From Aliarcobacter sp. (GTDB lineage: Bacteria > Campylobacterota > Campylobacteria > Campylobacterales > Arcobacteraceae): a stretch of DNA of 64,000 nt. The first letter of the stretch is position 1. Each line of letters begins with the position of its first letter. A program made the translations under genes and the position numbers. The notes below the pieces were generated by a model. That model was not told the origin of the DNA. It made no database searches and saw only the letters and a program-made list of their open reading frames with translations. The stretch spans positions 1 through 64,000 of the forward strand of contig JAQTXA010000003.1 of assembly GCA_028689025.1 (NCBI GenBank). The letters run 5' to 3'. This document shows, in pieces, positions 1-64,000 of this stretch.

Positions 1-377
1 CAAAAAATGAAAAAAATATTGATGTAATAATTTTAACTGATGTAAAAATTGATGAACTTCTACTTGCAAATATTGAAAGAATTTTAAAAGCTGATGGTTT
101 AATTGCTTTTGCTTCAAAAGCAATTTCAAAAGATAAAGAGCAATTATTTGCTGATTTAAAACTTGTTGGAACAAAATTCTGGATTGCTATGCCATTTAAA
201 TTTGGACATAACACTTCAATTTTAGCTTCTAAAAAATATCATCCAACTGCTGATATAAATTTACAAAGATCTGATTTATTAGATGGATTAGATTACTATT
301 CTTCTGAAATTCAATTAGCTTCTTTTGTATTTCCAGCCTCTGAGCACAGAGAATTAACTGGTATCGCAAAAAGATAA
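1..377 (+). CDS. speE: Spermidine synthase, C-terminal part (gene cut by window edge)
   Basis: The frame is open from base 3 to a TAA at 375-377, giving about 124 C-terminal residues. The visible part has the second half of a Rossmann methyltransferase-type fold, with 'VIILTD' and 'ERILKADGLIAFASKA', then 'WIAMPFKFGHN' and a C-terminal 'FVFPASEHREL'. This resembles the aminopropyltransferase SpeE of Campylobacterota, which makes spermidine from putrescine and decarboxylated SAM in the cytosol. The identification also leans on the following coaE-dapF pair, a gene order I associate with speE in this group. The N-terminal catalytic half is outside the window, so the call is moderate. Another SAM-binding protein is possible. 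Confidence 0.62.
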   Translation, partial: KNEKNIDVIILTDVKIDELLLANIERILKADGLIAFASKAISKDKEQLFADLKLVGTKFWIAMPFKFGHNTSILASKKYHPTADINLQRSDLLDGLDYYSSEIQLASFVFPASEHRELTGIAKR

Positions 378-412
378 CACTGCTATTAAATATAAATAAA
401 TCATTATTATTG

Positions 413-418
413 TAGAAT
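413..418 (+). promoter_or_regulatory. Putative -10 box (TAGAAT) of coaE, nearly leaderless
   Basis: TGTAGAAT ends 7 bases before the coaE ATG at 426. A start site 6-7 bases past the -10 would fall on or next to the ATG, and no Shine-Dalgarno sequence lies between. Inferred from position only. Confidence 0.4.
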
Positions 419-425
419 CCATCCC

Positions 426-1016
426 ATGAGTAATGATTTATTTAAAAATGCAATCGCCTTAACTGGCGGAATATCAACAGGCAAAAGCACTGTTTGTAAC
501 CTCTTCAAACTTCACGGTTTTCTAACAATTGATGCTGATTTAATAGCACATAGGCTATTGGATGAAAATTCAAACAAAATTGCTGCAATGTTCGGCGAAC
601 AATATGTAGAAAATGGAAAAGTTTTAAGAAAAGAGTTGGGAAAAATTATCTTCTCAAATGAAGAGAATAAACTAAAATTAGAAGCCCTACTTCACCCATT
701 AATTAAAGAAGAAATCATTAAAGAATCAAAAATATTTGAAGAACAAAATAAACCATATTTTGTAGATATTCCACTATTTTTTGAAAAAATGCATTATCCA
801 ATTTCAAAATCTTTGGTAATTTATACTCCAAAAGAGATACAAATTCAAAGACTTATGAAAAGAGATAACATTGATGAAAATGAAGCAAAATTAAAAATAT
901 CAAATCAAATGGATATTGAAGAAAAAAGAAAATTAGCTGACATGGTAATAGATAATTCACAAAATTTAAAACATCTTCAAAATGAAGTTGAACGAATCAT
1001 CGGAGAGATTATATGA
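426..1016 (+). CDS. coaE: Dephospho-CoA kinase
   Basis: This enzyme phosphorylates the 3'-hydroxyl of dephospho-CoA with ATP, the last step of coenzyme A synthesis in the cytosol. The 196 residues are the normal family length. The P-loop 'GGISTGKST' is at residues 14-22, followed by 'DADLIAHRLL' (substrate region), 'LHPLIKEEI' and 'VDIPLFFE', all typical of CoaE. The ATG at 426 is the first in-frame start and puts the P-loop where it belongs. Its last four bases overlap the start of dapF (ATGA), so the two are translationally coupled. No ribosome binding site is visible, and a possible -10 box lies 7 bases upstream. Confidence 0.93.
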   Translation: MSNDLFKNAIALTGGISTGKSTVCNLFKLHGFLTIDADLIAHRLLDENSNKIAAMFGEQYVENGKVLRKELGKIIFSNEENKLKLEALLHPLIKEEIIKESKIFEEQNKPYFVDIPLFFEKMHYPISKSLVIYTPKEIQIQRLMKRDNIDENEAKLKISNQMDIEEKRKLADMVIDNSQNLKHLQNEVERIIGEII

Positions 1017-1753
1017 CATATACAAAATATAGTGCAAGTGGAAATGACTTTGTAATTTTCCACACTTTTATCGAAAAAGATTATGCAAATGACGCTATAA
1101 AATTATGTAATAGAACAGAAGGAATTGGTGCAGATGGATTAGTAGTAATAATCCCATCAAATGAAGCTGATTTTAAATGGCAATTTTATAATAGTGATGG
1201 AAGCCATGCAGCTATGTGCGGAAATGCTACAAGAGCAGTTTCACATTATGCCTTTACAAATAATTTAGTACCATCAAATGAAATGCAATTTTTAACAGGT
1301 GCTGGTCTTATTAAATCACATGTTGAAAATGATATTGTTGAAACACAATTAACTGCACCAAAAGTTATTAAAGAAGAGTTTGTTCAAGATGGATTCACTT
1401 GGTATTTAGTTGATACTGGGGTTCCACATTTAGTAACCATTGTAGATGATTTAGAACTTTACAACCATGATTTATGTGCAAAAATGAGATATGAACACAA
1501 TGCAAATGTAAATTTTGCAAAAATAGAAAATGGTATTATAAAAGTAAGAACCTACGAAAGAGGTGTTGAAGGTGAAACCCTTGCTTGTGGAACTGGAATG
1601 GCTGCTTGTTTTTTAAGAGCAAATCAATTAAAACTTGTGGAAGATTGTACTTTTGTTTACCCAAAAAGTGGTGAACAATTAACACTTTCAAGAAAAAATG
1701 GCACTATTTATTTCAAAGGTGCTGTTAAAAAAGTTTTTGTAACAACAATTTAA
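1013..1753 (+). CDS. dapF: Diaminopimelate epimerase
   Basis: DapF interconverts LL- and meso-diaminopimelate for lysine and peptidoglycan synthesis, without cofactor, using two cysteines. Both are visible: the first in 'HAAMCGNATRA' (about residue 70) and the second in 'ETLACGTGMAA' (about residue 190). The N-terminal 'YSASGNDFV' is the usual family start. At 246 residues it is slightly shorter than the 270-280 typical of Proteobacteria, as is common in Campylobacterota. It overlaps coaE by four bases, and the purT gene follows after 27 bases. Confidence 0.94.
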   Translation: MTYTKYSASGNDFVIFHTFIEKDYANDAIKLCNRTEGIGADGLVVIIPSNEADFKWQFYNSDGSHAAMCGNATRAVSHYAFTNNLVPSNEMQFLTGAGLIKSHVENDIVETQLTAPKVIKEEFVQDGFTWYLVDTGVPHLVTIVDDLELYNHDLCAKMRYEHNANVNFAKIENGIIKVRTYERGVEGETLACGTGMAACFLRANQLKLVEDCTFVYPKSGEQLTLSRKNGTIYFKGAVKKVFVTTI

Positions 1754-1780
1754 TAAAATCAATAATTAAGGATAATAAAT

Positions 1781-2950
1781 ATGAAATTCCCTGCGCCTTT
1801 AAAATCTGACTCTATAAAAATTATGCTTCTTGGAAGCGGTGAACTTGGTAAAGAAGTTATTATCGAAGCTCAAAGATTAGGAATTGAAACAATTGCTGTT
1901 GATAGTTATAACAATGCACCAGCTCAGTTAGTTGCTAACAAATCATATACAATCAATATGAAAAACAAAAATGAGATTCTTGATGTTATAAGAAGAGAAA
2001 AACCAACTTACATTTTACCTGAAGTTGAAGCAATTAATATTCAAGCACTTTTTGAAGCAGAAAAAGAAGGATTTCATGTAATTCCAAATGCTGATGCTGT
2101 TAATAAAACTATGAACAGAAAAAATATTAGAGAGTTTGCAGCTGTTGATTTAAAACTTCCAACAAGTAAATTTGAATTTGTTACAACATTTGAAGCTTTA
2201 CAAAAAGCTGCTTCTAATATTGGTTTCCCTTGTGTTATTAAACCTGTTATGAGTTCTTCTGGACATGGTCAAAGTGTTGCAAGAAGTGAAGCTGATTTAG
2301 AGAAATCTTGGGAATTAGCAAAAGAAGCTAGAGGTGATGCTAGCGAATTAATCGTTGAAGAGTTTATTAGATTTGACTATGAAATTACAATGCTAACTAT
2401 TAGAAACGGTATTGATACAGTATTTTGTGAACCAATAGGACATATTCAACAAGATGGTGACTATATTTTCTCATGGCAACCTATGAACATGAGTGAAGTT
2501 GCAATTGCAAAATCTCAAGAAATTGCTAAAAAAATTACTGATGGTTTAGGTGGAAGAGGAATTTTTGGAGTTGAGCTATTTGTAAAAGGTGATGACGTTT
2601 ATTTCTCAGAAGTAAGCCCAAGACCACACGATACGGGAATGGTTACTATGATTACTCAAAGTGCTAGTGAGTTTGCACTTCATGTAAGAGCAGTTTTAGG
2701 TCTTCCTATTGATTATATCACTTATGGAGCAGGAGCAAGTGCTGCATATAAAGCAAGTGGAGATAGTTTTAATCCAACTATTGATATTTATGATTCTTCA
2801 TTTACAAAAGATTCAATTATTAGAGTATTTGGAAAACCTCAAAGCCATGTGGGAAGAAGAATGGCTGTTGCTTTAACTTTTGATAAAAATTCTAGTGATG
2901 TTGCTTTACAAAAAGCAAAAGAGATTATTGGAAATTTTAAAGATAATTAA
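1781..2950 (+). CDS. purT: Formate-dependent phosphoribosylglycinamide formyltransferase (GAR transformylase 2)
   Basis: PurT is an ATP-grasp enzyme that makes formyl-GAR from GAR, formate and ATP in purine synthesis, an alternative to folate-dependent PurN. The 389 residues match the family length. The N-terminal '[17 protein letters not shown]' (residues 15-31) is the preATP-grasp nucleotide fold. It is followed by '[16 protein letters not shown]' (ATP-binding loop), '[21 protein letters not shown]' split over the metal site, and '[12 protein letters not shown]' (catalytic region). The start ATG at 1781 is preceded by AAGGA at 1768-1772. A strong hairpin follows the stop. Confidence 0.94.
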
Positions 2951-2996
2951 AAATATAAAATCCAAGTAAAATAAAACTTTTGCTTGGGTTATATTT
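2951..2996. terminator. Bidirectional terminator between purT and the convergent operon
   Basis: AAATATAAAATCCAAG (2951-2966) can pair with CTTGGGTTATATTT (2983-2996) with a one-base bulge. A-rich and T-rich flanks suit termination from both sides. The stem contains the stop codon (2989-2991) of the minus-strand gene. Confidence 0.7.
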
Positions 2997-4056
2997 TTAT
3001 GTTTAAAGAGTACTGCATTCCTTCATTTTCTATATTAATAACTTCAAACTTTGCATTTAACATATTTGCTAAATTTTTTGCTTCAAGAATAACTTTATTA
3101 TCAATATCTGCTACAAATAAACTATTAATATTTTTAACTTCAAAACCATTATTTCGTACAATTAGTTGAATATTTGATTTTGATATTGAAACTGATACAT
3201 CTATTTGTTTTTGAATTTTCCCTTTTTTCAACTCTTTTTTAATTAAATCCATACAAGATTGCTCAATAAAACAAGATAAAATATTTTCTAAATATGCCTT
3301 ATTTAAATAAATTGGTTTAACTAAAGTTGTATCTACATTATAATCAATAAAAATCTTATATCTTACATTTGCATAGGTAAAATTATCTGTTCTTCTTTTG
3401 TGTAATTCTAAAAGATAGTTCAGATTATTTAGATTTGAAATTTTCTCCAAAGGATGGTTTAAATTATCTATTTCATACTCAAACTTCTTTAATTCCTCAT
3501 ATTGTAAAGCATAAGAATCAATAGTTTCAAAAATAATAGTACTATTAATCAAATCTTCAATACCCATTTTATTGATATTCTTATCAAATATATCTGTATC
3601 AAACATCTCAAGAAAATATTTAAGATTATAAAGTCTATTTTTTAAAAATAAAAGATTTTTAATATCATTAAGATATTTATCTTTTAAATCTTTTGATAAA
3701 GTATTATGTTTAAGATTTATTTCTAATATTTGCAAGAAATTCTGATCATCAAAAATTAGATTTGTTACTTCAAACTTCTGCTCTTGAGAACATAAAACTA
3801 AAATCTCTTTTAATTTATCTTTTACTATTGCAAAAGACTCTTCTAAACACATATTTATCTCTAATATAGATGGTTGAATATCTTCATGGTTTTCATTAAA
3901 GACTTGTCTATTTAATCTTGTTTTTCCACCATTTTCGCTGGAAAAAATCTCTGCAATATTAAAAAACTTATTGTAGTTTGGTATTAATATTTTTAATTCA
4001 TTTGATATTTTTTGTAAATCAAATAAAACACCCGATGTATTTTCATTATTATTCAA
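2989..4056 (-). CDS. Degenerate histidine-kinase-like ATPase (GHKL-fold) protein, last gene of the pilus operon
   Basis: I do not recognise this 355-residue protein as a named family. It has no signal peptide or membrane segment and is likely cytosolic. Residues 1-250 look helical. The C-terminal ~110 residues resemble the HATPase_c fold of sensor kinases. 'AYLENILSCFIEQ' sits where the N-box would be, 'IQLIVRNNGFEV' resembles the G1 (DNG) strand, and 'VILEAKNLANMLNAKFEV...GMQYSLNI' matches the final helix and strands. The N-box Asn and the glycine-rich ATP lid are weak or absent, and no phospho-accepting His region is evident. It may be a non-catalytic docking domain. The stop of the 4066-5103 gene is 9 bases upstream, so it belongs to the same transcript. 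Confidence 0.5.
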   Translation of the reverse strand: MNNNENTSGVLFDLQKISNELKILIPNYNKFFNIAEIFSSENGGKTRLNRQVFNENHEDIQPSILEINMCLEESFAIVKDKLKEILVLCSQEQKFEVTNLIFDDQNFLQILEINLKHNTLSKDLKDKYLNDIKNLLFLKNRLYNLKYFLEMFDTDIFDKNINKMGIEDLINSTIIFETIDSYALQYEELKKFEYEIDNLNHPLEKISNLNNLNYLLELHKRRTDNFTYANVRYKIFIDYNVDTTLVKPIYLNKAYLENILSCFIEQSCMDLIKKELKKGKIQKQIDVSVSISKSNIQLIVRNNGFEVKNINSLFVADIDNKVILEAKNLANMLNAKFEVINIENEGMQYSLNIKI

Positions 4057-4065
4057 TTTTATATC

Positions 4066-5103
4066 CTAGATACAATTTTTATCAGAACTTACACTATCAT
4101 CAACAATTTGCACCCAATTATTTTCAATTAATACTTTCATTACATCACCTGATATTTTTTTGTAAATAGTATCAATTTGAACCCAATCTTCTACTTTTTG
4201 TTTTATACTAAACTTATCATCTATTTTTAATACTCTTAATATTTTTCCATCTAAACTACTATTATCTCTAACATTTAAATTCTGTTTTTTTACTGTATAT
4301 AAACAACTAGAATTCATTTCATTTGTATTTTTTGCTACTAAAATAGGCTCTTTGGTTGGAACTTGCTCAAAAGCTTTTTTTATTGGGAACTCTTCTTTTA
4401 TCAAAGCCTTTACTTCTTCTTTTTTTATAGTTTTAGTTGTTTCTTTTTTCTCTTCAGGTTTTTGCGTTTTAATTAAATCACTAACAGAAATTCCATAATT
4501 ACTCAGATAAATTGTGTATCCATTTTCATCATCAAGTTTTTTATATAACTCTATACTTTTTGTTCTTGTATTTATATTTATAATTTTATGCTCAAGTATT
4601 GAATCACCTTCAACATATCGTCCTTCGATATTAGCACTTAATTCAGCACCTATCTCTTTTTTTGTTGCAGTTGCTGTTTCATCTTCAAGTTTTAAAACAA
4701 CATAATCTTTTCCATTAAAAGAGTACATACTTTTAATTTTTAAATCTTTTAATTTTTTTGTTCTTGTAAAATCTGTTGTAAGTTTTGCCATGTCATTTTG
4801 GTGAGTAAATACATATTTTTCATAATCTTCTTGAGAAAGTTTTGGTTCTTCTTTTATTAATGCCTTAGGTTGATTATTTACAATTCCACCAGTTGAATTA
4901 GGATCTTTTTTATTTTTTATTGTACTTACTTGTTCTTCTAAATAGTCCTTTTCAAGACCAGTAATTGCATTAAAGAACTCTTTTGATTGCTTATCTAAAA
5001 CATCTAATTTATCTGCATTTTGCATCTGATTTGAAATTGTCTCTTCTGCTTGTAAATTAAGTGCCATAAAAAATAGAAGTGTAATTATCTTTATTCTTTT
5101 CAT
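4066..5103 (-). CDS. Exported protein with C-terminal SH3-like (SH3b) domain
   Basis: A Sec signal peptide ('MKRIKIITLLFFMALNLQAEE') leads a 345-residue periplasmic or surface protein. The middle (about 30-250) is charged, has a coiled-coil-like start ('SKEFFNAITGLEKDYLEEQ') and a small beta-rich part. The C-terminal ~70 residues form a bacterial SH3 domain: 'LNVRDNSSLDGKILRVLKI' and 'DWVQIDTIYKKISGDVMKV'. Such domains bind peptidoglycan or peptides. It lies directly behind the last pilus-locus paralogue, so a role in anchoring the pilus machine to the cell wall is plausible. That role is inferred from position and domain. The function is otherwise unknown. Confidence 0.72.
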   Translation of the reverse strand: MKRIKIITLLFFMALNLQAEETISNQMQNADKLDVLDKQSKEFFNAITGLEKDYLEEQVSTIKNKKDPNSTGGIVNNQPKALIKEEPKLSQEDYEKYVFTHQNDMAKLTTDFTRTKKLKDLKIKSMYSFNGKDYVVLKLEDETATATKKEIGAELSANIEGRYVEGDSILEHKIININTRTKSIELYKKLDDENGYTIYLSNYGISVSDLIKTQKPEEKKETTKTIKKEEVKALIKEEFPIKKAFEQVPTKEPILVAKNTNEMNSSCLYTVKKQNLNVRDNSSLDGKILRVLKIDDKFSIKQKVEDWVQIDTIYKKISGDVMKVLIENNWVQIVDDSVSSDKNCI

Positions 5104-5121
5104 TTTTTCCCTTTTAAATTT

Positions 5122-7389
5122 TTATTTAAATATAAATTCATAATTAAATCCACCAATATATGTAGGATATTTTATATAAAACTTACTATTATTCAACCAT
5201 GTACCTGATGTCATAGTTGTAGGAGTTGTATTAGCTCCACCTTCAGAAACTAAATAATCTCTATTTATATCAAAAAGATTTGTATTAAATACTGGCAACA
5301 TAAATGTATTATCTTCTGAATTCGTTGTACTACTATAAGTTTGAACTCCCCAACAATACATTTGATTATCTGTATTTATTCCACACATAGAATTATTTGT
5401 ATCTTCAAGAACTTTAATACTTTTCCATAGCATACTATTTATTGTATTATTAAATGTTGTGTCAAATGTTGAAAAATAGTCACTAATTAACTGATTAGTT
5501 GAATTTACATAAACAACTATTCCTGTACTTGTTAAATCTATAGATAAAACATCTGTTTTATCTATTAGATATGTAATCTGAACTTTTTTATTTACTGGTT
5601 GCTCTATCTTATAATATTTATTATCACTTCCCAATGCAATTATTGCATGACGTCCACTTTGTATAGATTCAAAAGTTAAATCAGTAGGAAGATTAGAATT
5701 ACTTGTAGTTATTTTTGTAGGTTGACAAAGATTAAAAGAAGCACCTTCCCAAGATACACTACAAGTTGGCATATTTGCAATATCTGTATCCATACCCCAA
5801 ATATAAAGTTCCCTATCTGTTGATAATGCAAACATTTTTCTATATCCAGAGCTTAAAGTATTTGAAATATCTTTAAACTTTATTGTTGTGATATTTTCTG
5901 TTATTTTTTCAGGTACTTTATCTGTATTAATAGTGCTTGTAGTTGTACATTCTTGTCGATATTTAGTACATACCTGATGCCATGACCAATTATACCATTG
6001 CCAATCATAATTAGTACAAACATCTACGCAACTTGTACTACTACTAACATTAAAAGTAGGAGTACCATTTCCTGAAAATCCATTATTATTTGTATCTTCA
6101 TAACCCCATCTATAAATATCACCATCTTTTGAAAGGATTAACCAAAGTTGATTATTAGCAAATATTTTTGTTGCTTTTTTTGAATCAGTTGTTCCATCAA
6201 AATATGTACTTCGATAGAGCATTTCTCCATTTCTCGTTGTGTCCACTTGTGTAAATAGATTGCCAAAACTTTTATCTGAAGCACTAACTATTCCCCCACA
6301 ATAAAGTTCTCCATTAGTTGTAATCCCACAAGTTCCATTTTTTGTATTTGAAAACAGGTCTACAAATCTTGGTCTTAAAGGCGATGAAAAATAGTTTTGA
6401 GTATAAAAAGTTGTTAAGTCTTTTGAATCAGTCAAATCATTATCATAAATTTTTGCCCGTACTCTTACTAAAGTATTAACTACTGGTGTTTTACTACCTG
6501 TTGAGCCAGAGTTTTTTGTATATTCATCTATATCTATACTTGTAATTCTATTTTCATTATTTCCCCAAGTATAAATATCTCCATTTATTATCATTCCACC
6601 TGAGTTTTTCCCTATTTGAATTAAACCTAGTTGTGTATCTAATACTACATCTGGATTTTGTCTTACTATTGTATTTTCATTGATACCTATATAAGCATCC
6701 GCAGTATTTGTATTACTATTATTTTGTAAAATTGTTTGTCCAGCATAGGTAACATCTCTTATCATATCTTTAAATGCTGTATTAACAGTTTTGTCTGCAT
6801 TTATCATAGTTACACTTGAATCTACGATTAAATCTTTATCAACCGAAAATTTATAAACTCCACCTTCATACCAATGAAGAACACCATTTGTATCTAGATA
6901 ATATTTCCCTGCTGTTGCACTCACTGCAGTTGCTTTTACGGTAGTAATATCAGTTTTATTCGTATAAATAAATTTCTCTTTAGCAGATAAAATTATTTCA
7001 ATATCGCTATTATTTGTACTTAACGGTGCTTTTGTGTTTATTCTATATTTATTTGAGTAATAGTAATCGTATATATTTGATTTTAAATTATTATCCGTTG
7101 TTGTGAAACTTTTTAATTTATGTACATTTGTAGAAAAACTTATATTTCCTCCAAAATAGTTATTTGTACTAAAACTACTTGGAAGATAGCCTGTTGTAGT
7201 CTTTAAAGTTGAAAGGGTTGAGGGTTCACTACCTTTTTCTAAAATATATTTCTTATACTCAGTCGCAATTTCTTCTTCTTTTTCTATAAGTTTTTTTACT
7301 TTTGATAAAGTCAAAGAGTTAATGTAATCATCATTTGCGAAAATGTTTAATGCAAGAAAAAATAAAATTAGAAATCTTAATAAAAACAT
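5122..7389 (-). CDS. Secreted RCC1-repeat (beta-propeller) protein, predicted pilus-associated adhesin (755 aa)
   Basis: A signal peptide (1-18, ending 'LNIFAN') precedes a helical N-terminal module shared with three neighbouring proteins ('VKKLIEKEEEIATEYKKYIL', residues ~30-50). It continues with 'TTTGYLPSSFS', which recalls the N-terminal part of PilV minor pilins. From about residue 245, RCC1-type repeats occur: 'GDIYTWGNNENR', 'GELYCGG', 'GDIYRWGYEDTNN', 'RELYIWGMDTD', 'NQMYCWGVQ'. These suggest a beta-propeller. A Trp/Tyr-rich loop bounded by cysteines lies near residues 453-480. The C-terminus 'KYPTYIGGFNYEFIFK' matches the end of the 952-residue homologue at 13008-15866. A surface or pilus-tip adhesin is my inference. 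Confidence 0.75.
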   Translation of the reverse strand: MFLLRFLILFFLALNIFANDDYINSLTLSKVKKLIEKEEEIATEYKKYILEKGSEPSTLSTLKTTTGYLPSSFSTNNYFGGNISFSTNVHKLKSFTTTDNNLKSNIYDYYYSNKYRINTKAPLSTNNSDIEIILSAKEKFIYTNKTDITTVKATAVSATAGKYYLDTNGVLHWYEGGVYKFSVDKDLIVDSSVTMINADKTVNTAFKDMIRDVTYAGQTILQNNSNTNTADAYIGINENTIVRQNPDVVLDTQLGLIQIGKNSGGMIINGDIYTWGNNENRITSIDIDEYTKNSGSTGSKTPVVNTLVRVRAKIYDNDLTDSKDLTTFYTQNYFSSPLRPRFVDLFSNTKNGTCGITTNGELYCGGIVSASDKSFGNLFTQVDTTRNGEMLYRSTYFDGTTDSKKATKIFANNQLWLILSKDGDIYRWGYEDTNNNGFSGNGTPTFNVSSSTSCVDVCTNYDWQWYNWSWHQVCTKYRQECTTTSTINTDKVPEKITENITTIKFKDISNTLSSGYRKMFALSTDRELYIWGMDTDIANMPTCSVSWEGASFNLCQPTKITTSNSNLPTDLTFESIQSGRHAIIALGSDNKYYKIEQPVNKKVQITYLIDKTDVLSIDLTSTGIVVYVNSTNQLISDYFSTFDTTFNNTINSMLWKSIKVLEDTNNSMCGINTDNQMYCWGVQTYSSTTNSEDNTFMLPVFNTNLFDINRDYLVSEGGANTTPTTMTSGTWLNNSKFYIKYPTYIGGFNYEFIFK

Positions 7390-7880
7390 TATTTCACTTC
7401 CCTAGCTTTTGATACATAATCTACAAAATAGATACTATCATTTATCTCACTTTTTTTAATACTTCCAATATATGATAAAATTCCCTCTGCGGCTTGTAAA
7501 CCTTTTTCACTTTCGGCACTAACTTGAGTAACAATCAAATATCTATCAAGACACATTTTTTTTGAATCTAAATATTTTATTTCATAATCTAGAATTGACA
7601 TTCTTTGGAATATGTCTTTTACTTTTGTTTCAAGCTCTTCTTTTGATATATATTGTTTTTCTACACTCTCTGTTTTACTTTTAGATAATTCAACTTTACT
7701 TTTTAAATTATTGGTTTCTGTTCTTTTTTCTTGTAAAACAACTTCTAATTGCTCTTTCTCAAAAGCAATTTTATAATAGATTATTGTTTTATAAGCGAAA
7801 AATCCTAAAGTATAAACTCCTAGAATTGTTAATCCAACCCTACTAATATATGAAACTGTTTTATTTGCAATACTAATCAT
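7389..7880 (-). CDS. PilO/GspM-like inner-membrane pilus assembly protein
   Basis: The 163-residue protein has one N-terminal membrane helix (about residues 13-34, 'VGLTILGVYTLGFFAYKTI'). It then has a coiled coil (about 40-80, rich in Glu, Lys and Gln) and a short alpha/beta periplasmic domain. This is the plan of PilO/GspM-type proteins, which dimerise with PilN/GspL-type proteins under the secretin. Sequence similarity to a named family is not obvious, so the call rests on topology, size and position. It overlaps the preceding gene by four bases and its stop abuts the start of the RCC1 gene. Confidence 0.55.
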   Translation of the reverse strand: MISIANKTVSYISRVGLTILGVYTLGFFAYKTIIYYKIAFEKEQLEVVLQEKRTETNNLKSKVELSKSKTESVEKQYISKEELETKVKDIFQRMSILDYEIKYLDSKKMCLDRYLIVTQVSAESEKGLQAAEGILSYIGSIKKSEINDSIYFVDYVSKAREVK

Positions 7881-8632
7881 TTTGAAACCTCTTTATTAGT
7901 ACTAAGACAATCTGTTAATTCTTTATATTTCTTTTCACTAGTATTTAATATAAGTTGTTGTCTTTTTGCTAATTGCGTCTCTATTTTTATCTCTTGATTT
8001 ACATTATCTAAAGATTGTTGTTCAAATAATTTGGCAGTTGCTAAATCTAAACCAAAAAACATTGTCCATAAAATAAATCCTACTAAAAATATAGAATAAA
8101 ACATTTTCGTAGAGTGTGATTTAAAAGTATCTAATTCATTAAGTGGTTTTACTAAATCACTAATTTCACCTAAAGATTTTGCAACTACTTCATTTTTTTC
8201 ATTTTTTGTATTTTGTTTTAGAATATTTTCAATAGCACTTTTATATTTTGAATTTATTACATAATAGATATTTTCAATAGCTCCACCACTTGAAAGCATG
8301 GCAATATGTTTTGTAATTAATATTGATTTAATCATATCATCTGTAATAAAATTTTGATTTATTTTTGCAGAATATACTGTTTTATGATTAAATAAAATTA
8401 CATACTCATTTTCTGCTATATGTATCAAAAATTGATTTCTACCTAAATGCTTTTTTGACAGAAGATTTAATGAAAAAATTTCTTCTGTAGTTTCATATCT
8501 TGAAAGAAAAACACTATATTTCTTAAAAGAGTTGTATGTGAACATATTTTGTGCAGATGCAAACTCATCATTTAAATAAAATGTTTCATTTAGCTCTTTT
8601 GTTGCAAAATCTGTTATTACTAATCGTACCAT
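7877..8632 (-). CDS. GspL/PilN/BfpC-like bitopic assembly protein
   Basis: This 251-residue protein has a cytosolic N-terminal region of about 170 residues, one membrane helix (about 180-200, 'MFYSIFLVGFILWTMFFGLD') and a short periplasmic coiled coil. That is the architecture of GspL or of BfpC/TcpD, where the cytosolic part binds the assembly ATPase. The overlap with the ATPase gene (13 bases) and with the PilO-like gene (4 bases) fits a joint inner-membrane platform. No ATP-binding motif is seen. Assignment is by topology and context. Confidence 0.55.
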   Translation of the reverse strand: MVRLVITDFATKELNETFYLNDEFASAQNMFTYNSFKKYSVFLSRYETTEEIFSLNLLSKKHLGRNQFLIHIAENEYVILFNHKTVYSAKINQNFITDDMIKSILITKHIAMLSSGGAIENIYYVINSKYKSAIENILKQNTKNEKNEVVAKSLGEISDLVKPLNELDTFKSHSTKMFYSIFLVGFILWTMFFGLDLATAKLFEQQSLDNVNQEIKIETQLAKRQQLILNTSEKKYKELTDCLSTNKEVSK

Positions 8633-10311
8633 ACTTCCTCCCCTCTAATAATTGCAATAGCATCATCTTTTGTTATAAGTCCTTCATGATATTGAGCCAT
8701 ACAAGCTTTTTCTACAGTCATATATTCAGCAGGATTTTCAAAATCTCCACCATGCCCTATTTTAAACCTTACAACCTCAGCAATAGGAACCCTATCTTTA
8801 AATCCACTATTATTACACTCATCACAACCAACTTTTTTAAATCCACCTTCTCCATCTTCTGTTTTACAAAATTTACATAATTTTCTAACTAATCTTTGAG
8901 ATACAATTCCTCTTAAGTTATCGATAATATCACCTTCATTAATTCCTAATGAACTTGTCATCCTTGAAACTGTCGCAGGGGCTGAATTCGTATGCATTGT
9001 AGAGAAAACCAACTGCCCTAAGTTTGATGCATTTACAAGTTGAGATGCAGTTTGTGGTTCCCTTGTTTCCCCAATTAGAATAATATTTGAATCTTGTCTT
9101 AAAATATCAACAACTGCTTCAGGGTAACCATATTTAAACTCTTCACTTGCACTTGCAAACTCAGATAAATCGATTTGGAAGAATGATTCATCAACATACT
9201 CAACGGGGTCTTCAATAGTAATAACATACTGTTGTTGTTTTGCAAGTTGTTGTAAAAGAGCATACATTAAGTGCGTTTTTCCAGATCCAACTTGCCCTGT
9301 AATTAATATCATTCCATTTGCATATTTTGTTAAATTTGATAAGATATCAACTGTTTCTTGTGGATAATTTAATCCTCTTAAATTATGTGAAACAACTCCT
9401 CGTCCACCAATCATCCTCATAACTAAAGAGAAATTTAATTTTGAATTTATAAGTCCAAGTCTGAATTTAATACTTTTTTTACCATATTCATAATTTATAA
9501 CCCCATTAATTGATTCATAATCTGAATCTTCTTGGTCTGCCATGGTTACCAATCTTCTTTTTAATGTTTTAGCAATTGTAATTGGCATTGTTCCCATATC
9601 AACTTTTATACCATCAATTCTAAACCATAAAGTTGCATATCTACTTGTTTTTTGAATATGTATATCTGAAGCTCCAAGAAGAATAGCTTGCCCCATCATT
9701 TTGTCAAAATATTTATTTATCTCTTCATCATTTTCAGTATCATTATTTGAATTAAAAATAATCTCTCTATCTTCACCAAAAACAGAAGATAAAACTCCTT
9801 CACCTAAAACAACTATTTTTGTAAAATAGAATTTACTCAAAACATCAAAATCTAAGTTTACAACATCTCTAATACCCAAAACTTTATTTTTGATTTTTTT
9901 GTCTTCCAAAGTTATAATATACATAGTCGTACATAACTCTAACTTCTTTTCATCTAATTGAAATGATGTATCTTGGTAATATTTTGACAACTCACTATAA
10001 CTTGCATAATATTCGTATCCAAGGGATCTAACAAATTCTGCATATTTCTCTTCATTAGCAATTAAATCTCCATATCCACCTTTTAATTGATATTTATCTT
10101 TAATAACATCTTCAATTAATATTGCTAACTGAGTATCTACATCCTCGTTTTTACCTATAAACTCAAAAAATTTATGTTTTAGCTTTTCAAAAATAGCCAT
10201 ATAATCTATTTTTTTTGATTCAACTCTTTTTGTTTGATTCTCTTTTTTCCTTTTTTTTAAAAAAGAAAATTTTGGAACATTTTGAAATGTTGTAAGAAGT
10301 TTTTTAATCAT
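8620..10311 (-). CDS. Type IV pilus/type II secretion assembly ATPase (GspE/PilB family)
   Basis: This hexameric cytosolic motor powers pilin assembly. The 563 residues carry the full GspE core: 'ATLWFRIDGIK' (linker), 'GQVGSGKTHLMYALL' (Walker A, about residues 337-351), 'YVITIEDPVEY' (Asp box), 'ILIGETREPQTA' (Walker B) and 'FSTMHTNSA' (His box). A zinc-type CxxC...CxxC pair ('CKFC', 'CDEC') lies near residues 478-500, typical of extension ATPases and absent from PilT. The Walker B follow-on reads GETREPQTA, where GEIRDxETA is usual. It is the only such ATPase in the window, with no PilT-like retraction motor nearby. Confidence 0.92.
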   Translation of the reverse strand: MIKKLLTTFQNVPKFSFLKKRKKENQTKRVESKKIDYMAIFEKLKHKFFEFIGKNEDVDTQLAILIEDVIKDKYQLKGGYGDLIANEEKYAEFVRSLGYEYYASYSELSKYYQDTSFQLDEKKLELCTTMYIITLEDKKIKNKVLGIRDVVNLDFDVLSKFYFTKIVVLGEGVLSSVFGEDREIIFNSNNDTENDEEINKYFDKMMGQAILLGASDIHIQKTSRYATLWFRIDGIKVDMGTMPITIAKTLKRRLVTMADQEDSDYESINGVINYEYGKKSIKFRLGLINSKLNFSLVMRMIGGRGVVSHNLRGLNYPQETVDILSNLTKYANGMILITGQVGSGKTHLMYALLQQLAKQQQYVITIEDPVEYVDESFFQIDLSEFASASEEFKYGYPEAVVDILRQDSNIILIGETREPQTASQLVNASNLGQLVFSTMHTNSAPATVSRMTSSLGINEGDIIDNLRGIVSQRLVRKLCKFCKTEDGEGGFKKVGCDECNNSGFKDRVPIAEVVRFKIGHGGDFENPAEYMTVEKACMAQYHEGLITKDDAIAIIRGEEVWYD

Positions 10312-10322
10312 TTTTTATCTTC

Positions 10323-11339
10323 TTACTTATATAGTGTTTTAAAGGTAAATGTACTAATTACTAAATTAATAATATCAGAACCAATAATAACTGTAACTAG
10401 CATAGCAACCATCCAAAACATAAATTTCCACTGTAAAACCATATAATTTATATTCTTTTCATACATAGTGTCACAAGTTTGATATAAAGATTTTGTAACT
10501 TCTGAGAAACTTGTTTTACTAAGTTCTGACAGTTTTATATCTGCTGTTATAATTGCAGGAAAATTATACTTTTCAAATACAATAAACAGTTTTTTATTTC
10601 TATTTATAATATCTGCTAACTCTGCAAAAAATGGTCTTAATCCTTCTTTAAAATAATCCTTTGATAAAATTAGTGATGTTTTATGAAAAGAGATACCAGC
10701 ACTCAACATTCCATTTAAAATTCTAAACATAAATCTTCCATCTGAAAAAGCTTGTGTTTTAAAAACTTTATAAAGCCACGCTGGTTTATACTTTTCACAA
10801 TATACATATCCAAAAAAAAGAAATGCTGTTACAAAAATGGATAAACCTAATCCTGCATATGCAAAATCATAAGTAAAATATTTAGGTACCCCTAAAAATT
10901 GTTCCACATCTGGATTTAATTTTCGTAAATGTACTAAATCTTTTTGTAGCATGTCAAGATATATAATAAGTCCATAAAAAGTACCTATTACAATACCTAA
11001 TGGCATAAATATTGGATTTATCATTTTTAATAATAGATTTGAATTTGCTTTTTTAAATGATAATACAAGTTTTAATCCATCAATTGTACTTGTACTATTT
11101 ACTACCAAACTAAACTGGAAATTATTTAAAAATTTGTGTTTATGTAAGATTGCCTCAAGTTTATGTTTTCCCATCTCCATATCTTTTATTGCAGCTATTA
11201 ATCTTTTTTTAAAATTTGTTTCCCTAGTAATTTGTTCACTATATAATAATAGAGCTCTTCTTGTATTAGAGCCATTTTCTAATTTTGTAACAAGATAATC
11301 CAATAAAAACTGCTCATACGGATCAGCGAACATACTCAT
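10323..11339 (-). CDS. Inner-membrane platform protein (GspF/PilC family)
   Basis: This is the polytopic core on which pilins are assembled. At 338 residues it is a little shorter than PilC/GspF (about 400) and close to BfpE/TcpE of type IVb pili. Three hydrophobic segments are visible, near residues 105-128, 158-180 and 303-330. Two related cytosolic helical domains flank them: 'MEMGKHKLEAILHKHKF' in the first, and 'FMFRILNGMLSAGISFHKT' followed by 'DIINRNKKLFIVFEK' in the second. It sits 11 bases downstream of neither an overlap nor a promoter-sized gap, between the secretin and the ATPase, the usual order in type IVb pilus operons. Confidence 0.85.
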   Translation of the reverse strand: MSMFADPYEQFLLDYLVTKLENGSNTRRALLLYSEQITRETNFKKRLIAAIKDMEMGKHKLEAILHKHKFLNNFQFSLVVNSTSTIDGLKLVLSFKKANSNLLLKMINPIFMPLGIVIGTFYGLIIYLDMLQKDLVHLRKLNPDVEQFLGVPKYFTYDFAYAGLGLSIFVTAFLFFGYVYCEKYKPAWLYKVFKTQAFSDGRFMFRILNGMLSAGISFHKTSLILSKDYFKEGLRPFFAELADIINRNKKLFIVFEKYNFPAIITADIKLSELSKTSFSEVTKSLYQTCDTMYEKNINYMVLQWKFMFWMVAMLVTVIIGSDIINLVISTFTFKTLYK

Positions 11340-11341
11340 AA

Positions 11342-12997
11342 TTAAAAGCCTTTGATATTTTTAAGAGTAACCACATACACAATTTCTCTTCTAATATAAG
11401 ATTTTGAATCAGATCCACCTATTGCAAATCCTTCTATAGGAAGAACTCCTTGGTAATTTTTTGCATCATCATGAACAATAATAGAGCCAACAATTGATGT
11501 TTCTCCAAGTCTTACTTCCCTTGAAATATTATAACTCTGGTCATTATATTGAGGAAGTTTTATCATTGTTCCATCAACACTAACTTCTCCAAATGCAATA
11601 AGTTTTTTAATACTAGGAGCTATATTTAGAAATATTTTATCTCTAGATATTTTTGCCATTGCAGTTATTGATGTTCCTTCTTTTAAAGTATTTACCGTTA
11701 CATCTGATGTTCTTACATTTGTATCTGCATCAATTGTTGTTTGGATTTTCTCTACATAATCTGTATTATCTGTAATAGATTGTACTGTTGGTATATTATT
11801 TTTCAGTACTAACGTATTTTTACTATAATTTAATATTTTTCCTATTTCATTATTTGCAGTTGCAGTTAGTTGAAGTAATCTTGTTGCATTGTCACTTGTA
11901 AAACTAAATGCGCCACCTGTTCCTACACTTTTAACAACTCCGGCTCCTGTGTTTGTTTGCCTATCATCAGATATTGTTCCAATTCCATATTGTCTATTTT
12001 TATTTAAAATAAGTTCAATTCTTTCAAATTCTACTACTGCTTCTTTGGCAAAAGATAATTCATACGCCTTTGCAATAGTTCTCACTGCATTTTCTACTGA
12101 AGTTGTAGATTTTAAAAATATCAATCCACTTGATTTATCTATGTGATATGTTGATATTTTATCCGTTGATATTATATTCTTAAGCATTTTATCTAGTTCA
12201 TCATAGAGTGCAATTTGAGAATTATTTTCTACTTTTGCATCACCTGCTGATTGTTGTGATGTTTGACTTGAAGATTTCATATCTAATAATGGGATATTTA
12301 ATTCAATCACTATATCTTTGTATCTTGAAATATTTATAACTTCTTTATCATAATCGATATCAACAAAAACATCTTTCGCATGAGATAAAGAGTTTAATGC
12401 ATCTTTTAAATTTTTTGAACTTATGCTTACAATACTATTTTGAAAATCATCCCTATTATCTATATAACTTCCAATATTAACTTCATATCCAGATTCTGCA
12501 GTTATAAGTTTTATTAACTCCTCAACAGAAATTTGACCCTCAAGTATAAAAGGAATATGCTCAATTGATTGTTTTTTTGTTTCGCTTGTACTTAAAAGTT
12601 GAACTAAATAAATAGAACCATTCTTTTTAATAAAAAGTTCTTTATCTAATACAGCATTTAAATACTGATTTAACTCAGCAAAATTATGTATTTTTATTCT
12701 ACTTTTTGGGATTAAAATATCACTACTTTTTAAGTAATAGAAATTACCATCTATAATTTCCATCTCTTTTAATATTTCACCTAATGATTTATCTTCTAAA
12801 ATACTAATAAACTCTTTCTTAACTTCTTTTTCATCAACTAATGAACTAGCATAAGACTCTTTAATGCCTTTATAATCTTTTTTATCAAGAGATTTCTTTG
12901 TACTATCAATCATTTCTTCATGATAACTTTTTGAACTGCATCCTGTTAAAATTACTGCTAAAAGAGTAAAAGATAAAAGATTTTTAAATTTTTTCAA
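11342..12997 (-). CDS. Outer-membrane secretin lipoprotein (BfpB/TcpC/PilN-type)
   Basis: Secretins form the gated outer-membrane ring through which the pilus passes. A lipobox ('AVILTGC', Cys20) marks it as a lipoprotein, the form typical of type IVb pili. Residues 150-240 and 270-320 look like N-domains ('GQISVEELIKLITAESGYEV', 'STYHIDKSSGLIFLKSTTSV'). The C-terminal ~220 residues are the secretin barrel region, with 'VEFERIELILNKNRQYGIG', 'GTSITAMAKIS', and an ending 'REIVYVVTLKNIKGF'. At 551 residues it matches BfpB-like secretins. It follows the 952-residue RCC1 gene after 10 bases. Confidence 0.85.
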   Translation of the reverse strand: MKKFKNLLSFTLLAVILTGCSSKSYHEEMIDSTKKSLDKKDYKGIKESYASSLVDEKEVKKEFISILEDKSLGEILKEMEIIDGNFYYLKSSDILIPKSRIKIHNFAELNQYLNAVLDKELFIKKNGSIYLVQLLSTSETKKQSIEHIPFILEGQISVEELIKLITAESGYEVNIGSYIDNRDDFQNSIVSISSKNLKDALNSLSHAKDVFVDIDYDKEVINISRYKDIVIELNIPLLDMKSSSQTSQQSAGDAKVENNSQIALYDELDKMLKNIISTDKISTYHIDKSSGLIFLKSTTSVENAVRTIAKAYELSFAKEAVVEFERIELILNKNRQYGIGTISDDRQTNTGAGVVKSVGTGGAFSFTSDNATRLLQLTATANNEIGKILNYSKNTLVLKNNIPTVQSITDNTDYVEKIQTTIDADTNVRTSDVTVNTLKEGTSITAMAKISRDKIFLNIAPSIKKLIAFGEVSVDGTMIKLPQYNDQSYNISREVRLGETSIVGSIIVHDDAKNYQGVLPIEGFAIGGSDSKSYIRREIVYVVTLKNIKGF

Positions 12998-13007
12998 ATA
13001 TTATTCC

Positions 13008-15866
13008 TTATTTAAAATAAAATGGATAATCAAATCCACCAATGTACGTTGGATATTTTAAAAATAAATTCCCACTATTATTATATTTATCAAAAGACAT
13101 CTGAGTTGTCTTGTCACTTTCTTGAGAAATAAATAATTTATTTATAGTGCTTATTTTACTCACATCATATAAAGATGTACTTAAAATTGGGATACTTCTA
13201 CCAACATTTCCCCAACAATACATCTGTGACGCTGTTGTAAATCCTGTCATTCCACAAATAAAAGACTTACTTGTCTCTTTAACTCTTACTCGAACATTAT
13301 CAATTCCCCATGATTCATCACCAATAGTCTGTCCATACGACCAAGAAGTATACCCCGTATCTGTACTCACTCCATTTCTAACCCTAAATACAACTTTTAG
13401 GTTACCACTACTATCAAGTTTTCCCTTAAACTTATATGTATACTTTTCATCATTATTTTTTGAAAATTTTATGCCATATAGTTCTGAACTTTTGTTATTA
13501 CAAATTCCATCTGATGTATAATTTGTACCTAAATTAAGGGTATAAATACCTGTATCATTTGTATCTTTAGCTTCATCATGACAATCATGAATAAATCCAT
13601 CTTCAGATACTAAAACATCATTTAATAAAATTTGAAATCTCTCCATATCCCATGAGTCGATTTCATAAAAATCAAACTCTATTTCAACTTCATTATTTGC
13701 ATAGGTACTTCCGAAAATATATGTTTTTTCTAATGCCTGATACCCTAAAAGAATTCTACCTAAAATTCTTGTTGGGTTAACTCTTTCGGTAACAGGTGAA
13801 ATTGATGTATTTGGTGATGATTCTGTAGCAACATATGTTGGTGCAGTTACGCTACTTGTTTGATTTTTAAATGCTGTATCACTATATGTTTTTAATTTCC
13901 AAGTATCCACACCACTTTCAAAATTATCTGATTGTTCAGTTTTTATTGTATCCAATTGATAAATTGATACATTTGTAAAATTTGCATATCCAGTAGTGCT
14001 TGATATTGTATTTAATTCAGCCAAAGCTGTATCAAAAATTGCACTATCTGTTGAATTACAATTAGTTCCATCACTCTCTTTACAAGAAATAAAAGAATCA
14101 CTACCTTTTAATTCTAAATTTTTATTGGCATATGTATATAATGTACTTGCTCCGTTGTCATATAAAGAAGCACTTATAGCATTACTTGGAATATCTGAAT
14201 TTATAGAACTTACTGATAGATTAGCATTTGTTCTGTAAAATATCCCATCACTACCTTTTAAAATAAAACTTTTGCTATTAGTAAAAATAGCATCTGGATT
14301 AAATGTTGATAGTGATACTAAGGTTGGTTCAGAATAAGTTGTTCCATCTGGTAGTTCTCCCCAAATATAAAATAAATTATTTGAGTCTATTGCACCAAAA
14401 GTTTTTATATCTCTTAAAGCAAATATTTTTTTAAAAACTTGACCATTATTTTTAACTTGCACAGGTGTCAATTGAATTATAAATTTATCTGTACTTCCAA
14501 TTCCTAAAGCTCCTAAATAATTTCTTCCTATAGTATAAATTTTCCCGGCATCAGAAAGAACAGCGATAACATCTTCTACCATTGCAATCTCTTTTAAATA
14601 TATTCCATTTGTTTTATCTTTAAAATAGTTATTTCTAACTAGTATTGATGTTTCAATTGTAGATGTTATATTTTCATAATTATTTGTAATTTGTCCATTG
14701 CAATATAAATCACCACCTTCTTTAGTTGTTGTTCCCACAAAAATAGGAGAAATGGCACATACATTCGTACTATTCATTGCCATTTTTTGAAATTTTACTC
14801 TATATGGATTGTTGTACCATTTAATGCCATTTTGTGTTGAGTCGTTTATCTGAACTTTTAACATCACAGGGGTATTTACAAAATATGGCTTTAAAGTTGT
14901 ATCTAACTGTCCATAAGTTTCTATTCCTGCTTTTTTATATTGATTATTTCCCCAACAAAATATATCTCCATTTGCAAGCATACAACCACCATCACGTCTA
15001 AGCATCAAATCTTTTGAATTTGGAATATAACTAAGTAATTTTTGTTCTATTGATTGACCATCTAATGATACAGGTTCATTTGTTGCTCCACCTGTTGTTT
15101 CACTTGCACTCCAAAGACTTGTGCCATCTTTTTTTAATCCAATAAAATACTTTTCATACCATGAAGTACCTATTTTAACATAAGCTTTTGCCCCAATTTC
15201 AGCTATTATATATTGTAAATCTTCATCATTTTCAGTATAAATTGGTTCTTCTTGATAAACTTCAAAACTTCTATTTTTTGGAATGTCTGTTTTACAATAC
15301 TTATACGTAAGTTTTTCATTTTCTAACTCATAAAAAGGCTTTCCACTTGTACATGTTTGATTTGGAAATTTTATATCTTTAGGAGTTGTTTCATTTAAAA
15401 CTGAAACTATCTCTTTTTGAATATCATTATATAAAACTTGAGAACCTAAAGCTAACTTATCTTTTGTGATATTTATAGGTGGAATTGTATTTACTCTAAA
15501 AACTTTATTGGTATAAAAATTATATAGGTAATTATATTCACTGTTGTAATTAGTTGTCGTCTCAATGGCACCTTTTATAAATGCACTATTATTTGAATCA
15601 AAAAAAACTACTATATTTGATTTACTTAATGGATTTGTTTTATTAAAATTTGTTCCTAAATATTCTGCTGTTTCTAGTTTTGTCCAGTCTAAGCTATTAT
15701 CACTATTTTTAGGAATTGTTGCTGTTTGTAAAATATATTTATTTAAAGCAAGTGAAATATATTCTTCCTTTTGTATTACATCTTTAACAGCATTCATTAA
15801 AGATATATTTTCACTAGAAGAAAAAGCAAAATTTATATAAATTAAAATTAGAATTAGAATTTTCAT
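13008..15866 (-). CDS. Secreted RCC1-repeat protein with inserted lectin-like domain, predicted pilus adhesin (952 aa)
   Basis: A signal peptide ('MKILILILIYINFAFSSS') is followed by the helical module shared with three neighbours ('VKDVIQKEEYISLALNKYIL'). RCC1-type repeats occur between about residues 290 and 540: 'GDIFCWGNNQYKKAG', 'GDLYCNGQ', 'GKIYTIGRNYLGALGIG' and 'NLFYIWGELPDG'. One more lies near the C-terminus ('SQMYCWGNVG'). Between them, about residues 655-870, is a beta-rich domain beginning 'DNFESGVDTWKL', with 'VEIEFDFYEIDSWDMERF' and ending 'SWGIDNVRVRV', which looks like a jelly-roll carbohydrate-binding fold. The C-terminus 'KYPTYIGGFDYPFYFK' matches the 755-residue homologue. 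Predicted adhesin; the ligand is unknown. Confidence 0.75.
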   Translation of the reverse strand: MKILILILIYINFAFSSSENISLMNAVKDVIQKEEYISLALNKYILQTATIPKNSDNSLDWTKLETAEYLGTNFNKTNPLSKSNIVVFFDSNNSAFIKGAIETTTNYNSEYNYLYNFYTNKVFRVNTIPPINITKDKLALGSQVLYNDIQKEIVSVLNETTPKDIKFPNQTCTSGKPFYELENEKLTYKYCKTDIPKNRSFEVYQEEPIYTENDEDLQYIIAEIGAKAYVKIGTSWYEKYFIGLKKDGTSLWSASETTGGATNEPVSLDGQSIEQKLLSYIPNSKDLMLRRDGGCMLANGDIFCWGNNQYKKAGIETYGQLDTTLKPYFVNTPVMLKVQINDSTQNGIKWYNNPYRVKFQKMAMNSTNVCAISPIFVGTTTKEGGDLYCNGQITNNYENITSTIETSILVRNNYFKDKTNGIYLKEIAMVEDVIAVLSDAGKIYTIGRNYLGALGIGSTDKFIIQLTPVQVKNNGQVFKKIFALRDIKTFGAIDSNNLFYIWGELPDGTTYSEPTLVSLSTFNPDAIFTNSKSFILKGSDGIFYRTNANLSVSSINSDIPSNAISASLYDNGASTLYTYANKNLELKGSDSFISCKESDGTNCNSTDSAIFDTALAELNTISSTTGYANFTNVSIYQLDTIKTEQSDNFESGVDTWKLKTYSDTAFKNQTSSVTAPTYVATESSPNTSISPVTERVNPTRILGRILLGYQALEKTYIFGSTYANNEVEIEFDFYEIDSWDMERFQILLNDVLVSEDGFIHDCHDEAKDTNDTGIYTLNLGTNYTSDGICNNKSSELYGIKFSKNNDEKYTYKFKGKLDSSGNLKVVFRVRNGVSTDTGYTSWSYGQTIGDESWGIDNVRVRVKETSKSFICGMTGFTTASQMYCWGNVGRSIPILSTSLYDVSKISTINKLFISQESDKTTQMSFDKYNNSGNLFLKYPTYIGGFDYPFYFK

Positions 15867-16619
15867 TTAATTCACCTTCAAAATTTGCAAATTATTTGAA
15901 GAATCATTTATTAACTTCACATATTTTACACCATCTATAAATATATATGCACCAACTGATAAATCTTGTAATTTTGTATCGGTTAATAAACTATTTGTAC
16001 TTAAAATGACATTACCTTTATTAAAATCTTTTTTACTATATTCAATCCATTGTAAACTAGCGTTATACCATCTTATAGATTTTTTATTATTACTACAATA
16101 AGTTCCTGCAACTGGCGAACTACAATCTTTTTGTATAGTCTTATCGTTTTTTAATAAATCAAAAATTGTTTTTGCTTCATTGCTTTGTAACTTAATTTCA
16201 ACATAAGAATCTATTATTTTAACTTTATTATTTACAGTATCTTCTACAGAATATACAGAAGTATAATTTCTATATAAATCTCTATTATAGAGTTGCACTA
16301 TATAATCTTGAGTGTTGTTATATTCATCTTTTGTAATTAAATATTTTAATTTTAATGTTTTTGTATTTGAAAAATCTATATCTATACCCATTCTATTTTC
16401 TACTGAAAAATTACTTCCTAAATAACTATCATTAATCAAATTAGTCATTGTAGGTAATGCAAACTCTGTTAAAATATATCTTTCAAAATTCTTTGCAATA
16501 CTTTCTTCTCTTTCTATTAGATTTTGAACATATAGAGTATTTTGTTTTTGAGCTGTTAAATCTTCATTTGCACTTAAAGAACTTATAAAAAGAAGTGTTG
16601 TAATTATTCTTTTTATCAT
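15867..16619 (-). CDS. Secreted protein, short member of the pilus-locus paralogous family (250 aa)
   Basis: No named family is recognised. A signal peptide ('MIKRIITTLLFISSLSANE') precedes the shared module 'VQNLIEREESIAKNFERYIL'. This is followed by 'PTMTNLINDSYLGSNFS', as in the two RCC1 proteins, but the chain ends without propeller repeats. A 'DCSSPVAGTYCS' cysteine pair lies at about residues 170-181, followed by 'IRWYNASLQWIEY'. The C-terminal 'VGAYIFIDGVKYVKL' resembles 'KGALIYDIDGVKYVKT' at the end of the next gene's product. It overlaps the 16616-17335 gene by four bases and its stop abuts the 952-residue gene start. A minor pilus subunit or adhesin scaffold is an inference. Confidence 0.65.
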   Translation of the reverse strand: MIKRIITTLLFISSLSANEDLTAQKQNTLYVQNLIEREESIAKNFERYILTEFALPTMTNLINDSYLGSNFSVENRMGIDIDFSNTKTLKLKYLITKDEYNNTQDYIVQLYNRDLYRNYTSVYSVEDTVNNKVKIIDSYVEIKLQSNEAKTIFDLLKNDKTIQKDCSSPVAGTYCSNNKKSIRWYNASLQWIEYSKKDFNKGNVILSTNSLLTDTKLQDLSVGAYIFIDGVKYVKLINDSSNNLQILKVN

Positions 16620-17335
16620 TTTAATGCCTCAAGAGTTGTTGTTGTTTTCACATACTTTACACCATCTATATCATAAATCAAAGCTCCCTTAGGAATTGAT
16701 TTAAATACATCTTCAGTTGTGTACTTTACACTATTATTGGTAACAACAATAGGACCTGTTTTAAATTTATCTACATGATAACTCATTAAATAACTGGCAA
16801 TTGTAGTGGGTGTTACTCCTATTGCATCTATATAAATATGGTTATCTCTTTTACAAGCCTTGTCTGAATTTGAAGATGAACAATCTTTAATTTCATTACC
16901 ACTATTTAATTTTATTAAATCATATAGATGTTTTGCAAAACTATCTTCTAAGATAAAATAAACTGCACCGTCTCTTACATAAGTTCTTTTTCTAAAGGTG
17001 TCACTCTCATATAAACTTTTTATACTTAAATCTGCTTTTAAAATATCTCCTAAAGCATAGTTTATTTTTGGTAAATCAGCTGTCAAAGTTGTAAGATTAA
17101 CTTTATCATCTATTGTTACAAAAGCGGTTATTGTTCCACCCATTAAAGTTGTAATAGTTCCTACCGTTGGAGGAAGTTTATAATTACTTAAAATATACTC
17201 TTCATAAGTTCTTGCAAATGATTCTTCATATTGAACTATATTTTTTATATCTTGTAAAATTATCTGTCTCTCTTGAAAAGTTTCACTTTGCAAAAAATTA
17301 AAACTTATTATTAAAAATAAAAAACACCTAATCAT
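16616..17335 (-). CDS. Secreted protein, short member of the pilus-locus paralogous family (239 aa)
   Basis: The signal peptide 'MIRCFLFLIISFNFLQSE' leads into the family module 'IKNIVQYEESFARTYEEYIL' and 'YKLPPTVGTITTLMG'. A cysteine pair ('DCSSSNSDKAC', about residues 152-162) occupies the same place as in the 250-residue paralogue. The C-terminus 'ALIYDIDGVKYVKT' is shared with it. No propeller repeats are present. Four-base overlaps with both neighbours show tight translational coupling. The two short paralogues probably arose by duplication and may act as minor subunits. Their function is not known. Confidence 0.65.
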   Translation of the reverse strand: MIRCFLFLIISFNFLQSETFQERQIILQDIKNIVQYEESFARTYEEYILSNYKLPPTVGTITTLMGGTITAFVTIDDKVNLTTLTADLPKINYALGDILKADLSIKSLYESDTFRKRTYVRDGAVYFILEDSFAKHLYDLIKLNSGNEIKDCSSSNSDKACKRDNHIYIDAIGVTPTTIASYLMSYHVDKFKTGPIVVTNNSVKYTTEDVFKSIPKGALIYDIDGVKYVKTTTTLEALK

Positions 17336-18099
17336 AATACATCTTTTAATTGATAATATAATTTTGTTTCAATAGCTGTTTCATTTAAGTAGAGTTTCTC
17401 TTTGATTTTTGATTTGAAATAGGCTTTTTTCCTAGTTTTCAATACTTCTACATCCAAAACTGTATTAGCTGAAACTTCAGCTGGTGTTCTAAAATCTTGA
17501 TACATTTTGCCATAGGGTATAAATTTATCTTCTGGAGTATAATCAGCCATCAAGGTTGTCATAGTTGCTGTTACTGTTTGAGCAGAATATAAAATCTCAA
17601 TTTCTAAAAAATGGATAGCTCTATTTACACTCTTTTCAATTTCAGCATCATTTAAAACTAGGTTTTTATTATTTCCACCAACATCAAAAGTATATTTATT
17701 TGTTGTTGTATCAGCTGTAATTGATGATGCATCTGTAATATTTTTTAATTTTGCTTTTAACGCTAAAAGTTTTAATTTTTCATCTTGGCTTATTTCAAAA
17801 TTTCCTTCACTATTTACAAGCTCTTTATTTGTTAAATTACTATCTTTATTTCTATCTAATAATAAAACTTTTTCCCAATTTTCACCTTTTGGTAAATTGG
17901 CAATGATTACATCTCTTGTAATGTCTTGGGGATTTTTGTTGTATTGTTTGGCTAAAAGGGTTTTGATTTCTGAGATTATTTCATAATTTTCTTGGATTTG
18001 TTTTGCTTCTTGGACATCTGAATAAGATTTATACATAGCCGATGCTGAAAATATAGCTGTAACAATAAGAGCAGATGATAGCCATATATTTCCAAACAT
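17332..18099 (-). CDS. Pilin-like protein, PilV/minor-pilin type, no prepilin leader (255 aa)
   Basis: The N-terminus 'MFGNIWLSSALIVTAIFSAS' is a membrane helix starting almost at residue 1. It is followed by an amphipathic helix ('VQEAKQIQENYEIISEIKTL') and 'AKQYNKNPQDITRDVIIANL', the pattern of type IVb pilin alpha-1 and PilV. No charged leader with a Gly/Ala cleavage site and no Glu5 are seen. The remaining ~190 residues are mixed alpha/beta with no cysteine. AAGGG lies about 10 bases before the ATG, so the start is credible. The gene begins after the hairpin that follows the 18213-18890 pilin gene and overlaps the next gene by four bases. Confidence 0.6.
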   Translation of the reverse strand: MFGNIWLSSALIVTAIFSASAMYKSYSDVQEAKQIQENYEIISEIKTLLAKQYNKNPQDITRDVIIANLPKGENWEKVLLLDRNKDSNLTNKELVNSEGNFEISQDEKLKLLALKAKLKNITDASSITADTTTNKYTFDVGGNNKNLVLNDAEIEKSVNRAIHFLEIEILYSAQTVTATMTTLMADYTPEDKFIPYGKMYQDFRTPAEVSANTVLDVEVLKTRKKAYFKSKIKEKLYLNETAIETKLYYQLKDVL

Positions 18100-18185
18100 T
18101 AATAAAAACCCTTCAAAAAAAGAAACTTAAAATAAAAAGTAAATACTGTCAGATTTTAGTACTTAGTTTTTAGTTTGCAATTTAT

Positions 18186-18217
18186 AATAATATTTAGGCA
18201 AAAGCCTAAATATTATT
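18186..18217 (-). promoter_or_regulatory. 14-bp hairpin over the stop codon of the pilin-like gene
   Basis: AATAATATTTAGGC (18186-18199) and GCCTAAATATTATT (18204-18217) are perfect inverted repeats with an AAAA/TTTT loop. On the minus strand it lies at the 3' end of the 225-residue pilin gene and includes its TAA. No long T-tract follows, so partial termination or 3'-end stabilisation is more likely than full termination. Confidence 0.7.
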
Positions 18218-18890
18218 TAATTACCTCATCAGCACCAAAATCTTTAAAGTAAATAATAAATTTACCATCACTTATACTTTCACTTCCTGTTGTTGTAACT
18301 GGAGTAGAATATCCAGGTGTTCTTTTCTCTAAATCTGTCCCTGAACTATTTTGCACAGTTGCAGGTGCTGTAGCTGATACTGCATGTCTATCAATATATG
18401 CAACTGCTTCTAAATCTTTTGCAATTTGAGCTTCTAAAAATGCTTTATTTGTTTTAAGACTTCCATCTGCCAAATCAACGAAAAGACCTGGTGTTGTTCC
18501 AACTGTAGTAGCAACAAGAGAAATTTTCATAGCACTTTTATTTGCTGTTCCGGTTGTAGTTTCAGATTTACCACCAAAAGAAATTGCATTATAAACATTA
18601 GCATTTGCATTAGTAGAAGTTGTTAATTGACTATTTATTTGTTCTGCAAAATAAGAAAGAGTCGCTAACCCTTTTAAATTTTTCGCTGCATCAGGATCTG
18701 TACCAGCAGAAGTTTGAATATGTGCAGATTTTGCTGCAATTTTAACACCATCTTTAATATTATTAATCTCTGTAATAATACTTCCTTTTTGAGCAACTCC
18801 CTCGATTTTATCACCTGTTCCACCAAATGTTTGGAACATATAAATCATTGCTGCAACTACTACGATTATCATCGCTATCAACTGTGGCAT
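18213..18890 (-). CDS. Pilin-like protein, candidate major pilin, no prepilin leader (225 aa)
   Basis: 'MPQLIAMIIVVVAAMIYMFQ' is a hydrophobic N-terminal helix beginning at residue 3. It is followed by 'EGVAQKGSIITEINNIKDGV' and 'KIAAKSAHIQTS', which match the second half of the type IVb pilin alpha-1 helix. The rest is rich in Ala, Thr, Ser and Gly and contains no cysteine. Prepilins carry a charged leader, a cleavage Gly/Ala and Glu5; none of these is present. AAGGA 7 bases before the ATG (with A-rich spacing) supports the start. It has its own good -10 box, and a hairpin follows, which suggests higher expression than the downstream assembly genes. Pilin identity is inferred from helix pattern and context. 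Confidence 0.65.
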   Translation of the reverse strand: MPQLIAMIIVVVAAMIYMFQTFGGTGDKIEGVAQKGSIITEINNIKDGVKIAAKSAHIQTSAGTDPDAAKNLKGLATLSYFAEQINSQLTTSTNANANVYNAISFGGKSETTTGTANKSAMKISLVATTVGTTPGLFVDLADGSLKTNKAFLEAQIAKDLEAVAYIDRHAVSATAPATVQNSSGTDLEKRTPGYSTPVTTTGSESISDGKFIIYFKDFGADEVIK

Positions 18891-18924
18891 TTTTCTATCC
18901 TTTTTGTTAAATTAAATTTTTTCT

Positions 18925-18944
18925 GACCTAAGGTCTTAATTATA
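18925..18944 (-). promoter_or_regulatory. Promoter of the 225-aa pilin-like gene with palindrome at the start site
   Basis: On the minus strand TATAAT (18944-18939) is preceded by TGTTG. Seven bases further the transcript would begin in GACCTTAGGTC (18935-18925), an inverted repeat of 5-base arms around one base. The palindrome could be an operator or a 5' hairpin. An AAGGA ribosome site follows before the ATG. Confidence 0.55.
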
Positions 18945-18974
18945 CAACAACTTTTGTTTAGTTGCACCAATTTT

Positions 18975-19568
18975 CTACTTAAATACTATACAAACAAAAA
19001 GTCCATCATTGTTTGTACCATCTTGCTTAAAATCTTCTTTGCCAACGGTTGATGAATCATAAGATTTTCCCGTTGTTTGAAAAGTACCAAAAAGCATCTT
19101 CTCACAAAATTCTCTACCTGAAAAACTTTCAGAAAAGGTACCTCTACTTTTTAAAGCAGAATTTTTAGTCATATCAACTAACAACTTGTAAGAGCTATTA
19201 TCATCCTTATTTGGTATTAATTGCCAAATAACTGTACTAGAAGGGAAAGTCAATTTTGAAGTATTTAAACTCCCTGTTACATTATCAGCAACACCATCAG
19301 CTGTAACTGTTGTATCACAATCTGTTGCTGATAATGTATCTTTGATATTGCCTGACAATATTCCTGAACATGATAATTTCTGAAAATTCACACTTGTCAA
19401 ATCTCCACCTGATTGAACAAAGGTATTTACAAATCCATCAACCATTAAAAACATAGACTTCATTCTATCAAGTTCAGCTGTGATTGCACTATCATCTGCT
19501 TCATATCTTGTTAACAAAATAATAGTTGCTGCAACAACAGCAATTATAGAAGATACAAGATATGGCAT
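18975..19568 (-). CDS. Pilin-like protein, first gene of the pilus operon, no prepilin leader (197 aa)
   Basis: The N-terminus 'MPYLVSSIIAVVAATIILLT' has the same layout as the 225-residue neighbour: Met-Pro, then a membrane helix, then 'DDSAITAELDRMKSMFLMVD', an amphipathic helix. No leader or Glu5 is seen. Four cysteines are present, two early ('LSCSG', 'ATDCD') and two late ('GREFCEKM' and the terminal 'LFVCIVFK'). The late pair would suit the C-terminal disulphide of type IV pilins. AAGGA is spaced 6 bases from the ATG. A minor or alternative pilin is likely. It lies at the head of the locus, divergent from the diguanylate cyclase gene. Confidence 0.62.
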   Translation of the reverse strand: MPYLVSSIIAVVAATIILLTRYEADDSAITAELDRMKSMFLMVDGFVNTFVQSGGDLTSVNFQKLSCSGILSGNIKDTLSATDCDTTVTADGVADNVTGSLNTSKLTFPSSTVIWQLIPNKDDNSSYKLLVDMTKNSALKSRGTFSESFSGREFCEKMLFGTFQTTGKSYDSSTVGKEDFKQDGTNNDGLFVCIVFK

Positions 19569-19607
19569 TTTATTCCTTAAATAGCGGATATTCTGACTTG
19601 AAATTTT

Positions 19608-19635
19608 ATTCTAACATATTAGATGTTAAATGTTA
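19608..19635 (-). promoter_or_regulatory. Putative promoter of the pilus operon with ATGTTAA direct repeat
   Basis: TAGAAT on the minus strand (19613-19608) is a fair -10 box, about 40 bases before the ATG at 19568. Just upstream lie CTAACATATTAG (a short inverted repeat) and two adjacent ATGTTAA copies (19623-19635), which could be a regulator site. Confidence 0.45.
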
Positions 19636-19687
19636 ACTTAAAATAAAAATTATCATTTAATTATTTTTGCTAATAACTATTTATTTT

Positions 19688-19713
19688 GCTATAATTTATT
19701 ATTACTTAATAGG
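19688..19713 (+). promoter_or_regulatory. Promoter and ribosome site that fix the start of the diguanylate cyclase gene
   Basis: TGCTATAAT puts a perfect -10 (TATAAT) at 19690-19695, so transcription should begin near 19702. AGGA at 19711-19713 with its preceding base lies about 9-10 bases before TTG at 19724. The in-frame TTG at 19667 would be upstream of the transcript and is therefore excluded. Confidence 0.65.
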
Positions 19714-19723
19714 ATTTATTATT

Positions 19724-22375
19724 TTGAAGAAAAAAATCATTTTTATATTATCTTTTTTTATTCTCTCATTTCTCTTTGCTTATGTTATCAATTCTCTCGT
19801 AGAAAATAGAAAAAAAGAACATTTAGACGCTGAAAAGAAAATAATTGAAGTTACTTACAATACAATTGTTGATGCATATAAAGTTTATTCCAATATTATC
19901 TACTTTAACAAATTAAATACAAAAGATACTAAAAGTATTTTAGAGAATGTTTACACCTCATCAGAAGAAGAACAAAATCAAATACGAGCAAAATTATATA
20001 CGCATCTTATTGATATGTATAATAATATGGAAGATTACAAATTAAAACAACTACATTTCCATTTAAAGAACAATGACAGTTTTCTAAGATTTCATCGACC
20101 TGACAAATATGGTGATAATTTAACAAATATAAGACTTACTGTTGCTTATGTAAATGAACATCATAAATCAATTAGTGGTTTTGAAGAGGGTAGAATTTAC
20201 AATGGTTATAGATTTGTTTATCCATTAGAATACAATGGTGTTCATTTAGGTAGTGTTGAAACTTCTGTATCAATGAAATCTATAATCAATGATGTAAAGA
20301 AAGAATTGAATAGTGAAGTAGATTTTATTATTAAAAAAGAAGTAGTTGAAAACAAGGTATTCGAAGAGGAAAAAAACAATTATTTCCCTTGTACTACAGA
20401 TAACTATTTTTACCATGAAAAAAGTATTACAAATGGTGAAAATCAATATATTGAACCTATTTTAAAAAACTATTATAAAGAAAATCCAATAGAAATTAGA
20501 AATAAGCTTAACTCAAATGAGATTTTTAACTTTTATAGTAAATATAATGATGACTATTACATAACAACTTATTTACCAATAAAAAATGTAATTTCAAATC
20601 AAACTGTGGCTTATATAATAATTTCAAATAAACATAATGATTTGCAAGATTTTATTAATCAATACCTTCTTTTCTTATTTATTCTTTTACTACTAACAAT
20701 ATGCATGCTTTATTTTATCTATAGAATTGATAAAACAAAAAGTTTACTTTTTAAAAAAGATGCCGTTTTAAATGAAGTACAAAAAATTGCAAAACTTGGA
20801 TATTGGGAATTAGATATTTTAGAAAACAAACTAAAATGGAGTGATGAAGTTTATCATATCTTTGGATTAGCTCCACAAGAGTTTGAAGCTACATACGAAA
20901 CTTTTTTAAAATATGTGCATCCTGAAGATGTAGATATTGTAAATAAAGCATACACTGACTCTCTTAAAAATAAATCAAGTTACCAAGTTGAACATAGAGT
21001 TATCACAAAAAGTGGTGAAATAAAATATGTTGAAGAGGAGTGTAGACACACTTTTGATGAATATGGAGATGTAGTTCAATCTTTAGGTACTATTCACGAC
21101 CTTACAAGTATTAAACTTTATCAACAAAAAATGAAAAAATCAAAAGATCAATTTGAATCGTTAGTTTCTCATATCCCAGATATGATTTATAGATGTGAGA
21201 TTGATAAAAATTTCACTATGCTTTATGTAAACAATGCTTTAGAAACTATTACTGGTTATAAAATAGATGAGATAAAACTTAATAAAATTTTATCTTTTGC
21301 AAGTATTATTCATCCTAATGATTTAAATATGGTTTATAAAAAAACTGATGAGATGATTAAAAATAATGTACTAAATATAGATTTAGAATATAGAATCATT
21401 TCAAAAGATGGAAGAGTTATATGGATAAATGATAATCTTCAATTAATTAATGATAATAATCATACATATTTAGAAGGGGTAATAAGTGATATTACTTCTC
21501 AAAAAATTGCTTATGATAAACTTTATAAGTTTATTGATACCCAAGATAATATGGTAATACTCTCAACTGGCATAAATATTGAATTTGCAAATAAAAAGTT
21601 TTTCCAATTTTTAGGTTTTAAAGATTTAGATGAATATAAAATAGATCACAAATGTATTAGCGATTTATTCATAAAAGATGAAAAGTTTTTTGATTTATCT
21701 TCAGTAAATGAAAATGAAAATTGGGTTAATGTAATTCAAACTCTAAGTCATAGGAAAAGAGTTGTCGCAATAAATGGAATTAGTGGAACAACCCATGCTT
21801 TTTCTGTAACAATTAATAAATTTGAAGATGCAATTTATATAGTGAGTTTCACGGATATTAGTGACACAATGCTTGAAAATATCCAATTAGAAGAAAAAAC
21901 TTTAAGAGATAAATTGACAAATGCATATAATAGAGAATTTTTTGAAAATAATTATAAAAGATTAATAGATACATACGAAAATGAAGATATGCAATTTGCG
22001 TTGGCTATGGTAGATATTGATGATTTCAAAAAAATCAATGATACTTTTGGTCATGATATTGGGGATAAAGTATTAATAAATCTTGTTTCAAAAATTGAAA
22101 AATCTTTAAGAAATGATGATGTACTAATTCGTTGGGGTGGAGAAGAGTTTATTATTTTATTAAAAGTTTCTTCAAAAGAAGTGCTTGAACTTATACTTGA
22201 GAAATTAAGAAACACTATTGAAAATAGTAAATTTAAAAATCTTCCAAAAATAACTTGTAGTTTTGGTGGAACACTTTATGAAAATGAAGAAGCAATCAAC
22301 GAAACAATCAAAAGAGCTGATATAGCACTTTATGAAGCAAAAGATGATGGGAAAAATAGAATAAAAATTAAATAA
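19724..22375 (+). CDS. Membrane-bound diguanylate cyclase with periplasmic sensor and three PAS domains
   Basis: This 883-residue protein makes cyclic di-GMP. It has a first membrane helix (residues ~4-22), a periplasmic sensor (about 25-312) and a second membrane helix (about 313-338). Three PAS domains follow (about 355-475 'GYWELDILENKLKWSDEVY', 475-595, 600-715), then a GGDEF domain (728-883). The GGDEF domain has 'LTNAYNREFFE', 'ALAMVDIDDFKKINDTFGHD' and an intact active-site 'RWGGEEFIIL' near residue 804. The TTG start at 19724 is chosen because a TATAAT box lies inside the longer alternative. It is divergent from the pilus operon and 13 bases upstream of the PDE-type gene, so it probably controls surface attachment or pilus use (inference). 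Confidence 0.88.
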   Translation: MKKKIIFILSFFILSFLFAYVINSLVENRKKEHLDAEKKIIEVTYNTIVDAYKVYSNIIYFNKLNTKDTKSILENVYTSSEEEQNQIRAKLYTHLIDMYNNMEDYKLKQLHFHLKNNDSFLRFHRPDKYGDNLTNIRLTVAYVNEHHKSISGFEEGRIYNGYRFVYPLEYNGVHLGSVETSVSMKSIINDVKKELNSEVDFIIKKEVVENKVFEEEKNNYFPCTTDNYFYHEKSITNGENQYIEPILKNYYKENPIEIRNKLNSNEIFNFYSKYNDDYYITTYLPIKNVISNQTVAYIIISNKHNDLQDFINQYLLFLFILLLLTICMLYFIYRIDKTKSLLFKKDAVLNEVQKIAKLGYWELDILENKLKWSDEVYHIFGLAPQEFEATYETFLKYVHPEDVDIVNKAYTDSLKNKSSYQVEHRVITKSGEIKYVEEECRHTFDEYGDVVQSLGTIHDLTSIKLYQQKMKKSKDQFESLVSHIPDMIYRCEIDKNFTMLYVNNALETITGYKIDEIKLNKILSFASIIHPNDLNMVYKKTDEMIKNNVLNIDLEYRIISKDGRVIWINDNLQLINDNNHTYLEGVISDITSQKIAYDKLYKFIDTQDNMVILSTGINIEFANKKFFQFLGFKDLDEYKIDHKCISDLFIKDEKFFDLSSVNENENWVNVIQTLSHRKRVVAINGISGTTHAFSVTINKFEDAIYIVSFTDISDTMLENIQLEEKTLRDKLTNAYNREFFENNYKRLIDTYENEDMQFALAMVDIDDFKKINDTFGHDIGDKVLINLVSKIEKSLRNDDVLIRWGGEEFIILLKVSSKEVLELILEKLRNTIENSKFKNLPKITCSFGGTLYENEEAINETIKRADIALYEAKDDGKNRIKIK

Positions 22376-22388
22376 GGTAATAAAACTA

Positions 22389-25181
22389 ATGAAACTACTA
22401 AATCACACTTATGTAGATATTGATTCTTTAGAGAAATTCATATGTAACTTATGTCCTTATAAAACCATGCTAATTCAAGTATTTAGTGGAACTTCCGAAT
22501 TAGTTTTAATTCAATCTATTTTAGATTTCCTAAAAAACAAACTTCCTGATTCAAAAATTATTGGTTCATCAACAACTGGAGAAATATCAAATGGAAAGAT
22601 TTTAGATAAATCTATAGTTTTATCTTTTTGTTTATTTGATGATACAAATATTGAAATACATTACTTTCAAAATTGTAATTATTTATCAGGTGTAAAAATT
22701 GCAGAAGAGATTATTCATGATGATACAAAAGTTGCCATTGCTTTTGCCGAATCTTTAAAAACTGACACAGAATCCTTCCTAAATGGTTTTTCATCTTTAA
22801 ACAAAGATGTAATTCTTTGTGGAGGAAATGCAGGCGATAATTACAAATTCCAACAAGTTTACATCATTTATGAAAATACCATCTATTTTAAAGGTGTTGT
22901 TCTTGCTACATTAAATAGTAAAACTTTAATTGCCTCAAATAACTATATTTTAGAATGGTTTCCCATTGGAAAAGAGATGACGGTTACCAAAGCTGAAAAT
23001 AATATCTTATATGAAATTGATGGGGTAAAAACTATTGATATTTATAGTAAATATTTGGGAGAATCTACGATAAAAGAGATTCCATCAAGTGCTATTGAAT
23101 ACCCTTTTATAAAAGTTGAAGATGGAGTTGAAGTTGCAAGAGCAGTTGTAGGACTAGGTGAAAATGGTTCTATGATTTATGCAGGACATTTTCAAGTTGG
23201 AGATAAAATTAAATTTGCAATTGGAAATATAAATAACATAAAAAACAAAGCTATTAATCTTCAAAATAAAATTAAACAACATCCAGTAGAAGCTACTTTT
23301 ATCTATTCTTGCAGTGTTAGAAAATTGTTTATGCAAGAACATGCTCAATATGAATTTGAAAAAATCGAAGATATTGCACCAACTTGTGGTTTTTTTACTT
23401 ATGGAGAATTTTTCCATAGTAAAGAACAACAACATCTTTTAAATATCACCACAACAACTCTTTCATTAAGTGAAAATAATTTTAGTGAATCAAATAAAAC
23501 TATATACAAAGATACTTTTGAAGATAATAACCATACTCTCCAAGCATTAATTCATTTAGTAAATACTACACAAAATGAGTTAGATGAAAATATGAATTTC
23601 TTAAATCAATACAAGATGTTACTTGATGAGAACTCAATAGTATCAAAAACTGATTTAAATGGCATTATTACTTATGTTAATGATGCATTTTGCACAACTT
23701 CTGGATATTCAAGAGAAGAGTTAATAGGGAAATCTCACAATATCTTTAAATCACCAAATACAGATGAAACTATCTATAAAAATATGTGGGAAACAATCTG
23801 TAATAAAAAAATTTGGAAAGGTTCTTTTGGTAATTTAAATAAAGAGGGAAAAGAGTATTTTGTTCAAGGTGTGATTATTCCAATTCTAAATGAAAAGAAT
23901 GAAATAGTTGAATTTATTGCTTCAAGAACTGATATAACAAAACTTTTAGAACAAAAAAGAATTATAAAAGAGCAAACTATTGATGAATTAACAGGATTTG
24001 AAAATAGAATATCTCTACTTTCAAAACTTAAAAATTTAAAGAATAAACACACTTTGATGCTTATTAATATTGATAATTTTTCAGATATAAACAACTTCTT
24101 TGGATATGAATCAGGGGATAATGTATTAAAATTATTCGCTAAAAAATTACAAAACAAAATCACTAACTATCCTATATTTAGAATTTCGGGAGATGAATTT
24201 GCTGTATTATACGAAAATCAAGATTTTAAAGAAAATTCATTAAAAGAAAAGATTACTTCAATTATAAATAGACTAGAAAATAGTCAAATATCAATTAATG
24301 GCTTAGATACAACAATTTCATTTACTTGTGGCATTGCTTATGGATCAAATGATATTTTATATAAATTAAGTAGTATTGCCCTAAAAAACAGTAAGAATAC
24401 CAATAAGAATATTACATTCTATGAAGAGGAAGATTTTCAAACAACTGATATTAAAAAGAATATTGAAACAATAACCAAAATTCAAGATGCAATAGCAAAT
24501 GATAGAATCATTCCTTATTATCAAGGAATTGTTGATAATAAAACAAAAAAAATTGTTAAATACGAATCTTTAATTAGAATGATAGACAAAGATAATAATG
24601 TAATAAGTCCCTACTTCTTTTTAGAACATTCAAAAAAAGCAAAACTTTATAATACCCTAACTCGTATTCTTATGAAAAAAACTATTGAGAATTTTGCAAA
24701 TAATAGTTTTGAATTTTCAATAAACTTTACTCTGCAAGATATATTGTCAAAAGAGACAAAAAGAATTTTATTTAATCTTCTTGAAGAACACAAATGTGCA
24801 AATAGACTCGTTATAGAAATAGTTGAATCAGAAGGAATAGATAATTTTGAAGAAGTTATCTCGTTTATTCAAGATATAAAAAGTATTGGTTGTAAAATTG
24901 CAATTGATGATTTTGGAACAGGTTATAGTAACTTTGAATATCTAATCAAATTAAAAGCTGACTACTTAAAAATTGATGGTTCTTTAATAAAAACTCTTCA
25001 TAGTGATGAGAATATGTATACTATTGTTTCAACTATAGTAAACTTTGCAAAAAGTCTAAATATGCGTGTTATCGCTGAATTTGTAGAAAATAAAGAAATT
25101 TTTGAAATATTAAAAGAGTTAGATGTTGAATATTCTCAAGGTTATTATTTTAGTGTTCCAGATAAAGAATTGATTTTTTAA
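22389..25181 (+). CDS. FIST-PAS-GGDEF-EAL cyclic-di-GMP protein, probable phosphodiesterase
   Basis: The 930 residues start with a FIST sensory module (FIST_N about 25-210 with 'KIIGSSTTGEISNGK', FIST_C about 215-360), known to be linked to small-ligand or amino-acid sensing. A PAS domain (about 411-530, 'DLNGIITYVNDAFCTTSGYS') and a GGDEF domain with the variant 'RISGDEFAVL' (about 531-690) follow. The EAL domain (about 695-925) has its key residues: 'YESLIRM' (ExLxR), 'SINFTLQDI', 'VIEIVESEG', 'IDDFGTGYSNF', 'DYLKIDG', 'VIAEFVEN' and 'SQGYYF'. Phosphodiesterase activity is therefore likely. Cyclase activity is uncertain because the first Gly is Ser. No membrane helix is present. It is probably co-transcribed with the cyclase gene 13 bases upstream. 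Confidence 0.88.
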   Translation: MKLLNHTYVDIDSLEKFICNLCPYKTMLIQVFSGTSELVLIQSILDFLKNKLPDSKIIGSSTTGEISNGKILDKSIVLSFCLFDDTNIEIHYFQNCNYLSGVKIAEEIIHDDTKVAIAFAESLKTDTESFLNGFSSLNKDVILCGGNAGDNYKFQQVYIIYENTIYFKGVVLATLNSKTLIASNNYILEWFPIGKEMTVTKAENNILYEIDGVKTIDIYSKYLGESTIKEIPSSAIEYPFIKVEDGVEVARAVVGLGENGSMIYAGHFQVGDKIKFAIGNINNIKNKAINLQNKIKQHPVEATFIYSCSVRKLFMQEHAQYEFEKIEDIAPTCGFFTYGEFFHSKEQQHLLNITTTTLSLSENNFSESNKTIYKDTFEDNNHTLQALIHLVNTTQNELDENMNFLNQYKMLLDENSIVSKTDLNGIITYVNDAFCTTSGYSREELIGKSHNIFKSPNTDETIYKNMWETICNKKIWKGSFGNLNKEGKEYFVQGVIIPILNEKNEIVEFIASRTDITKLLEQKRIIKEQTIDELTGFENRISLLSKLKNLKNKHTLMLINIDNFSDINNFFGYESGDNVLKLFAKKLQNKITNYPIFRISGDEFAVLYENQDFKENSLKEKITSIINRLENSQISINGLDTTISFTCGIAYGSNDILYKLSSIALKNSKNTNKNITFYEEEDFQTTDIKKNIETITKIQDAIANDRIIPYYQGIVDNKTKKIVKYESLIRMIDKDNNVISPYFFLEHSKKAKLYNTLTRILMKKTIENFANNSFEFSINFTLQDILSKETKRILFNLLEEHKCANRLVIEIVESEGIDNFEEVISFIQDIKSIGCKIAIDDFGTGYSNFEYLIKLKADYLKIDGSLIKTLHSDENMYTIVSTIVNFAKSLNMRVIAEFVENKEIFEILKELDVEYSQGYYFSVPDKELIF

Positions 25182-25203
25182 ATTAGAAATTAATTAGGAA
25201 AAG

Positions 25204-25280
25204 TGGTACGCCTGGTAGGATTCGAACCTACAACCGCCGGGGTCGAAACCCGAAGCTCTATCCAGTTGAGCCACAGACGC
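25204..25280 (-). tRNA. tRNA-Arg (anticodon TCG)
   Basis: The minus strand folds into a cloverleaf: acceptor GCGTCTG/CAGGCGT, D-stem GCTC/GAGC, anticodon stem TCGGG/CCCGG with loop TTTCGAC (anticodon TCG, reading CGN), and T-arm GTAGG-TTCGAAT-CCTAC. The discriminator A is followed by an encoded CCA (25204-25206). I saw no second copy of its 3' end or an integrase gene in the window. Confidence 0.96.
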
Positions 25281-25292
25281 ACTTGTTCTTAT

Positions 25293-25324
25293 AAAAATAA
25301 GGCTAGAATAATACCACAGCCTTA
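25293..25324 (-). terminator. Terminator of the mqnP/ubiA-type gene
   Basis: On the minus strand TAAGGCT (25324-25318) pairs with AGCCTTA (25304-25298) and is followed by TTTTT (25297-25293). It lies between the prenyltransferase stop and the tRNA gene. Confidence 0.65.
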
Positions 25325-25337
25325 CTTAAAAAGTAAA

Positions 25338-26198
25338 TTAAAAGAAAATATTGTCTAAAACTACCAATATAAAAAATATTATCCCTAGGTAACCATTTAC
25401 TGTAAAAAAGGCTTTATCTATTTTTCTGAAATCTTTATTTACTAAATAGTGTTCATAAGATAACATCAATGCACTTGCTATTACAGCAAGATATGCAAAA
25501 TATGAACTTTCAGAAACAATAACAAATAAAAGCCAAAAGATTACAGTTAATAGATGAAAAAACTTTGAAATTTTCATTGTTTTTTCAACACCAAATTTTG
25601 ATGGAATTGAATGAAGTCCAAGTTTTTTATCAACTTCAATATCTTGTAAAGAGTAAAGTAAATCAAATCCTGCAACCCAAAACATAACTCCAATACTTAA
25701 TAAAACTGCCCAAAAAGGAATTGTTTCACTAACAGCCACAACACCAGCAATTGGTGCAAACCCTAAAGAGATACCTAAAATAACATGAGCTAAATAAGAA
25801 AATCTTTTAAAGTAAGAGTATGAACCAATTATTATTAAAATTGGAATTGATAAATATAAAGCCAAGTCATTTACAAAATATGCAACTAAGATAAATCCCA
25901 AAGCATTTAAAACAACAAAGATAAACATAGAAGAGGCACTAATTCGCCCATCAACATTTGGCCTATTTATAGTTCGTGGATTTAGAGCATCAATGTCTCT
26001 ATCCATAAATCTATTAAATCCCATTGCAAAGTTTCTAGCAGTTAAAGCTGCCAAAATTCCAAGAACAAAAAGTTTAAATCCAAACCAGCCATTTGCTGCT
26101 ACTACCATCGCAATAAAAATAAAAGGTAGGGAAAAAATAGAGTGTTTGAACATAACAAGTTCGTTAAAATCGTTTAGTTTTTTTATAAGCTTATTCAT
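25338..26198 (-). CDS. mqnP: UbiA-family prenyltransferase, probably MqnP of menaquinone synthesis
   Basis: UbiA-type enzymes transfer a polyprenyl chain to an aromatic acid in the membrane. The 286 residues contain the two Asp-rich motifs 'MGFNRFMDRDIDALNPRT' (about residues 57-74) and 'YSLQDIEVDKKLGLHS' (about 181-197), and eight or nine hydrophobic helices. Campylobacterota make menaquinone by the futalosine route and lack ubiquinone, so the UbiA homologue is expected to act as MqnP on the dihydroxynaphthoate precursor. That substrate is knowledge-based, since the sequence only shows the fold. A terminator follows. The divergent lipoprotein gene starts about 90 bases away. Confidence 0.87.
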   Translation of the reverse strand: MNKLIKKLNDFNELVMFKHSIFSLPFIFIAMVVAANGWFGFKLFVLGILAALTARNFAMGFNRFMDRDIDALNPRTINRPNVDGRISASSMFIFVVLNALGFILVAYFVNDLALYLSIPILIIIGSYSYFKRFSYLAHVILGISLGFAPIAGVVAVSETIPFWAVLLSIGVMFWVAGFDLLYSLQDIEVDKKLGLHSIPSKFGVEKTMKISKFFHLLTVIFWLLFVIVSESSYFAYLAVIASALMLSYEHYLVNKDFRKIDKAFFTVNGYLGIIFFILVVLDNIFF

Positions 26199-26289
26199 AA
26201 AAAGGATTGTATCTAAGATATTATTAAAAAAATTAGAATTAAACTTTTTCTCGTTATAATCAGTTTTATTTTAATTATGAAAGATGTTA

Positions 26290-26493
26290 ATGTTTAAAAT
26301 CACCCTACTTATAAGCGCCCTACTTTTATCTTTTACCTTTACAGCTTGCAATTCAAAAGCACAAATGGATGTTAATGATTCTGGTTCAAAAGATGTATCT
26401 GATCTTTTAAGAACTCTGATTCAAAAAGAAAAAGAGATAAATATTTTAAATCAAAAATTAGAAGATTGCAAAAATTCAAAAGTAAAATCATGA
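26290..26493 (+). CDS. Small lipoprotein (67 aa)
   Basis: The lipobox 'SFTFTAC' places the acylated Cys at residue 20 when the ATG at 26290 is used. An ATG two codons earlier (26284) is also in frame, but GAAAG is better spaced for 26290. The mature 48-residue chain is hydrophilic and helical ('LLRTLIQKEKEINILNQKLE', coiled-coil-like). TATAAT near 26255 is a likely -10. It ends in ATGA shared with miaA. No family recognised; a small periplasmic anchor is possible. Confidence 0.7.
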   Translation: MFKITLLISALLLSFTFTACNSKAQMDVNDSGSKDVSDLLRTLIQKEKEINILNQKLEDCKNSKVKS

Positions 26494-27365
26494 AAGAAAT
26501 AGCAATAATTGGCTCAACAGCTTCAGGGAAAACTGCCCTATCTTTAGAAATAGCAGCAAAAACAAATTCAATCATTTTATCTCTTGATTCCCTTTGTGTT
26601 TACAAAGAGATTGAAATAGCTTCTGCAAAACCAACCATTGAAGAAAGAGGCAATATAATTCATTTTGGAATAGACGAAGTTTATCCCAATGAAGAGTTTG
26701 ATGTTGTTAAATTTATTGAACTTTATAAAAAAACAAAAGATTATGCCATTGAAAATGAAAAAAATCTTATTATTGTTGGTGGAACTGGATTTTATTTAAA
26801 AGCTTTAATTGATGGCTTGTCAAAAGGTGTTGATGCAAAAATAAAACTTGATATTCCACAACTTGAAGCCTATGAACTTCTTTATTCAATAGATAAAGAT
26901 TATATGCAAAAAATTGAGAAAAACGATAGATATAGAATTGAAAAAGCTTATGCTATTTACAAAGAAACTGGCCTTAGCCCTACTTCTTATTTTGAAAAAA
27001 ATCCCAAAATTCCTGTTGCAAAAGATTTAAAAATTTTTGAAATTCTTTGGGACAAAGAAGAATTAAAAAATAGAATTGCTCTACGAACAAAAATAATGGT
27101 AAATTCAGGCCTTATTGATGAAGTTATATTTTTAGAAAAAAAATATACTAGAGAGCCAAATTGTATGGCTTCAATTGGAATTATTGAAACTTTAGAGTAT
27201 TTAGATGGGAAACTATCAAAACAAGAGTTAGAAGAAAAAATAACTGCAAATACGGCAAAACTTGCAAAAAGACAAAACACTTTTAATAGGTCACAATTTT
27301 TAGATAAAACATCCAATATAATAGAAAACTTAAATTCAGATATTATTAAGTATTTTTCGTTATAA
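26490..27365 (+). CDS. miaA: tRNA dimethylallyltransferase
   Basis: MiaA adds a dimethylallyl group to N6 of A37 in tRNAs reading UNN codons. The 291 residues have the P-loop 'IIGSTASGKTALSLE' (residues 6-20), 'SLDSLCVYKEIEIASAKPT' (substrate region, where family members read DSxQ/xYK), 'IVGGTGFYLKALIDGL' and 'AKRQNTFNR' (tRNA-binding). I chose ATG 26490 over an upstream in-frame TTG (26466). It gives the canonical N-terminus and overlaps the lipoprotein stop by four bases, so the two are coupled. Confidence 0.93.
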   Translation: MKEIAIIGSTASGKTALSLEIAAKTNSIILSLDSLCVYKEIEIASAKPTIEERGNIIHFGIDEVYPNEEFDVVKFIELYKKTKDYAIENEKNLIIVGGTGFYLKALIDGLSKGVDAKIKLDIPQLEAYELLYSIDKDYMQKIEKNDRYRIEKAYAIYKETGLSPTSYFEKNPKIPVAKDLKIFEILWDKEELKNRIALRTKIMVNSGLIDEVIFLEKKYTREPNCMASIGIIETLEYLDGKLSKQELEEKITANTAKLAKRQNTFNRSQFLDKTSNIIENLNSDIIKYFSL

Positions 27366-27410
27366 TCCCGTCCCTAAAGAGTTTTTTAAAGGGCTAGCAA
27401 TAGACTTGAC
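27361..27410 (+). promoter_or_regulatory. Promoter region of rpmE-rsmI-rlmB
   Basis: TATAAT at 27361-27366 overlaps the miaA stop codon and would give a leader of about 75 bases. TTGACC at 27403-27408, with TACATT 17 bases further on, is a second possible promoter giving a very short leader. AAGGA precedes the rpmE ATG. Confidence 0.45.
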
Positions 27411-27446
27411 CTTTTATTAAACATTAATTACATTAAGGATTATGGC

Positions 27447-27650
27447 ATGAAAAAAGATATTCATCCAGATTATAAAGTTTGTACAATTTCTTGTGCTTGT
27501 GGTAACTCATTTGAAACAAAATCAAATGTTGAGTCTTTAAGAATTGACATTTGTTCATCTTGTCACCCATTCTTTACAGGTGAGCAAAAACTTGTTGATG
27601 CTGCTGGTAGAGTTGAGAAATTCAAAGCTAAATATAACATGGCTAAATAG
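27447..27650 (+). CDS. rpmE: 50S ribosomal protein L31, zinc-binding type
   Basis: The 67-residue protein has the L31 pattern: '[20 protein letters not shown]', then '[14 protein letters not shown]', and '[13 protein letters not shown]'. Cysteines at about 12, 16, 18, 37 and 40 include the CxC and CxxC zinc ligands of the C+ form of L31. The ribosome site AAGGA is spaced 7-8 bases from the ATG. rsmI follows after 9 bases. Confidence 0.97.
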
Positions 27651-27659
27651 TACAATATT

Positions 27660-28481
27660 ATGTTGTGCTTAGTTCCAACTCCAATAGGAAATCTTGAAGA
27701 TATTTCAAAAAGGTCTTTAAGTGTCCTAATGGATGCGGAACTTATTTTTTGTGAAGATACAAGAGTAACAAAAAAACTTCTAAATCTTTTAGGTGAAAAA
27801 AACAACCTAGACTTTTCAAACAAAGAGTACAAATCTTTTCACTCACACAATGAAAATCAAATTCTACAATCTTTAACAAAAGAGACTTTTACTAAAAATG
27901 TTGTTTATGTAAGTGATGCAGGTATGCCTTGCGTTAGTGATCCTGGTGCTACACTTGTGGATTATTGCATAAAAAATGATATTTCTTATGATGTACTTCC
28001 TGGTGCAAATGCTATTTTAACTGCTTATGCAATGAGTGGATTTACTCACACAACTTTTTCATTTTATGGATTTTTAGACCATAAAGGTGTAAGTCGTGCT
28101 TCAAAATTAAATGATGTTTTAAATGATGATAAGTTAGCAATACTTTACGAATCACCACATAGACTTCTAAAATTACTTGAAGAGTTAAGTATAAAAGATG
28201 CAAATAGAACAATATTTTTAGCAAAAGAGATAAGTAAATTACACCAAAAAACCTATAAAAACTCTGCATTAAATCTGTTTAATGAATTTAAAGAGATAAA
28301 TATAAGAGGCGAATGGGTTGTAATAGTTGAACCAAAAGAGACAGTTGGTTTTAACCTTGAACTAGATGATATACTCTCTTTAGACATTGCACCAAAAATA
28401 AAAGCTAAATTAGTAGCTAAAATGACTGGACAATCAATAAAAGAGGTTTATCAACAAATTTTAGATAGAATCCCCGAATGA
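27660..28481 (+). CDS. rsmI: 16S rRNA (cytidine1402-2'-O)-methyltransferase
   Basis: RsmI methylates the ribose of C1402 in the decoding centre with SAM. The 273 residues show the family start 'LVPTPIGNLEDIS' (about 4-16), 'FCEDTRVTKKLL', the SAM site 'VSDAGMPCVSDPG' (about 86-98), 'GANAILTAYAMSG' and 'LYESPHRLLKLL'. It lies between rpmE and rlmB and overlaps rlmB by four bases, making a ribosome-related operon. Confidence 0.94.
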   Translation: MLCLVPTPIGNLEDISKRSLSVLMDAELIFCEDTRVTKKLLNLLGEKNNLDFSNKEYKSFHSHNENQILQSLTKETFTKNVVYVSDAGMPCVSDPGATLVDYCIKNDISYDVLPGANAILTAYAMSGFTHTTFSFYGFLDHKGVSRASKLNDVLNDDKLAILYESPHRLLKLLEELSIKDANRTIFLAKEISKLHQKTYKNSALNLFNEFKEINIRGEWVVIVEPKETVGFNLELDDILSLDIAPKIKAKLVAKMTGQSIKEVYQQILDRIPE

Positions 28482-29167
28482 TAATATATGGAAAACAAAT
28501 CGTACTTTACGTACTTGACAAACACCCGAATTTAATAGAAGAAGTTTTTCTTTCAAAAGAAATTGATAAAAAACTTTTCTCAAGATTTGCAAAACTTGAC
28601 AAAAAAATCCACAAATTGGATAATCAAAAAGCTCAAGCATTAGCAAAAGGTGGAAACCATCAAGGTTTCTTTTTAAAACTAACACATTCTGAATATACAG
28701 ATATTAAAGAATTCAAAAAAATGAATTTTATTCTTGTATTAGATGGAGTTACTGATGTTGGAAACATTGGAGCAATTGCTAGAACTGCTTATTCTTTAGG
28801 AATAGAGGGTTTAATTGCTGCTGATATTAAAACGGTAAATGATTCTGGAATTTTAAGAACAAGTTCTGGTGCATTACTTGATTTACCATTTATGGTTCAT
28901 CCAAGATCTGCTGATTTAGCAAGTGAATTAATTGATTGTGGTTTCACATTAATTGGTGCAACAACAGATGGTGTTGACTTAAAAAAATATGGAAAAATAG
29001 AAAAAACTGATAAAGTTGCGCTATTTTTAGGAAGTGAAGGAACAGGTATCTCTCCTAAAGTTGCTAAAAAACTAGATTTAAAAGTATCTATTGCTATGGA
29101 ACATGAGTTTGATTCATTAAATGTATCTGTTGCTGCTGGGATTTTAATTTATAATCTTAAAAGATAA
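28478..29167 (+). CDS. rlmB: TrmH/SpoU-family 23S rRNA 2'-O-methyltransferase (RlmB type)
   Basis: SPOUT-fold enzymes of this type methylate the ribose of G2251 in 23S rRNA, or related sites. An N-terminal substrate-binding part (1-75) is followed by the knotted domain with motif 1 'GNIGAIARTAYSLG', motif 2 'ALFLGSEGTGISPKV' and motif 3 'DSLNVSVAAGILIY'. The 229 residues fit RlmB. The exact target among TrmH-family members cannot be fixed from sequence alone. It overlaps rsmI by four bases and 15 bases separate it from the next gene. Confidence 0.85.
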   Translation: MIIYGKQIVLYVLDKHPNLIEEVFLSKEIDKKLFSRFAKLDKKIHKLDNQKAQALAKGGNHQGFFLKLTHSEYTDIKEFKKMNFILVLDGVTDVGNIGAIARTAYSLGIEGLIAADIKTVNDSGILRTSSGALLDLPFMVHPRSADLASELIDCGFTLIGATTDGVDLKKYGKIEKTDKVALFLGSEGTGISPKVAKKLDLKVSIAMEHEFDSLNVSVAAGILIYNLKR

Positions 29168-29182
29168 AAGAAAGATAATACC

Positions 29183-29992
29183 GTGATAAGAAAACTGATT
29201 TTATTAGTTACATTAAGTGTAATATTAAGTGCAAACTTAGATACAAAAATAAAAGACTTATTAGGTGCGAGTGATTATAACACTCACAGAAATCTAATTA
29301 ACCATATTTTTAGTAATGAAGCTAACTTTTATACTAACAATCAGATTAATTATACGCGGATTATTCAAGAACTAGATAATAATGGTGTGTTGAAACTAAA
29401 TCTTCCATCAACTCAAAATGTTACTATTACATTCAATATTAATAATTATCCTAAAAAATCAATGAAAAATTTAACTGATATTTTAAAAACATTAGGTCAA
29501 CATAATTTTGTAACAACAGAAGAAATTACAGTTGATAATAATTTAAAATGGACTATTCAAATTAAAACTGCAGCCGCCATGAGCCCTCTCAGATTATCTC
29601 AAGAGTTACAATCAATAGATTGCGCAATAGTAGATATCAAAAGAGAGGGAAACTATAATTGGAGTTATTCAATAAATACGAATAATTCTTCAATATATAG
29701 AGCTGAAGATTTAATTAATAATAAACAGTTATCTTTAAAAAAACCAGCTAAACCTTATATGATTAAAATAGCTGATGCAAAAGTTATCACTATAAAATCA
29801 GGAAGTGGTAATATTTGGTACCCTAATGTGGTTTTTTATGATAATGCTTTAAATATTATTGGAATTTATGACGAAAATAGTTTGCATAAAAGTTTAAGAC
29901 TAGAAGTGCCTAATGATACAAAATATATCAAAATTGATGATTTACATACTCTTGCTAATATAAAGCAAGGATTAAACATTACTAAGGAGTAA
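29183..29992 (+). CDS. Exported protein of unknown function (269 aa)
   Basis: The signal peptide 'MIRKLILLVTLSVILSANLD' follows a GTG start at 29183. The mature protein appears to have two parts. Residues ~20-130 contain 'YNTHRNLINHIFSNEANFYT' and 'LPSTQNVTITFNINNYPKKS'. Residues ~150-260 form a beta-rich domain with 'DCAIVDIKREGNYNWSYSIN' and 'PYMIKIADAKVITIKSGSGN'. I do not recognise the family; it looks like a conserved periplasmic protein. It sits between rlmB and an aminotransferase gene (3-base gap), so it is in an operon with both, which gives no clear clue to its role. Confidence 0.72.
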   Translation: MIRKLILLVTLSVILSANLDTKIKDLLGASDYNTHRNLINHIFSNEANFYTNNQINYTRIIQELDNNGVLKLNLPSTQNVTITFNINNYPKKSMKNLTDILKTLGQHNFVTTEEITVDNNLKWTIQIKTAAAMSPLRLSQELQSIDCAIVDIKREGNYNWSYSINTNNSSIYRAEDLINNKQLSLKKPAKPYMIKIADAKVITIKSGSGNIWYPNVVFYDNALNIIGIYDENSLHKSLRLEVPNDTKYIKIDDLHTLANIKQGLNITKE

Positions 29993-29995
29993 ATA

Positions 29996-31210
29996 GTGTT
30001 CCCAGAAATAGAATTTGAAAGAATGAAGAGACTTCCAAACTATGTGTTTGCAGAAGTTAATAATATTAAAATGGAAGCTAGACGTGCAGGTGAAGATGTA
30101 ATTGACTTTTCTATGGGAAATCCTGATGGTCCCGCACCACAACATATTACAGATAAACTAATTGAAGCAGCAGCAAAACCTAAAAACCATGGTTATAGTG
30201 CAAGTGCTGGTATTTTTAAATTAAGACTTGCAATTTGTAACTGGTATAAAAGAAAATATAATGTAGATTTTTTAGATCCAAATAAACATGCATGTGCAAC
30301 AATGGGTTCTAAAGAAGGATATGTTCACTTAGTTCAAGCAGTTGTAAATGTGGGTGACGTGGCTGTTGTTCCAGATCCTACTTATCCAATTCACTCATAT
30401 GCATTTATGTTAAATGGTGCAGCTGTACACAAATTTGAATTAGGATTTGACGATACTTTTAAAGTTGATGAAGATTTATTTTTTGAAAGATTACAAAAAA
30501 CAATTGATGAGTCAATTCCAAAAGTAAAATTTGTAGTTGTTAACTTCCCACATAATCCAACATGTGCGACGGTTACACCTGAGTTTTACACAAAATTAGT
30601 TGCTATGGCAAAAAGAGAAAGATTTTATATCATCTCTGATATTGCTTATGCAGATATTACTTTTGATGGATATAAAACTCCTTCTATCTTCCAAGCTGAG
30701 GGTGCTTTAGATGTTGCAGTTGAATGCTTCACTTTATCAAAATCTTACAATATGGCAGGATGGAGAGTTGGTTGTATCGTTGGAAATGAAAAACTAATTG
30801 GTGCTTTAAAAAGAATTAAATCATGGCTTGACTATGGAATGTTCACACCTATTCAAATCGCTGCAACTGTAGCACTTGATGGACCACAAGAGTGTGTTGC
30901 TGAACATGTTGAAAAATATAGAAAAAGAAGAGATTTAATGCTTGAAGTATTTGCAGAAGCTGGTTGGAAAATGAATAAACCAAATGCTTCAATGTTTATT
31001 TGGGCAAAAATTCCAGAATGTGCTGCACATTTAGGAAGCATGGAATTTTCAAAACAATTATTAACTCAAGCACAAGTAGCAGTTAGTCCTGGTATTGGAT
31101 TTGGACATTATGGTGACCAATATGTAAGAATTGCACTAATTGAAAATGAAAAAAGAATTAGACAAGCTGCAAAAAATATAAAGAAATATTTAAAATCATT
31201 AGAGAAATAG
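29996..31210 (+). CDS. PLP-dependent aminotransferase, AlaC/LL-DAP aminotransferase-like
   Basis: A fold-type I aminotransferase of 404 residues, starting with GTG at 29996 behind AAGGAG (29984-29989), a strong ribosome site. Recognisable parts are 'DFSMGNPDGPAPQHI' (substrate loop), 'MGSKEGYVHLV' (cofactor phosphate), 'VVNFPHNPTCATV' (PLP ring Asn), 'ISDIAYADITFDGY' (Asp, Tyr) and the Schiff-base lysine in 'FTLSKSYNMAGWRVG'. The pattern is that of the AlaC-like alanine/glutamate group, which also includes enzymes annotated as aspartate or diaminopimelate aminotransferases. The neighbouring hom gene suggests amino-acid synthesis. The substrate cannot be set from sequence alone. Confidence 0.85.
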   Translation: MFPEIEFERMKRLPNYVFAEVNNIKMEARRAGEDVIDFSMGNPDGPAPQHITDKLIEAAAKPKNHGYSASAGIFKLRLAICNWYKRKYNVDFLDPNKHACATMGSKEGYVHLVQAVVNVGDVAVVPDPTYPIHSYAFMLNGAAVHKFELGFDDTFKVDEDLFFERLQKTIDESIPKVKFVVVNFPHNPTCATVTPEFYTKLVAMAKRERFYIISDIAYADITFDGYKTPSIFQAEGALDVAVECFTLSKSYNMAGWRVGCIVGNEKLIGALKRIKSWLDYGMFTPIQIAATVALDGPQECVAEHVEKYRKRRDLMLEVFAEAGWKMNKPNASMFIWAKIPECAAHLGSMEFSKQLLTQAQVAVSPGIGFGHYGDQYVRIALIENEKRIRQAAKNIKKYLKSLEK

Positions 31211-31219
31211 GAATTATTC

Positions 31220-32482
31220 ATGTTAAGAGTTGGAATTATTGGAGTTGGTACAGTTGGAGCTAGCGTTGCAAATATTTTAAGAGATAATAAAAATATTATA
31301 ACCGCACGTGCTGGTAAAGAGATTGTAGCAACCCTTGGAGTAGTTTCAAACTTACATAAAATAAGAGATGTAGATATTAAACTTACAGATAATATTGATG
31401 ATGTATTAAATGATGATTCTATTGATGTTGTTGTTGAATTAATGGGTGGAATTGATAAACCAAATGAAATCGTAAGAAAAGCTTTATTAAAAGGTAAAGC
31501 AGTGGTTACTGCTAATAAAGCTCTTTTAGCATATCATAGATATGAACTTCAAGAGCTTGCAGGTGATATTCCCTTTGAATTTGAAGCAGCAGTTGCTGGT
31601 GGAATTCCAATTATTAATGCCCTAAGAGATGGATTAAGTGCAAATCACATTAAATCTATTCAAGGTATTATGAATGGAACATGTAATTATATGTTAACTC
31701 GTATGATAAATGATGGAGTTAACTATAATGACATTTTAAAAGAGGCTCAAGAATTAGGTTATGCTGAATCTGACCCTACTTTTGATGTTGGTGGATTTGA
31801 TGCCGCTCATAAACTTTTAATTCTAGGTTCTATTGCTTATGGAATTGATGTTAAACCTGAAGATATTTTAATTGAAGGTATTCAAAATATTACAAGTGCA
31901 GATATTGCTTTTGCTAAAGAGTTTGAATATTCAATTAAATTATTAGGAATTGCAAAAAAAGTTGGAAATGAAGTTGAATTAAGAGTTCATCCTGTTTTAA
32001 TTCCTGAAGATAAAATGATTGCAAAAGTTGATGGTGTTATGAATGGAATCTCTGTTGTTGGAGATAAAGTTGGTGAAACTATGTTTTATGGAGCAGGGGC
32101 GGGTGGTGATGCCACAGCATCTGCTGTTGTAGCAAATATTATTGATATTGCTAGAAAAGGAAAGGGTTCTCCTATGCTTGGTTTTGAGAATCAACCAGGT
32201 GAGAAAATCACTTTAATGCCAAAAGATAACATCCAAACAAAATATTACCTAAGACTTGAAGTTGCTGATAAATCAGGAACTTTAGCAAAAATTGCAACTA
32301 TTCTAGGAGATAATTCAATCTCAATTGAAGCAATGATGCAAAAACCTTTAAAAAATGGTAGTGCAAATTTACTTCTTACAACTCACATTTCAATTGAAAG
32401 AGATATTTTAAAAGCAATAAATGAATTAGAAAATTCAGGTGTTGTTTTATGTAAACCTGCAATGATAAGAATAGAAGAATAG
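31220..32482 (+). CDS. hom: Homoserine dehydrogenase
   Basis: This enzyme reduces aspartate semialdehyde to homoserine for threonine and methionine. The 420 residues hold an NAD(P)-binding start 'VGIIGVGTVGASVANIL', a middle catalytic domain with 'GIMNGTCNYMLTRM' and 'AQELGYAESDPTFDVGGFDA' (family signature), and a C-terminal ACT domain ('YYLRLEVADKSGTLAKIATI') for feedback by threonine. It follows the aminotransferase by 9 bases. A hairpin covers its stop codon. Confidence 0.95.
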   Translation: MLRVGIIGVGTVGASVANILRDNKNIITARAGKEIVATLGVVSNLHKIRDVDIKLTDNIDDVLNDDSIDVVVELMGGIDKPNEIVRKALLKGKAVVTANKALLAYHRYELQELAGDIPFEFEAAVAGGIPIINALRDGLSANHIKSIQGIMNGTCNYMLTRMINDGVNYNDILKEAQELGYAESDPTFDVGGFDAAHKLLILGSIAYGIDVKPEDILIEGIQNITSADIAFAKEFEYSIKLLGIAKKVGNEVELRVHPVLIPEDKMIAKVDGVMNGISVVGDKVGETMFYGAGAGGDATASAVVANIIDIARKGKGSPMLGFENQPGEKITLMPKDNIQTKYYLRLEVADKSGTLAKIATILGDNSISIEAMMQKPLKNGSANLLLTTHISIERDILKAINELENSGVVLCKPAMIRIEE

Positions 32483-32493
32483 TTCGCTATTCT
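32476..32493 (+). promoter_or_regulatory. 7-bp hairpin with TTCG loop over the hom stop codon
   Basis: AGAATAG (32476-32482) pairs with CTATTCT (32487-32493) around TTCG. The hom stop TAG (32480-32482) lies in the stem, and the TTG start of the MATE gene is 7 bases past it. There is no T-tract, so coupling or partial attenuation is more likely than termination. Confidence 0.55.
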
Positions 32494-32499
32494 AATAAT

Positions 32500-33858
32500 T
32501 TGAAAGAAAACTCTTTAAACCTAACAACTCAAAATATTCCAACTTTAATAAGACAACTAGCAATCCCAGCTAGTGTTGGAATGTTTTTTAATACTATGTA
32601 CAATGTTGTTGACACTTTTTATGCAGGACTCATTTCAACACAAGCAATATCTGCATTAACCTTATCTTTTATGATTTTTTTCTTAATTATTGGTTTTGGA
32701 TATGGTTTTAGTTCAGCAATTACTGCACTTCTTGGAAATGCTCTTGGTAAGAAAAGATATAAATTAGCATCAATTTATGCCCACAAAGGACTTATCTTTG
32801 TGCCAGTTATTGGAATTGTTTTAACAATACTTGGATATTTTGCTTCACCTTATCTTTTTATGCTTTTAGGTGCAAAAGGTGAATATCTTCAAATCTCTCT
32901 TGATTATATAAATACTATTTTATTTGGTTCTGTGTTTTTTATGTTTAACTTCTCATTGAACTCAATATTAGTGGCCACAGGAGATACAAAATCTTATAGA
33001 AATAGTTTAATATTTGGTTTTTTTGCAAACATCATTTTAAATCCTATATTTATCTATGGTTTTTTATTTATTCCAGCTCTTGGAATAAAAGGGCTTGCGT
33101 TGGCAACTGTTTTAATTCAAGTTGTTAATATGTTTTATCTGCTTTATAAAGTTTTACAAACTAAACTTGTACATTTTGAAAAACTTGAATATTTTATGCC
33201 TAATATTAGAGTTTATAAGCTTTTTATCACTCAAGGATTACCAGCAAGTCTAAATATGCTTACAATGTCTATTGGTTCACTAATTCTTACTTATTTTGTA
33301 TCTCACTATGGTGTACAAGCCGTTGCAGGATACGGAATAGGGTACAGAGTAGAGCAACTTTTGCTTTTACCTGCTCTTGGACTAAATACAGCAGTTTTAG
33401 CCCTAGTATCAAATAACTTTGGAGCAAAGAAATATGATAGAGTTATTGAAACTCTAAAAGTCTCATTAAAATATGGATTTATTATTTCAACTGTTGGAAT
33501 AATATCTCTTACGATTTTGGGAAGATTCATAATCTCTTTATTTGATTCAAATCCAGTTGTTGTTGATTTTGGAGTAGATTATTTACTTGTTGAGATTTGG
33601 ATTTTTTATGCTTATGTAGTTTTATTTATTTGTGTATCAACACTTCAAGCAATTAAAGAACCTAAAATGCTTTTATATATAGGACTTTATAGACAAATTT
33701 TTGCAAAATTAATTATTGCCTATTTAATAGTAAAATATTTTGAACTTGAGTTTATCTATTTATGGTTTGGGATTTTATTTATGATTTATAGTGCTGCAAT
33801 TTTTACTTATTTCTATACTAATAATTTATTAAAAAAGCTTTGTAACAAAAGTTTGTAA
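32500..33858 (+). CDS. MATE-family multidrug/cation antiporter
   Basis: The 452 residues form about 12 membrane helices in two MatE halves. The N-terminal pattern 'LAIPASVGMFFNTMYNVVDT' and the matching second half 'GLPASLNMLTMSIGSLILTY' are typical of the NorM/DinF-like family, which exports cationic drugs using Na+ or H+. The TTG at 32500 is chosen because the next ATG would remove the start of helix 1. No clear ribosome site precedes it, and it may rely on coupling with hom 17 bases upstream. A terminator follows the stop. Confidence 0.88.
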   Translation: MKENSLNLTTQNIPTLIRQLAIPASVGMFFNTMYNVVDTFYAGLISTQAISALTLSFMIFFLIIGFGYGFSSAITALLGNALGKKRYKLASIYAHKGLIFVPVIGIVLTILGYFASPYLFMLLGAKGEYLQISLDYINTILFGSVFFMFNFSLNSILVATGDTKSYRNSLIFGFFANIILNPIFIYGFLFIPALGIKGLALATVLIQVVNMFYLLYKVLQTKLVHFEKLEYFMPNIRVYKLFITQGLPASLNMLTMSIGSLILTYFVSHYGVQAVAGYGIGYRVEQLLLLPALGLNTAVLALVSNNFGAKKYDRVIETLKVSLKYGFIISTVGIISLTILGRFIISLFDSNPVVVDFGVDYLLVEIWIFYAYVVLFICVSTLQAIKEPKMLLYIGLYRQIFAKLIIAYLIVKYFELEFIYLWFGILFMIYSAAIFTYFYTNNLLKKLCNKSL

Positions 33859-33860
33859 AA

Positions 33861-33880
33861 AGAAGCCTTTGTCGGCTTCT
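33861..33880. terminator. Bidirectional terminator between the MATE gene and the SCGTGKCG-repeat gene
   Basis: AGAAGCC (33861-33867) and GGCTTCT (33874-33880) pair around a 6-base loop, with A-rich sequence before and T/A-rich sequence after. It separates two convergent genes whose stops are 3 and 11 bases away. Confidence 0.75.
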
Positions 33881-33890
33881 TTAAAAAGGC

Positions 33891-34196
33891 TTATTTAGAA
33901 CCACATTTTCCTGTACCACAAGAACCATTTTTCATATCTTTTGCATTGTTCATCATGTCATTCTTATCATTCATCATATTACCTTTCATGTCATTGTCTT
34001 TCATGTTGTCCTTCATATCTTCTTTCATATTAGCACCACATTTTCCTGTACCACAAGAAGCACTTTTCTTTTCAACCATCTCTTTTTTCATTTCACCACC
34101 ACATTTTCCTGTTCCACATGAACTTGCTGCAAATGCTGATGTAGTTGCAATTAATGCTCCTAAAAATAATCCTGCTAATTTTGTATTCATACTCAT
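33891..34196 (-). CDS. Secreted Cys/Met-rich SCGTGKCG-repeat protein, bufferin/HvfA-like metal-binding peptide
   Basis: After a signal peptide ('AGLFLGALIATTSAFAAS') come three copies of SCGTGKCG, the first two separated by a short Lys/Glu-rich spacer. A Met/Asp/Asn-rich stretch separates the second from the third. The repeated GxGKCG unit resembles the EGKCG motif of HvfA/bufferin peptides, whose cysteines can be modified by DUF692 (MNIO) enzymes and which bind copper. No DUF692 gene lies in this window. The start at 34196 (MSMNTK) is chosen over an earlier ATG because AAGGAAAC is 7 bases before it; this gives 101 residues. TATAAT (34230-34235, minus) is a likely -10. The adjoining Cus genes support a copper role. 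Confidence 0.72.
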   Translation of the reverse strand: MSMNTKLAGLFLGALIATTSAFAASSCGTGKCGGEMKKEMVEKKSASCGTGKCGANMKEDMKDNMKDNDMKGNMMNDKNDMMNNAKDMKNGSCGTGKCGSK

Positions 34197-34251
34197 TTTT
34201 GTTTCCTTGATTTTTGGTTTTTTAATTATATTATAATTCATTTAAGAATTA

Positions 34252-34830
34252 TTACTTTTCAACTGCTTCAACTTCAACTGCAATTTTTACTTCTTCAGCG
34301 ACTACAACACCTCCCGCTTCTAGAGCTTTATTCCATTTTAAATCATAATCCAATCTATTGATTTTGCCTTTTAAAGTAAATCCAACTCTATTATTCCCTT
34401 GTAAATCTTTTATACTTGCCATATCGTCAACATCTAATACGACTGGTTTTGTGATTCCTCTTATTGTTAAGTCACCACTCATTTTTCCTTCATTTCCATC
34501 TGATTTATAAGATTTCATAACAAAAGTCATTTTTGGGAATTTCTCACTTAAGAAGAAATCAGCACTTTTTAAGTGTGCATCTCTTTTTTCAATTCCTGTA
34601 TCAATTGAAGCTGTATCTACAGAAGCACTAAAAGCTTTGAAAGTTTTATTTGCATTATCAAAATCAATCTTTGCATCATAGGTTTTAAACTCACCTTTTA
34701 CATTTGTAATCATCATATGTTTTACTGTAAATCCTACATTTGTATGGACATCATCAACAACATATTCAGAAGCATTTGCTAAACCAAAACTTAATATCAG
34801 AGCACTTGCTATTTTTGCTATAGATTTCAT
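34252..34830 (-). CDS. YceI-family periplasmic lipid-binding protein
   Basis: The signal peptide 'MKSIAKIASALILSFGLANAS' leads a 172-residue mature protein. The YceI lipocalin-like pattern is visible: 'VDDVHTNVGFTVKHMMITNV', 'GEFKTYDAKIDFDNANKT', 'DTGIEKRDAHLKSADFF' and 'GDLTIRGITKPVVLDVD'. Family members bind polyisoprenoid-type lipids in the periplasm. The biological role in Campylobacterota is unclear. It is 50 bases downstream of cusA on the same strand and may share its transcript. Confidence 0.92.
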   Translation of the reverse strand: MKSIAKIASALILSFGLANASEYVVDDVHTNVGFTVKHMMITNVKGEFKTYDAKIDFDNANKTFKAFSASVDTASIDTGIEKRDAHLKSADFFLSEKFPKMTFVMKSYKSDGNEGKMSGDLTIRGITKPVVLDVDDMASIKDLQGNNRVGFTLKGKINRLDYDLKWNKALEAGGVVVAEEVKIAVEVEAVEK

Positions 34831-34879
34831 CTTCTTATCCTTATTTTAAATTGTTAAATTTTATACATTTTTTGTTTAA

Positions 34880-37800
34880 TCAATGTGTAGAAACTTCTTT
34901 CTTAAAGTTTATCATATAAAAAACTGCCGGTATGATAATTAACGTTAAAAAAGTTGAAGTAGCCATCCCACCAATCATAGGTGCTGCAATTCTTTGCATT
35001 ACTTCACTTCCAACTCCATGAATATACATAATAGGAATTAGTGAACCTAAAATTGTAAACAGAGTCATAAGTTTTGGACGAAGCCTTAAAACTGCACCTT
35101 TATATATTGCTTTTGCTATTTCATTGTTTGAACAATTTGTACAATTTTGTTTTAACTCAACCATAGCTTCATGTAAATATACAAGCATTACAATAGAAGT
35201 CTCTGAAGCAACTCCTAAGAGTGCTAAGAATCCAACAATTACAGCAATTGAAATATTAAAATTCAGATAATCCAAATAAAATATTCCTCCAGTTAAAGCA
35301 AAGGGTAGGGTAAAGAATATAATTAAAGTATAAGTCATATTTCTTAATGCCAAATATATTAATATAAAGATAATCATCAATGTTAAAGGAATAATATAAA
35401 GTAATCTTTTCATTGCAGATTCTAAATATTCACTTTGTCCTGCCCATTCAAAATAGTAACCAGATGGTAACTCAATTTGTTTTAATAACTCTTTTGCTTC
35501 ATCTTTATATTGTTTTGTTGAAACCCCTTCAGTTGGTGTTATATAGATGAAATTTACATTTAATGCTTTTTCAGATTTTATAACTGATGGTCCCTCTTCA
35601 TATTTTAAATCTGCAAATAATCTTAAAGGTTGGAAACCTAATTTAGTTTTTATTTGAAGATTTTTTAATGTTGTTATATCTTCCCTTTGATTTGCTTCAA
35701 ATCTAAGACTTATAGGGTATCTTTCTAACTTATCAAAAAATATTGAAATTTGTGCTCCACCAACTCCAAAAGATATAGTGTCTAAAATATCATTTTTATT
35801 TATTCCATATCTTGAAATCATCTCTTCATTAATTGCGATATTTAGATAATATCCTGAATTAACCTTATCAGATGATACAGATAGAGTTCCCTTATATTTT
35901 CTTAACTCTTTTTCAATTTTTCCAGCTGTTTCTTCTAAAATTTTATGGTCATTCCCATAAAGTTTTATTCCAAGAGGTGTTCTAATACCAGTTAAAAGCA
36001 TATCAATACGACCTCTAATTGGATAAGTCCATGAATTAATTAATCCATTAACTTGAAGTTTTGCATTCATCTCTTCTTGTAATTTTTTATAAGTCATTCC
36101 CTCTCTCCACTCATCTTGAGGTTTAAAAGTAATAACTGTTTCAATCATAGCAAGTGGCGCTGGATCTGTTGCTGTTTGTGCTCGTCCAACTTTTGCAAAG
36201 GCTGTTTGAACTTCTGGAAATGATTTTAAAACCATATCTGTTTTTTGAGCTAACTCTTTTGCTAAGTCTATTCCAATACCATAGGGAGTAACTGGCATAT
36301 ACATAAAAGTTTGTTCATTCATCATTGGCATAAATTCCCAATTTTGTTTTTCATAAACTGTATAGGCAAAAACTATTGTTCCTATATAAATTGCAACTAT
36401 TAAATATCTCAGTTTCAAGGAGATTTTTAATAAGGGTGAATAGATATTAATAAAAAACTTATTTAATATATTTTTATCTTCTGCCATGATTTTCCCACGA
36501 ATTAGAAAAACCATTAAAATAGGAACTATCGTAATTGATAAAATGGCTCCCGTCATCATTGCAAATGATTTTGTAAAGGCAAGGGGAGAAAACAATCTTC
36601 CTTCTTGGCCTGTTAGTGCAAAAATTGGCAAAAATGACACAACTACTAAAATCAGAGCAAAAAATATTGGACGACCAACTTGTTTTGCTGATTTTATAAT
36701 TATCTGAGTTCTCTCCTCATTTGAAATATTCTCTTTTCCTTGCAGATATTTATGGGCATTTTCAACCATTACAATTGTGGCATCTACCATTGCTCCAATT
36801 GCTATTGCAATCCCACCTAAACTCATGATATTTGAGCCAATTCCAAAAAGTTTCATTAGTAAAAAACTAATTAATACAGTAATTGGAAGAGTTATAATAA
36901 TAATCAAAGCCGATCTAAAATGAAATAAAAACAATCCAGAGATAACTGCTACGATAATTGACTCTTCAATTAAAGTGTGTTTTAGTGTATCAATTGCTTT
37001 ATCAATTAGAGAAGTTCTATCATAAACTTCTACAACTTCCACATCTGGAATTTGTAATGTAGTTAATCTCTCTTTTACAGCCTTTATAACTGCATATGGA
37101 TTTTCTCCATACCTAACTACTACAATTCCTCCTACAGTCTCTCCTTCACCATCTAAATCAGCCATTCCTCTTCTATTTGATGGCGTAATATTTACTTGGG
37201 CTATGTCTTTTATTTTTAGAGGTACATTATTTAAAGTTTTAATTGTAATATCTTCAATATCACTAACTGATTTTAGGTAACCACGAGCTGTAATAATCTG
37301 CTCATAACCATTTTCTAAAATAATTCTTCCGCCAGTATCATTATTGCTTGCTTGAATTATCTTTTTTACCTCGTCAAGACTAAGTTCATATTGAACTAAT
37401 TTATCTTGATTTAAAGTAATTTCATAGTTTTTAATATATCCACCAATAGAGCCTATTTCACTAACTCCATCAACTCCTAAAAGTGCATATTTATAATAAT
37501 AGTCTTGTAAAGTTCGTAACTCTTCTAAACTTTTTGTTTTTGATTTTAAAGCATATTCATAAGCCCAACCAACCCCAGTTGCATCTGGTCCTAATTGAAC
37601 AGATGAGCCAGTTGGGAAAGTTCCTTGTAATGTTGAAAGTTGCTCTAAAACTCTACTTCTTGAATCATAAATATTTGTTCCATCTTTGAAAATAATATAT
37701 ATCATTGCATTAGAAAATGAACTCATTGCTCGAACCGTTTGAATATTTGGCAAACTCATTAAATTTGAAATCAATGGATAAGAGATTTGCTCTTCTATTG

Positions 37801-37978
37801 TTTTTGGACTTTGCCCATTCCATTCAACTTGTATAATAACTTGTGGAGGTGATAAATCAGGTAGGGCATCTAAATTTGTATTTTTAACTGCCCAAAATGA
37901 TGATATTGTTAATATACCTACAAAAAAAAGTACTAAGAATTTATTTCTTATACTGTATGCAATTATACTTTCAACCAT
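34880..37978 (-). CDS. cusA: Cu(I)/Ag(I) RND efflux pump, inner-membrane subunit CusA
   Basis: A heavy-metal RND transporter of 1032 residues with 12 membrane helices. The helix 4 motif 'GGIAIAIGAMVDATIVMVEN' (D399) is of the CusA type. Three methionines, M561 ('FMYMPVT'), M611 ('PLAMIETV') and M660 ('RIDMLLTGI'), have the same 50- and 49-residue spacing as the copper ligands M573, M623 and M672 of E. coli CusA, which argues for Cu/Ag rather than Co/Zn/Cd. It pumps metal from periplasm or cytosol through CusB and CusC, using protons. The cusB gene is 5 bases upstream. Confidence 0.93.
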   Translation of the reverse strand: MVESIIAYSIRNKFLVLFFVGILTISSFWAVKNTNLDALPDLSPPQVIIQVEWNGQSPKTIEEQISYPLISNLMSLPNIQTVRAMSSFSNAMIYIIFKDGTNIYDSRSRVLEQLSTLQGTFPTGSSVQLGPDATGVGWAYEYALKSKTKSLEELRTLQDYYYKYALLGVDGVSEIGSIGGYIKNYEITLNQDKLVQYELSLDEVKKIIQASNNDTGGRIILENGYEQIITARGYLKSVSDIEDITIKTLNNVPLKIKDIAQVNITPSNRRGMADLDGEGETVGGIVVVRYGENPYAVIKAVKERLTTLQIPDVEVVEVYDRTSLIDKAIDTLKHTLIEESIIVAVISGLFLFHFRSALIIIITLPITVLISFLLMKLFGIGSNIMSLGGIAIAIGAMVDATIVMVENAHKYLQGKENISNEERTQIIIKSAKQVGRPIFFALILVVVSFLPIFALTGQEGRLFSPLAFTKSFAMMTGAILSITIVPILMVFLIRGKIMAEDKNILNKFFINIYSPLLKISLKLRYLIVAIYIGTIVFAYTVYEKQNWEFMPMMNEQTFMYMPVTPYGIGIDLAKELAQKTDMVLKSFPEVQTAFAKVGRAQTATDPAPLAMIETVITFKPQDEWREGMTYKKLQEEMNAKLQVNGLINSWTYPIRGRIDMLLTGIRTPLGIKLYGNDHKILEETAGKIEKELRKYKGTLSVSSDKVNSGYYLNIAINEEMISRYGINKNDILDTISFGVGGAQISIFFDKLERYPISLRFEANQREDITTLKNLQIKTKLGFQPLRLFADLKYEEGPSVIKSEKALNVNFIYITPTEGVSTKQYKDEAKELLKQIELPSGYYFEWAGQSEYLESAMKRLLYIIPLTLMIIFILIYLALRNMTYTLIIFFTLPFALTGGIFYLDYLNFNISIAVIVGFLALLGVASETSIVMLVYLHEAMVELKQNCTNCSNNEIAKAIYKGAVLRLRPKLMTLFTILGSLIPIMYIHGVGSEVMQRIAAPMIGGMATSTFLTLIIIPAVFYMINFKKEVSTH

Positions 37979-37983
37979 GACAA

Positions 37984-38988
37984 TTACCAGTTCTCATCAT
38001 CAGATTGATACAATGAATTTGTAACTGCATCTGAATCTAATAAAAATAAAGCATTATTAATTACTTCATCATTCTCTTCTAAACCACTTAAAATCTCATA
38101 TTTATTTGAAGCTATTCTTTTTGCTTTTATTTTTACAGGTTCAAAATCACCTTTATCTAGTGGTCTAAATACATAAAAATCATTTGCTTTTTTTAATACT
38201 GCTGTTTTTGGAAGAGTCAGCATTACATCATTTTTCACACTAATATCAACTTTTCCAAACATACTTGGGAATAGTTTTAAATCCTTATTTTCTAGAACAA
38301 ATCTAACATCAACTGTTTTATTTTTATCATCAAAAATAGGGTAAACAAAATCAACTTTAGAAGCTATTTTCTCACTTATTCCATCAATATTTACAAATGC
38401 TTCTCTATCTTTTTTTATGTACTCTAAATCACTTTGATAAACAGAAGCAATAAACCAAACTTTATCTAAATTTGCTAATTGTAAAAGTAATTTTCCCTTT
38501 GTTACTGCACTTGTTTGATTAATGTTTTTTTCTATTAATAAGCCATTCATAGGTGAGGTTACTACAACACCTGATGAATTTACTTTTCCTTCTTTTATTC
38601 TTTGTTGTTCACCTTTTGAGATATCTAAATTATCAAGTTTTGATAAAGTACTTTGAAATATATTTGGATTTAACTCTTTTGCAATTTGTAATTCATTTTG
38701 AATAGCTAAAATATCTTGAGAATAAACTGAGTATAAAGGTTCACCTTTTTTTATTGTCATATATTTATTGTTTGCATATAGTTTTGTAATATAGCCATCA
38801 AATCTACTTACAATATCAGTTAAGGTTGATTCATCTACCTTTGTAACACCATAAAAGCTTTTATTTATTGATACTTCTTCTTTTTTTACTTTTGTTGTTG
38901 TTTTATTAAATAGCTGTTTTGCATCTATTACTTGTGCTTGTAAAACTGAACTTAAAAGTAGGGCAGTTAGAACTATATTTTTAATCAT
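37984..38988 (-). CDS. cusB: Periplasmic adaptor (membrane fusion) protein CusB-like
   Basis: This adaptor links CusA to the outer-membrane channel. The signal peptide 'MIKNIVLTALLLSSVLQAQ' is followed by a beta-barrel/lipoyl part ('SRFDGYITKLYANNKYMTIK', 'GEPLYSVYSQDILAIQNE'), a helical hairpin (about residues 110-155), the returning lipoyl half ('VTSPMNGLLIEKNINQTSAV') and a C-terminal domain ('ILSGLEENDEVINNALFLLD'). At 334 residues it is shorter than E. coli CusB (about 400) and lacks the long N-terminal Met-rich tail. It overlaps the cusC-type gene by four bases. Confidence 0.9.
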   Translation of the reverse strand: MIKNIVLTALLLSSVLQAQVIDAKQLFNKTTTKVKKEEVSINKSFYGVTKVDESTLTDIVSRFDGYITKLYANNKYMTIKKGEPLYSVYSQDILAIQNELQIAKELNPNIFQSTLSKLDNLDISKGEQQRIKEGKVNSSGVVVTSPMNGLLIEKNINQTSAVTKGKLLLQLANLDKVWFIASVYQSDLEYIKKDREAFVNIDGISEKIASKVDFVYPIFDDKNKTVDVRFVLENKDLKLFPSMFGKVDISVKNDVMLTLPKTAVLKKANDFYVFRPLDKGDFEPVKIKAKRIASNKYEILSGLEENDEVINNALFLLDSDAVTNSLYQSDDENW

Positions 38989-40184
38989 TTTATACCTTTA
39001 TTTGTAAAATATAGAAGTTGTGAGTAACTCTCATAATATTTTTGTAACTCATCTAAAGCTTTTGTTTCATAAGTGATTAACTCATTTAGATTTGTAATAC
39101 TCTCTTGAGGTTTAATCAATTCAAAACTATTATAGTTTTCTATATTTTTTTGGATTTTTTGTTTTAGTGGAATTATCTCTTTTTGGATTAATTCATAATT
39201 TTCATATGAATTATTCAAACTATTTTTTAACATTCCAGTTTGAATTGAGAAATTGTGCTTTAACTGTTCTAATTTATCATTTTTATCATTCGCATCTATT
39301 TTTGCTTCGATTCTAGCTGTGTTTTCAGTGTTATATATAGGAAGAGGAATACTAATAGACATATTTACATAGTCATTAAATTTATCATCCCTTTGAAAAT
39401 ATGCAACATTAAATTGAACATCTGGTATCTTTTTTGCGCCCTCTAAATTTGCTAAATCTTGAGATTTTTTTGCACCTTCTTCTAAAACTTTAAATTTTGG
39501 ATGTTCTTCATTTTCAAGCAATAAATCAACTTTTCTTATATCAATTTTTTCATCAATATGATCAATCTTTAAATATGTAATTTGTTCTAATTTTAAATAA
39601 GAATTATCAATCATAGTTTTTAGTTTTTGTTTTTCTAAATTAATATTTAAAGATGATATTTGAGAGTTTAAAATCTCATTTTGTGTTGCTTTTTGGTATT
39701 TGTATAAAGAAGTATATAAACTCTCTAATTTCTTTACATTTGCCAAATAAATATCTAATAGCTTATATTTTTCTTCTAATATTACTATGTTATAGGCATA
39801 TTCATATATTTTTGATTCTAATTCTAATTTTTTATCTTCTAAATCTTCAATCTTAATATTTTTATCTTTTTTTGCAATTGCTTCTTTTATATCAAGTTTT
39901 GAACCAGTTGGAATAACTTGTGAAACTCCTATAAAAGAGGCTTGCATTGCCTCTTTATCCCTTGATGATAAATCATTTAACCACAAATCGTTTGCACCAA
40001 ATGATAAAACTGGATTTTGCCAATTTTTTGATAACTCTATTTGATGCTCTGCAATTTTTATTGATTTATCTAAACTTTTTAAATCATAATTGTTTTCAAA
40101 ACTATTTTTTACTAGCTCATCTATAGTTGTTGCTGACAAAAGTGAGATAGTAAGTGATGAGCTTAGTAATATTTTTTTTAACAT
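38985..40184 (-). CDS. cusC: Outer-membrane efflux channel, TolC/CusC family
   Basis: The signal peptide 'MLKKILLSSSLTISLLSAT' precedes two repeats of long helices and barrel strands typical of outer-membrane efflux proteins: 'DELVKNSFENNYDLKSLDK' and 'KNWQNPVLSFGANDLWL' in the first, 'EGAKKIPDVQFNVAYFQRD' and 'NMSISIPLPIYNT' in the second. The 399 residues fit. It lacks an N-terminal lipobox cysteine, unlike E. coli CusC. It overlaps cusB by four bases and the YtkA-like gene by one base (TAATG). Confidence 0.88.
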   Translation of the reverse strand: MLKKILLSSSLTISLLSATTIDELVKNSFENNYDLKSLDKSIKIAEHQIELSKNWQNPVLSFGANDLWLNDLSSRDKEAMQASFIGVSQVIPTGSKLDIKEAIAKKDKNIKIEDLEDKKLELESKIYEYAYNIVILEEKYKLLDIYLANVKKLESLYTSLYKYQKATQNEILNSQISSLNINLEKQKLKTMIDNSYLKLEQITYLKIDHIDEKIDIRKVDLLLENEEHPKFKVLEEGAKKSQDLANLEGAKKIPDVQFNVAYFQRDDKFNDYVNMSISIPLPIYNTENTARIEAKIDANDKNDKLEQLKHNFSIQTGMLKNSLNNSYENYELIQKEIIPLKQKIQKNIENYNSFELIKPQESITNLNELITYETKALDELQKYYESYSQLLYFTNKGIK

Positions 40185-40567
40185 TATAAATTTACGCTTC
40201 CTTTTACAGTATGAACTACACCATCATCTGTTTTAAATTTTAATTGATATTGCCATGTTCCACTCATTGGTACATTAATATTCATTTTATATTTTCCATC
40301 AACTAAAACTCCATTCTCTTCTGATTCCATATATGGCATTCCTGGCATTTCAGGCATAAAAAACTTTAATTTTACTTTTGCTGTATCTATTACTTTTGAA
40401 TCTTTAAATAATTCAACAACAAACTCATTTGTACCTGCTATTAAAGCTTTTGTAGAGCTAAGCTTAACATCAAAGCCATCTTTTTGACCATTTTGTTCTA
40501 ATAGTTCGGCATGAACAAAGCCAAATGTTAGGAAAAGTCCTAAAACTATTTTAATTAAATTTTTCAC
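40184..40567 (-). CDS. Small periplasmic YtkA/FixH-like domain protein of the cus operon
   Basis: A signal peptide ('KIVLGLFLTFGFVHAE') and an immunoglobulin-like beta fold of about 105 residues make up the 127-residue protein. The pattern 'GFDVKLSSTKALIAGTNEF', 'VKLKFFMPEMPGMPYMESE' and 'VPMSGTWQYQLKF' matches the YtkA-like domain that elsewhere is often fused to CusB-type adaptors. The segment PEMPGMPYM clusters three Met and may hold Cu(I). It is the first gene of the cusCBA transcript and its stop overlaps the cusC start by one base. Confidence 0.75.
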   Translation of the reverse strand: MKNLIKIVLGLFLTFGFVHAELLEQNGQKDGFDVKLSSTKALIAGTNEFVVELFKDSKVIDTAKVKLKFFMPEMPGMPYMESEENGVLVDGKYKMNINVPMSGTWQYQLKFKTDDGVVHTVKGSVNL

Positions 40568-40634
40568 TGATATACTCCTAATGTATTAATTAGTCGTATT
40601 TTATTTGTTTTGTGTGGAGTTAGTGTGCAGATTA

Positions 40635-41789
40635 TTAAAAAAAGAGAGTAAAAGTTGTACCTTTATTTATTTGTGATTCAACATTGATTTTTATTTTATA
40701 TATTTTACAAATTTTATTTACTATATTTAAACCAATTCCAAAACCACCTTGTTCTTGGGTTGCTCTATAATATCTACTGTAAATATCATCAAGTTTATCT
40801 TTTTCTATTCCTATACCTGTATCAGATATTTTTAGTATATTATTTTTAAGTGTTACTTCAATAATTCCACCCATTTTGTTATATTTTATTGCATTTGAAA
40901 TTAGATTATTAAAGATTCTTATAAAATCATCTTTACTTATTTTATACATAGTATCTTCTATACTTTTTATTAGTGTAATTCGTTTTTTTGTTGATAATAA
41001 CTCTAAATATTCTAACTGTTCATTTATCAAATCTTTTAAATTAAACTCTTGAATATTCTTTATTGTATCTCTATCTTCTAAAAATAAATAAGTTAAATCA
41101 CTATAAATTTCAGAGACTCTTTTTGCACTAATTGTAATTCTTTCAATCTGTTTTTCGCTTAGATTTTTATTTTCTGTTGACATTAAAATAGCACTAATTG
41201 GAGTATTTAATTCGTGGGTTGTATCTTTTATAAAGTTATTTAGTTTTTCTCGTTCTTCTTTTATCGGTTTTAAAAAAAGCTTTGCCAAATAAAATCCAAT
41301 AATTGCAATAATTAAATAAATGGCAAAAAATACTCCAATTATATTTAACTTCAACTCTTCTATTTTTTTAAAATACATATTCTCTTTTAAAGCTATATAA
41401 TATATATCTAAGTGACCTAAAACTGCGTCATCTGTTAAAATAAAACTATTTTTTGTATCAATGATTTTCTTTGTAAAATCAATATTTTCATCAAGATTTC
41501 CAAATATCTTATTTTGATTTTTATCATAAAAAGAGATTCTATAATCCTCTTTATCTAAAAGTTTTTGTTTATTAAATTCAGTTCCTCTCATGTGTGAAAG
41601 TATAATTTCTGAGGATATTTTTGAAACTTCATTTTGCATATTTGATTTTGTTAAATCATAATATAGAATTTTCTCATTTTGATAATAAAGTATGGCAATA
41701 ACAACCATTAAAACAAATGAAGCACCTAAATATAAAGATAAAAATCTAAAAAAAGTACTCTTTTCACTTCTTGTTAAATCGATAACCAA
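40635..41789 (-). CDS. Sensor histidine kinase, probable metal sensor (CusS-like)
   Basis: The 384 residues contain two membrane helices (about 15-37 and 148-172) around a periplasmic sensor of about 110 residues. A HisKA region has the phospho-acceptor His in 'IKDTTHELNTPISAILMS', and the ATPase has the N-box 'NNLISNAIKYNKMGG', G1 'LKISDTGIGIEKDKL' and G2 'GGFGIGLNIV'. It overlaps the response-regulator gene by 26 bases. The TTG at 41789 is the only usual start before helix 1, and AGGAG abuts it, too close to be ideal. The position next to cus genes suggests copper or silver as signal (inference). Confidence 0.85.
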   Translation of the reverse strand: MVIDLTRSEKSTFFRFLSLYLGASFVLMVVIAILYYQNEKILYYDLTKSNMQNEVSKISSEIILSHMRGTEFNKQKLLDKEDYRISFYDKNQNKIFGNLDENIDFTKKIIDTKNSFILTDDAVLGHLDIYYIALKENMYFKKIEELKLNIIGVFFAIYLIIAIIGFYLAKLFLKPIKEEREKLNNFIKDTTHELNTPISAILMSTENKNLSEKQIERITISAKRVSEIYSDLTYLFLEDRDTIKNIQEFNLKDLINEQLEYLELLSTKKRITLIKSIEDTMYKISKDDFIRIFNNLISNAIKYNKMGGIIEVTLKNNILKISDTGIGIEKDKLDDIYSRYYRATQEQGGFGIGLNIVNKICKIYKIKINVESQINKGTTFTLFF

Positions 41790-42426
41790 CTCCTCTTAAA
41801 TTTATTATATATTCATCTCCTAGTATTTTTCTAAGATTCTTTATATAAGTTCTAATTGTTGAAGAAATTGGGGCATCTTCATAAGCCCAAACATTTAAAC
41901 TAAGCTCTTCAATACTTACAGTTTTAACGCTATTATTTATCAAATACTCTAAAACTTCGCACTCTTTTTTAGCTATGTGTATTTGATTTTGCTCTTTGTT
42001 AATCAAAAGATTTTTTTTATCTAAATATATATCTTTTGATATTTGTATTAAATCTTCATTTCCAATATTAAATAATCTCTTAATATTGTTTATTCTTATA
42101 TCTAATTCTTTTAATTCGAAGGGTTTTTTTATGTAGTCATCGCAACCAGATTTAAAACCTTTTTCTATATCATCTACTTGATTTAGAGAGGTTAAAAATA
42201 TGGCTGGTGTAAGAATCTCTTTGAGTCTTAAATCTTTTAATAGTTCAAAGCCATTTAATAAAGGAACATTTACGTCTAAAAGTAATAAATCAAATTTTTT
42301 GCTGTACAGCAAATCTTGTGCATCAAAACCTGTAAAAACAGTTGTTATCTCGTGATTTTGTGAAATCAAATGTTCTTCTATAATTTCACTGAGTATTAAA
42401 TCGTCTTCTAATAATAATATTTTCAT
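41764..42426 (-). CDS. OmpR-family response regulator (CusR-like)
   Basis: An N-terminal receiver domain has the acidic pocket 'LLLEDDLILS', the phosphorylated Asp in 'LLLLDVNVPLLNGFEL' (about residue 51) and Lys in 'DDYIKKPFELKELDIR'. The C-terminal winged helix shows 'KKECEVLEYLINNS' and ends 'YIINLRGVGYRFNKK'. The 220 residues are the normal length. It overlaps the kinase gene and probably activates the adjoining cus operon. The target is inferred from gene order. Confidence 0.9.
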   Translation of the reverse strand: MKILLLEDDLILSEIIEEHLISQNHEITTVFTGFDAQDLLYSKKFDLLLLDVNVPLLNGFELLKDLRLKEILTPAIFLTSLNQVDDIEKGFKSGCDDYIKKPFELKELDIRINNIKRLFNIGNEDLIQISKDIYLDKKNLLINKEQNQIHIAKKECEVLEYLINNSVKTVSIEELSLNVWAYEDAPISSTIRTYIKNLRKILGDEYIINLRGVGYRFNKK

Positions 42427-42494
42427 AGTTATCCTTGAAAAAATTATATCATAAAAGAAATATCATTTCTGATTGTTTTAAGTTGTATAAAAAG

Positions 42495-42523
42495 AAAGTA
42501 GTGTTTAAAAAAATCACTACTTT
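42495..42523. terminator. Terminator between the RRM protein gene and the two-component genes
   Basis: AAAGTAGTG (42495-42503) and CACTACTTT (42515-42523) form a 9-bp stem with T-rich flanks on both strands. It lies just past the stop of the minus-strand RRM gene (42531). Confidence 0.75.
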
Positions 42524-42530
42524 TTTTAAA

Positions 42531-42797
42531 TTAGAATTGTCTTCTTGGTCTTTCTTCTCTAGGTTTAGCTTCATTAACTCTTAAAGTTCTACCTTCGCTC
42601 TCATTACCATTTAAAGCTTCGATTGCTTTAGTACCAGCTGATGAATCTTCCATTTCAATAAAACCAAAACCTTTTGATTTTCCTGTTTCTCTATCCATTA
42701 TAACTTTTGCACTTTTTACTGCACCAAACTTTAAGAAAAGTTCTTCTAAATCTTTATCATTTGTTCTATATGATAAATTTCCTACGTAAATATTCAT
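42531..42797 (-). CDS. RRM-type RNA-binding protein
   Basis: An 88-residue single RNA-recognition motif with RNP2 'IYVGNLSY' at residues 3-10 and RNP1 'KGFGFIEM' at about 43-50, followed by an Arg/Glu tail ('EERPRRQF'). Such glycine- and arginine-tailed RRM proteins are common in cyanobacteria and Campylobacterota and bind single-stranded RNA. The targets are unknown. It has its own promoter-sized gap upstream and a terminator downstream, so it is probably transcribed alone. Confidence 0.93.
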   Translation of the reverse strand: MNIYVGNLSYRTNDKDLEELFLKFGAVKSAKVIMDRETGKSKGFGFIEMEDSSAGTKAIEALNGNESEGRTLRVNEAKPREERPRRQF

Positions 42798-42850
42798 CTA
42801 TTTTGTCCTTTGTAAATGTACGATTATTATGCCTGATTATTTTTAAATAA

Positions 42851-44260
42851 TCAAGTATTTTGAAAATTTCTTTTTAAGGCTTGATTTAATCTTGAAGAAA
42901 CCTCATTAAACCCGAGTATTGCTATAATGTCATACACAGATGGAGCTTGAGTTCCACCAGTTAATGCTATTCTAATTGGTTGAAAAAGTTGTGGAAATTT
43001 TAATCCATTTTGCTCAATAAATGGTTTTGTAATTGCTTCTACATTTTCAACATTATATAACTCATCTTTGTTTTTTTCTAATAGTTCAAGATATTTTTCT
43101 AAGAAATCTTTTGTATCTTCTTTTACAAATTTCTTAACTCCACTCTCTTCATAAGATGTTGGAACATCTAAAATATCAGTAATAGATTTTTTTAATTCAA
43201 CTAGAGTTTGAGCTCTTTGTTTTGATAAATCTAAAAGTTCTGTCTTTTTAGCATGATGTGTTAAATCTAAATCAAAGAATTTTAACTCTTCTAATAATCT
43301 ATCATTTGAAACAGCTTTTATATATTCAGAATTTAACCATAAAAGTTTTTCACCATTATATGAAGATGACGATTTATTAATATTTGATGGGTCAAATAGT
43401 TCTAACATCTCATCCATTGAGAAAATTTCTTGGTCACCATTTGACCAACCAAGTCTTACTAAAAAGTTTAATAATGCTTCTGGTAAATAACCTAGATTTT
43501 TATAATCCATAACATCCATTGCACCATCTCTTTTAGATAGTTTTTTACCTGAAGGATTATTTATCATCGGAACATGGTAAAACTTAGGAACTTTAAATCC
43601 TAAAGCATTATAAACTACAATTTGTTTTGGAGTATTTGATAAGTGGTCATCACCTCTAATTACATCTGTCATGTTCATTAATGCATCATCAATAGCAACA
43701 ACAAAGTTATATGTAGGCATTCCATTAGATCTTGCAATTACAAAATCATCAACTTGATTTGCATCAAATTTCATAGAACCTTTTACCCCATCTTCAAACT
43801 CTATAGAGCCAGTAAGTGGTGCTTTTATTCTAATTACAGGTTCAATTCCTTCAGGAATTTCAGGTAAAACTTTACCATCTTCTGGTCTCCAAGTTCCATC
43901 ATATCTTGGATTTTGTTTAGCAGCTTCTTGTGAAGCTCTTAAAGCATCAAGTTCTTCTCTACTCATATAACATTTATAAGCATTTCCATTTTCTAAAAGT
44001 TTGTCTATATAAACTTTATAAATATCTGTTCTTCTTGACTGATAAAATACTTCACCATCATAATTTAATCCAACCCAATCAAATGCACTAATAATAGCTT
44101 TCATTGCTTCTTCATTATTTCTTGCAGTATCTGTATCTTCAATTCTTAATCTGAATTCACCATTTGTTTTTCTAGCCCATAAATAGTTATAAAGTGATGT
44201 TCTTAGTCCACCAATATGTAAATATCCTGTTGGACTTGGTGCAAATCTTGTAATTGCCAT
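42851..44260 (-). CDS. gltX: Glutamyl-tRNA synthetase
   Basis: Class I synthetase that charges tRNA-Glu. The 469 residues show the HIGH motif 'PSPTGYLHIGG' (about residues 8-18), 'DTDTARNNEEAM', and the KMSKS motif 'GKKLSKRDGAMD' (about 243-254). Campylobacterota usually have two GltX copies, one of which charges tRNA-Gln with Glu; which one this is cannot be told here. The GAGGAG ribosome site lies 11 bases before the ATG, inside the end of a 33-residue reading frame. Confidence 0.94.
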   Translation of the reverse strand: MAITRFAPSPTGYLHIGGLRTSLYNYLWARKTNGEFRLRIEDTDTARNNEEAMKAIISAFDWVGLNYDGEVFYQSRRTDIYKVYIDKLLENGNAYKCYMSREELDALRASQEAAKQNPRYDGTWRPEDGKVLPEIPEGIEPVIRIKAPLTGSIEFEDGVKGSMKFDANQVDDFVIARSNGMPTYNFVVAIDDALMNMTDVIRGDDHLSNTPKQIVVYNALGFKVPKFYHVPMINNPSGKKLSKRDGAMDVMDYKNLGYLPEALLNFLVRLGWSNGDQEIFSMDEMLELFDPSNINKSSSSYNGEKLLWLNSEYIKAVSNDRLLEELKFFDLDLTHHAKKTELLDLSKQRAQTLVELKKSITDILDVPTSYEESGVKKFVKEDTKDFLEKYLELLEKNKDELYNVENVEAITKPFIEQNGLKFPQLFQPIRIALTGGTQAPSVYDIIAILGFNEVSSRLNQALKRNFQNT

Positions 44261-44264
44261 TAAA

Positions 44265-44366
44265 TTATTTCTCCTCTTCTTTTTTATTTTGTATATAAAA
44301 TCCTACGCCTGTTACTATTGCTACTGTTGCTATAAACACCAATAGTGATATCTCAAGAATTCCCAT
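44265..44366 (-). CDS. 33-residue membrane peptide between rlmN and gltX
   Basis: The frame starts with ATG at 44366-44364 and ends with TAA at 44267-44265. The product begins 'MGILEISLLVFIATVAIV' and ends 'YIQNKKEEEK': one membrane helix with a charged C-terminal tail, the usual form of bacterial single-helix peptides. AAGGAG is spaced 10-11 bases from the ATG. The start overlaps the rlmN end by 14 bases, and its final codons hold the gltX ribosome site. Coding is likely but not proven; conservation in relatives would decide. Confidence 0.55.
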   Translation of the reverse strand: MGILEISLLVFIATVAIVTGVGFYIQNKKEEEK

Positions 44367-45435
44367 TTGCTTCTTTCTCCTTTAGCTGCCCACAAGCAGC
44401 ACTAATATCGATACCTTTTGATTCTCTAATTGTACAAATTAATCCTCGTTCATTTAAATAATCTTTGAATCTTAACATATCTTCCACTTCTGGACGCTGA
44501 TATGTTGTTCCAGGATATGGATTAAAGAAAATAAGGTTCACTTTTGCTTGAATTCCATTTAGAAGTTTGATTAATTTTTTTGCAGCTTCAACAGAATCAT
44601 TTTTATTTTTTATTACTAGATATTCAAACATAACTTTTTTTCTAGTATCTATTGGAAACTTTTTAACTGCATCGATAATTGAAGCTATGTTATAAGCCTT
44701 ATTCATTGGAATTAATTCACTTCTTAACTCATCATCAACAGCATGTAAGGAGATAGCTAATTGGATTCCTAAATCGATTTTCCCTAATTTTTCTATTTTT
44801 GATGCAATTCCTGAAGTTGAAACTGTTTGTCTTCTTCTTGAAATTGCTAAACCATCAAGTTCTGAGAAAATAGAAACAGCTTTTATAAAATTATCAAAGT
44901 TATCAAGTGGTTCACCCATTCCCATATAAACAATATTTAAAGCTTTATTTTCAGCGATATCATTATCTCTTTTAATATTTACAATTTGAGCGATATACTC
45001 TCCAACTGTAAGGTTTCGAACAAAACCACCTTTTGCAGTTAAACAAAAACTACATCCAACTTTACATCCAACTTGAGATGAAATACAAACAGTAAATTTT
45101 TCACTTCTTACAATATTTCCATCTTCATCTTTTTTCTTTTCTTTCATTAAAAGTAAAACAGCTTCAACTGTATGGTTATCTCTTAATTTAAAAAGATATT
45201 TAATACTTCCATCAATACTTTGCTCTTTTTTAACAATTTCCATAACATCAATTGGGTAGTTTGCTTTTAAATCTTCTTTTAATTCATTTGGTATATTTTT
45301 CATATCATCATAAGAACTTGCATACTTTTTATAAAGCCAGTTATATATTTGTTTTGCTCTAAATGATGGTTTTAATTTTTCTTTTAATTCATCTAATGTG
45401 TAATCATATATAGATGGTGTTCCTTCTTTTGCCAT
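44353..45435 (-). CDS. rlmN: 23S rRNA (adenine2503-C2)/tRNA (adenine37-C2) methyltransferase
   Basis: A radical-SAM methylsynthase of 360 residues. The iron-sulphur motif CxxxCxxC is in 'SQVGCKVGCSFCLTAKGG' (about residues 120-137). Other marks are 'NIVYMGMGEPLDNFDNF' (SAM site), 'RRRQTVSTSGIA' and the C-terminal catalytic Cys in 'DISAACGQLKEKE'. The N-terminal helical RNA-binding part 'KPSFRAKQIYNWLYKKYA' is also typical. Confidence 0.95.
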   Translation of the reverse strand: MAKEGTPSIYDYTLDELKEKLKPSFRAKQIYNWLYKKYASSYDDMKNIPNELKEDLKANYPIDVMEIVKKEQSIDGSIKYLFKLRDNHTVEAVLLLMKEKKKDEDGNIVRSEKFTVCISSQVGCKVGCSFCLTAKGGFVRNLTVGEYIAQIVNIKRDNDIAENKALNIVYMGMGEPLDNFDNFIKAVSIFSELDGLAISRRRQTVSTSGIASKIEKLGKIDLGIQLAISLHAVDDELRSELIPMNKAYNIASIIDAVKKFPIDTRKKVMFEYLVIKNKNDSVEAAKKLIKLLNGIQAKVNLIFFNPYPGTTYQRPEVEDMLRFKDYLNERGLICTIRESKGIDISAACGQLKEKEANGNS

Positions 45436-45457
45436 TATAATTTGTCCAGTATTTTAT

Positions 45458-45994
45458 TTATTTTATTATATTTTTTTCTAGTAAATATTTTGTTAGTTTA
45501 TCCATTGCCTCTTTGTGATTTTTTATAAAATCTTCATGGGCATTTTCATTTGTATAATTTGTTATTACGAATATTCCAGCAACTGGAATTTCAAACTCTT
45601 TTGCGACACTTAAAATTGAAAAAAATTCCATATTTTCAATTCCAACTCCATATTCATTAAACTCTTTACATAATTTTTCATTTGTTGATATATAGTTTGA
45701 TGAGTTTACTATTGTGTCATTTCTTGCAAACTTATTTTCAGATTCTAAAACATTATCAAGTGGAGTATAAGCACTTTGTGTTAAAAATCCTAGTTCTATA
45801 TTTGAAGCTCTTTTTGATTCAACAATATCAAATATTTTGTGGTTACCATAAGATCCAGCACTTCCAACAAAAAGTAGATAATCTGGTTTATCAAATAGAC
45901 ACATTCTTGTAAGGTTTATTGCACTTTCTATTAAGCCTACGCCAATTGGGTGAGCAAAAGGAAATGTTTCATTTCTTCCAGCACAAATAATCAT
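45458..45994 (-). CDS. Short nucleoside-phosphorylase-like protein (178 aa)
   Basis: The fold of the PNP/UDP phosphorylase family is suggested by 'DYLLFVGSAGSYGNHKIFDI' (phosphate/ribose loop) and 'GVGIENMEFFSILSVAKEFE' followed by 'PVAGIFVITNYTNENAHEDF', where the Met-Glu pair would bind ribose. At 178 residues it is clearly shorter than the usual 230-290 and starts close to the first conserved loop. The substrate cannot be assigned. It overlaps the SIMPL gene by four bases and lies 22 bases upstream of rlmN's start region, so they may share a transcript. Confidence 0.68.
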   Translation of the reverse strand: MIICAGRNETFPFAHPIGVGLIESAINLTRMCLFDKPDYLLFVGSAGSYGNHKIFDIVESKRASNIELGFLTQSAYTPLDNVLESENKFARNDTIVNSSNYISTNEKLCKEFNEYGVGIENMEFFSILSVAKEFEIPVAGIFVITNYTNENAHEDFIKNHKEAMDKLTKYLLEKNIIK

Positions 45995-46683
45995 TTACAT
46001 TCCAATACAAAATTTGGATTAATTGTAATATTTTGTTCGCTACTAATAGGTGCCACATTTGCAACTGATTTTGCCATAGTTGAATATGCCATTTCACTTC
46101 TTGCATAAACTACATTTCCTGTATTTGATTCAAAAATATTTATCTTTGAAACTTCACAAAATTTAGCAACTTGTCCTGACAAAGTTTTTGCATAACTATC
46201 AATCCAAGTTATAGCTTCAAATCTTAAACCCTCAAAACTCTTATTTTGTAAATCATCACTAATATTCCAAGCAACATTTGAAATATTTAATTTTACATCT
46301 TCAGATTTAATACTATCTTTTAGTGTAATTAATTTATCCATAAAACTATTTAACTCTTTTGCATTTTTTGATTCTGCTGAATATCTTAGATTTCCAACAT
46401 AACCAATAAATTCTTGTTTATTGTCATAATATTTATATTTAGGACTTAATGTAAAACTTCCATTTTTCAAAGTTACATCATTTGTCTTTTTTATTAAATC
46501 ATTAAACTTCTCAATTTCAACATTAACTTTGTTTTCATCTTTTTTTTCAACACTAATTGTTATATTTGTTGTTAATAAATCTGGATTCACTACTTTTGAA
46601 AAACTTTTATTAAAATTTAATTCATAAGAAAATGACAAAATTGGTAATAAACACAATGTCATTATTATAAAACTTCTTTTCAT
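45991..46683 (-). CDS. Exported SIMPL-domain (DUF541) protein
   Basis: After the signal peptide 'FIIMTLCLLPILSFSYE' the 230-residue protein shows the SIMPL/DUF541 pattern: 'PDLLTTNITISVEKKDENKV', 'NGSFTLSPKYKYYDNKQ', 'FIGYVGNLRYSAESKNAKEL', 'ISNVAWNIS' and 'NITINPNFVLECK'. Bacterial members are periplasmic or outer-membrane proteins linked to stress tolerance, but no biochemical role is established. It follows hisF by 10 bases and overlaps the next gene by four. Confidence 0.82.
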   Translation of the reverse strand: MKRSFIIMTLCLLPILSFSYELNFNKSFSKVVNPDLLTTNITISVEKKDENKVNVEIEKFNDLIKKTNDVTLKNGSFTLSPKYKYYDNKQEFIGYVGNLRYSAESKNAKELNSFMDKLITLKDSIKSEDVKLNISNVAWNISDDLQNKSFEGLRFEAITWIDSYAKTLSGQVAKFCEVSKINIFESNTGNVVYARSEMAYSTMAKSVANVAPISSEQNITINPNFVLECK

Positions 46684-46693
46684 TATCTACCTT

Positions 46694-47455
46694 TTATATT
46701 CTTACTGGAATATTGTTTGCTCTTAAATATCTTTTTAAATCCATAATATCTATCTCTTTAAAGTGAAATATTGAAGCAGCAAGTGCCGCACTTGCTCCAC
46801 ATTCAAAAGCTTCTTTTATATGCTCCATAGTTCCGGCACCACCACTTGCTATTACTGGAATATCTACAAGTTTTGAAATTTGTCCTGTTATATTTAATTC
46901 AAATCCAGTTTTAGCACCATCAGTATCCATAGAAGTTAAAAGTATTTCACCAGCACCTCTATCATAAACCTCTTTTGCCCAAGCTAGTGCATCAAGTCCC
47001 GTATCTTCACGTCCACCTTTTACAAAAACATGATAAGAACCATCAGCAACTCTTTTTACATCAATAGCAACAACAATACATTGTGAACCAAATCTTTTTG
47101 AGCTTTCATTTATTAAATTTGGATTTGTAACCGCTGAAGAGTTAATTGAAACTTTGTCACAACCTACATTAAGTAAAGAATATATATCTTCAAGCTTTCT
47201 AATTCCTCCACCAACTGTTAAAGGAATAAAAACCTCTTGTGCAACTTTTTTTACAATATCAACAATAGTTCCTCTATTTTCATGGCTTGCTGTAATATCT
47301 AAAAAAGTAAGCTCATCGGCTCCTTCTGCGTTATATCTTTTTGCAACTTCAACAGGATCACCAGCATCCCTTAATCCAACGAAGTTTACACCTTTTACAA
47401 CTCGTCCATTATCAACATCCAAACATGGTATTATTCTTTTTGCAAAACTACTCAA
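46694..47455 (-). CDS. hisF: Imidazole glycerol phosphate synthase, cyclase subunit
   Basis: HisF is a TIM barrel that makes IGP and AICAR from PRFAR and ammonia delivered by HisH. Both catalytic aspartates are visible, in '[16 protein letters not shown]' (about residue 12) and '[14 protein letters not shown]' (about 131), with phosphate loops '[12 protein letters not shown]' and '[14 protein letters not shown]'. The 253 residues are normal. hisH is not in the window. It is divergent from rsmA. Confidence 0.96.
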
Positions 47456-47512
47456 ATATAATCCTTCTTAATAACTAAATATTATCTTATCTAATTGTAA
47501 GTTAAAAGCAGA

Positions 47513-47518
47513 TATACT
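47513..47518 (+). promoter_or_regulatory. Putative -10 box (TATACT) of rsmA, near-leaderless
   Basis: TATACT ends 10 bases before the rsmA ATG at 47529. A start site about 7 bases on would leave a leader of 3-5 bases, and no Shine-Dalgarno sequence is present. Confidence 0.45.
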
Positions 47519-47528
47519 CCTTGCAATT

Positions 47529-48323
47529 ATGGAAAAACTAAAAGCAAAAAAACAATACGGACAAAACTTTTTAAAAGATACTACTATTTTGGATAAGATC
47601 ATCCAATCGATGCCCAACAACAATAACTATGTGGTGGAAATTGGGCCTGGATTAGGTGATTTGACCAAAAATTTAGTCAAGTACAAAGATATGACTGCTT
47701 ATGAAGTTGATACTGATTTAATTGGTATTTTAAAGTCTAAATTTGCAATAGAAATAGAAGAGGGTAGACTAAAACTGATCCACACAGATGTTTTAGAGGC
47801 TTGGGATAAGCAAAAGACCCTCCATGACGGTAAATATGACTTAATTGCAAACTTACCGTACTATATTGCAACAAACATTATATTAAGAGCATTTGAAGAT
47901 AGAGCTTGTGAAAATATTATTGTAATGGTTCAAAAAGAGGTTGCTGAGAAATTTACTGCAAAGGTAAATGACAAAGAATTTTCTTCTTTAGGAATAATTA
48001 CTGATTTAATGTCAATTGATTCAAGGATACTTTTCGATGTTCCTCCTGAATCTTTTGATCCAGCTCCAAAAGTTATGTCTTCAATTCTTTACATTAAAAA
48101 GGATATGGATAAATATCTAGATAAAGATTTTAACAAGTTTTTAAAAGCCTGTTTTGTGCAGCCTAGAAAAAAACTTTCTAAAAACCTTACATCTGTATTA
48201 GATAAAAATTCTATATCTAAAATGTATGAAGAATTAAATGTCGATGATAATGTTAGACCTCATGAAGTAAGTTCATCTTTGTATAGCCAAATGCATACAA
48301 GGGTAAAAGATGGAAGAAATTAA
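47529..48323 (+). CDS. rsmA: 16S rRNA adenine1518/1519 N6-dimethyltransferase
   Basis: RsmA (KsgA) dimethylates two adjacent adenines in helix 45 of 16S rRNA. The 264 residues begin with 'KKQYGQNFLKD', followed by SAM motif I 'VVEIGPGLGDLTKNL', 'ALEVD'-like 'TAYEVDTDLIGIL', motif IV 'DLIANLPYYIATNII' (NLPY) and 'VQKEVAEKFTA'. The end overlaps the RNase J gene by 14 bases, a link kept in this group of bacteria. Confidence 0.95.
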   Translation: MEKLKAKKQYGQNFLKDTTILDKIIQSMPNNNNYVVEIGPGLGDLTKNLVKYKDMTAYEVDTDLIGILKSKFAIEIEEGRLKLIHTDVLEAWDKQKTLHDGKYDLIANLPYYIATNIILRAFEDRACENIIVMVQKEVAEKFTAKVNDKEFSSLGIITDLMSIDSRILFDVPPESFDPAPKVMSSILYIKKDMDKYLDKDFNKFLKACFVQPRKKLSKNLTSVLDKNSISKMYEELNVDDNVRPHEVSSSLYSQMHTRVKDGRN

Positions 48324-50256
48324 AAACGAAGAACAAGTTGTTGTAGCTTCACCAATTATTATTGATGAAAACAACTCACAAAATACAGATACTACTGAAA
48401 ATGTTGAAAATGTTGAAACAAAAAAACCACCTTTCAAAAAAAGAAAGCCTAAGCCAAAAGTTGCAAAAGATCCTCAAGCTATACAACAAATAAAAGGTGA
48501 TGGTTGGATTACTGATTTAAAAAAAGCCTACTTAGTAAATGAAAAAATACATAGAGATAGATTAAATCCTCACTATAAATTAAACCTAAATACTACTGCT
48601 AAACTTAAAATTACTCCACTTGGAGGATTAGGTGAAATTGGTGGAAATATGATGGTTATTGAAACTGAAAATGAGGCAATAGTTGTTGATGTTGGTATGA
48701 GTTTTCCTGATGAAAATATGCATGGTGTAGATATTTTAATTCCAGACTTTACTTATATTAGAGAAATCAAAGATAAAATTGTTGGTATTATTATTACTCA
48801 TGGACATGAAGATCATATTGGTGCAATGCCATATTTATTTAAAGAGATGCAATTTCCTGTTTATGGAACTTCATTACCTTTAGAAATGATTGGTTCAAAA
48901 TTTGATGAACATAAAATGAGAGAACATAGATCTTTATTTAGAGCAATTCAAAAAAGAACTCCTATAAAAATCGGAAATGAGTTTGAAGTTGAGTGGATGC
49001 ATGTAACTCACTCTATTATTGATTCATCATGTATTGCTGTTAAAACAGCTGCTGGAACAATGATTCACACAGGTGACTTTAAAATTGACCATACTCCAAT
49101 CGATGGATTCCCAACAGATTTACACAGAATTGCACATTATGGAGAAGAGGGTGTTTTAGTTTTAACATCAGATTCAACTAATTCTCACTCTCCTGGATTT
49201 ACAAGAACTGAAAAAACAGTTGGACCAACTTTTGATAGAATATTTCAAAATGCAAAAGGTAGAGTTATTATGTCTACTTTCTCATCTAATATTCATAGAG
49301 TTTCTCAAGCTATTGAAAAAGCACTTTTCCATAACAGAAAAATTTGTGTTATTGGAAGATCAATGGAGAAAAACTTAGAACTTGCAATGAGTCTTGGTTA
49401 TATCAAATTTCCTAAAGATCAATTTATTGAAGCGCATGAAGTAAATAAATATAATGATAAAGAAGTTTTAATTGTAACAACTGGTTCTCAAGGTGAATCA
49501 ATGTCAGCACTTTATAGAATGGCAATTCATGAGCATAGACATATCAAAATTAAACCGGAAGATCAAATAATTCTTTCAGCAAAAGCAATTCCTGGTAATG
49601 AAGGAAGTGTTTCAGAAATCATTAATCATTTATTAAAAGCTGGTGCAAAAGTAGCTTATCAAGATTATCCAGATATTCACGTTTCAGGACATGCTGCACA
49701 AGAAGAGCAAAAATTAATGCTAAGACTTGTTAAACCTAAATTCTTTTTACCAGTTCATGGTGAATATAATCATGCTTTAAAACATGGTCAAACAGGTATT
49801 GATTGTGGTGTTTTAGAAAGAAATGTATATATTATGAGTGATGGTGAACAAATTGAAGTTACTCCAAAATATCTTAAAAAAGTAAAAACTGTTAAAACAG
49901 GAAAAGTATATATTGACAATCAATTAAATCACAAAATTTCAGATGATATAATTTTAGATAGACAAACTATGGCAAATGAAGGTGTAGTTATGATTGTTGC
50001 ACAAATCAATGAGAATGACAGAACATTAGCACAAAAACCAAAAGTAACTTCATTTGGACTTGTATCAGATAAACAAGATAAATTCTTTTCAAAAGAGATA
50101 GAAGATTTATTAACAACTTTCCTTGAAAATATTAAACCAGGAATTCTACAAAATAATAGAATTTTAGAAGATGAATTAAGAAAAGTTGTAAGAAAACATT
50201 GTACAAGAAAATATAAAAAATATCCGATGATCGTGCCTACAATCTTTGTTCAATAA
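48310..50256 (+). CDS. rnj: Ribonuclease J
   Basis: RNase J is a metallo-beta-lactamase/beta-CASP nuclease with 5'-3' exo- and endonuclease activity, central to mRNA decay in bacteria lacking RNase E. An N-terminal extension of about 90 residues with a basic patch ('PPFKKRKPKPKVAK') precedes the core, as in Helicobacter. Zinc motif 2 is 'IITHGHEDHIGAMPYLF'. Further marks are 'TGDFKIDHTPIDG', 'STNSHSPGFTRTE', 'FSSNIHRVSQA' (beta-CASP) and 'HVSGHAAQEE'. 648 residues. The kdsD gene follows after 8 bases. Confidence 0.94.
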   Translation: MEEIKNEEQVVVASPIIIDENNSQNTDTTENVENVETKKPPFKKRKPKPKVAKDPQAIQQIKGDGWITDLKKAYLVNEKIHRDRLNPHYKLNLNTTAKLKITPLGGLGEIGGNMMVIETENEAIVVDVGMSFPDENMHGVDILIPDFTYIREIKDKIVGIIITHGHEDHIGAMPYLFKEMQFPVYGTSLPLEMIGSKFDEHKMREHRSLFRAIQKRTPIKIGNEFEVEWMHVTHSIIDSSCIAVKTAAGTMIHTGDFKIDHTPIDGFPTDLHRIAHYGEEGVLVLTSDSTNSHSPGFTRTEKTVGPTFDRIFQNAKGRVIMSTFSSNIHRVSQAIEKALFHNRKICVIGRSMEKNLELAMSLGYIKFPKDQFIEAHEVNKYNDKEVLIVTTGSQGESMSALYRMAIHEHRHIKIKPEDQIILSAKAIPGNEGSVSEIINHLLKAGAKVAYQDYPDIHVSGHAAQEEQKLMLRLVKPKFFLPVHGEYNHALKHGQTGIDCGVLERNVYIMSDGEQIEVTPKYLKKVKTVKTGKVYIDNQLNHKISDDIILDRQTMANEGVVMIVAQINENDRTLAQKPKVTSFGLVSDKQDKFFSKEIEDLLTTFLENIKPGILQNNRILEDELRKVVRKHCTRKYKKYPMIVPTIFVQ

Positions 50257-50264
50257 GGAAAAGT

Positions 50265-51227
50265 ATGAATTTTAAACAAATAGTTAAAGATGTTTTATTA
50301 ACAGAAGCAAAAGAGATAGAAAAAGCAGCAGCTCATATCTCTTTTGATATTGAAAAAGCTATTGATTTGATTATAAATTCAAAAGGTAAATTAATTGTTA
50401 CAGGTGTTGGTAAATCTGGACTTGTCGGAACTAAAATTGCAGCAACATTGGCAAGTACTGGTACAAGCTCATTTTTTCTTCATCCAACTGAAGCAATGCA
50501 TGGTGATTTAGGAATGATTGGCAAAGAAGATATTGTTCTTGGTATTTCATATAGTGGTGAGAGTGAAGAATTAGTTCAAATACTTCCTCACTTAAAAAGA
50601 TTAAATATCCCATTAATTGCAATGGCAAGAAATGAAAAATCTACTTTAGCTCAATATGCTGATGTTTTTATAAATATCAATGTTGATAAAGAAGCATGTC
50701 CACTTGACACTGCTCCAACATCATCAACAACTTTAACTATGGCAATGGGTGATGCCCTTGCTGTTTGTTTAATGAAAAAAAGAGATTTTAAAAAAGAAGA
50801 TTTTGCTTCATTCCATCCAGGTGGAAGTTTAGGTAAAAAGCTTTTTATAAAAGTTGATGATTTATTAAGAAAAGAAAACCTTCCTGTAGTTTCACGTGAA
50901 ACTAAATTAAAAGATGCAATTCTTATAATGAGTGAAGGAAGACTTGGAAGTGTAATTATTGAAGATGAAAATAAAAAAGTAATTGCACTTTTAAGTGATG
51001 GGGATTTAAGACGAGCTTTAATGAATGATAATTTTTCTATGGATTGTAAGGTTGAAGATATTGCAACAAGAAATCCAAAAACATTAAAAAACAAAGAGCT
51101 TTTAGCAAGTGATGCACTACAAGTAATAGAAGATTATAAAATACAGCTATTAATTGTAACTGATGAAAATGATAAATTAGTTGGTGTATTACATATTCAT
51201 GATTTAATTGAAGCTGGTATAAAATGA
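50265..51227 (+). CDS. kdsD: D-arabinose 5-phosphate isomerase (KdsD/KpsF)
   Basis: This enzyme makes arabinose 5-phosphate from ribulose 5-phosphate, the first step to the Kdo of lipopolysaccharide. The 320 residues have an N-terminal SIS domain ('LIVTGVGKSGLVGTKIAATL', 'STGTSSFFLHPTEAMHGDLG', 'GISYSGESEELVQ') and two C-terminal CBS domains (about 200-320, 'GRLGSVIIEDENKKVIALLS', 'LLIVTDENDKLVGVLHIHDL'). It overlaps the pseudouridine synthase gene by four bases. Confidence 0.93.
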   Translation: MNFKQIVKDVLLTEAKEIEKAAAHISFDIEKAIDLIINSKGKLIVTGVGKSGLVGTKIAATLASTGTSSFFLHPTEAMHGDLGMIGKEDIVLGISYSGESEELVQILPHLKRLNIPLIAMARNEKSTLAQYADVFININVDKEACPLDTAPTSSTTLTMAMGDALAVCLMKKRDFKKEDFASFHPGGSLGKKLFIKVDDLLRKENLPVVSRETKLKDAILIMSEGRLGSVIIEDENKKVIALLSDGDLRRALMNDNFSMDCKVEDIATRNPKTLKNKELLASDALQVIEDYKIQLLIVTDENDKLVGVLHIHDLIEAGIK

Positions 51228-52030
51228 AAAAGAAAATTGAAGAGACACAAGAAGAGTTAGTAAGATTAAATAAATTTTTATCTCACAACAGTAATTACTC
51301 AAGAAGAGAAGCTGATAAGCTAATAGAAGAGGGTAGAGTTAAAGTTAATGGTAAAGTAGTTGTAAATCTTGCAACAAAAGTTTCAAATAGTGATGAAGTA
51401 CATATTGGAAAGAAATCTATTAGAGAAGATAAAAATAAAATAAGTACAGTAATTGTTTACAATAAACCAAAAGGTGAAATTGTTTCTAAAAAAGATCCTC
51501 AGGGAAGAAAAACTATTTATGATTCACTTGATCATAAATATAAACATTTTTTAAGTGTTGGAAGACTTGATTATGCTAGTGAAGGTTTACTACTTTTATC
51601 TGATAGTGTAGAAATTGTTGATGCCTTAATGCACTCTGATTTAGAAAGAGTTTATAAAATAAAAGTAAATGGTGTAATTACAAAAGCTGTTGAGCAAGCA
51701 ATGCAAAATGGTTTAGAAATAGAAGATGCAACATCAGGTGCATTTAAAACTAGTAAAATTAAATCTATGAGTTTTGCTCCATTTTTAGCTTATGATATTC
51801 TAACTAATGCAGAAAAATTCTCAAAAATTAAAGTTGTAATTTCTGAGGGTAAAAATAGAGAATTAAGAAGATTTTTTGCCCACTTTGGACTTGATGTACT
51901 TGATTTAAAAAGATTAGAATATGGTGGAATTTCTTTAAATAATCTACCAACTGGAAAAACTAGATTTCTTACAAAAGAAGAATATAAAAATCTAAGAATC
52001 TTTATGAATGAAGATGATAGATCTCTCTAA
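51224..52030 (+). CDS. rluB: Pseudouridine synthase, RluB/RsuA family
   Basis: The N-terminal S4 RNA-binding domain ('VRLNKFLSHNSNYSRREADK', 'EGRVKVNGKVV') is followed by the RsuA/RluB catalytic domain with the nucleophilic Asp in 'SVGRLDYASEGLLLLS' (about residue 110) and 'VVISEGKNRELRRFFAHFG'. The 268 residues fit RluB, which modifies U2605 of 23S rRNA; RluE/RluF/RsuA functions cannot be excluded. The end overlaps the rarA start by 17-23 bases. Confidence 0.88.
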   Translation: MKKKIEETQEELVRLNKFLSHNSNYSRREADKLIEEGRVKVNGKVVVNLATKVSNSDEVHIGKKSIREDKNKISTVIVYNKPKGEIVSKKDPQGRKTIYDSLDHKYKHFLSVGRLDYASEGLLLLSDSVEIVDALMHSDLERVYKIKVNGVITKAVEQAMQNGLEIEDATSGAFKTSKIKSMSFAPFLAYDILTNAEKFSKIKVVISEGKNRELRRFFAHFGLDVLDLKRLEYGGISLNNLPTGKTRFLTKEEYKNLRIFMNEDDRSL

Positions 52031-53204
52031 CAAACTTAGACCAACAAATTTAGATAATTTTGTTGGTCAATCCCACATTATCTCAAAAGATAAAGCACTT
52101 TACAAACTAATCAAACAAAAAGATATTCCTCATTTATTTTTTTATGGAAAACCTGGAACTGGAAAAACTACCCTTGCAAAAATAATTGCTCGTGAAATCA
52201 ACACAGACTATTTTTACTTTAATGCTACAAGTATAAAAGTTGAAGATTTAAGAAAAGTATTTGATAAATATAAGGGAAGTTTGATTAAACCTTTAATTTT
52301 TATTGATGAAGTTCATAGACTTTCTAAAAATCAACAAGAAGTTCTTCTTCCTATTATGGAAAATTATGATGCTATTATTATTGGTGCTAGCACAGAAAAT
52401 CCTTTTTTTACCTTAACTTCTGCAATTCGCTCAAGATCATTTTTATACGAATTTAAAGCTTTTACAAAAGAGGAGATGAATAAAATTCTTCATATTGCAT
52501 TAAAAGATATAGAGATTAACATTGAACCTCTTGCTTTAGAATACTTGATAACTTCTAGTTCAGGAGACGCAAGAGCAATGCTTACACTTCTTAATTTTGC
52601 ATATAAAGTATCAAAAAATATTGATCTAAGTTTGTTAAGAGAATTAAGAGAAAATGTAATAGGAGATGGAGTTTCATCATCAGATACTCACTATGATTTA
52701 GCAAGTGCTATGATAAAATCTTTAAGAGGTTCAAATATTGATGCAGCTTTATATTACATGAGCAGATTAATAAATGGTGGAGAGAGTGTTGATTTTATTA
52801 CAAGAAGGTTAGTAATTTTTGCAAGTGAAGATATTGGAAATGCAAATCCAAATGCTTTAAATCTTGCAGTAAATACAATGATGGCTTGTAATAAAATAGG
52901 TTATCCAGAATCTAGAATTATTTTATCACAGTGTGCAATATATTTAGCATCTAGTCCAAAATCTAATAGTGCATATAAAGGTGTAAATAAAGCGCTACAA
53001 GAGATAAAAGCTGGAAAACTACTTGATATACCAAAGCATTTAGATTCACAGCATATAGGCTATTTATACCCCCATGATTTTGGTGGATATGTTGAACAAG
53101 AATATTTAAAAGAAGATTTAAATCTTTATGAAAATTCAAATATTGGATTTGAAAAAACTTTAAATGAATGGTTAAATAAAATAAAAAATAATAAAGAGGA
53201 TTAG
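52008..53204 (+). CDS. rarA: Replication-associated recombination protein A (RarA/MgsA), AAA+ ATPase
   Basis: RarA works at stalled replication forks. The 398 residues begin 'LSNKLRPTNLDNFVGQSHI', with Walker A 'FFYGKPGTGKTTLAKII' (about 42-58), Walker B 'PLIFIDEVHRLSKNQQ', sensor 1 'IIGASTENPFFTL', an Arg finger region 'AIRSRSFLYEFK' and the RarA-specific C-terminus 'FASEDIGNANPNALNLAV', 'CAIYLASSPKSNSAYKG' and 'YLYPHDFGGYVEQEYL'. ATGs at 52008 and 52014 are both in frame and either may start the protein. Confidence 0.94.
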   Translation: MKMIDLSNKLRPTNLDNFVGQSHIISKDKALYKLIKQKDIPHLFFYGKPGTGKTTLAKIIAREINTDYFYFNATSIKVEDLRKVFDKYKGSLIKPLIFIDEVHRLSKNQQEVLLPIMENYDAIIIGASTENPFFTLTSAIRSRSFLYEFKAFTKEEMNKILHIALKDIEINIEPLALEYLITSSSGDARAMLTLLNFAYKVSKNIDLSLLRELRENVIGDGVSSSDTHYDLASAMIKSLRGSNIDAALYYMSRLINGGESVDFITRRLVIFASEDIGNANPNALNLAVNTMMACNKIGYPESRIILSQCAIYLASSPKSNSAYKGVNKALQEIKAGKLLDIPKHLDSQHIGYLYPHDFGGYVEQEYLKEDLNLYENSNIGFEKTLNEWLNKIKNNKED

Positions 53205-53205
53205 A

Positions 53206-53730
53206 ATGGAATATTACACTTGGGTTTTAACTTTTCATATTGTAGCTTTGATGTCATGGATGGCAATGCTTTTTTATCTACCTAGACTTTTTGTTTATCA
53301 TGTTGAAAATATTGATAAAAAAGAGTACGTTGAAATTGTAAAGATTCAAGAATATAAAATCTATAAATATATTGGAATGCCAGCAATGTGGGCAACAATA
53401 TTAAGTGGAATAACAATGCTTATTCTAAATCCAATTTTACTTGATTTTAATACTAACCCATGGATGTATGCCAAACTTACTGCACTTATATTTTTAATTG
53501 CATACTCTTTTTCTTTAGAGAAATATAGAAAAGAATTAGAAAGAGATACTTGCAAAAAAAGTGGCAAATTTTTTAGAATGTATAATGAATTCCCAACAAT
53601 GCTAGCAATACTAATTGTAGGTTATGTTATTACTAAAACATTTTCTATACTCTTCACTCTAATTATTGTGCTACTATTTGTTTACATATCTTATGTAATA
53701 ATGAAACCAAAAAAAGAGAAAAAAATATGA
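53206..53730 (+). CDS. hemJ: Protoporphyrinogen IX oxidase HemJ
   Basis: HemJ is a membrane protein that oxidises protoporphyrinogen IX in haem synthesis where HemG/HemY are absent. The 174 residues carry the family start 'WVLTFHIVALMSWMAMLFYL' and 'PRLFVYHVENID', then a second helix with 'WATILSGITMLILNP', 'MYAKLTALIFLIAYSF' and 'RMYNEFPTMLAILIV'. The His in 'TFHIVA' is the conserved residue needed for haem binding. It starts one base after the rarA stop and overlaps the PhoH gene by four bases. Confidence 0.9.
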   Translation: MEYYTWVLTFHIVALMSWMAMLFYLPRLFVYHVENIDKKEYVEIVKIQEYKIYKYIGMPAMWATILSGITMLILNPILLDFNTNPWMYAKLTALIFLIAYSFSLEKYRKELERDTCKKSGKFFRMYNEFPTMLAILIVGYVITKTFSILFTLIIVLLFVYISYVIMKPKKEKKI

Positions 53731-55136
53731 CTTTTGACAAATACTATATTCTTGACACAAATATTCTACTTGAGGATGCAACAAATATTTATAAACTATC
53801 TCAAGATGGAAAAAATCTAATTATTCTTGCTGAAACAGTTTTAGATGAAATTGATACAAAAAAAAGTGGTTTTGATGAGATAAACTTTCAAGCAAGAGAG
53901 TTTGCAAGAATACTTGAAAATGCAATAATAGTTGAATCAATAAAAAAAGATTTATATAAAATCATTCGATTGAAAATTGAAAATGATAAAAATACAATCA
54001 TTGATATTATTTCAAAAGAAGAGTATGAGGTTAATATAAAAAATGTTTCTCCAAATATTATAAATGATAGAAAGATATTAGAAATTGCAAGTTTTGCTAA
54101 CAACTACTATAAAAAACAAGTTGAATTCTTATCTCTTGATATTATGGCTAGAACAAGAGCCATTTCACTTGATATAAAAACAGATGCACTTGTAGGTAAG
54201 GACAAAGATGCTTTTGATTTTGAATTTTCAAAAGAGATTACAATTAACTTTGAGGATTTAGAATCACTATTTGATAATGAACCAATCATAAAATTTGATG
54301 AAGAGTATAAACCTTATAATTTTTCTTACTGTTTTAAAGTTAAATCTTCTGACCAAGTAATACTTGCCAATATTCAAAATAAACGAATAAAACTTCTAAA
54401 TGAGGATGAAATTAGAGATCAAGTTATAACTCCTTTAAATAAAGAGCAACTTTTCTTTAGTGATGCTATTTTAAATCATCTATACAACGTTTTAATAGTT
54501 GAAGCAAAGGCTGGTTCAGGTAAAACTCTTCTAGCGCTTAGCGGTGCTTTAAAATTAGTAAGACAAAAATTCTTTCAAAAAATAATCTATATTAGAAATT
54601 CGATTGAATCACTTGATAAAGGTGAAGATGTTGGTTATCTTCCAGGACTTGAAGAAAAATTCAAAATATATAATCATCCTTTAATGGATAGTTTAGATTA
54701 TATCATTAGAACTGAACACAAAAGAAAAAGAAATAAAAAGAATCCTGACATAGTTATATCTGAACTTGATGATAGTGAAGTAACTGCAAGAATTGAACAA
54801 ATGATTAGCAATTATGGAATTGAAACTATGTGGGTAGGTGAGATGAGAGGAAGAACTCTCTCAAATGCTTTTATAATAATTGATGAAGCACAAAATATGT
54901 CTAATAAAACAATGCAAATGGTTTTATCAAGAATTGATAGTAGTTGTAAAGTTGTAGTTCTTGGATCAAATAAACAAATAGACAACTTTTATGTAAATAA
55001 ATATACTAATGCTCTAACAACTCTTTTAAAATCAACAAAAAATGAAAATAATCTTGTAAATACATACGCAATTAAATTACAAAAAGTTCTAAGAGGTCCA
55101 ATTACAGAGTGGGCTGAAGAGATATTCTCTAAATAA
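53727..55136 (+). CDS. PIN-PhoH domain protein (PhoH2/YlaK type)
   Basis: An N-terminal PIN nuclease domain (about 1-150, 'YYILDTNILLEDATNIY', 'LAETVLDEIDTKKSGFDEIN') is joined to a PhoH ATPase (about 230-469) with Walker A 'VEAKAGSGKTLLALSGAL' and Walker B 'AFIIIDEAQNMSNKTMQM'. Proteins of this plan have been described as RNA helicase/nucleases. The acidic residues expected of an active PIN (first Asp in 'LDTN', Glu in 'LDEID') are present. It shares a start/stop overlap with hemJ and is followed by a hairpin. Confidence 0.9.
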   Translation: MTFDKYYILDTNILLEDATNIYKLSQDGKNLIILAETVLDEIDTKKSGFDEINFQAREFARILENAIIVESIKKDLYKIIRLKIENDKNTIIDIISKEEYEVNIKNVSPNIINDRKILEIASFANNYYKKQVEFLSLDIMARTRAISLDIKTDALVGKDKDAFDFEFSKEITINFEDLESLFDNEPIIKFDEEYKPYNFSYCFKVKSSDQVILANIQNKRIKLLNEDEIRDQVITPLNKEQLFFSDAILNHLYNVLIVEAKAGSGKTLLALSGALKLVRQKFFQKIIYIRNSIESLDKGEDVGYLPGLEEKFKIYNHPLMDSLDYIIRTEHKRKRNKKNPDIVISELDDSEVTARIEQMISNYGIETMWVGEMRGRTLSNAFIIIDEAQNMSNKTMQMVLSRIDSSCKVVVLGSNKQIDNFYVNKYTNALTTLLKSTKNENNLVNTYAIKLQKVLRGPITEWAEEIFSK

Positions 55137-55138
55137 TA

Positions 55139-55166
55139 TTCACAAAAATCTTTTTTGTGGATATCT
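55139..55166 (+). terminator. Probable terminator after the PIN-PhoH gene
   Basis: ATATTCACAAAAA and TTTTTGTGGATAT can pair with one G-T wobble across positions 55138-55166. The stem is AT-rich, and the T-run lies in the second arm. Confidence 0.45.
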
Positions 55167-55363
55167 TATAAGTTAATTATAATTCAAAATACAATTCACT
55201 TTTAATTTACTTCCTATTAAACTTAATACTAAAATCTATTAACAAAACTTCATTTATAAATTTAATTATAATATGCTTGTATATATTTTAATAGTTTCCT
55301 ATATTACGGATTATTAAAGATTAAGTTATAATAATTACAACAATATTATAAACTAAATATTAA

Positions 55364-55399
55364 TTATAATCTGTGTTATAATACATATTATAATACATA
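55364..55399. repeat. Three 12-bp tandem repeats (TTATAAT-N5) upstream of the Phd/YefM-like gene
   Basis: TTATAATCTGTG (55364-55375), TTATAATACATA (55376-55387) and TTATAATACATA (55388-55399) follow each other exactly. Each contains TATAAT, and the last one ends just before the AGGAA ribosome site of the gene at 55410. Further TTATAAT copies occur at 55177, 55266 and 55326. The array could be stacked -10 boxes, an operator for the downstream protein, or both. The 273-base gap 55137-55409 holds no gene that I can see. Confidence 0.7.
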
Positions 55400-55409
55400 A
55401 AGGAATAGT

Positions 55410-55796
55410 ATGGGATTATTACAATATACATCTAAAGAGATGTTTTCATCTACTGAATTAGTAAGAAGAAGTAAATATATATTTGATAAACTTAATAGTA
55501 ATGAAATAGAAAAAGCAATTGTTTTAAGGGACGGGAAACCGGGAGTAATACTTTTAGATTTTAATTATTACGAAGAACTTATCAATGAATACTTATCATT
55601 AAAAGAAAAAAAACAAAATGAAAAAACTGTTATAAAACCTGATTTAGTTAGTGAAAAAGTTTTGCCAAACAACAATGATGTTTATAAAGAAAATAATGTA
55701 GAAGATGTATTTGAAAAAAAAGAAGATAGTGAATTTTCTTTTGATTCTGATTTTACATTGGATAAAAATGAACCCTTAAAAGAATTCTGGGATTAA
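55410..55796 (+). CDS. Phd/YefM-like antitoxin-type DNA-binding protein without toxin gene (128 aa)
   Basis: Residues 10-65 resemble the Phd/YefM antitoxin fold: 'STELVRRSKYIFDKLNSNEI', 'EKAIVLRDGKPGVILLDFNY' and 'YEELINEYL'. The remaining ~60 residues are acidic and disordered-looking, ending 'NEPLKEFWD'. Usually such a tail wraps a toxin, but the next gene, two bases away, is a fumarate reductase-like flavoprotein. An AGGAA ribosome site and tandem repeats lie just upstream, which fits an autoregulated DNA-binding protein. A role as transcription regulator of the following genes is an inference. Confidence 0.68.
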   Translation: MGLLQYTSKEMFSSTELVRRSKYIFDKLNSNEIEKAIVLRDGKPGVILLDFNYYEELINEYLSLKEKKQNEKTVIKPDLVSEKVLPNNNDVYKENNVEDVFEKKEDSEFSFDSDFTLDKNEPLKEFWD

Positions 55797-55798
55797 CA

Positions 55799-57394
55799 AT
55801 GTATGATGTACTTATAATTGGTTCTGGAATATCAGGATTAACAGCTGCAATCAATGCTTCAAATAATAAATCAAAAGTTTTAGTTGTATCAAAAACATTT
55901 CCAACTCACTCACAAAGTGTTCAAGCACAAGGAGGAATCAATGCAGTTTTATATGAAGATGAAGATAGTATTGATTTTCATGTTGAAGATACATATAAAG
56001 CTTCGTGTAACTTAGCTAAAAAAAAGAATATTGAACTTATGTGTAAAAATGCAAAAGATACGATTTTATGGCTTGATTCAATAGGAGTTCCATTTAATAG
56101 GAGTATTAATAATAAAATATCACAAAGAAAATTTGGTGGAACAACTAAAATCAGGACTTGTTATTCTAGTGATTATACTGGATTAAAGATTTTACATACA
56201 CTTTATGATAGATGTATAAAGGATGAAGTAGAGTTTATTAATGAACATTTACTACTTAATCTTATTATTCAAGATAATCAATGTATTGGAATTACTGCAC
56301 TAGATATTCAAAGTGGTGAAGTGAAAGAATTTTTATCTAAAACTGTAATTATTGCAACTGGTGGATATGCTGGTATTTATTCAAATCACACAACAAATTC
56401 ATACTCAAATACTGGGGATGGAATTGCTGTTGCATATAATTCTGGTGTAGAATTATCAAATCTTGAATTTGTTCAATTTCATCCAACTACGCTAGAAAAT
56501 TCAAATATATTAATAAGTGAAAGTGCTAGAGGTGAGGGTGGTTATTTATTAGATCAAAATGAAAATAGATTTATTGATGAATTAAAATCAAGAGATGAAG
56601 TATCAAGAGCTATATATGAAAGAATACTAAAAAATGAAAAAGTATATTTAGATTTAAGACATTTAGGGCTAGATAAAATTAAAGAATTTATGCCTCAAGA
56701 GAGAAATCTAGCATTTGAATATTCAAATATTAAAATTGAAGATGAACTGTTACCAATTACCCCAGCTGCTCATTACAGCATGGGTGGAATAAAAACAGAT
56801 ATTGATGCTAAAACAAATATAAAAAATCTTTATGCATGTGGAGAGTGTGCTCAATCAAGCATTCATGGTGCAAATAGATTAGGTGGTAATTCATTATTAG
56901 AAATAGTTGTTTTTGGAAAAATTGCAGGGATTAATGCCTCTAAAAATGCAAAAAATATCTCTAATATCAATTCTAATTCAATACAGTTACATAAAGATAA
57001 AGATTTAATTAAAGAGATATACAACTATCCCAATAAAATCAGTTTTTACAATGAAAAAGAATTACTTGGTAATTCACTATTTAAGAATATTGGGTTATTT
57101 AGAACAGATTCCCAAATGCAAGATATGTTAAATATATTAAATGATTTAAATAAAAATATAAAAAATATGGGAATAGGTGATAAATCAATTACATATAATA
57201 AAAATCTTGTTGAATTTATTGAATTTATGAATATTTTAAAAGTTTCTTTGCTTGTTGCAATATCTGCAGTAAATAGATTAGAAAGTAGGGGAAGCCATTT
57301 TAGATTAGATTTTCCTAATCAAAATATAACATATGAAAAAAATAGTTTAATTAAAAATTCAGAAGATTCTATTGAATTTGAGGATCTAATATGA
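55799..57394 (+). CDS. Fumarate reductase/succinate dehydrogenase-like flavoprotein subunit
   Basis: The 531-residue FAD protein has 'DVLIIGSGISGLTAA' (dinucleotide fold, residues 3-17), 'VQAQGGINAVL', 'FVQFHPTTLEN', 'ISESARGEGGYLLD', 'SRDEVSRAIYERI', 'AAHYSMGGIKTD' and 'NRLGGNSLLE'. Catalytic His and Arg positions of FrdA/SdhA appear kept. In the segment where FrdA has the FAD-linking His (S-H-x-x-x-A-x-G-G), this protein reads SQSVQAQGG with Gln39, so flavin is probably bound without a covalent link. L-aspartate oxidase is an alternative by length, but the following Fe-S subunit gene (4-base overlap) favours a fumarate reductase-like enzyme. No Tat or Sec signal is seen. Confidence 0.78.
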   Translation: MYDVLIIGSGISGLTAAINASNNKSKVLVVSKTFPTHSQSVQAQGGINAVLYEDEDSIDFHVEDTYKASCNLAKKKNIELMCKNAKDTILWLDSIGVPFNRSINNKISQRKFGGTTKIRTCYSSDYTGLKILHTLYDRCIKDEVEFINEHLLLNLIIQDNQCIGITALDIQSGEVKEFLSKTVIIATGGYAGIYSNHTTNSYSNTGDGIAVAYNSGVELSNLEFVQFHPTTLENSNILISESARGEGGYLLDQNENRFIDELKSRDEVSRAIYERILKNEKVYLDLRHLGLDKIKEFMPQERNLAFEYSNIKIEDELLPITPAAHYSMGGIKTDIDAKTNIKNLYACGECAQSSIHGANRLGGNSLLEIVVFGKIAGINASKNAKNISNINSNSIQLHKDKDLIKEIYNYPNKISFYNEKELLGNSLFKNIGLFRTDSQMQDMLNILNDLNKNIKNMGIGDKSITYNKNLVEFIEFMNILKVSLLVAISAVNRLESRGSHFRLDFPNQNITYEKNSLIKNSEDSIEFEDLI

Positions 57395-58125
57395 AAATAA
57401 ACATAAAGCGATTTAATAGTGAGTTATCTGAACAAAATTACATATCTGAATTTTCTACAAACAAATCAAACCTTCTTCAAGCAATAATTGAAATAAAAAA
57501 TACTCAGGATAACAGTTTAACATTTAGATGTGGATGTAAAAGCGGAGTATGTGGTTCATGTGCAATGAGAGTTAATGGAGTTGAAAGACTTGCATGTAAA
57601 ACAACACTTAAAAATAATGATTTAATAGAACCTATAAAGAATAGTACAGTTATAAAGGATTTAGTTGTTGATGTTTCACATGAAACATTCTTAATCCAGA
57701 GAATGGGACTTTCTATAACTGAAAATAACAATATTGATAAAGTAACTCAAGAAGATATAAAGAAAATTGATTTACAAAGTAATTGTATTTTATGTAACTC
57801 TTGTTATAGTTCTTGTCCTGTTTATGATGTAAATAAAAGCTTTTTAGGCCCTTTTGCATTAACAAGAGCACTTAGATATATAAATGACAAAAGGTTAGAG
57901 AATAAAGCGCCTGTACTTGATTCTATACAGACAAGTGGTATATGGGATTGTACATTGTGCAGCGCCTGTACATTAGTTTGTCCTCAAAATATTGATCCAA
58001 AAGCTGACATTATGCAATTGCAAAATATATCAGTTCAAAATGGATATACAAATCCCTATGCACAAGATTTAAGTTTTGATAGTTTTGGAGATGATTTTGG
58101 TGGATTTAATCCAAATGGATTTTAA
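57391..58125 (+). CDS. Fumarate reductase/succinate dehydrogenase-like iron-sulphur subunit
   Basis: The 244 residues carry a plant-type 2Fe-2S site, C49, C54, C57 and C69 (spacing as in E. coli FrdB), with an extra C47. Next come C132, C135, C138, C142 and C187, C190, C193, C197. C190 stands where E. coli FrdB has Val207 in the 3Fe-4S site, so two 4Fe-4S clusters are likely. No C-terminal CCG domain is present. Neither a FrdC/D-type nor an SdhE-type anchor gene follows, and a strong terminator begins at its stop codon. Partner of the flavoprotein encoded just upstream. The electron donor is unknown. Confidence 0.82.
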   Translation: MKINIKRFNSELSEQNYISEFSTNKSNLLQAIIEIKNTQDNSLTFRCGCKSGVCGSCAMRVNGVERLACKTTLKNNDLIEPIKNSTVIKDLVVDVSHETFLIQRMGLSITENNNIDKVTQEDIKKIDLQSNCILCNSCYSSCPVYDVNKSFLGPFALTRALRYINDKRLENKAPVLDSIQTSGIWDCTLCSACTLVCPQNIDPKADIMQLQNISVQNGYTNPYAQDLSFDSFGDDFGGFNPNGF

Positions 58126-58150
58126 AATAGAGAGAAGTATCTCTCTATTT
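58125..58150. terminator. 11-bp bidirectional terminator between the Fe-S subunit and dctP genes
   Basis: AAATAGAGAGA (58125-58135) and TCTCTCTATTT (58140-58150) are perfect inverted repeats around AGTA. The stop codons of both convergent genes are within 7 bases. Confidence 0.85.
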
Positions 58151-58156
58151 GAAGAA

Positions 58157-59221
58157 TTATAAATTATCTTTTAAATACAAATAATCAGACATCTTAGTCC
58201 ATTCTCTAACTTTTTTCATATAAGCGTCTTGAGAATCTAAAACCTCTTTTAAAAGTGGGCTTTCATTTGATACTTGAGTTCTTAACTCTTTGTTAGCCTT
58301 CTTCATTTCATCCATAATATCTTTTGAAAATGTTTTTACTTGAATATTAGGATACTCTTCTTTCATCTTTTGCCATGCATTTGCATTCATATCATAGTTT
58401 TGAATATACATATCATATGCACTTACTCTCATTGCAACAACTAATATTTTTTGCAAATCTGCAGGAAGTTTTTCAAATTTCTTACTGTTAATTATAAATT
58501 GCATTTCAGATGCTGGTTCATGCCAACCTGTGTAATAATATGGTGCAACTTTATGAAATCCCATAGAAATATCCATTGATGGTCCAACCCATTCAAGTGC
58601 ATCTAAATTCCCCATTTCTAAAGAAGTAAACAGTTCACCAGGTGCAATATTTGTAACTTGAACTCCAAGTTTTGCCATAATCTCTCCAGCAAATCCTGGA
58701 ATTCTCATTTTAAGACCTTTTAAATCATCAAGAGTTTTAATCTCTTTTTTAAACCACCCACCCATTTGAACACCAGTACTTCCACCTGGAAATGATAAAA
58801 CACCATGTTTATCATAAACCTTTTTCATAAGCTCCATTCCACCACCAAAATAGAACCATGCATATTGTTCAGGTGAAGTTAAACCAAATGGCATTGATGT
58901 AAAAGGTAAAGTATTTATATCTTTACCTTTCCAATAATATGAAGCAGTGTGTCCCATATCGTATTGTCCACCTTTAACCATATCAAGTACACCTAAAGGT
59001 GATTTATGTTTATTTGCAGAATCAACCTTTATTACAAGTCTACCATCAGACATCTCATTTGCTAATCTTGCCATATTATTTGCAGCATCAATTAATGGAG
59101 ATGCTGTTTCACCCCAAGTTGTAGCCATTGAAAGTTTATAAACTTTATCATTGGCATTTAATGATGAGACAAAAATTGATAAGAAAACAAATGTACAAAC
59201 TTTTGTAATTGTTTTTTTCAT
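58157..59221 (-). CDS. TRAP transporter solute-binding protein, DctP family
   Basis: A 354-residue periplasmic binding protein with signal peptide 'KVCTFVFLSIFVSSLNAN'. It shows the TRAP pattern: 'MATTWGETASPLIDAANNMA', 'LGVLDMVKGGQYDMGHTASY', 'LKGLKMRIPGFAGEIMAKLG' (the Arg that binds the carboxylate), 'FTSLEMGNLDALEWVGPSMD' and 'YYTGWHEPASEMQFIIN'. This subgroup is often linked to keto acids or C4/monocarboxylates. DctQ and DctM membrane genes are not next to it, so it is an orphan here. AGGAGG is spaced 4-5 bases from the ATG, behind a TATAAT box. Confidence 0.9.
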   Translation of the reverse strand: MKKTITKVCTFVFLSIFVSSLNANDKVYKLSMATTWGETASPLIDAANNMARLANEMSDGRLVIKVDSANKHKSPLGVLDMVKGGQYDMGHTASYYWKGKDINTLPFTSMPFGLTSPEQYAWFYFGGGMELMKKVYDKHGVLSFPGGSTGVQMGGWFKKEIKTLDDLKGLKMRIPGFAGEIMAKLGVQVTNIAPGELFTSLEMGNLDALEWVGPSMDISMGFHKVAPYYYTGWHEPASEMQFIINSKKFEKLPADLQKILVVAMRVSAYDMYIQNYDMNANAWQKMKEEYPNIQVKTFSKDIMDEMKKANKELRTQVSNESPLLKEVLDSQDAYMKKVREWTKMSDYLYLKDNL

Positions 59222-59244
59222 AATTCCTCCTAAAAAATTGGAGA

Positions 59245-59250
59245 ATTATA
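59245..59250 (-). promoter_or_regulatory. -10 box of the dctP-type gene
   Basis: TATAAT on the minus strand (59250-59245) would start transcription near 59238, giving a leader of about 17 bases with AGGAGG at 59231-59226. Confidence 0.55.
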
Positions 59251-59273
59251 TATTTAAGAGAATATTATTGGGC

Positions 59274-59894
59274 TTAATTTAAGATGCAATCTTTTAGCTT
59301 TTTTTTATTGTTCCATTTTAATTTCTTTAATTCAGGTTCATCATAAAACTCTTTTGTATATCCAAAACACAAATATGCAATAAATTTATACTCATCTTTA
59401 TTTATATTAAATATTTTATTTATTTTTTTTGGTTTTAATATTGAAACCCAACCCATACCAATATTAAGAGATCTTGCTGTTAACCACATATTTAGTATTG
59501 CACATACAACAGAATATTCTCCTGCTCTTTTCATATAGGTTTGACCTAAAATATTCTCTTTATTTTTTTTGTAATAAACAGCAATATTAATATCAGATTC
59601 TTTGATACCTTCAAGTTTTAGATTCTTATATAGAGGTTTATCAATAAACAATTTTTTACTCTTATCAAAAGATTTAGTAAAATGGTTATATACGAGTTCT
59701 TGTTTTTCTTTATCAACAATTATAAATTGCCAAGGTTGCGAATAACCAACTGAGGGAGCATGTAATGCAGATTGTAAAATTAAATCAAGTTTTTTTCTTG
59801 ATATCTTTTTACTTATAAAGTTATTACCTCTAACATCTCGTCTTGAGGTAATAATATTGTTAAGTGTTTCAAAATCTTTTTTTTTAAATTTCAT
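59274..59894 (-). CDS. bluB: BluB-type nitroreductase-family protein (5,6-dimethylbenzimidazole synthase)
   Basis: BluB breaks down reduced FMN with oxygen to make the lower ligand of vitamin B12. The 206 residues show the BluB pattern: 'ITSRRDVRGNNFISKKISRK', 'LILQSALHAPSVGYSQPWQF', 'TYMKRAGEYSVVCAILNMWL', and 'GMGWVSILKPKKINKIF'. The RRDVRGN and APSVGxSQPW motifs separate BluB from general nitroreductases. No other cobalamin gene is in the window. The start overlaps the stop of the preceding gene by one base. Confidence 0.82.
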   Translation of the reverse strand: MKFKKKDFETLNNIITSRRDVRGNNFISKKISRKKLDLILQSALHAPSVGYSQPWQFIIVDKEKQELVYNHFTKSFDKSKKLFIDKPLYKNLKLEGIKESDINIAVYYKKNKENILGQTYMKRAGEYSVVCAILNMWLTARSLNIGMGWVSILKPKKINKIFNINKDEYKFIAYLCFGYTKEFYDEPELKKLKWNNKKKLKDCILN

Positions 59895-60196
59895 TAGATA
59901 GAAAAATCATGTAAATCTTTAAATATAAATGCTTCAACAATTTCATCTATACTTTTTTGGCTTGGTGCAATTAATGCGATAATTCCTTCATCCATAAAAG
60001 GCCAAACATATTCTAAATCATTTATAACTACAACGGAATCAATCCAAACAGTTATATCTTCACGTCTGTCAAAAAATTCAACATTTGCAACTCTTCCTTC
60101 ATCTAAAGTTACAAAAGCCCAAGCTTTGTTTTCTTCAATTGATGAAATAATACACTCATGTCTTTTTTTTGAATCTACAGGTATTAATATTGTCAT
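59894..60196 (-). CDS. Small NifX/NifB-C-like (dinitrogenase cofactor family) protein (100 aa)
   Basis: The start 'MTILIPVDSKKRHECIISSI' and the pattern 'AWAFVTLDEGRVANVEFFDR' and 'IDSVVVINDLEYVWPFMDEG' suggest the ribonuclease-H-like fold of the NifX/NifB C-terminal family, which binds iron-molybdenum cofactor precursors in nitrogen fixers and has unknown roles elsewhere. The usual glycine-rich end is replaced here by 'LIAPSQKSIDEIVEAFIF'. No nif gene is nearby. It overlaps bluB by one base. Assignment is tentative. Confidence 0.5.
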   Translation of the reverse strand: MTILIPVDSKKRHECIISSIEENKAWAFVTLDEGRVANVEFFDRREDITVWIDSVVVINDLEYVWPFMDEGIIALIAPSQKSIDEIVEAFIFKDLHDFSI

Positions 60197-60253
60197 TTAG
60201 TTCTCTTTAAAATTTATTATTTAGTAATTATTATGATTTTACAATCTTTTTTC

Positions 60254-62044
60254 TTAATAAAGATACTCTTTTTTGAACCATAAAGAAAATACAAAAAGTG
60301 AGTACAAATGCTGTTTAAATTTATTTGATTTTGACAATTCATAGATATGTAAAATATATTCATGATTAAAAAAATTTGTCTCATTATTTACTTCAACAAT
60401 TACATCAATAATTTCATTTTTATACTCTTTATTTAACCACTCATTAAAAGGTGAATTAAATCCTTTTTTTGTTCTATTTATTATTACATCTGGAATATAT
60501 TTAGAAGCTATTTTTTTTAGTAAATATTTATTAGTATCGCCAACTTTTATATGTGATTCAACACTAAACATATAATTCACTAAATTAACGTCAAGAAATG
60601 GCGTTCTAACCTCTAAAGAGTTTCCCATTGATATTCTATCAACTTTTGATAATAAAGCCTCTCCTAGCCAAATCTTCAAGTCTATATAACTCATCCAATC
60701 AACTGGATCTTGTTTTGCAGTTTCACTTTTAAATGTTGGAACTTTTTTAAACAATCTTTTTCTTTGAATATCTGTATAAATTTCTCCAAAAGAGTTATAA
60801 AGATTTTGTTTTTTTACAATCCTTCTTAAATATTCACTCTCTTTAGTATTATTTTGTAAAGCTCCAATAATATCATTTAGAAATAAATTTTGTTCATTTG
60901 ATAAACTTTTCTCAAATTCATAATATTTTAAAAACTTTGCATAATTATCATAACCTAAAAATATTTCATCACTTCCTTCACCAGATAAAACAGTTTTAAT
61001 TCCTGCTTTATGAATCTGTTTAGTTAAAATATTTAAAGGGATAGCAGCACTATCTCCATGGGGTTCTTCAAGCATATCAAGTGTTTGTTCAAAATGATTG
61101 ATATACTCTTTTTGATTTATCTCAACTGGATTATGATTTGAGCTAATATGTGTTGCGGTAATTTTTGCATAATCTAATTCACAATAATTTTTATATTCAT
61201 CATAACCTACACTAAAAGTATTTATCTTTTTTCCTGAAATATTCGTGTATAGTGCTGATATTAATGAACTATCAATTCCACCACTCAAAAGTGAGGCAAC
61301 TTCAACATCACTGTTGAGTCTATATTCAACACTTTTAAATAAAAGTTCTTCAATATCATTTAAAGCTTGTTTTTCGTCTTTTATTGCTTTGTAGGTGTTT
61401 ATCTTGTAATATTTCTTCTTTTGAAGCTCTGGGCTCTTATTTGGCTCATAAATCATATATGTAGATGCTTCAAGTTTAAAAATCCCTTGATAGAAAGAAT
61501 CTTCACCAAAAGAGACAAAATATTGCATATATTTTGAAAGTGCAACTTTATTTAGATTTGGTTTATAATCAAGTAGATTTAATATTGATTTTATTGAAGA
61601 AGAAAAGATAAATTTATTATCTTTAAAATAGTAAAAAAATGGTTTTTTACCATATCTATCCCTAGCACAAAAATATAACTCTTTTTTAATATCATAAATA
61701 CAAAATGAAAACATCCCATTTAATTTGTTTAAAAAATCAAATCCATACTTTTGATAAAGTCTAATTAATACTTCACTATCACTTTTTGTTTTACACTCCA
61801 AATGTTCCACGTGAATCAATTCTTTGTAATTATAAATTTCCCCATTAAAAACAAGTAAAATATCATCAAAATTCATAGGTTGATTTGCTTCTTCATCTAA
61901 ATCAATAATAGCAAGTCTAGTATGTCCAAATTGTTTGTTATCAATTTTTACAGATTTCTGAAAATCTGGACCTCTATGATTTAAAAGTTCTAAAGATTTA
62001 TCAAATTTAGTTGATAAAAAGTTTGTACCAATAATTCCACACAT
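60254..62044 (-). CDS. asnB: Asparagine synthase (glutamine-hydrolysing)
   Basis: AsnB makes asparagine from aspartate, ATP and glutamine. The nucleophile Cys2 ('MCGIIGTNF') starts the glutaminase domain, with 'LLNHRGPDFQKSV', 'GHTRLAIIDLDEEANQPM', and 'LVFNGEIYNYKEL'. The synthetase domain begins with the ATP loop 'VASLLSGGIDSSLISAL' (about 246-262), followed by 'TVLSGEGSDEIFLGYDNY' and 'MGNSLEVRTPFLDVNLVNYM'. At 596 residues it is like the amidotransferase type often seen in surface-polysaccharide loci, but no such genes are here. The AEC gene ends 5 bases upstream. Confidence 0.93.
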   Translation of the reverse strand: MCGIIGTNFLSTKFDKSLELLNHRGPDFQKSVKIDNKQFGHTRLAIIDLDEEANQPMNFDDILLVFNGEIYNYKELIHVEHLECKTKSDSEVLIRLYQKYGFDFLNKLNGMFSFCIYDIKKELYFCARDRYGKKPFFYYFKDNKFIFSSSIKSILNLLDYKPNLNKVALSKYMQYFVSFGEDSFYQGIFKLEASTYMIYEPNKSPELQKKKYYKINTYKAIKDEKQALNDIEELLFKSVEYRLNSDVEVASLLSGGIDSSLISALYTNISGKKINTFSVGYDEYKNYCELDYAKITATHISSNHNPVEINQKEYINHFEQTLDMLEEPHGDSAAIPLNILTKQIHKAGIKTVLSGEGSDEIFLGYDNYAKFLKYYEFEKSLSNEQNLFLNDIIGALQNNTKESEYLRRIVKKQNLYNSFGEIYTDIQRKRLFKKVPTFKSETAKQDPVDWMSYIDLKIWLGEALLSKVDRISMGNSLEVRTPFLDVNLVNYMFSVESHIKVGDTNKYLLKKIASKYIPDVIINRTKKGFNSPFNEWLNKEYKNEIIDVIVEVNNETNFFNHEYILHIYELSKSNKFKQHLYSLFVFSLWFKKEYLY

Positions 62045-62049
62045 GATAA

Positions 62050-62964
62050 CTACTTAATAAAATATTCAATAATTTGAATATAGAAATATAATAAAGAAAC
62101 AAAAACTACACTTGAAATCAAAATTGATGCAGCAACATCATAAGGTTTACAATGGTATAAAGCAGCAAGATTTACATTATTAACAGCTAGGGGGACCATT
62201 AATTCCATAATTAAAATAGAAGCAACATAAGAGTTTAGATTTGTAAAATTTATTACAATAATTAAACCAATAAGAGGCAATAAAATATGCTTTACAAAAC
62301 TTATATGTAAAGCTGAATGCCAAGGTAAAACTTTTATTTTTACACTAGATAAGTACATTCCAAATATAAATAGTTGAATAACCATAGAAGTATATCCACC
62401 CATTTCAAGTGCACTATAAATATATTTATTAATAACTACACCTTGTGAGTTTATCAATAAAGCAAAAATGGCAAACCAAATTCCTGGTATTTTCATAATA
62501 GAAATTATTGCTTGCTTAATAGAAAATTGATCTCTAGCAAAAAAATAGACTGAAAAAATGTAGATAAATAAAGTATTGGCAATATTTATTATACTTGTAT
62601 ATGGCACAGATTCAATACCAAAAAGTGCAATTCCTAAAGGGATTCCAAGATTACCAGTATTTCCAATTAATGCAGTTGCTAAATACATAGATTGTTCTTG
62701 TCTTTGCGAAAAAATCTTTTTATTAATTAAAAGTAGGACAGATAAAGATATTAATAGAATAATAAAATATAAAATTGGAGAGATTACAAATTCATAATCA
62801 ATAGGTTTTTTAGTTAATCCCCAAAAAATTAAAATAGGTTGGAAAAAATATAAAGAGATTAAAACTAATGTTCTTTCATCTAACTGATTAGTGAAAATTT
62901 TTTTTGCAGTAAAACCTAATAAAATAAAAAAATAAATGGGTAAAACAGAGAATATAGCTTCGAT
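62050..62964 (-). CDS. AEC-family (auxin efflux carrier-like) transporter with non-standard start codon
   Basis: From the first in-frame ATG (62688) the protein would have only 212 residues. The frame stays open to 62973, and the added part reads 'EAIFSVLPIYFFILLGFTAK' and 'ISLYFFQPILIFWGLTKKP', a normal AEC N-terminus with two to three more helices. Full length would be about 304 residues, the family norm. No ATG, GTG or TTG occurs between the upstream TAG (62976-62974) and this N-terminus. ATC at 62964, six bases after AGGGA, is the likeliest start; ATT at 62967 is the other choice. It could be a start-codon mutation. Family members export small organic anions. The substrate is unknown. Confidence 0.72.
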   Translation of the reverse strand: MEAIFSVLPIYFFILLGFTAKKIFTNQLDERTLVLISLYFFQPILIFWGLTKKPIDYEFVISPILYFIILLISLSVLLLINKKIFSQRQEQSMYLATALIGNTGNLGIPLGIALFGIESVPYTSIINIANTLFIYIFSVYFFARDQFSIKQAIISIMKIPGIWFAIFALLINSQGVVINKYIYSALEMGGYTSMVIQLFIFGMYLSSVKIKVLPWHSALHISFVKHILLPLIGLIIVINFTNLNSYVASILIMELMVPLAVNNVNLAALYHCKPYDVAASILISSVVFVSLLYFYIQIIEYFIK

Positions 62965-63027
62965 AATAAGTCCCTAATAAAAAAATTTAGAGATTTTATC
63001 ATTAATGAGATAAATTTTAAGAAGAAT

Positions 63028-63050
63028 CATAAGTAGAAAATCTACTTATG
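63028..63050 (-). terminator. 10-bp hairpin terminator over the pit stop codon
   Basis: CATAAGTAGA (63028-63037) and TCTACTTATG (63041-63050) pair perfectly around AAA. The stop codon of the phosphate transporter gene (63048-63046) lies in the stem, and T-rich sequence follows on the minus strand. Confidence 0.7.
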
Positions 63051-64000
63051 AAATCATGATACCTTTAATCATAAAGAAAATAGCAGCAGCAAGAATAGCA
63101 GCAGCTGGTACAGTTATAATCCAAGCTGCAATAATTTTCTTAACTGCATCTCTTTTTACATATTTAGTACTTTTTGCATCTTTAACATCTTTTCTTTCTT
63201 GTTTAATTAATTCTTCTCTTTCATCAATTCTTTTATAAAGCTCAACAATTCTCATATAATTAGCTTTTGATTTGTCTTTTATTAACTCTAATCTATCTAA
63301 CTCTTCTTGCATAAGATCTAGTTCTCTTTTATGTCTTTTAAACTTTTTTCTTGTTTCTTGTAAAAATCTTTGTTCATTTGCATCAAGAAATTCTCTTAAA
63401 AATCCAACTCCAAAAACTCCACCAATAGCAATATGAGTAGATGATACAGGAAGACCTAATTGACTAGCAATAATAACAGTAATTGCAGCAGCCATTGCAA
63501 TTGAATAAGCTCGCATTTGGTCAAGTTCTGTAATCTCAGAACCTACAGTTTTAATAAGTTTTGGGCCATATAAAGCAAGACCAACTACAATACCAAAAGC
63601 ACCAACAGCCATAACCCATAAAGGAATAGAAACTTTTGATGAAATATCCGAATTCATAACAGCATCGTTTATTGCAGCAAGTGGACCAATTGCATTAGCA
63701 ACATCATTAGCACCGTGGGCAAATGATAATAAAGCAGCTGCAAAAATTAGTGGTAAATTAAATAAAGTATTTATAGATGCTCTATTATTTTGTAATTTTG
63801 ATGATGCTTTTGCAACTAATGGTTTTACAACAAAATAAATTCCAATTGCAATAGTTAAACCAATTAATAATGCTACTAAAAAGTTTACACTGATAATTGC
63901 TTTAAGACCTTTTAAAATAAGATATGTACTAAAAGACCAAGCCATGAAAGCAATTAATAAAGGAACAAATTTATTTGAAGCTGCTAACACATCCTCTTTA
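63046..64000 (-). CDS. pit: Inorganic phosphate transporter (Pit family), C-terminal part, cut by window edge
   Basis: The frame is open to the window end, so the GTG at 63990 is not taken as start. About 318 residues are visible. They include the second conserved signature 'SFAHGANDVANAIGPLAAIN', 'GLPVSSTHIAIGGVFGVGF' (STH motif), six or so membrane helices and a long charged cytosolic loop ('KRHKRELDLMQEELDRLEL') before the last helix. PiT proteins import phosphate as metal-phosphate with protons or sodium. The first signature and first helices lie beyond the edge. Confidence 0.9.
   Translation of the reverse strand, partial: KEDVLAASNKFVPLLIAFMAWSFSTYLILKGLKAIISVNFLVALLIGLTIAIGIYFVVKPLVAKASSKLQNNRASINTLFNLPLIFAAALLSFAHGANDVANAIGPLAAINDAVMNSDISSKVSIPLWVMAVGAFGIVVGLALYGPKLIKTVGSEITELDQMRAYSIAMAAAITVIIASQLGLPVSSTHIAIGGVFGVGFLREFLDANEQRFLQETRKKFKRHKRELDLMQEELDRLELIKDKSKANYMRIVELYKRIDEREELIKQERKDVKDAKSTKYVKRDAVKKIIAAWIITVPAAAILAAAIFFMIKGIMIS

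Follow-up and report, generated by a model that had tools for sequence, protein, structure and literature searches.

A probable type IVb-like pilus operon in Arcobacteraceae with genes for pilins that lack a leader

Can a type IV filament be built from subunits that never carry a leader? Type IV filaments are generally held to require that prepilin peptidase take off the leader, and Glu5 is regarded as a driver of subunit docking (PMC10191384, PMC5207764). The question is raised by a locus in an Arcobacteraceae genome, within a window of 64,000 nucleotides (the whole stretch of DNA analysed). A lineage that has dropped both the leader and Glu5, beside sister systems that keep both, would offer a direct way to ask about the purpose of leader, peptidase and Glu5. 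We consider it probable that the locus encodes a type IVb-like pilus made from leaderless pilins, with a fibre and a tip that bears propellers.

Operon organization and distribution

The operon consists of 14 genes on the minus strand, at positions 2989-19568 of the window (Table 1). A sequence-only reading had described one run of overlapping or closely spaced minus-strand genes at 4066-19568. The run is real, and all of its open reading frames are present at the reported positions with the reported overlaps, but the operon extends further, and the last gene was missed. Only 9 bases separate this 14th gene from the SH3 gene before it, and it is a conserved member of the operon.

The survey of related genomes that had been proposed as a check found the 14-gene order kept whole in 18 further Arcobacteraceae genomes, 2 of which have a broken gene; 2 more genomes carry partial operons at contig edges. 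Poseidonibacter lekithochrous, an environmental bacterium that can be grown in culture, is one of the carriers. Conservation of gene order on this scale lies far beyond chance. A sample drawn from the class (397 genomes in all, a number that a rare carrier could escape) contained no operon outside Arcobacteraceae, and a scan of genome contigs returned close relatives only.

Table 1. Features of the operon in the window
Feature	Position	Strand	Evidence
pil1, leaderless pilin-like protein, related to pil2	18975..19568	-	MPY start, Shine-Dalgarno motif, hhalign to pil2
pil2, leaderless pilin	18213..18890	-	start-codon survey, conservation, AF2 fold
Stem-loop starting at pil2 stop codon, TAATATTTAGGC-TTTT-GCCTAAATATTA	18188..18215	-	RNAfold z -5.5
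pil3, leaderless bitopic protein, pilin-like N-terminal helix	17332..18099	-	sequence features, start-codon comparison
sec1, Sec-exported, equals N-terminal domain of propeller proteins	16616..17335	-	signal-peptide-like start, hhalign 99.5%
sec2, Sec-exported, same N-terminal domain alone	15867..16619	-	signal-peptide-like start, hhalign 99.5%
prop2, Sec-exported, N-domain and RCC1 repeats	13008..15866	-	RCC1 30 bits over cut-off 21.7
Secretin lipoprotein	11342..12997	-	MshL model, BfpB best PDB match, plasmid secretin alignment
GspF-like platform protein	10323..11339	-	T2SSF in 17/19 homologues, best E 8.9e-6
GspE/PilB-type assembly ATPase	8620..10311	-	T2SSE E 3.8e-65; conserved in all carriers
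imA, bitopic inner-membrane protein, large cytoplasmic part	7877..8632	-	no family match
imB, bitopic inner-membrane protein, periplasmic coiled coil	7389..7880	-	sequence features
prop1, Sec-exported, N-domain (about 1-250) and RCC1 propeller (about 253-755)	5122..7389	-	RCC1_2, Foldseek, VIA
Sec-exported protein, C-terminal SH3-like domain	4066..5103	-	SH3_3 match
14th operon gene, no known family	2989..4056	-	no Pfam match; last operon gene in all carriers reaching it

Pilins without a leader

The products of pil1 and pil2 have a hydrophobic helix right at the N-terminus, and leader and Glu5 are both missing. Upstream of Met1 there is no start codon at all in pil2 (18/18 genomes) and none in pil1 in 17/18; over the pilin genes as a whole, an upstream start codon is missing in 52 of 55. 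Conservation at the protein level begins exactly at Met1 in the comparison of 18-19 genomes, which bears out the earlier claim that the pilins lack a leader. Neither a class III motif nor a prepilin cleavage motif is found, and no Lys or Arg precedes the helix of pil1 or pil2. Because the positive N-terminal leader is missing, their N-in topology is not dictated by the positive-inside rule. Pilin finders keyed to the class III signal miss genes of this type.

A leader might still be hidden, if the pilins were read from a start other than ATG, GTG or TTG or through a frameshift and then cut by a stand-alone prepilin peptidase. Non-standard starts are compatible with the sequence, and some upstream frames stay open for 10-26 codons. 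We nevertheless regard this as very improbable: the in-frame stops upstream lie at a median of 5-7 codons before Met1, the upstream reading is not conserved, Shine-Dalgarno motifs are placed for Met1, and the prepilin cleavage motif is missing.

Several features make pil2 the likely major subunit. Its N-terminus is near-invariant and its head variable (mean identity 89% over residues 1-48 and 45% after them), its predicted fold appears pilin-like, and a hairpin follows its stop codon in 17/18 genomes, with arms that differ yet pair. The AF2 model has an N-terminal helix of 53 residues (2-54) and a beta head. A search of the PDB with Foldseek gave nothing under E 1 and a PDB profile search nothing useful; in a second look, VIA ranked C. 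difficile PilA1 first, at a modest Z of about 6 (6.2/6.0 vs 3.3).

The sequence-only reading had counted three pilin-like proteins. Two of these are related, pil1 matching pil2 in hhalign at 92% (E 6e-7); pil1, whose head has two invariant Cys, is likely a minor pilin. In contrast, pil3 has no profile relation to pil2 (hhalign 0.3%), and its status as a pilin is unproven. It has no relation to sec1 or sec2 by hhalign either.

Secretin, platform, ATPase and inner-membrane proteins

The core of the machine was recognized correctly from sequence. Assembly ATPase and platform are clustered with the pilins in one operon, and the family matches in Table 1 confirm the GspF platform and the single GspE-type ATPase of the locus. 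The secretin lipoprotein is upheld by its match to the MshL model (E 6e-11; 42 bits, where the model's cut-off is 250) and by its best PDB match, BfpB (E 6e-4). It also aligns with the secretin in the PilN position of a Vibrio plasmid (hhalign 96% over 241 columns), and together with the BfpB match this agrees with the claim of a type IVb-like core. No NCBIfam PilN or MshL match of the secretin exceeds the cut-off, nor does any other Msh model among the ten proteins scanned; among the scanned operon proteins, none matches GspG or the GspD model.

From its position, imA may have a GspL/PilM-like role, and imB may be GspM/PilO-like. Pfam scans of all imA members gave chance matches only, so that a GspL/PilM or BfpC role for imA is putative; a PDB profile search with imA returned nothing useful. 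Neither imA nor imB is related by hhalign to proteins of the sister systems or to PilO2.

Sec-exported proteins and propellers

Four related secreted proteins with propellers had been proposed. The four are indeed related, but RCC1 repeats occur in two, prop1 and prop2, while sec1 and sec2 are the N-domain alone, each with two invariant Cys. In prop1 the RCC1_2 match reaches 36.4 bits (cut-off 22), and the propeller fold is found by Foldseek (E 6e-12) and by VIA (Z 21.5 to UVR8). Both propeller proteins end in a common C-terminal motif, YPTYIGGF. The propellers may be displayed adhesins, a reading to which their fold and fast divergence lend some support. Because a long helix opens the model of prop1 at its N-terminus, modular pilins were also considered for sec1, sec2, prop1 and prop2; their ordinary signal-peptide-like starts argue against it. 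As for the SH3-domain protein, an SH3_3 match exists, but with E 1e-4 it is weak and does not reach the curated cut-off.

These exported proteins invite another explanation, in which pil1-3 would make up a pseudopilus, short and confined to the periplasm, and would drive sec1, sec2 and the propeller proteins out through the secretin, like a type II system or like TCP with TcpF. The number of Sec-exported proteins in the operon, the fast-diverging propellers and the lack of a recognizable PilT speak for such a secretion machine, and so does the precedent of TCP, which has no retraction ATPase and yet serves both as a pilus and in the secretion of TcpF (PMC5207764). Yet the hairpin, which is strong and specific to pil2, and the separate spacing hint that pil2 is made in excess, the combination of a variable head with an invariant helix hints that pil2 is exposed outside, and the secretin is nearest to pilus secretins. 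We judge a secretion machine in place of an extended pilus to be unlikely.

Prepilin peptidases and other machines in the genome

A genome-wide search for a prepilin peptidase and a PilT had been recommended. It found two peptidases, both outside the operon and one of them in a Tad locus, and no recognizable PilT, so the locus lacks a peptidase and a PilT-like motor as had been stated; the operon has no shufflon either. The T2SSE members of the genome are the operon ATPase, a CtsE/GspE-like one, TadA and one sub-threshold match. A carrier genome without a prepilin peptidase was sought as a sign of independence; all 29 genomes checked have the enzyme.

Three prepilin-type N-termini are encoded elsewhere in the genome, and two exceed the family cut-off. 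This, together with the modest support for the pil2 fold (none from Foldseek, Z 6 from VIA), leaves some room for pil1-3 being small anchored scaffold proteins, with any fibre made from those canonical prepilins. However, no operon contains a leadered pilin, and the helix, head and conservation pattern of pil2 are pilin-like. In both genomes inspected, the canonical prepilin of this kind adjoins genes unrelated to the operon. Because of these neighbours and the CtsE/GspE-like machine also present there, the canonical prepilins are likelier to be competence pseudopilins. A scaffold role for pil1-3 is thus improbable.

Proposed assembly of the pilus

In the type IVb-like pilus that we favour, translation of pil2 (major) and pil1 (minor) would begin directly at the hydrophobic alpha-1 helix, which would enter the inner membrane and leave the head on the periplasmic side. 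Met1 would probably be cut off by methionine aminopeptidase, given that the second residue is Pro in every pil2 and one of Pro, Ala and Gly in pil1. Powered by the one GspE-type ATPase, and with the GspF platform, the machine would then lift the subunits into a fibre, which would exit via the lipoprotein secretin. The four proteins sec1, sec2, prop1 and prop2 might be delivered on or through the fibre, with the RCC1 propellers as binding heads at its tip. Whether this amounts to a type IV filament that bypasses prepilin peptidase, the start codon and Met removal setting the N-terminus and the subunits docking without Glu5, is in our estimate an even bet. The N-terminal Pro of pil2 would be a secondary amine, like N-methyl-Phe.

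Comparison with known systems

By definition, members of the type 4 filament superfamily have pilins with a class III signal peptide (PMC10191384), which pil1 and pil2 lack. Two further marks of the superfamily are a lollipop fold of the pilins, with a long N-terminal helix, and a polymerised fibre; towards the first, pil2 offers the modelled helix 2-54 and beta head with the modest PilA1 match, and the second is a prediction for this operon. Type II secretion is marked by a GspG-type leadered major pseudopilin and a GspD-type secretin, and the scanned operon proteins show neither. Compared with the MSHA pilus, which has the set MshA, E, G, L and M, the secretin matches the MshL model weakly and far under the cut-off, and the locus has no peptidase, as in MSH loci (PMC6668835), but no MshA-type prepilin is recognized in the operon and the gene set appears to differ.

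PilY1 has a beta-propeller domain. Like PilY1/PilC and TcpF/CofJ, which sit at the tip of a pilus or are secreted, the exported proteins of the operon would be pilus partners that are not themselves pilins; compared by description, the propeller of the operon differs in being RCC1-type and in sitting on an N-domain that also occurs alone, as sec1 and sec2.

The leadered sister systems of Campylobacterota (L054, L055 and a Caminibacter pacificus plasmid) have homologues of the secretin, the platform and the ATPase, arranged in much the same way, and share SH3-like proteins exported by Sec as well as a C-terminal DGx motif in the pilins. Their pilins, however, have canonical prepilin leaders and Glu5; hhalign gives no profile link from pil1 or pil2 to a leadered sister pilin, and no propeller protein was seen in L054 or L055. 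Such leadered systems thus occur within Arcobacteraceae as well as on the Caminibacter plasmid.

The closest likeness is to type IVb pili (Bfp, TCP/CFA-III, the R64 thin pilus and plasmid PilN-PilS loci), which likewise combine in one operon a lipoprotein secretin and a platform with a single assembly ATPase, with inner-membrane proteins of the bitopic kind and with several proteins like pilins, and to whose BfpB and Vibrio plasmid PilN-position secretins the secretin is nearest. TCP also lacks PilT (PMC5207764), and the type IVb pilus model permits a loner prepilin peptidase (PMC6668835), the arrangement seen in this genome. A type IVb major pilin has a type IVb prepilin leader, whereas 18/18 pil2 genes are leaderless. 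The Arcobacteraceae operon differs further in its pilins without Glu5, in having neither prepilin peptidase nor shufflon, and in adding the four-member Sec-exported family, with two RCC1 propellers, and the 14th gene. A search of open-access papers on leaderless pilins, on RCC1 with type IV pili and on Arcobacter pili found none that describes the operon. To that extent the suggestion of an undescribed system holds, but rather than a system of its own, the operon most likely represents a variant, so far undescribed, within the type IVb-like pili.

Operon structure and distribution

The window lies on contig 32 of the 2.7 Mb draft genome G000, which is placed in the Arcobacteraceae by its nearest named relatives, Aliarcobacter, Poseidonibacter lekithochrous and Arcobacter vandammei. 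The minus-strand pilus run described in the sequence-only reading was borne out, but the extent given was short, as the last gene, of no known family, had been left out. The only spaced gene pairs are pil1-pil2 and pil2-pil3 (median gaps 85 and about 110 bases), which encode the pilin-like proteins; from pil3 onward, median gaps range from -13 to +18 bases. The survey of relatives that was proposed for the same gene set found the full order in 18 genomes besides G000 (loci L035-L049, L051, L052 and L093), a count that includes L048, with an insertion in the platform gene, and L039, with a split ATPase. The copies at L050 and L056 are truncated by contig ends. Of 397 genomes sampled across the class, 14 matched the pil2 profile, every one in the Arcobacteraceae. 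The machine proteins are well kept, the platform being 71-95% identical across carriers (the distant L053 left out).

In the species of G008, the operon is probably dead, the platform gene being interrupted, and the split ATPase in L039 likewise points to a dispensable system. GGDEF/EAL genes, which adjoin the operon, also lie beside the L053 system; the neighbours differ in most other carriers.

Positions of the operon and of associated features (L, locus in a compared genome; G, genome)
Feature	Position	Strand	Content
Pilus operon, 14 genes	19568 down to 2989	minus	pil1, pil2, pil3, sec1, sec2, prop2, secretin, platform, ATPase, imA, imB, prop1, SH3 protein, last gene without known family
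pil3	17332-18099	minus	EF-hand-like loop at residues about 82-95
Two c-di-GMP genes adjoining the operon	19667-25181	divergent	PAS-GGDEF; FIST-GGDEF-EAL
Gene interrupting the platform gene, L114 (G008)	3166-4368		400 residues, IS256-type transposase-like
ATPase gene, L039 (G018)	from 11181		split into two reading frames

Leaderless pilins

The claim that the pilins lack a leader held up when upstream starts and Shine-Dalgarno motifs were compared in 18-19 genomes. The hydrophobic helix of pil2 directly follows MPQ; in 18 of 18 genomes a Shine-Dalgarno-like motif stands ahead of Met1, and no ATG, GTG or TTG occurs between Met1 and the previous in-frame stop, a median of 6.5 codons away. An upstream start codon is also absent for pil1 in 17/18 and for pil3 in 17/19 genes. 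No class III motif was found in the pilins, and no positive charge precedes the helix of pil1 or pil2, unlike most of their Sec-exported neighbours, which have the usual positive n-region. Acidic residues begin at position 23 in pil1, and pil2 has none in its first 25 residues. Mean pil2 identity is 89% over the N-terminal 48 residues versus 45% over the remainder, and since 40% of four-fold degenerate sites within these 48 codons differ, the conservation acts at the protein level. Residue 2 is Pro in all 19 pil2 and Pro, Ala or Gly in all 19 pil1 sequences (never any of these in pil3). In every pil1 and pil2 sequence it permits Met removal, and both proteins are predicted to lose Met1.

Of the three proteins noted as pilin-like, pil1 is related to pil2 (hhalign 92%, E 6e-7), while pil3, at most a putative pilin, has no profile relation to pil2. 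The pil2 model (pLDDT 76.5) has a helix at 2-54 with one break, then a beta-containing head with a terminal strand. Foldseek alone gave no match; VIA, a structure comparison run as a second look, ranked two structures of the Clostridium difficile type IV pilin PilA1 top (Z 6.2 and 6.0; unrelated chains scored no more than 3.3), which supports, without proving, a pilin fold for the modelled pil2. The pil1 head has two invariant Cys. The motif DGx[FIV]x usually ends pil1 and pil2 and can be seen at the C-termini of leadered sister pilins too, though profile comparison of pil1 and pil2 with one such pilin found no relation. The calcium loop-like segment of pil3, DRNKDSNLTNKEL, occurs in many, not all, homologues.

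Directly 3' of the pil2 stop codon, 17 of 18 genomes have a stem-loop (z -3.2 to -8.4, each compared with 60 mononucleotide shuffles), whose arms vary yet keep pairing; no T-run follows it in the window. Such a stem-loop in a tightly packed operon fits attenuation or mRNA protection, by which pil2 would be made in excess. Excess production is usual for a major subunit, and pil2 may well have that role.

Sister systems, peptidases and motors

L053, also from the Arcobacteraceae, has a platform and secretin 32% identical to those of the operon and leaderless pilins, likewise starting MPLLIA. More distant systems (L054, L055 and a Caminibacter pacificus plasmid) have canonical prepilins, e.g. MKKGFSLVELVIVI; the four sister prepilins tested were all at or over the cut-off of a prepilin cleavage/methylation model. 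One genome, G042, holds both L053 and L055. Read most simply, these systems would reflect loss of the leader on the branch towards the Arcobacteraceae operon. The related leadered type IVb-like pilus locus L125 (C. pacificus plasmid NZ_CP040940.1, 92 kb) adjoins ATP-binding protein and lytic transglycosylase genes and may specify a conjugation pilus.

Two prepilin peptidases were found in G000, both outside the operon, which itself has none: one stand-alone (265 residues), the other inside a Tad locus. At least one occurs in each of the 29 genomes checked, so genomic absence is unusable as a test of independence. In several genomes (L069, L075, L077, L083, L086, L088) the stand-alone frame is about 164-179 residues, against 265 elsewhere, and the methylase part may have been lost. 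Beyond the operon ATPase, T2SSE members in G000 are one CtsE/GspE-like protein and one TadA; no PilT is recognisable in this draft (95% complete). TCP retracts though it has no retraction ATPase (PMC5207764).

Secreted proteins and relation to known systems

The reported family of four secreted proteins stood, although not all have beta-propellers: sec1 and sec2 consist of the N-terminal domain alone, as found in prop1 and prop2 (hhalign 99.5%). Residues about 253-755 of prop1 form an RCC1-type propeller (Foldseek E 6e-12; VIA matches to UVR8 at Z 21.5 and to PLL lectins at about 16), which may have a lectin-like binding role. The strongly conserved C-terminal YPTYIGGF strand probably closes the ring, because it falls inside the aligned propeller. 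Identity is 27-50% for prop1 and 35-64% for prop2, fast divergence as expected of surface binding proteins.

The ATPase belongs to the T2SSE family (E 3.8e-65), and the platform matched T2SSF in 17/19 homologues. No family matched imA or imB, whose position and topology suggest a GspL/GspM-like role. The secretin, a lipoprotein weakly matching the MshL model, has as its best PDB match BfpB, the EPEC type IVb secretin (E 6e-4). It can also be aligned, over 241 columns, to a secretin from the PilN position of a locus on a Vibrio plasmid, where pilO2, a TcpQ-like gene and a gene for a type 4 major pilin are present as well; these likenesses place the machine nearest type IVb pili. The evidence that it builds an extended fibre is indirect. 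The operon is a real, conserved variant of a type IVb-like system, apparently previously undescribed. The propeller proteins are its more ordinary elaboration; its main interest lies in pilins without leader or Glu5, at odds with the way type 4 pilins are generally defined (PMC10191384; PMC6668835).
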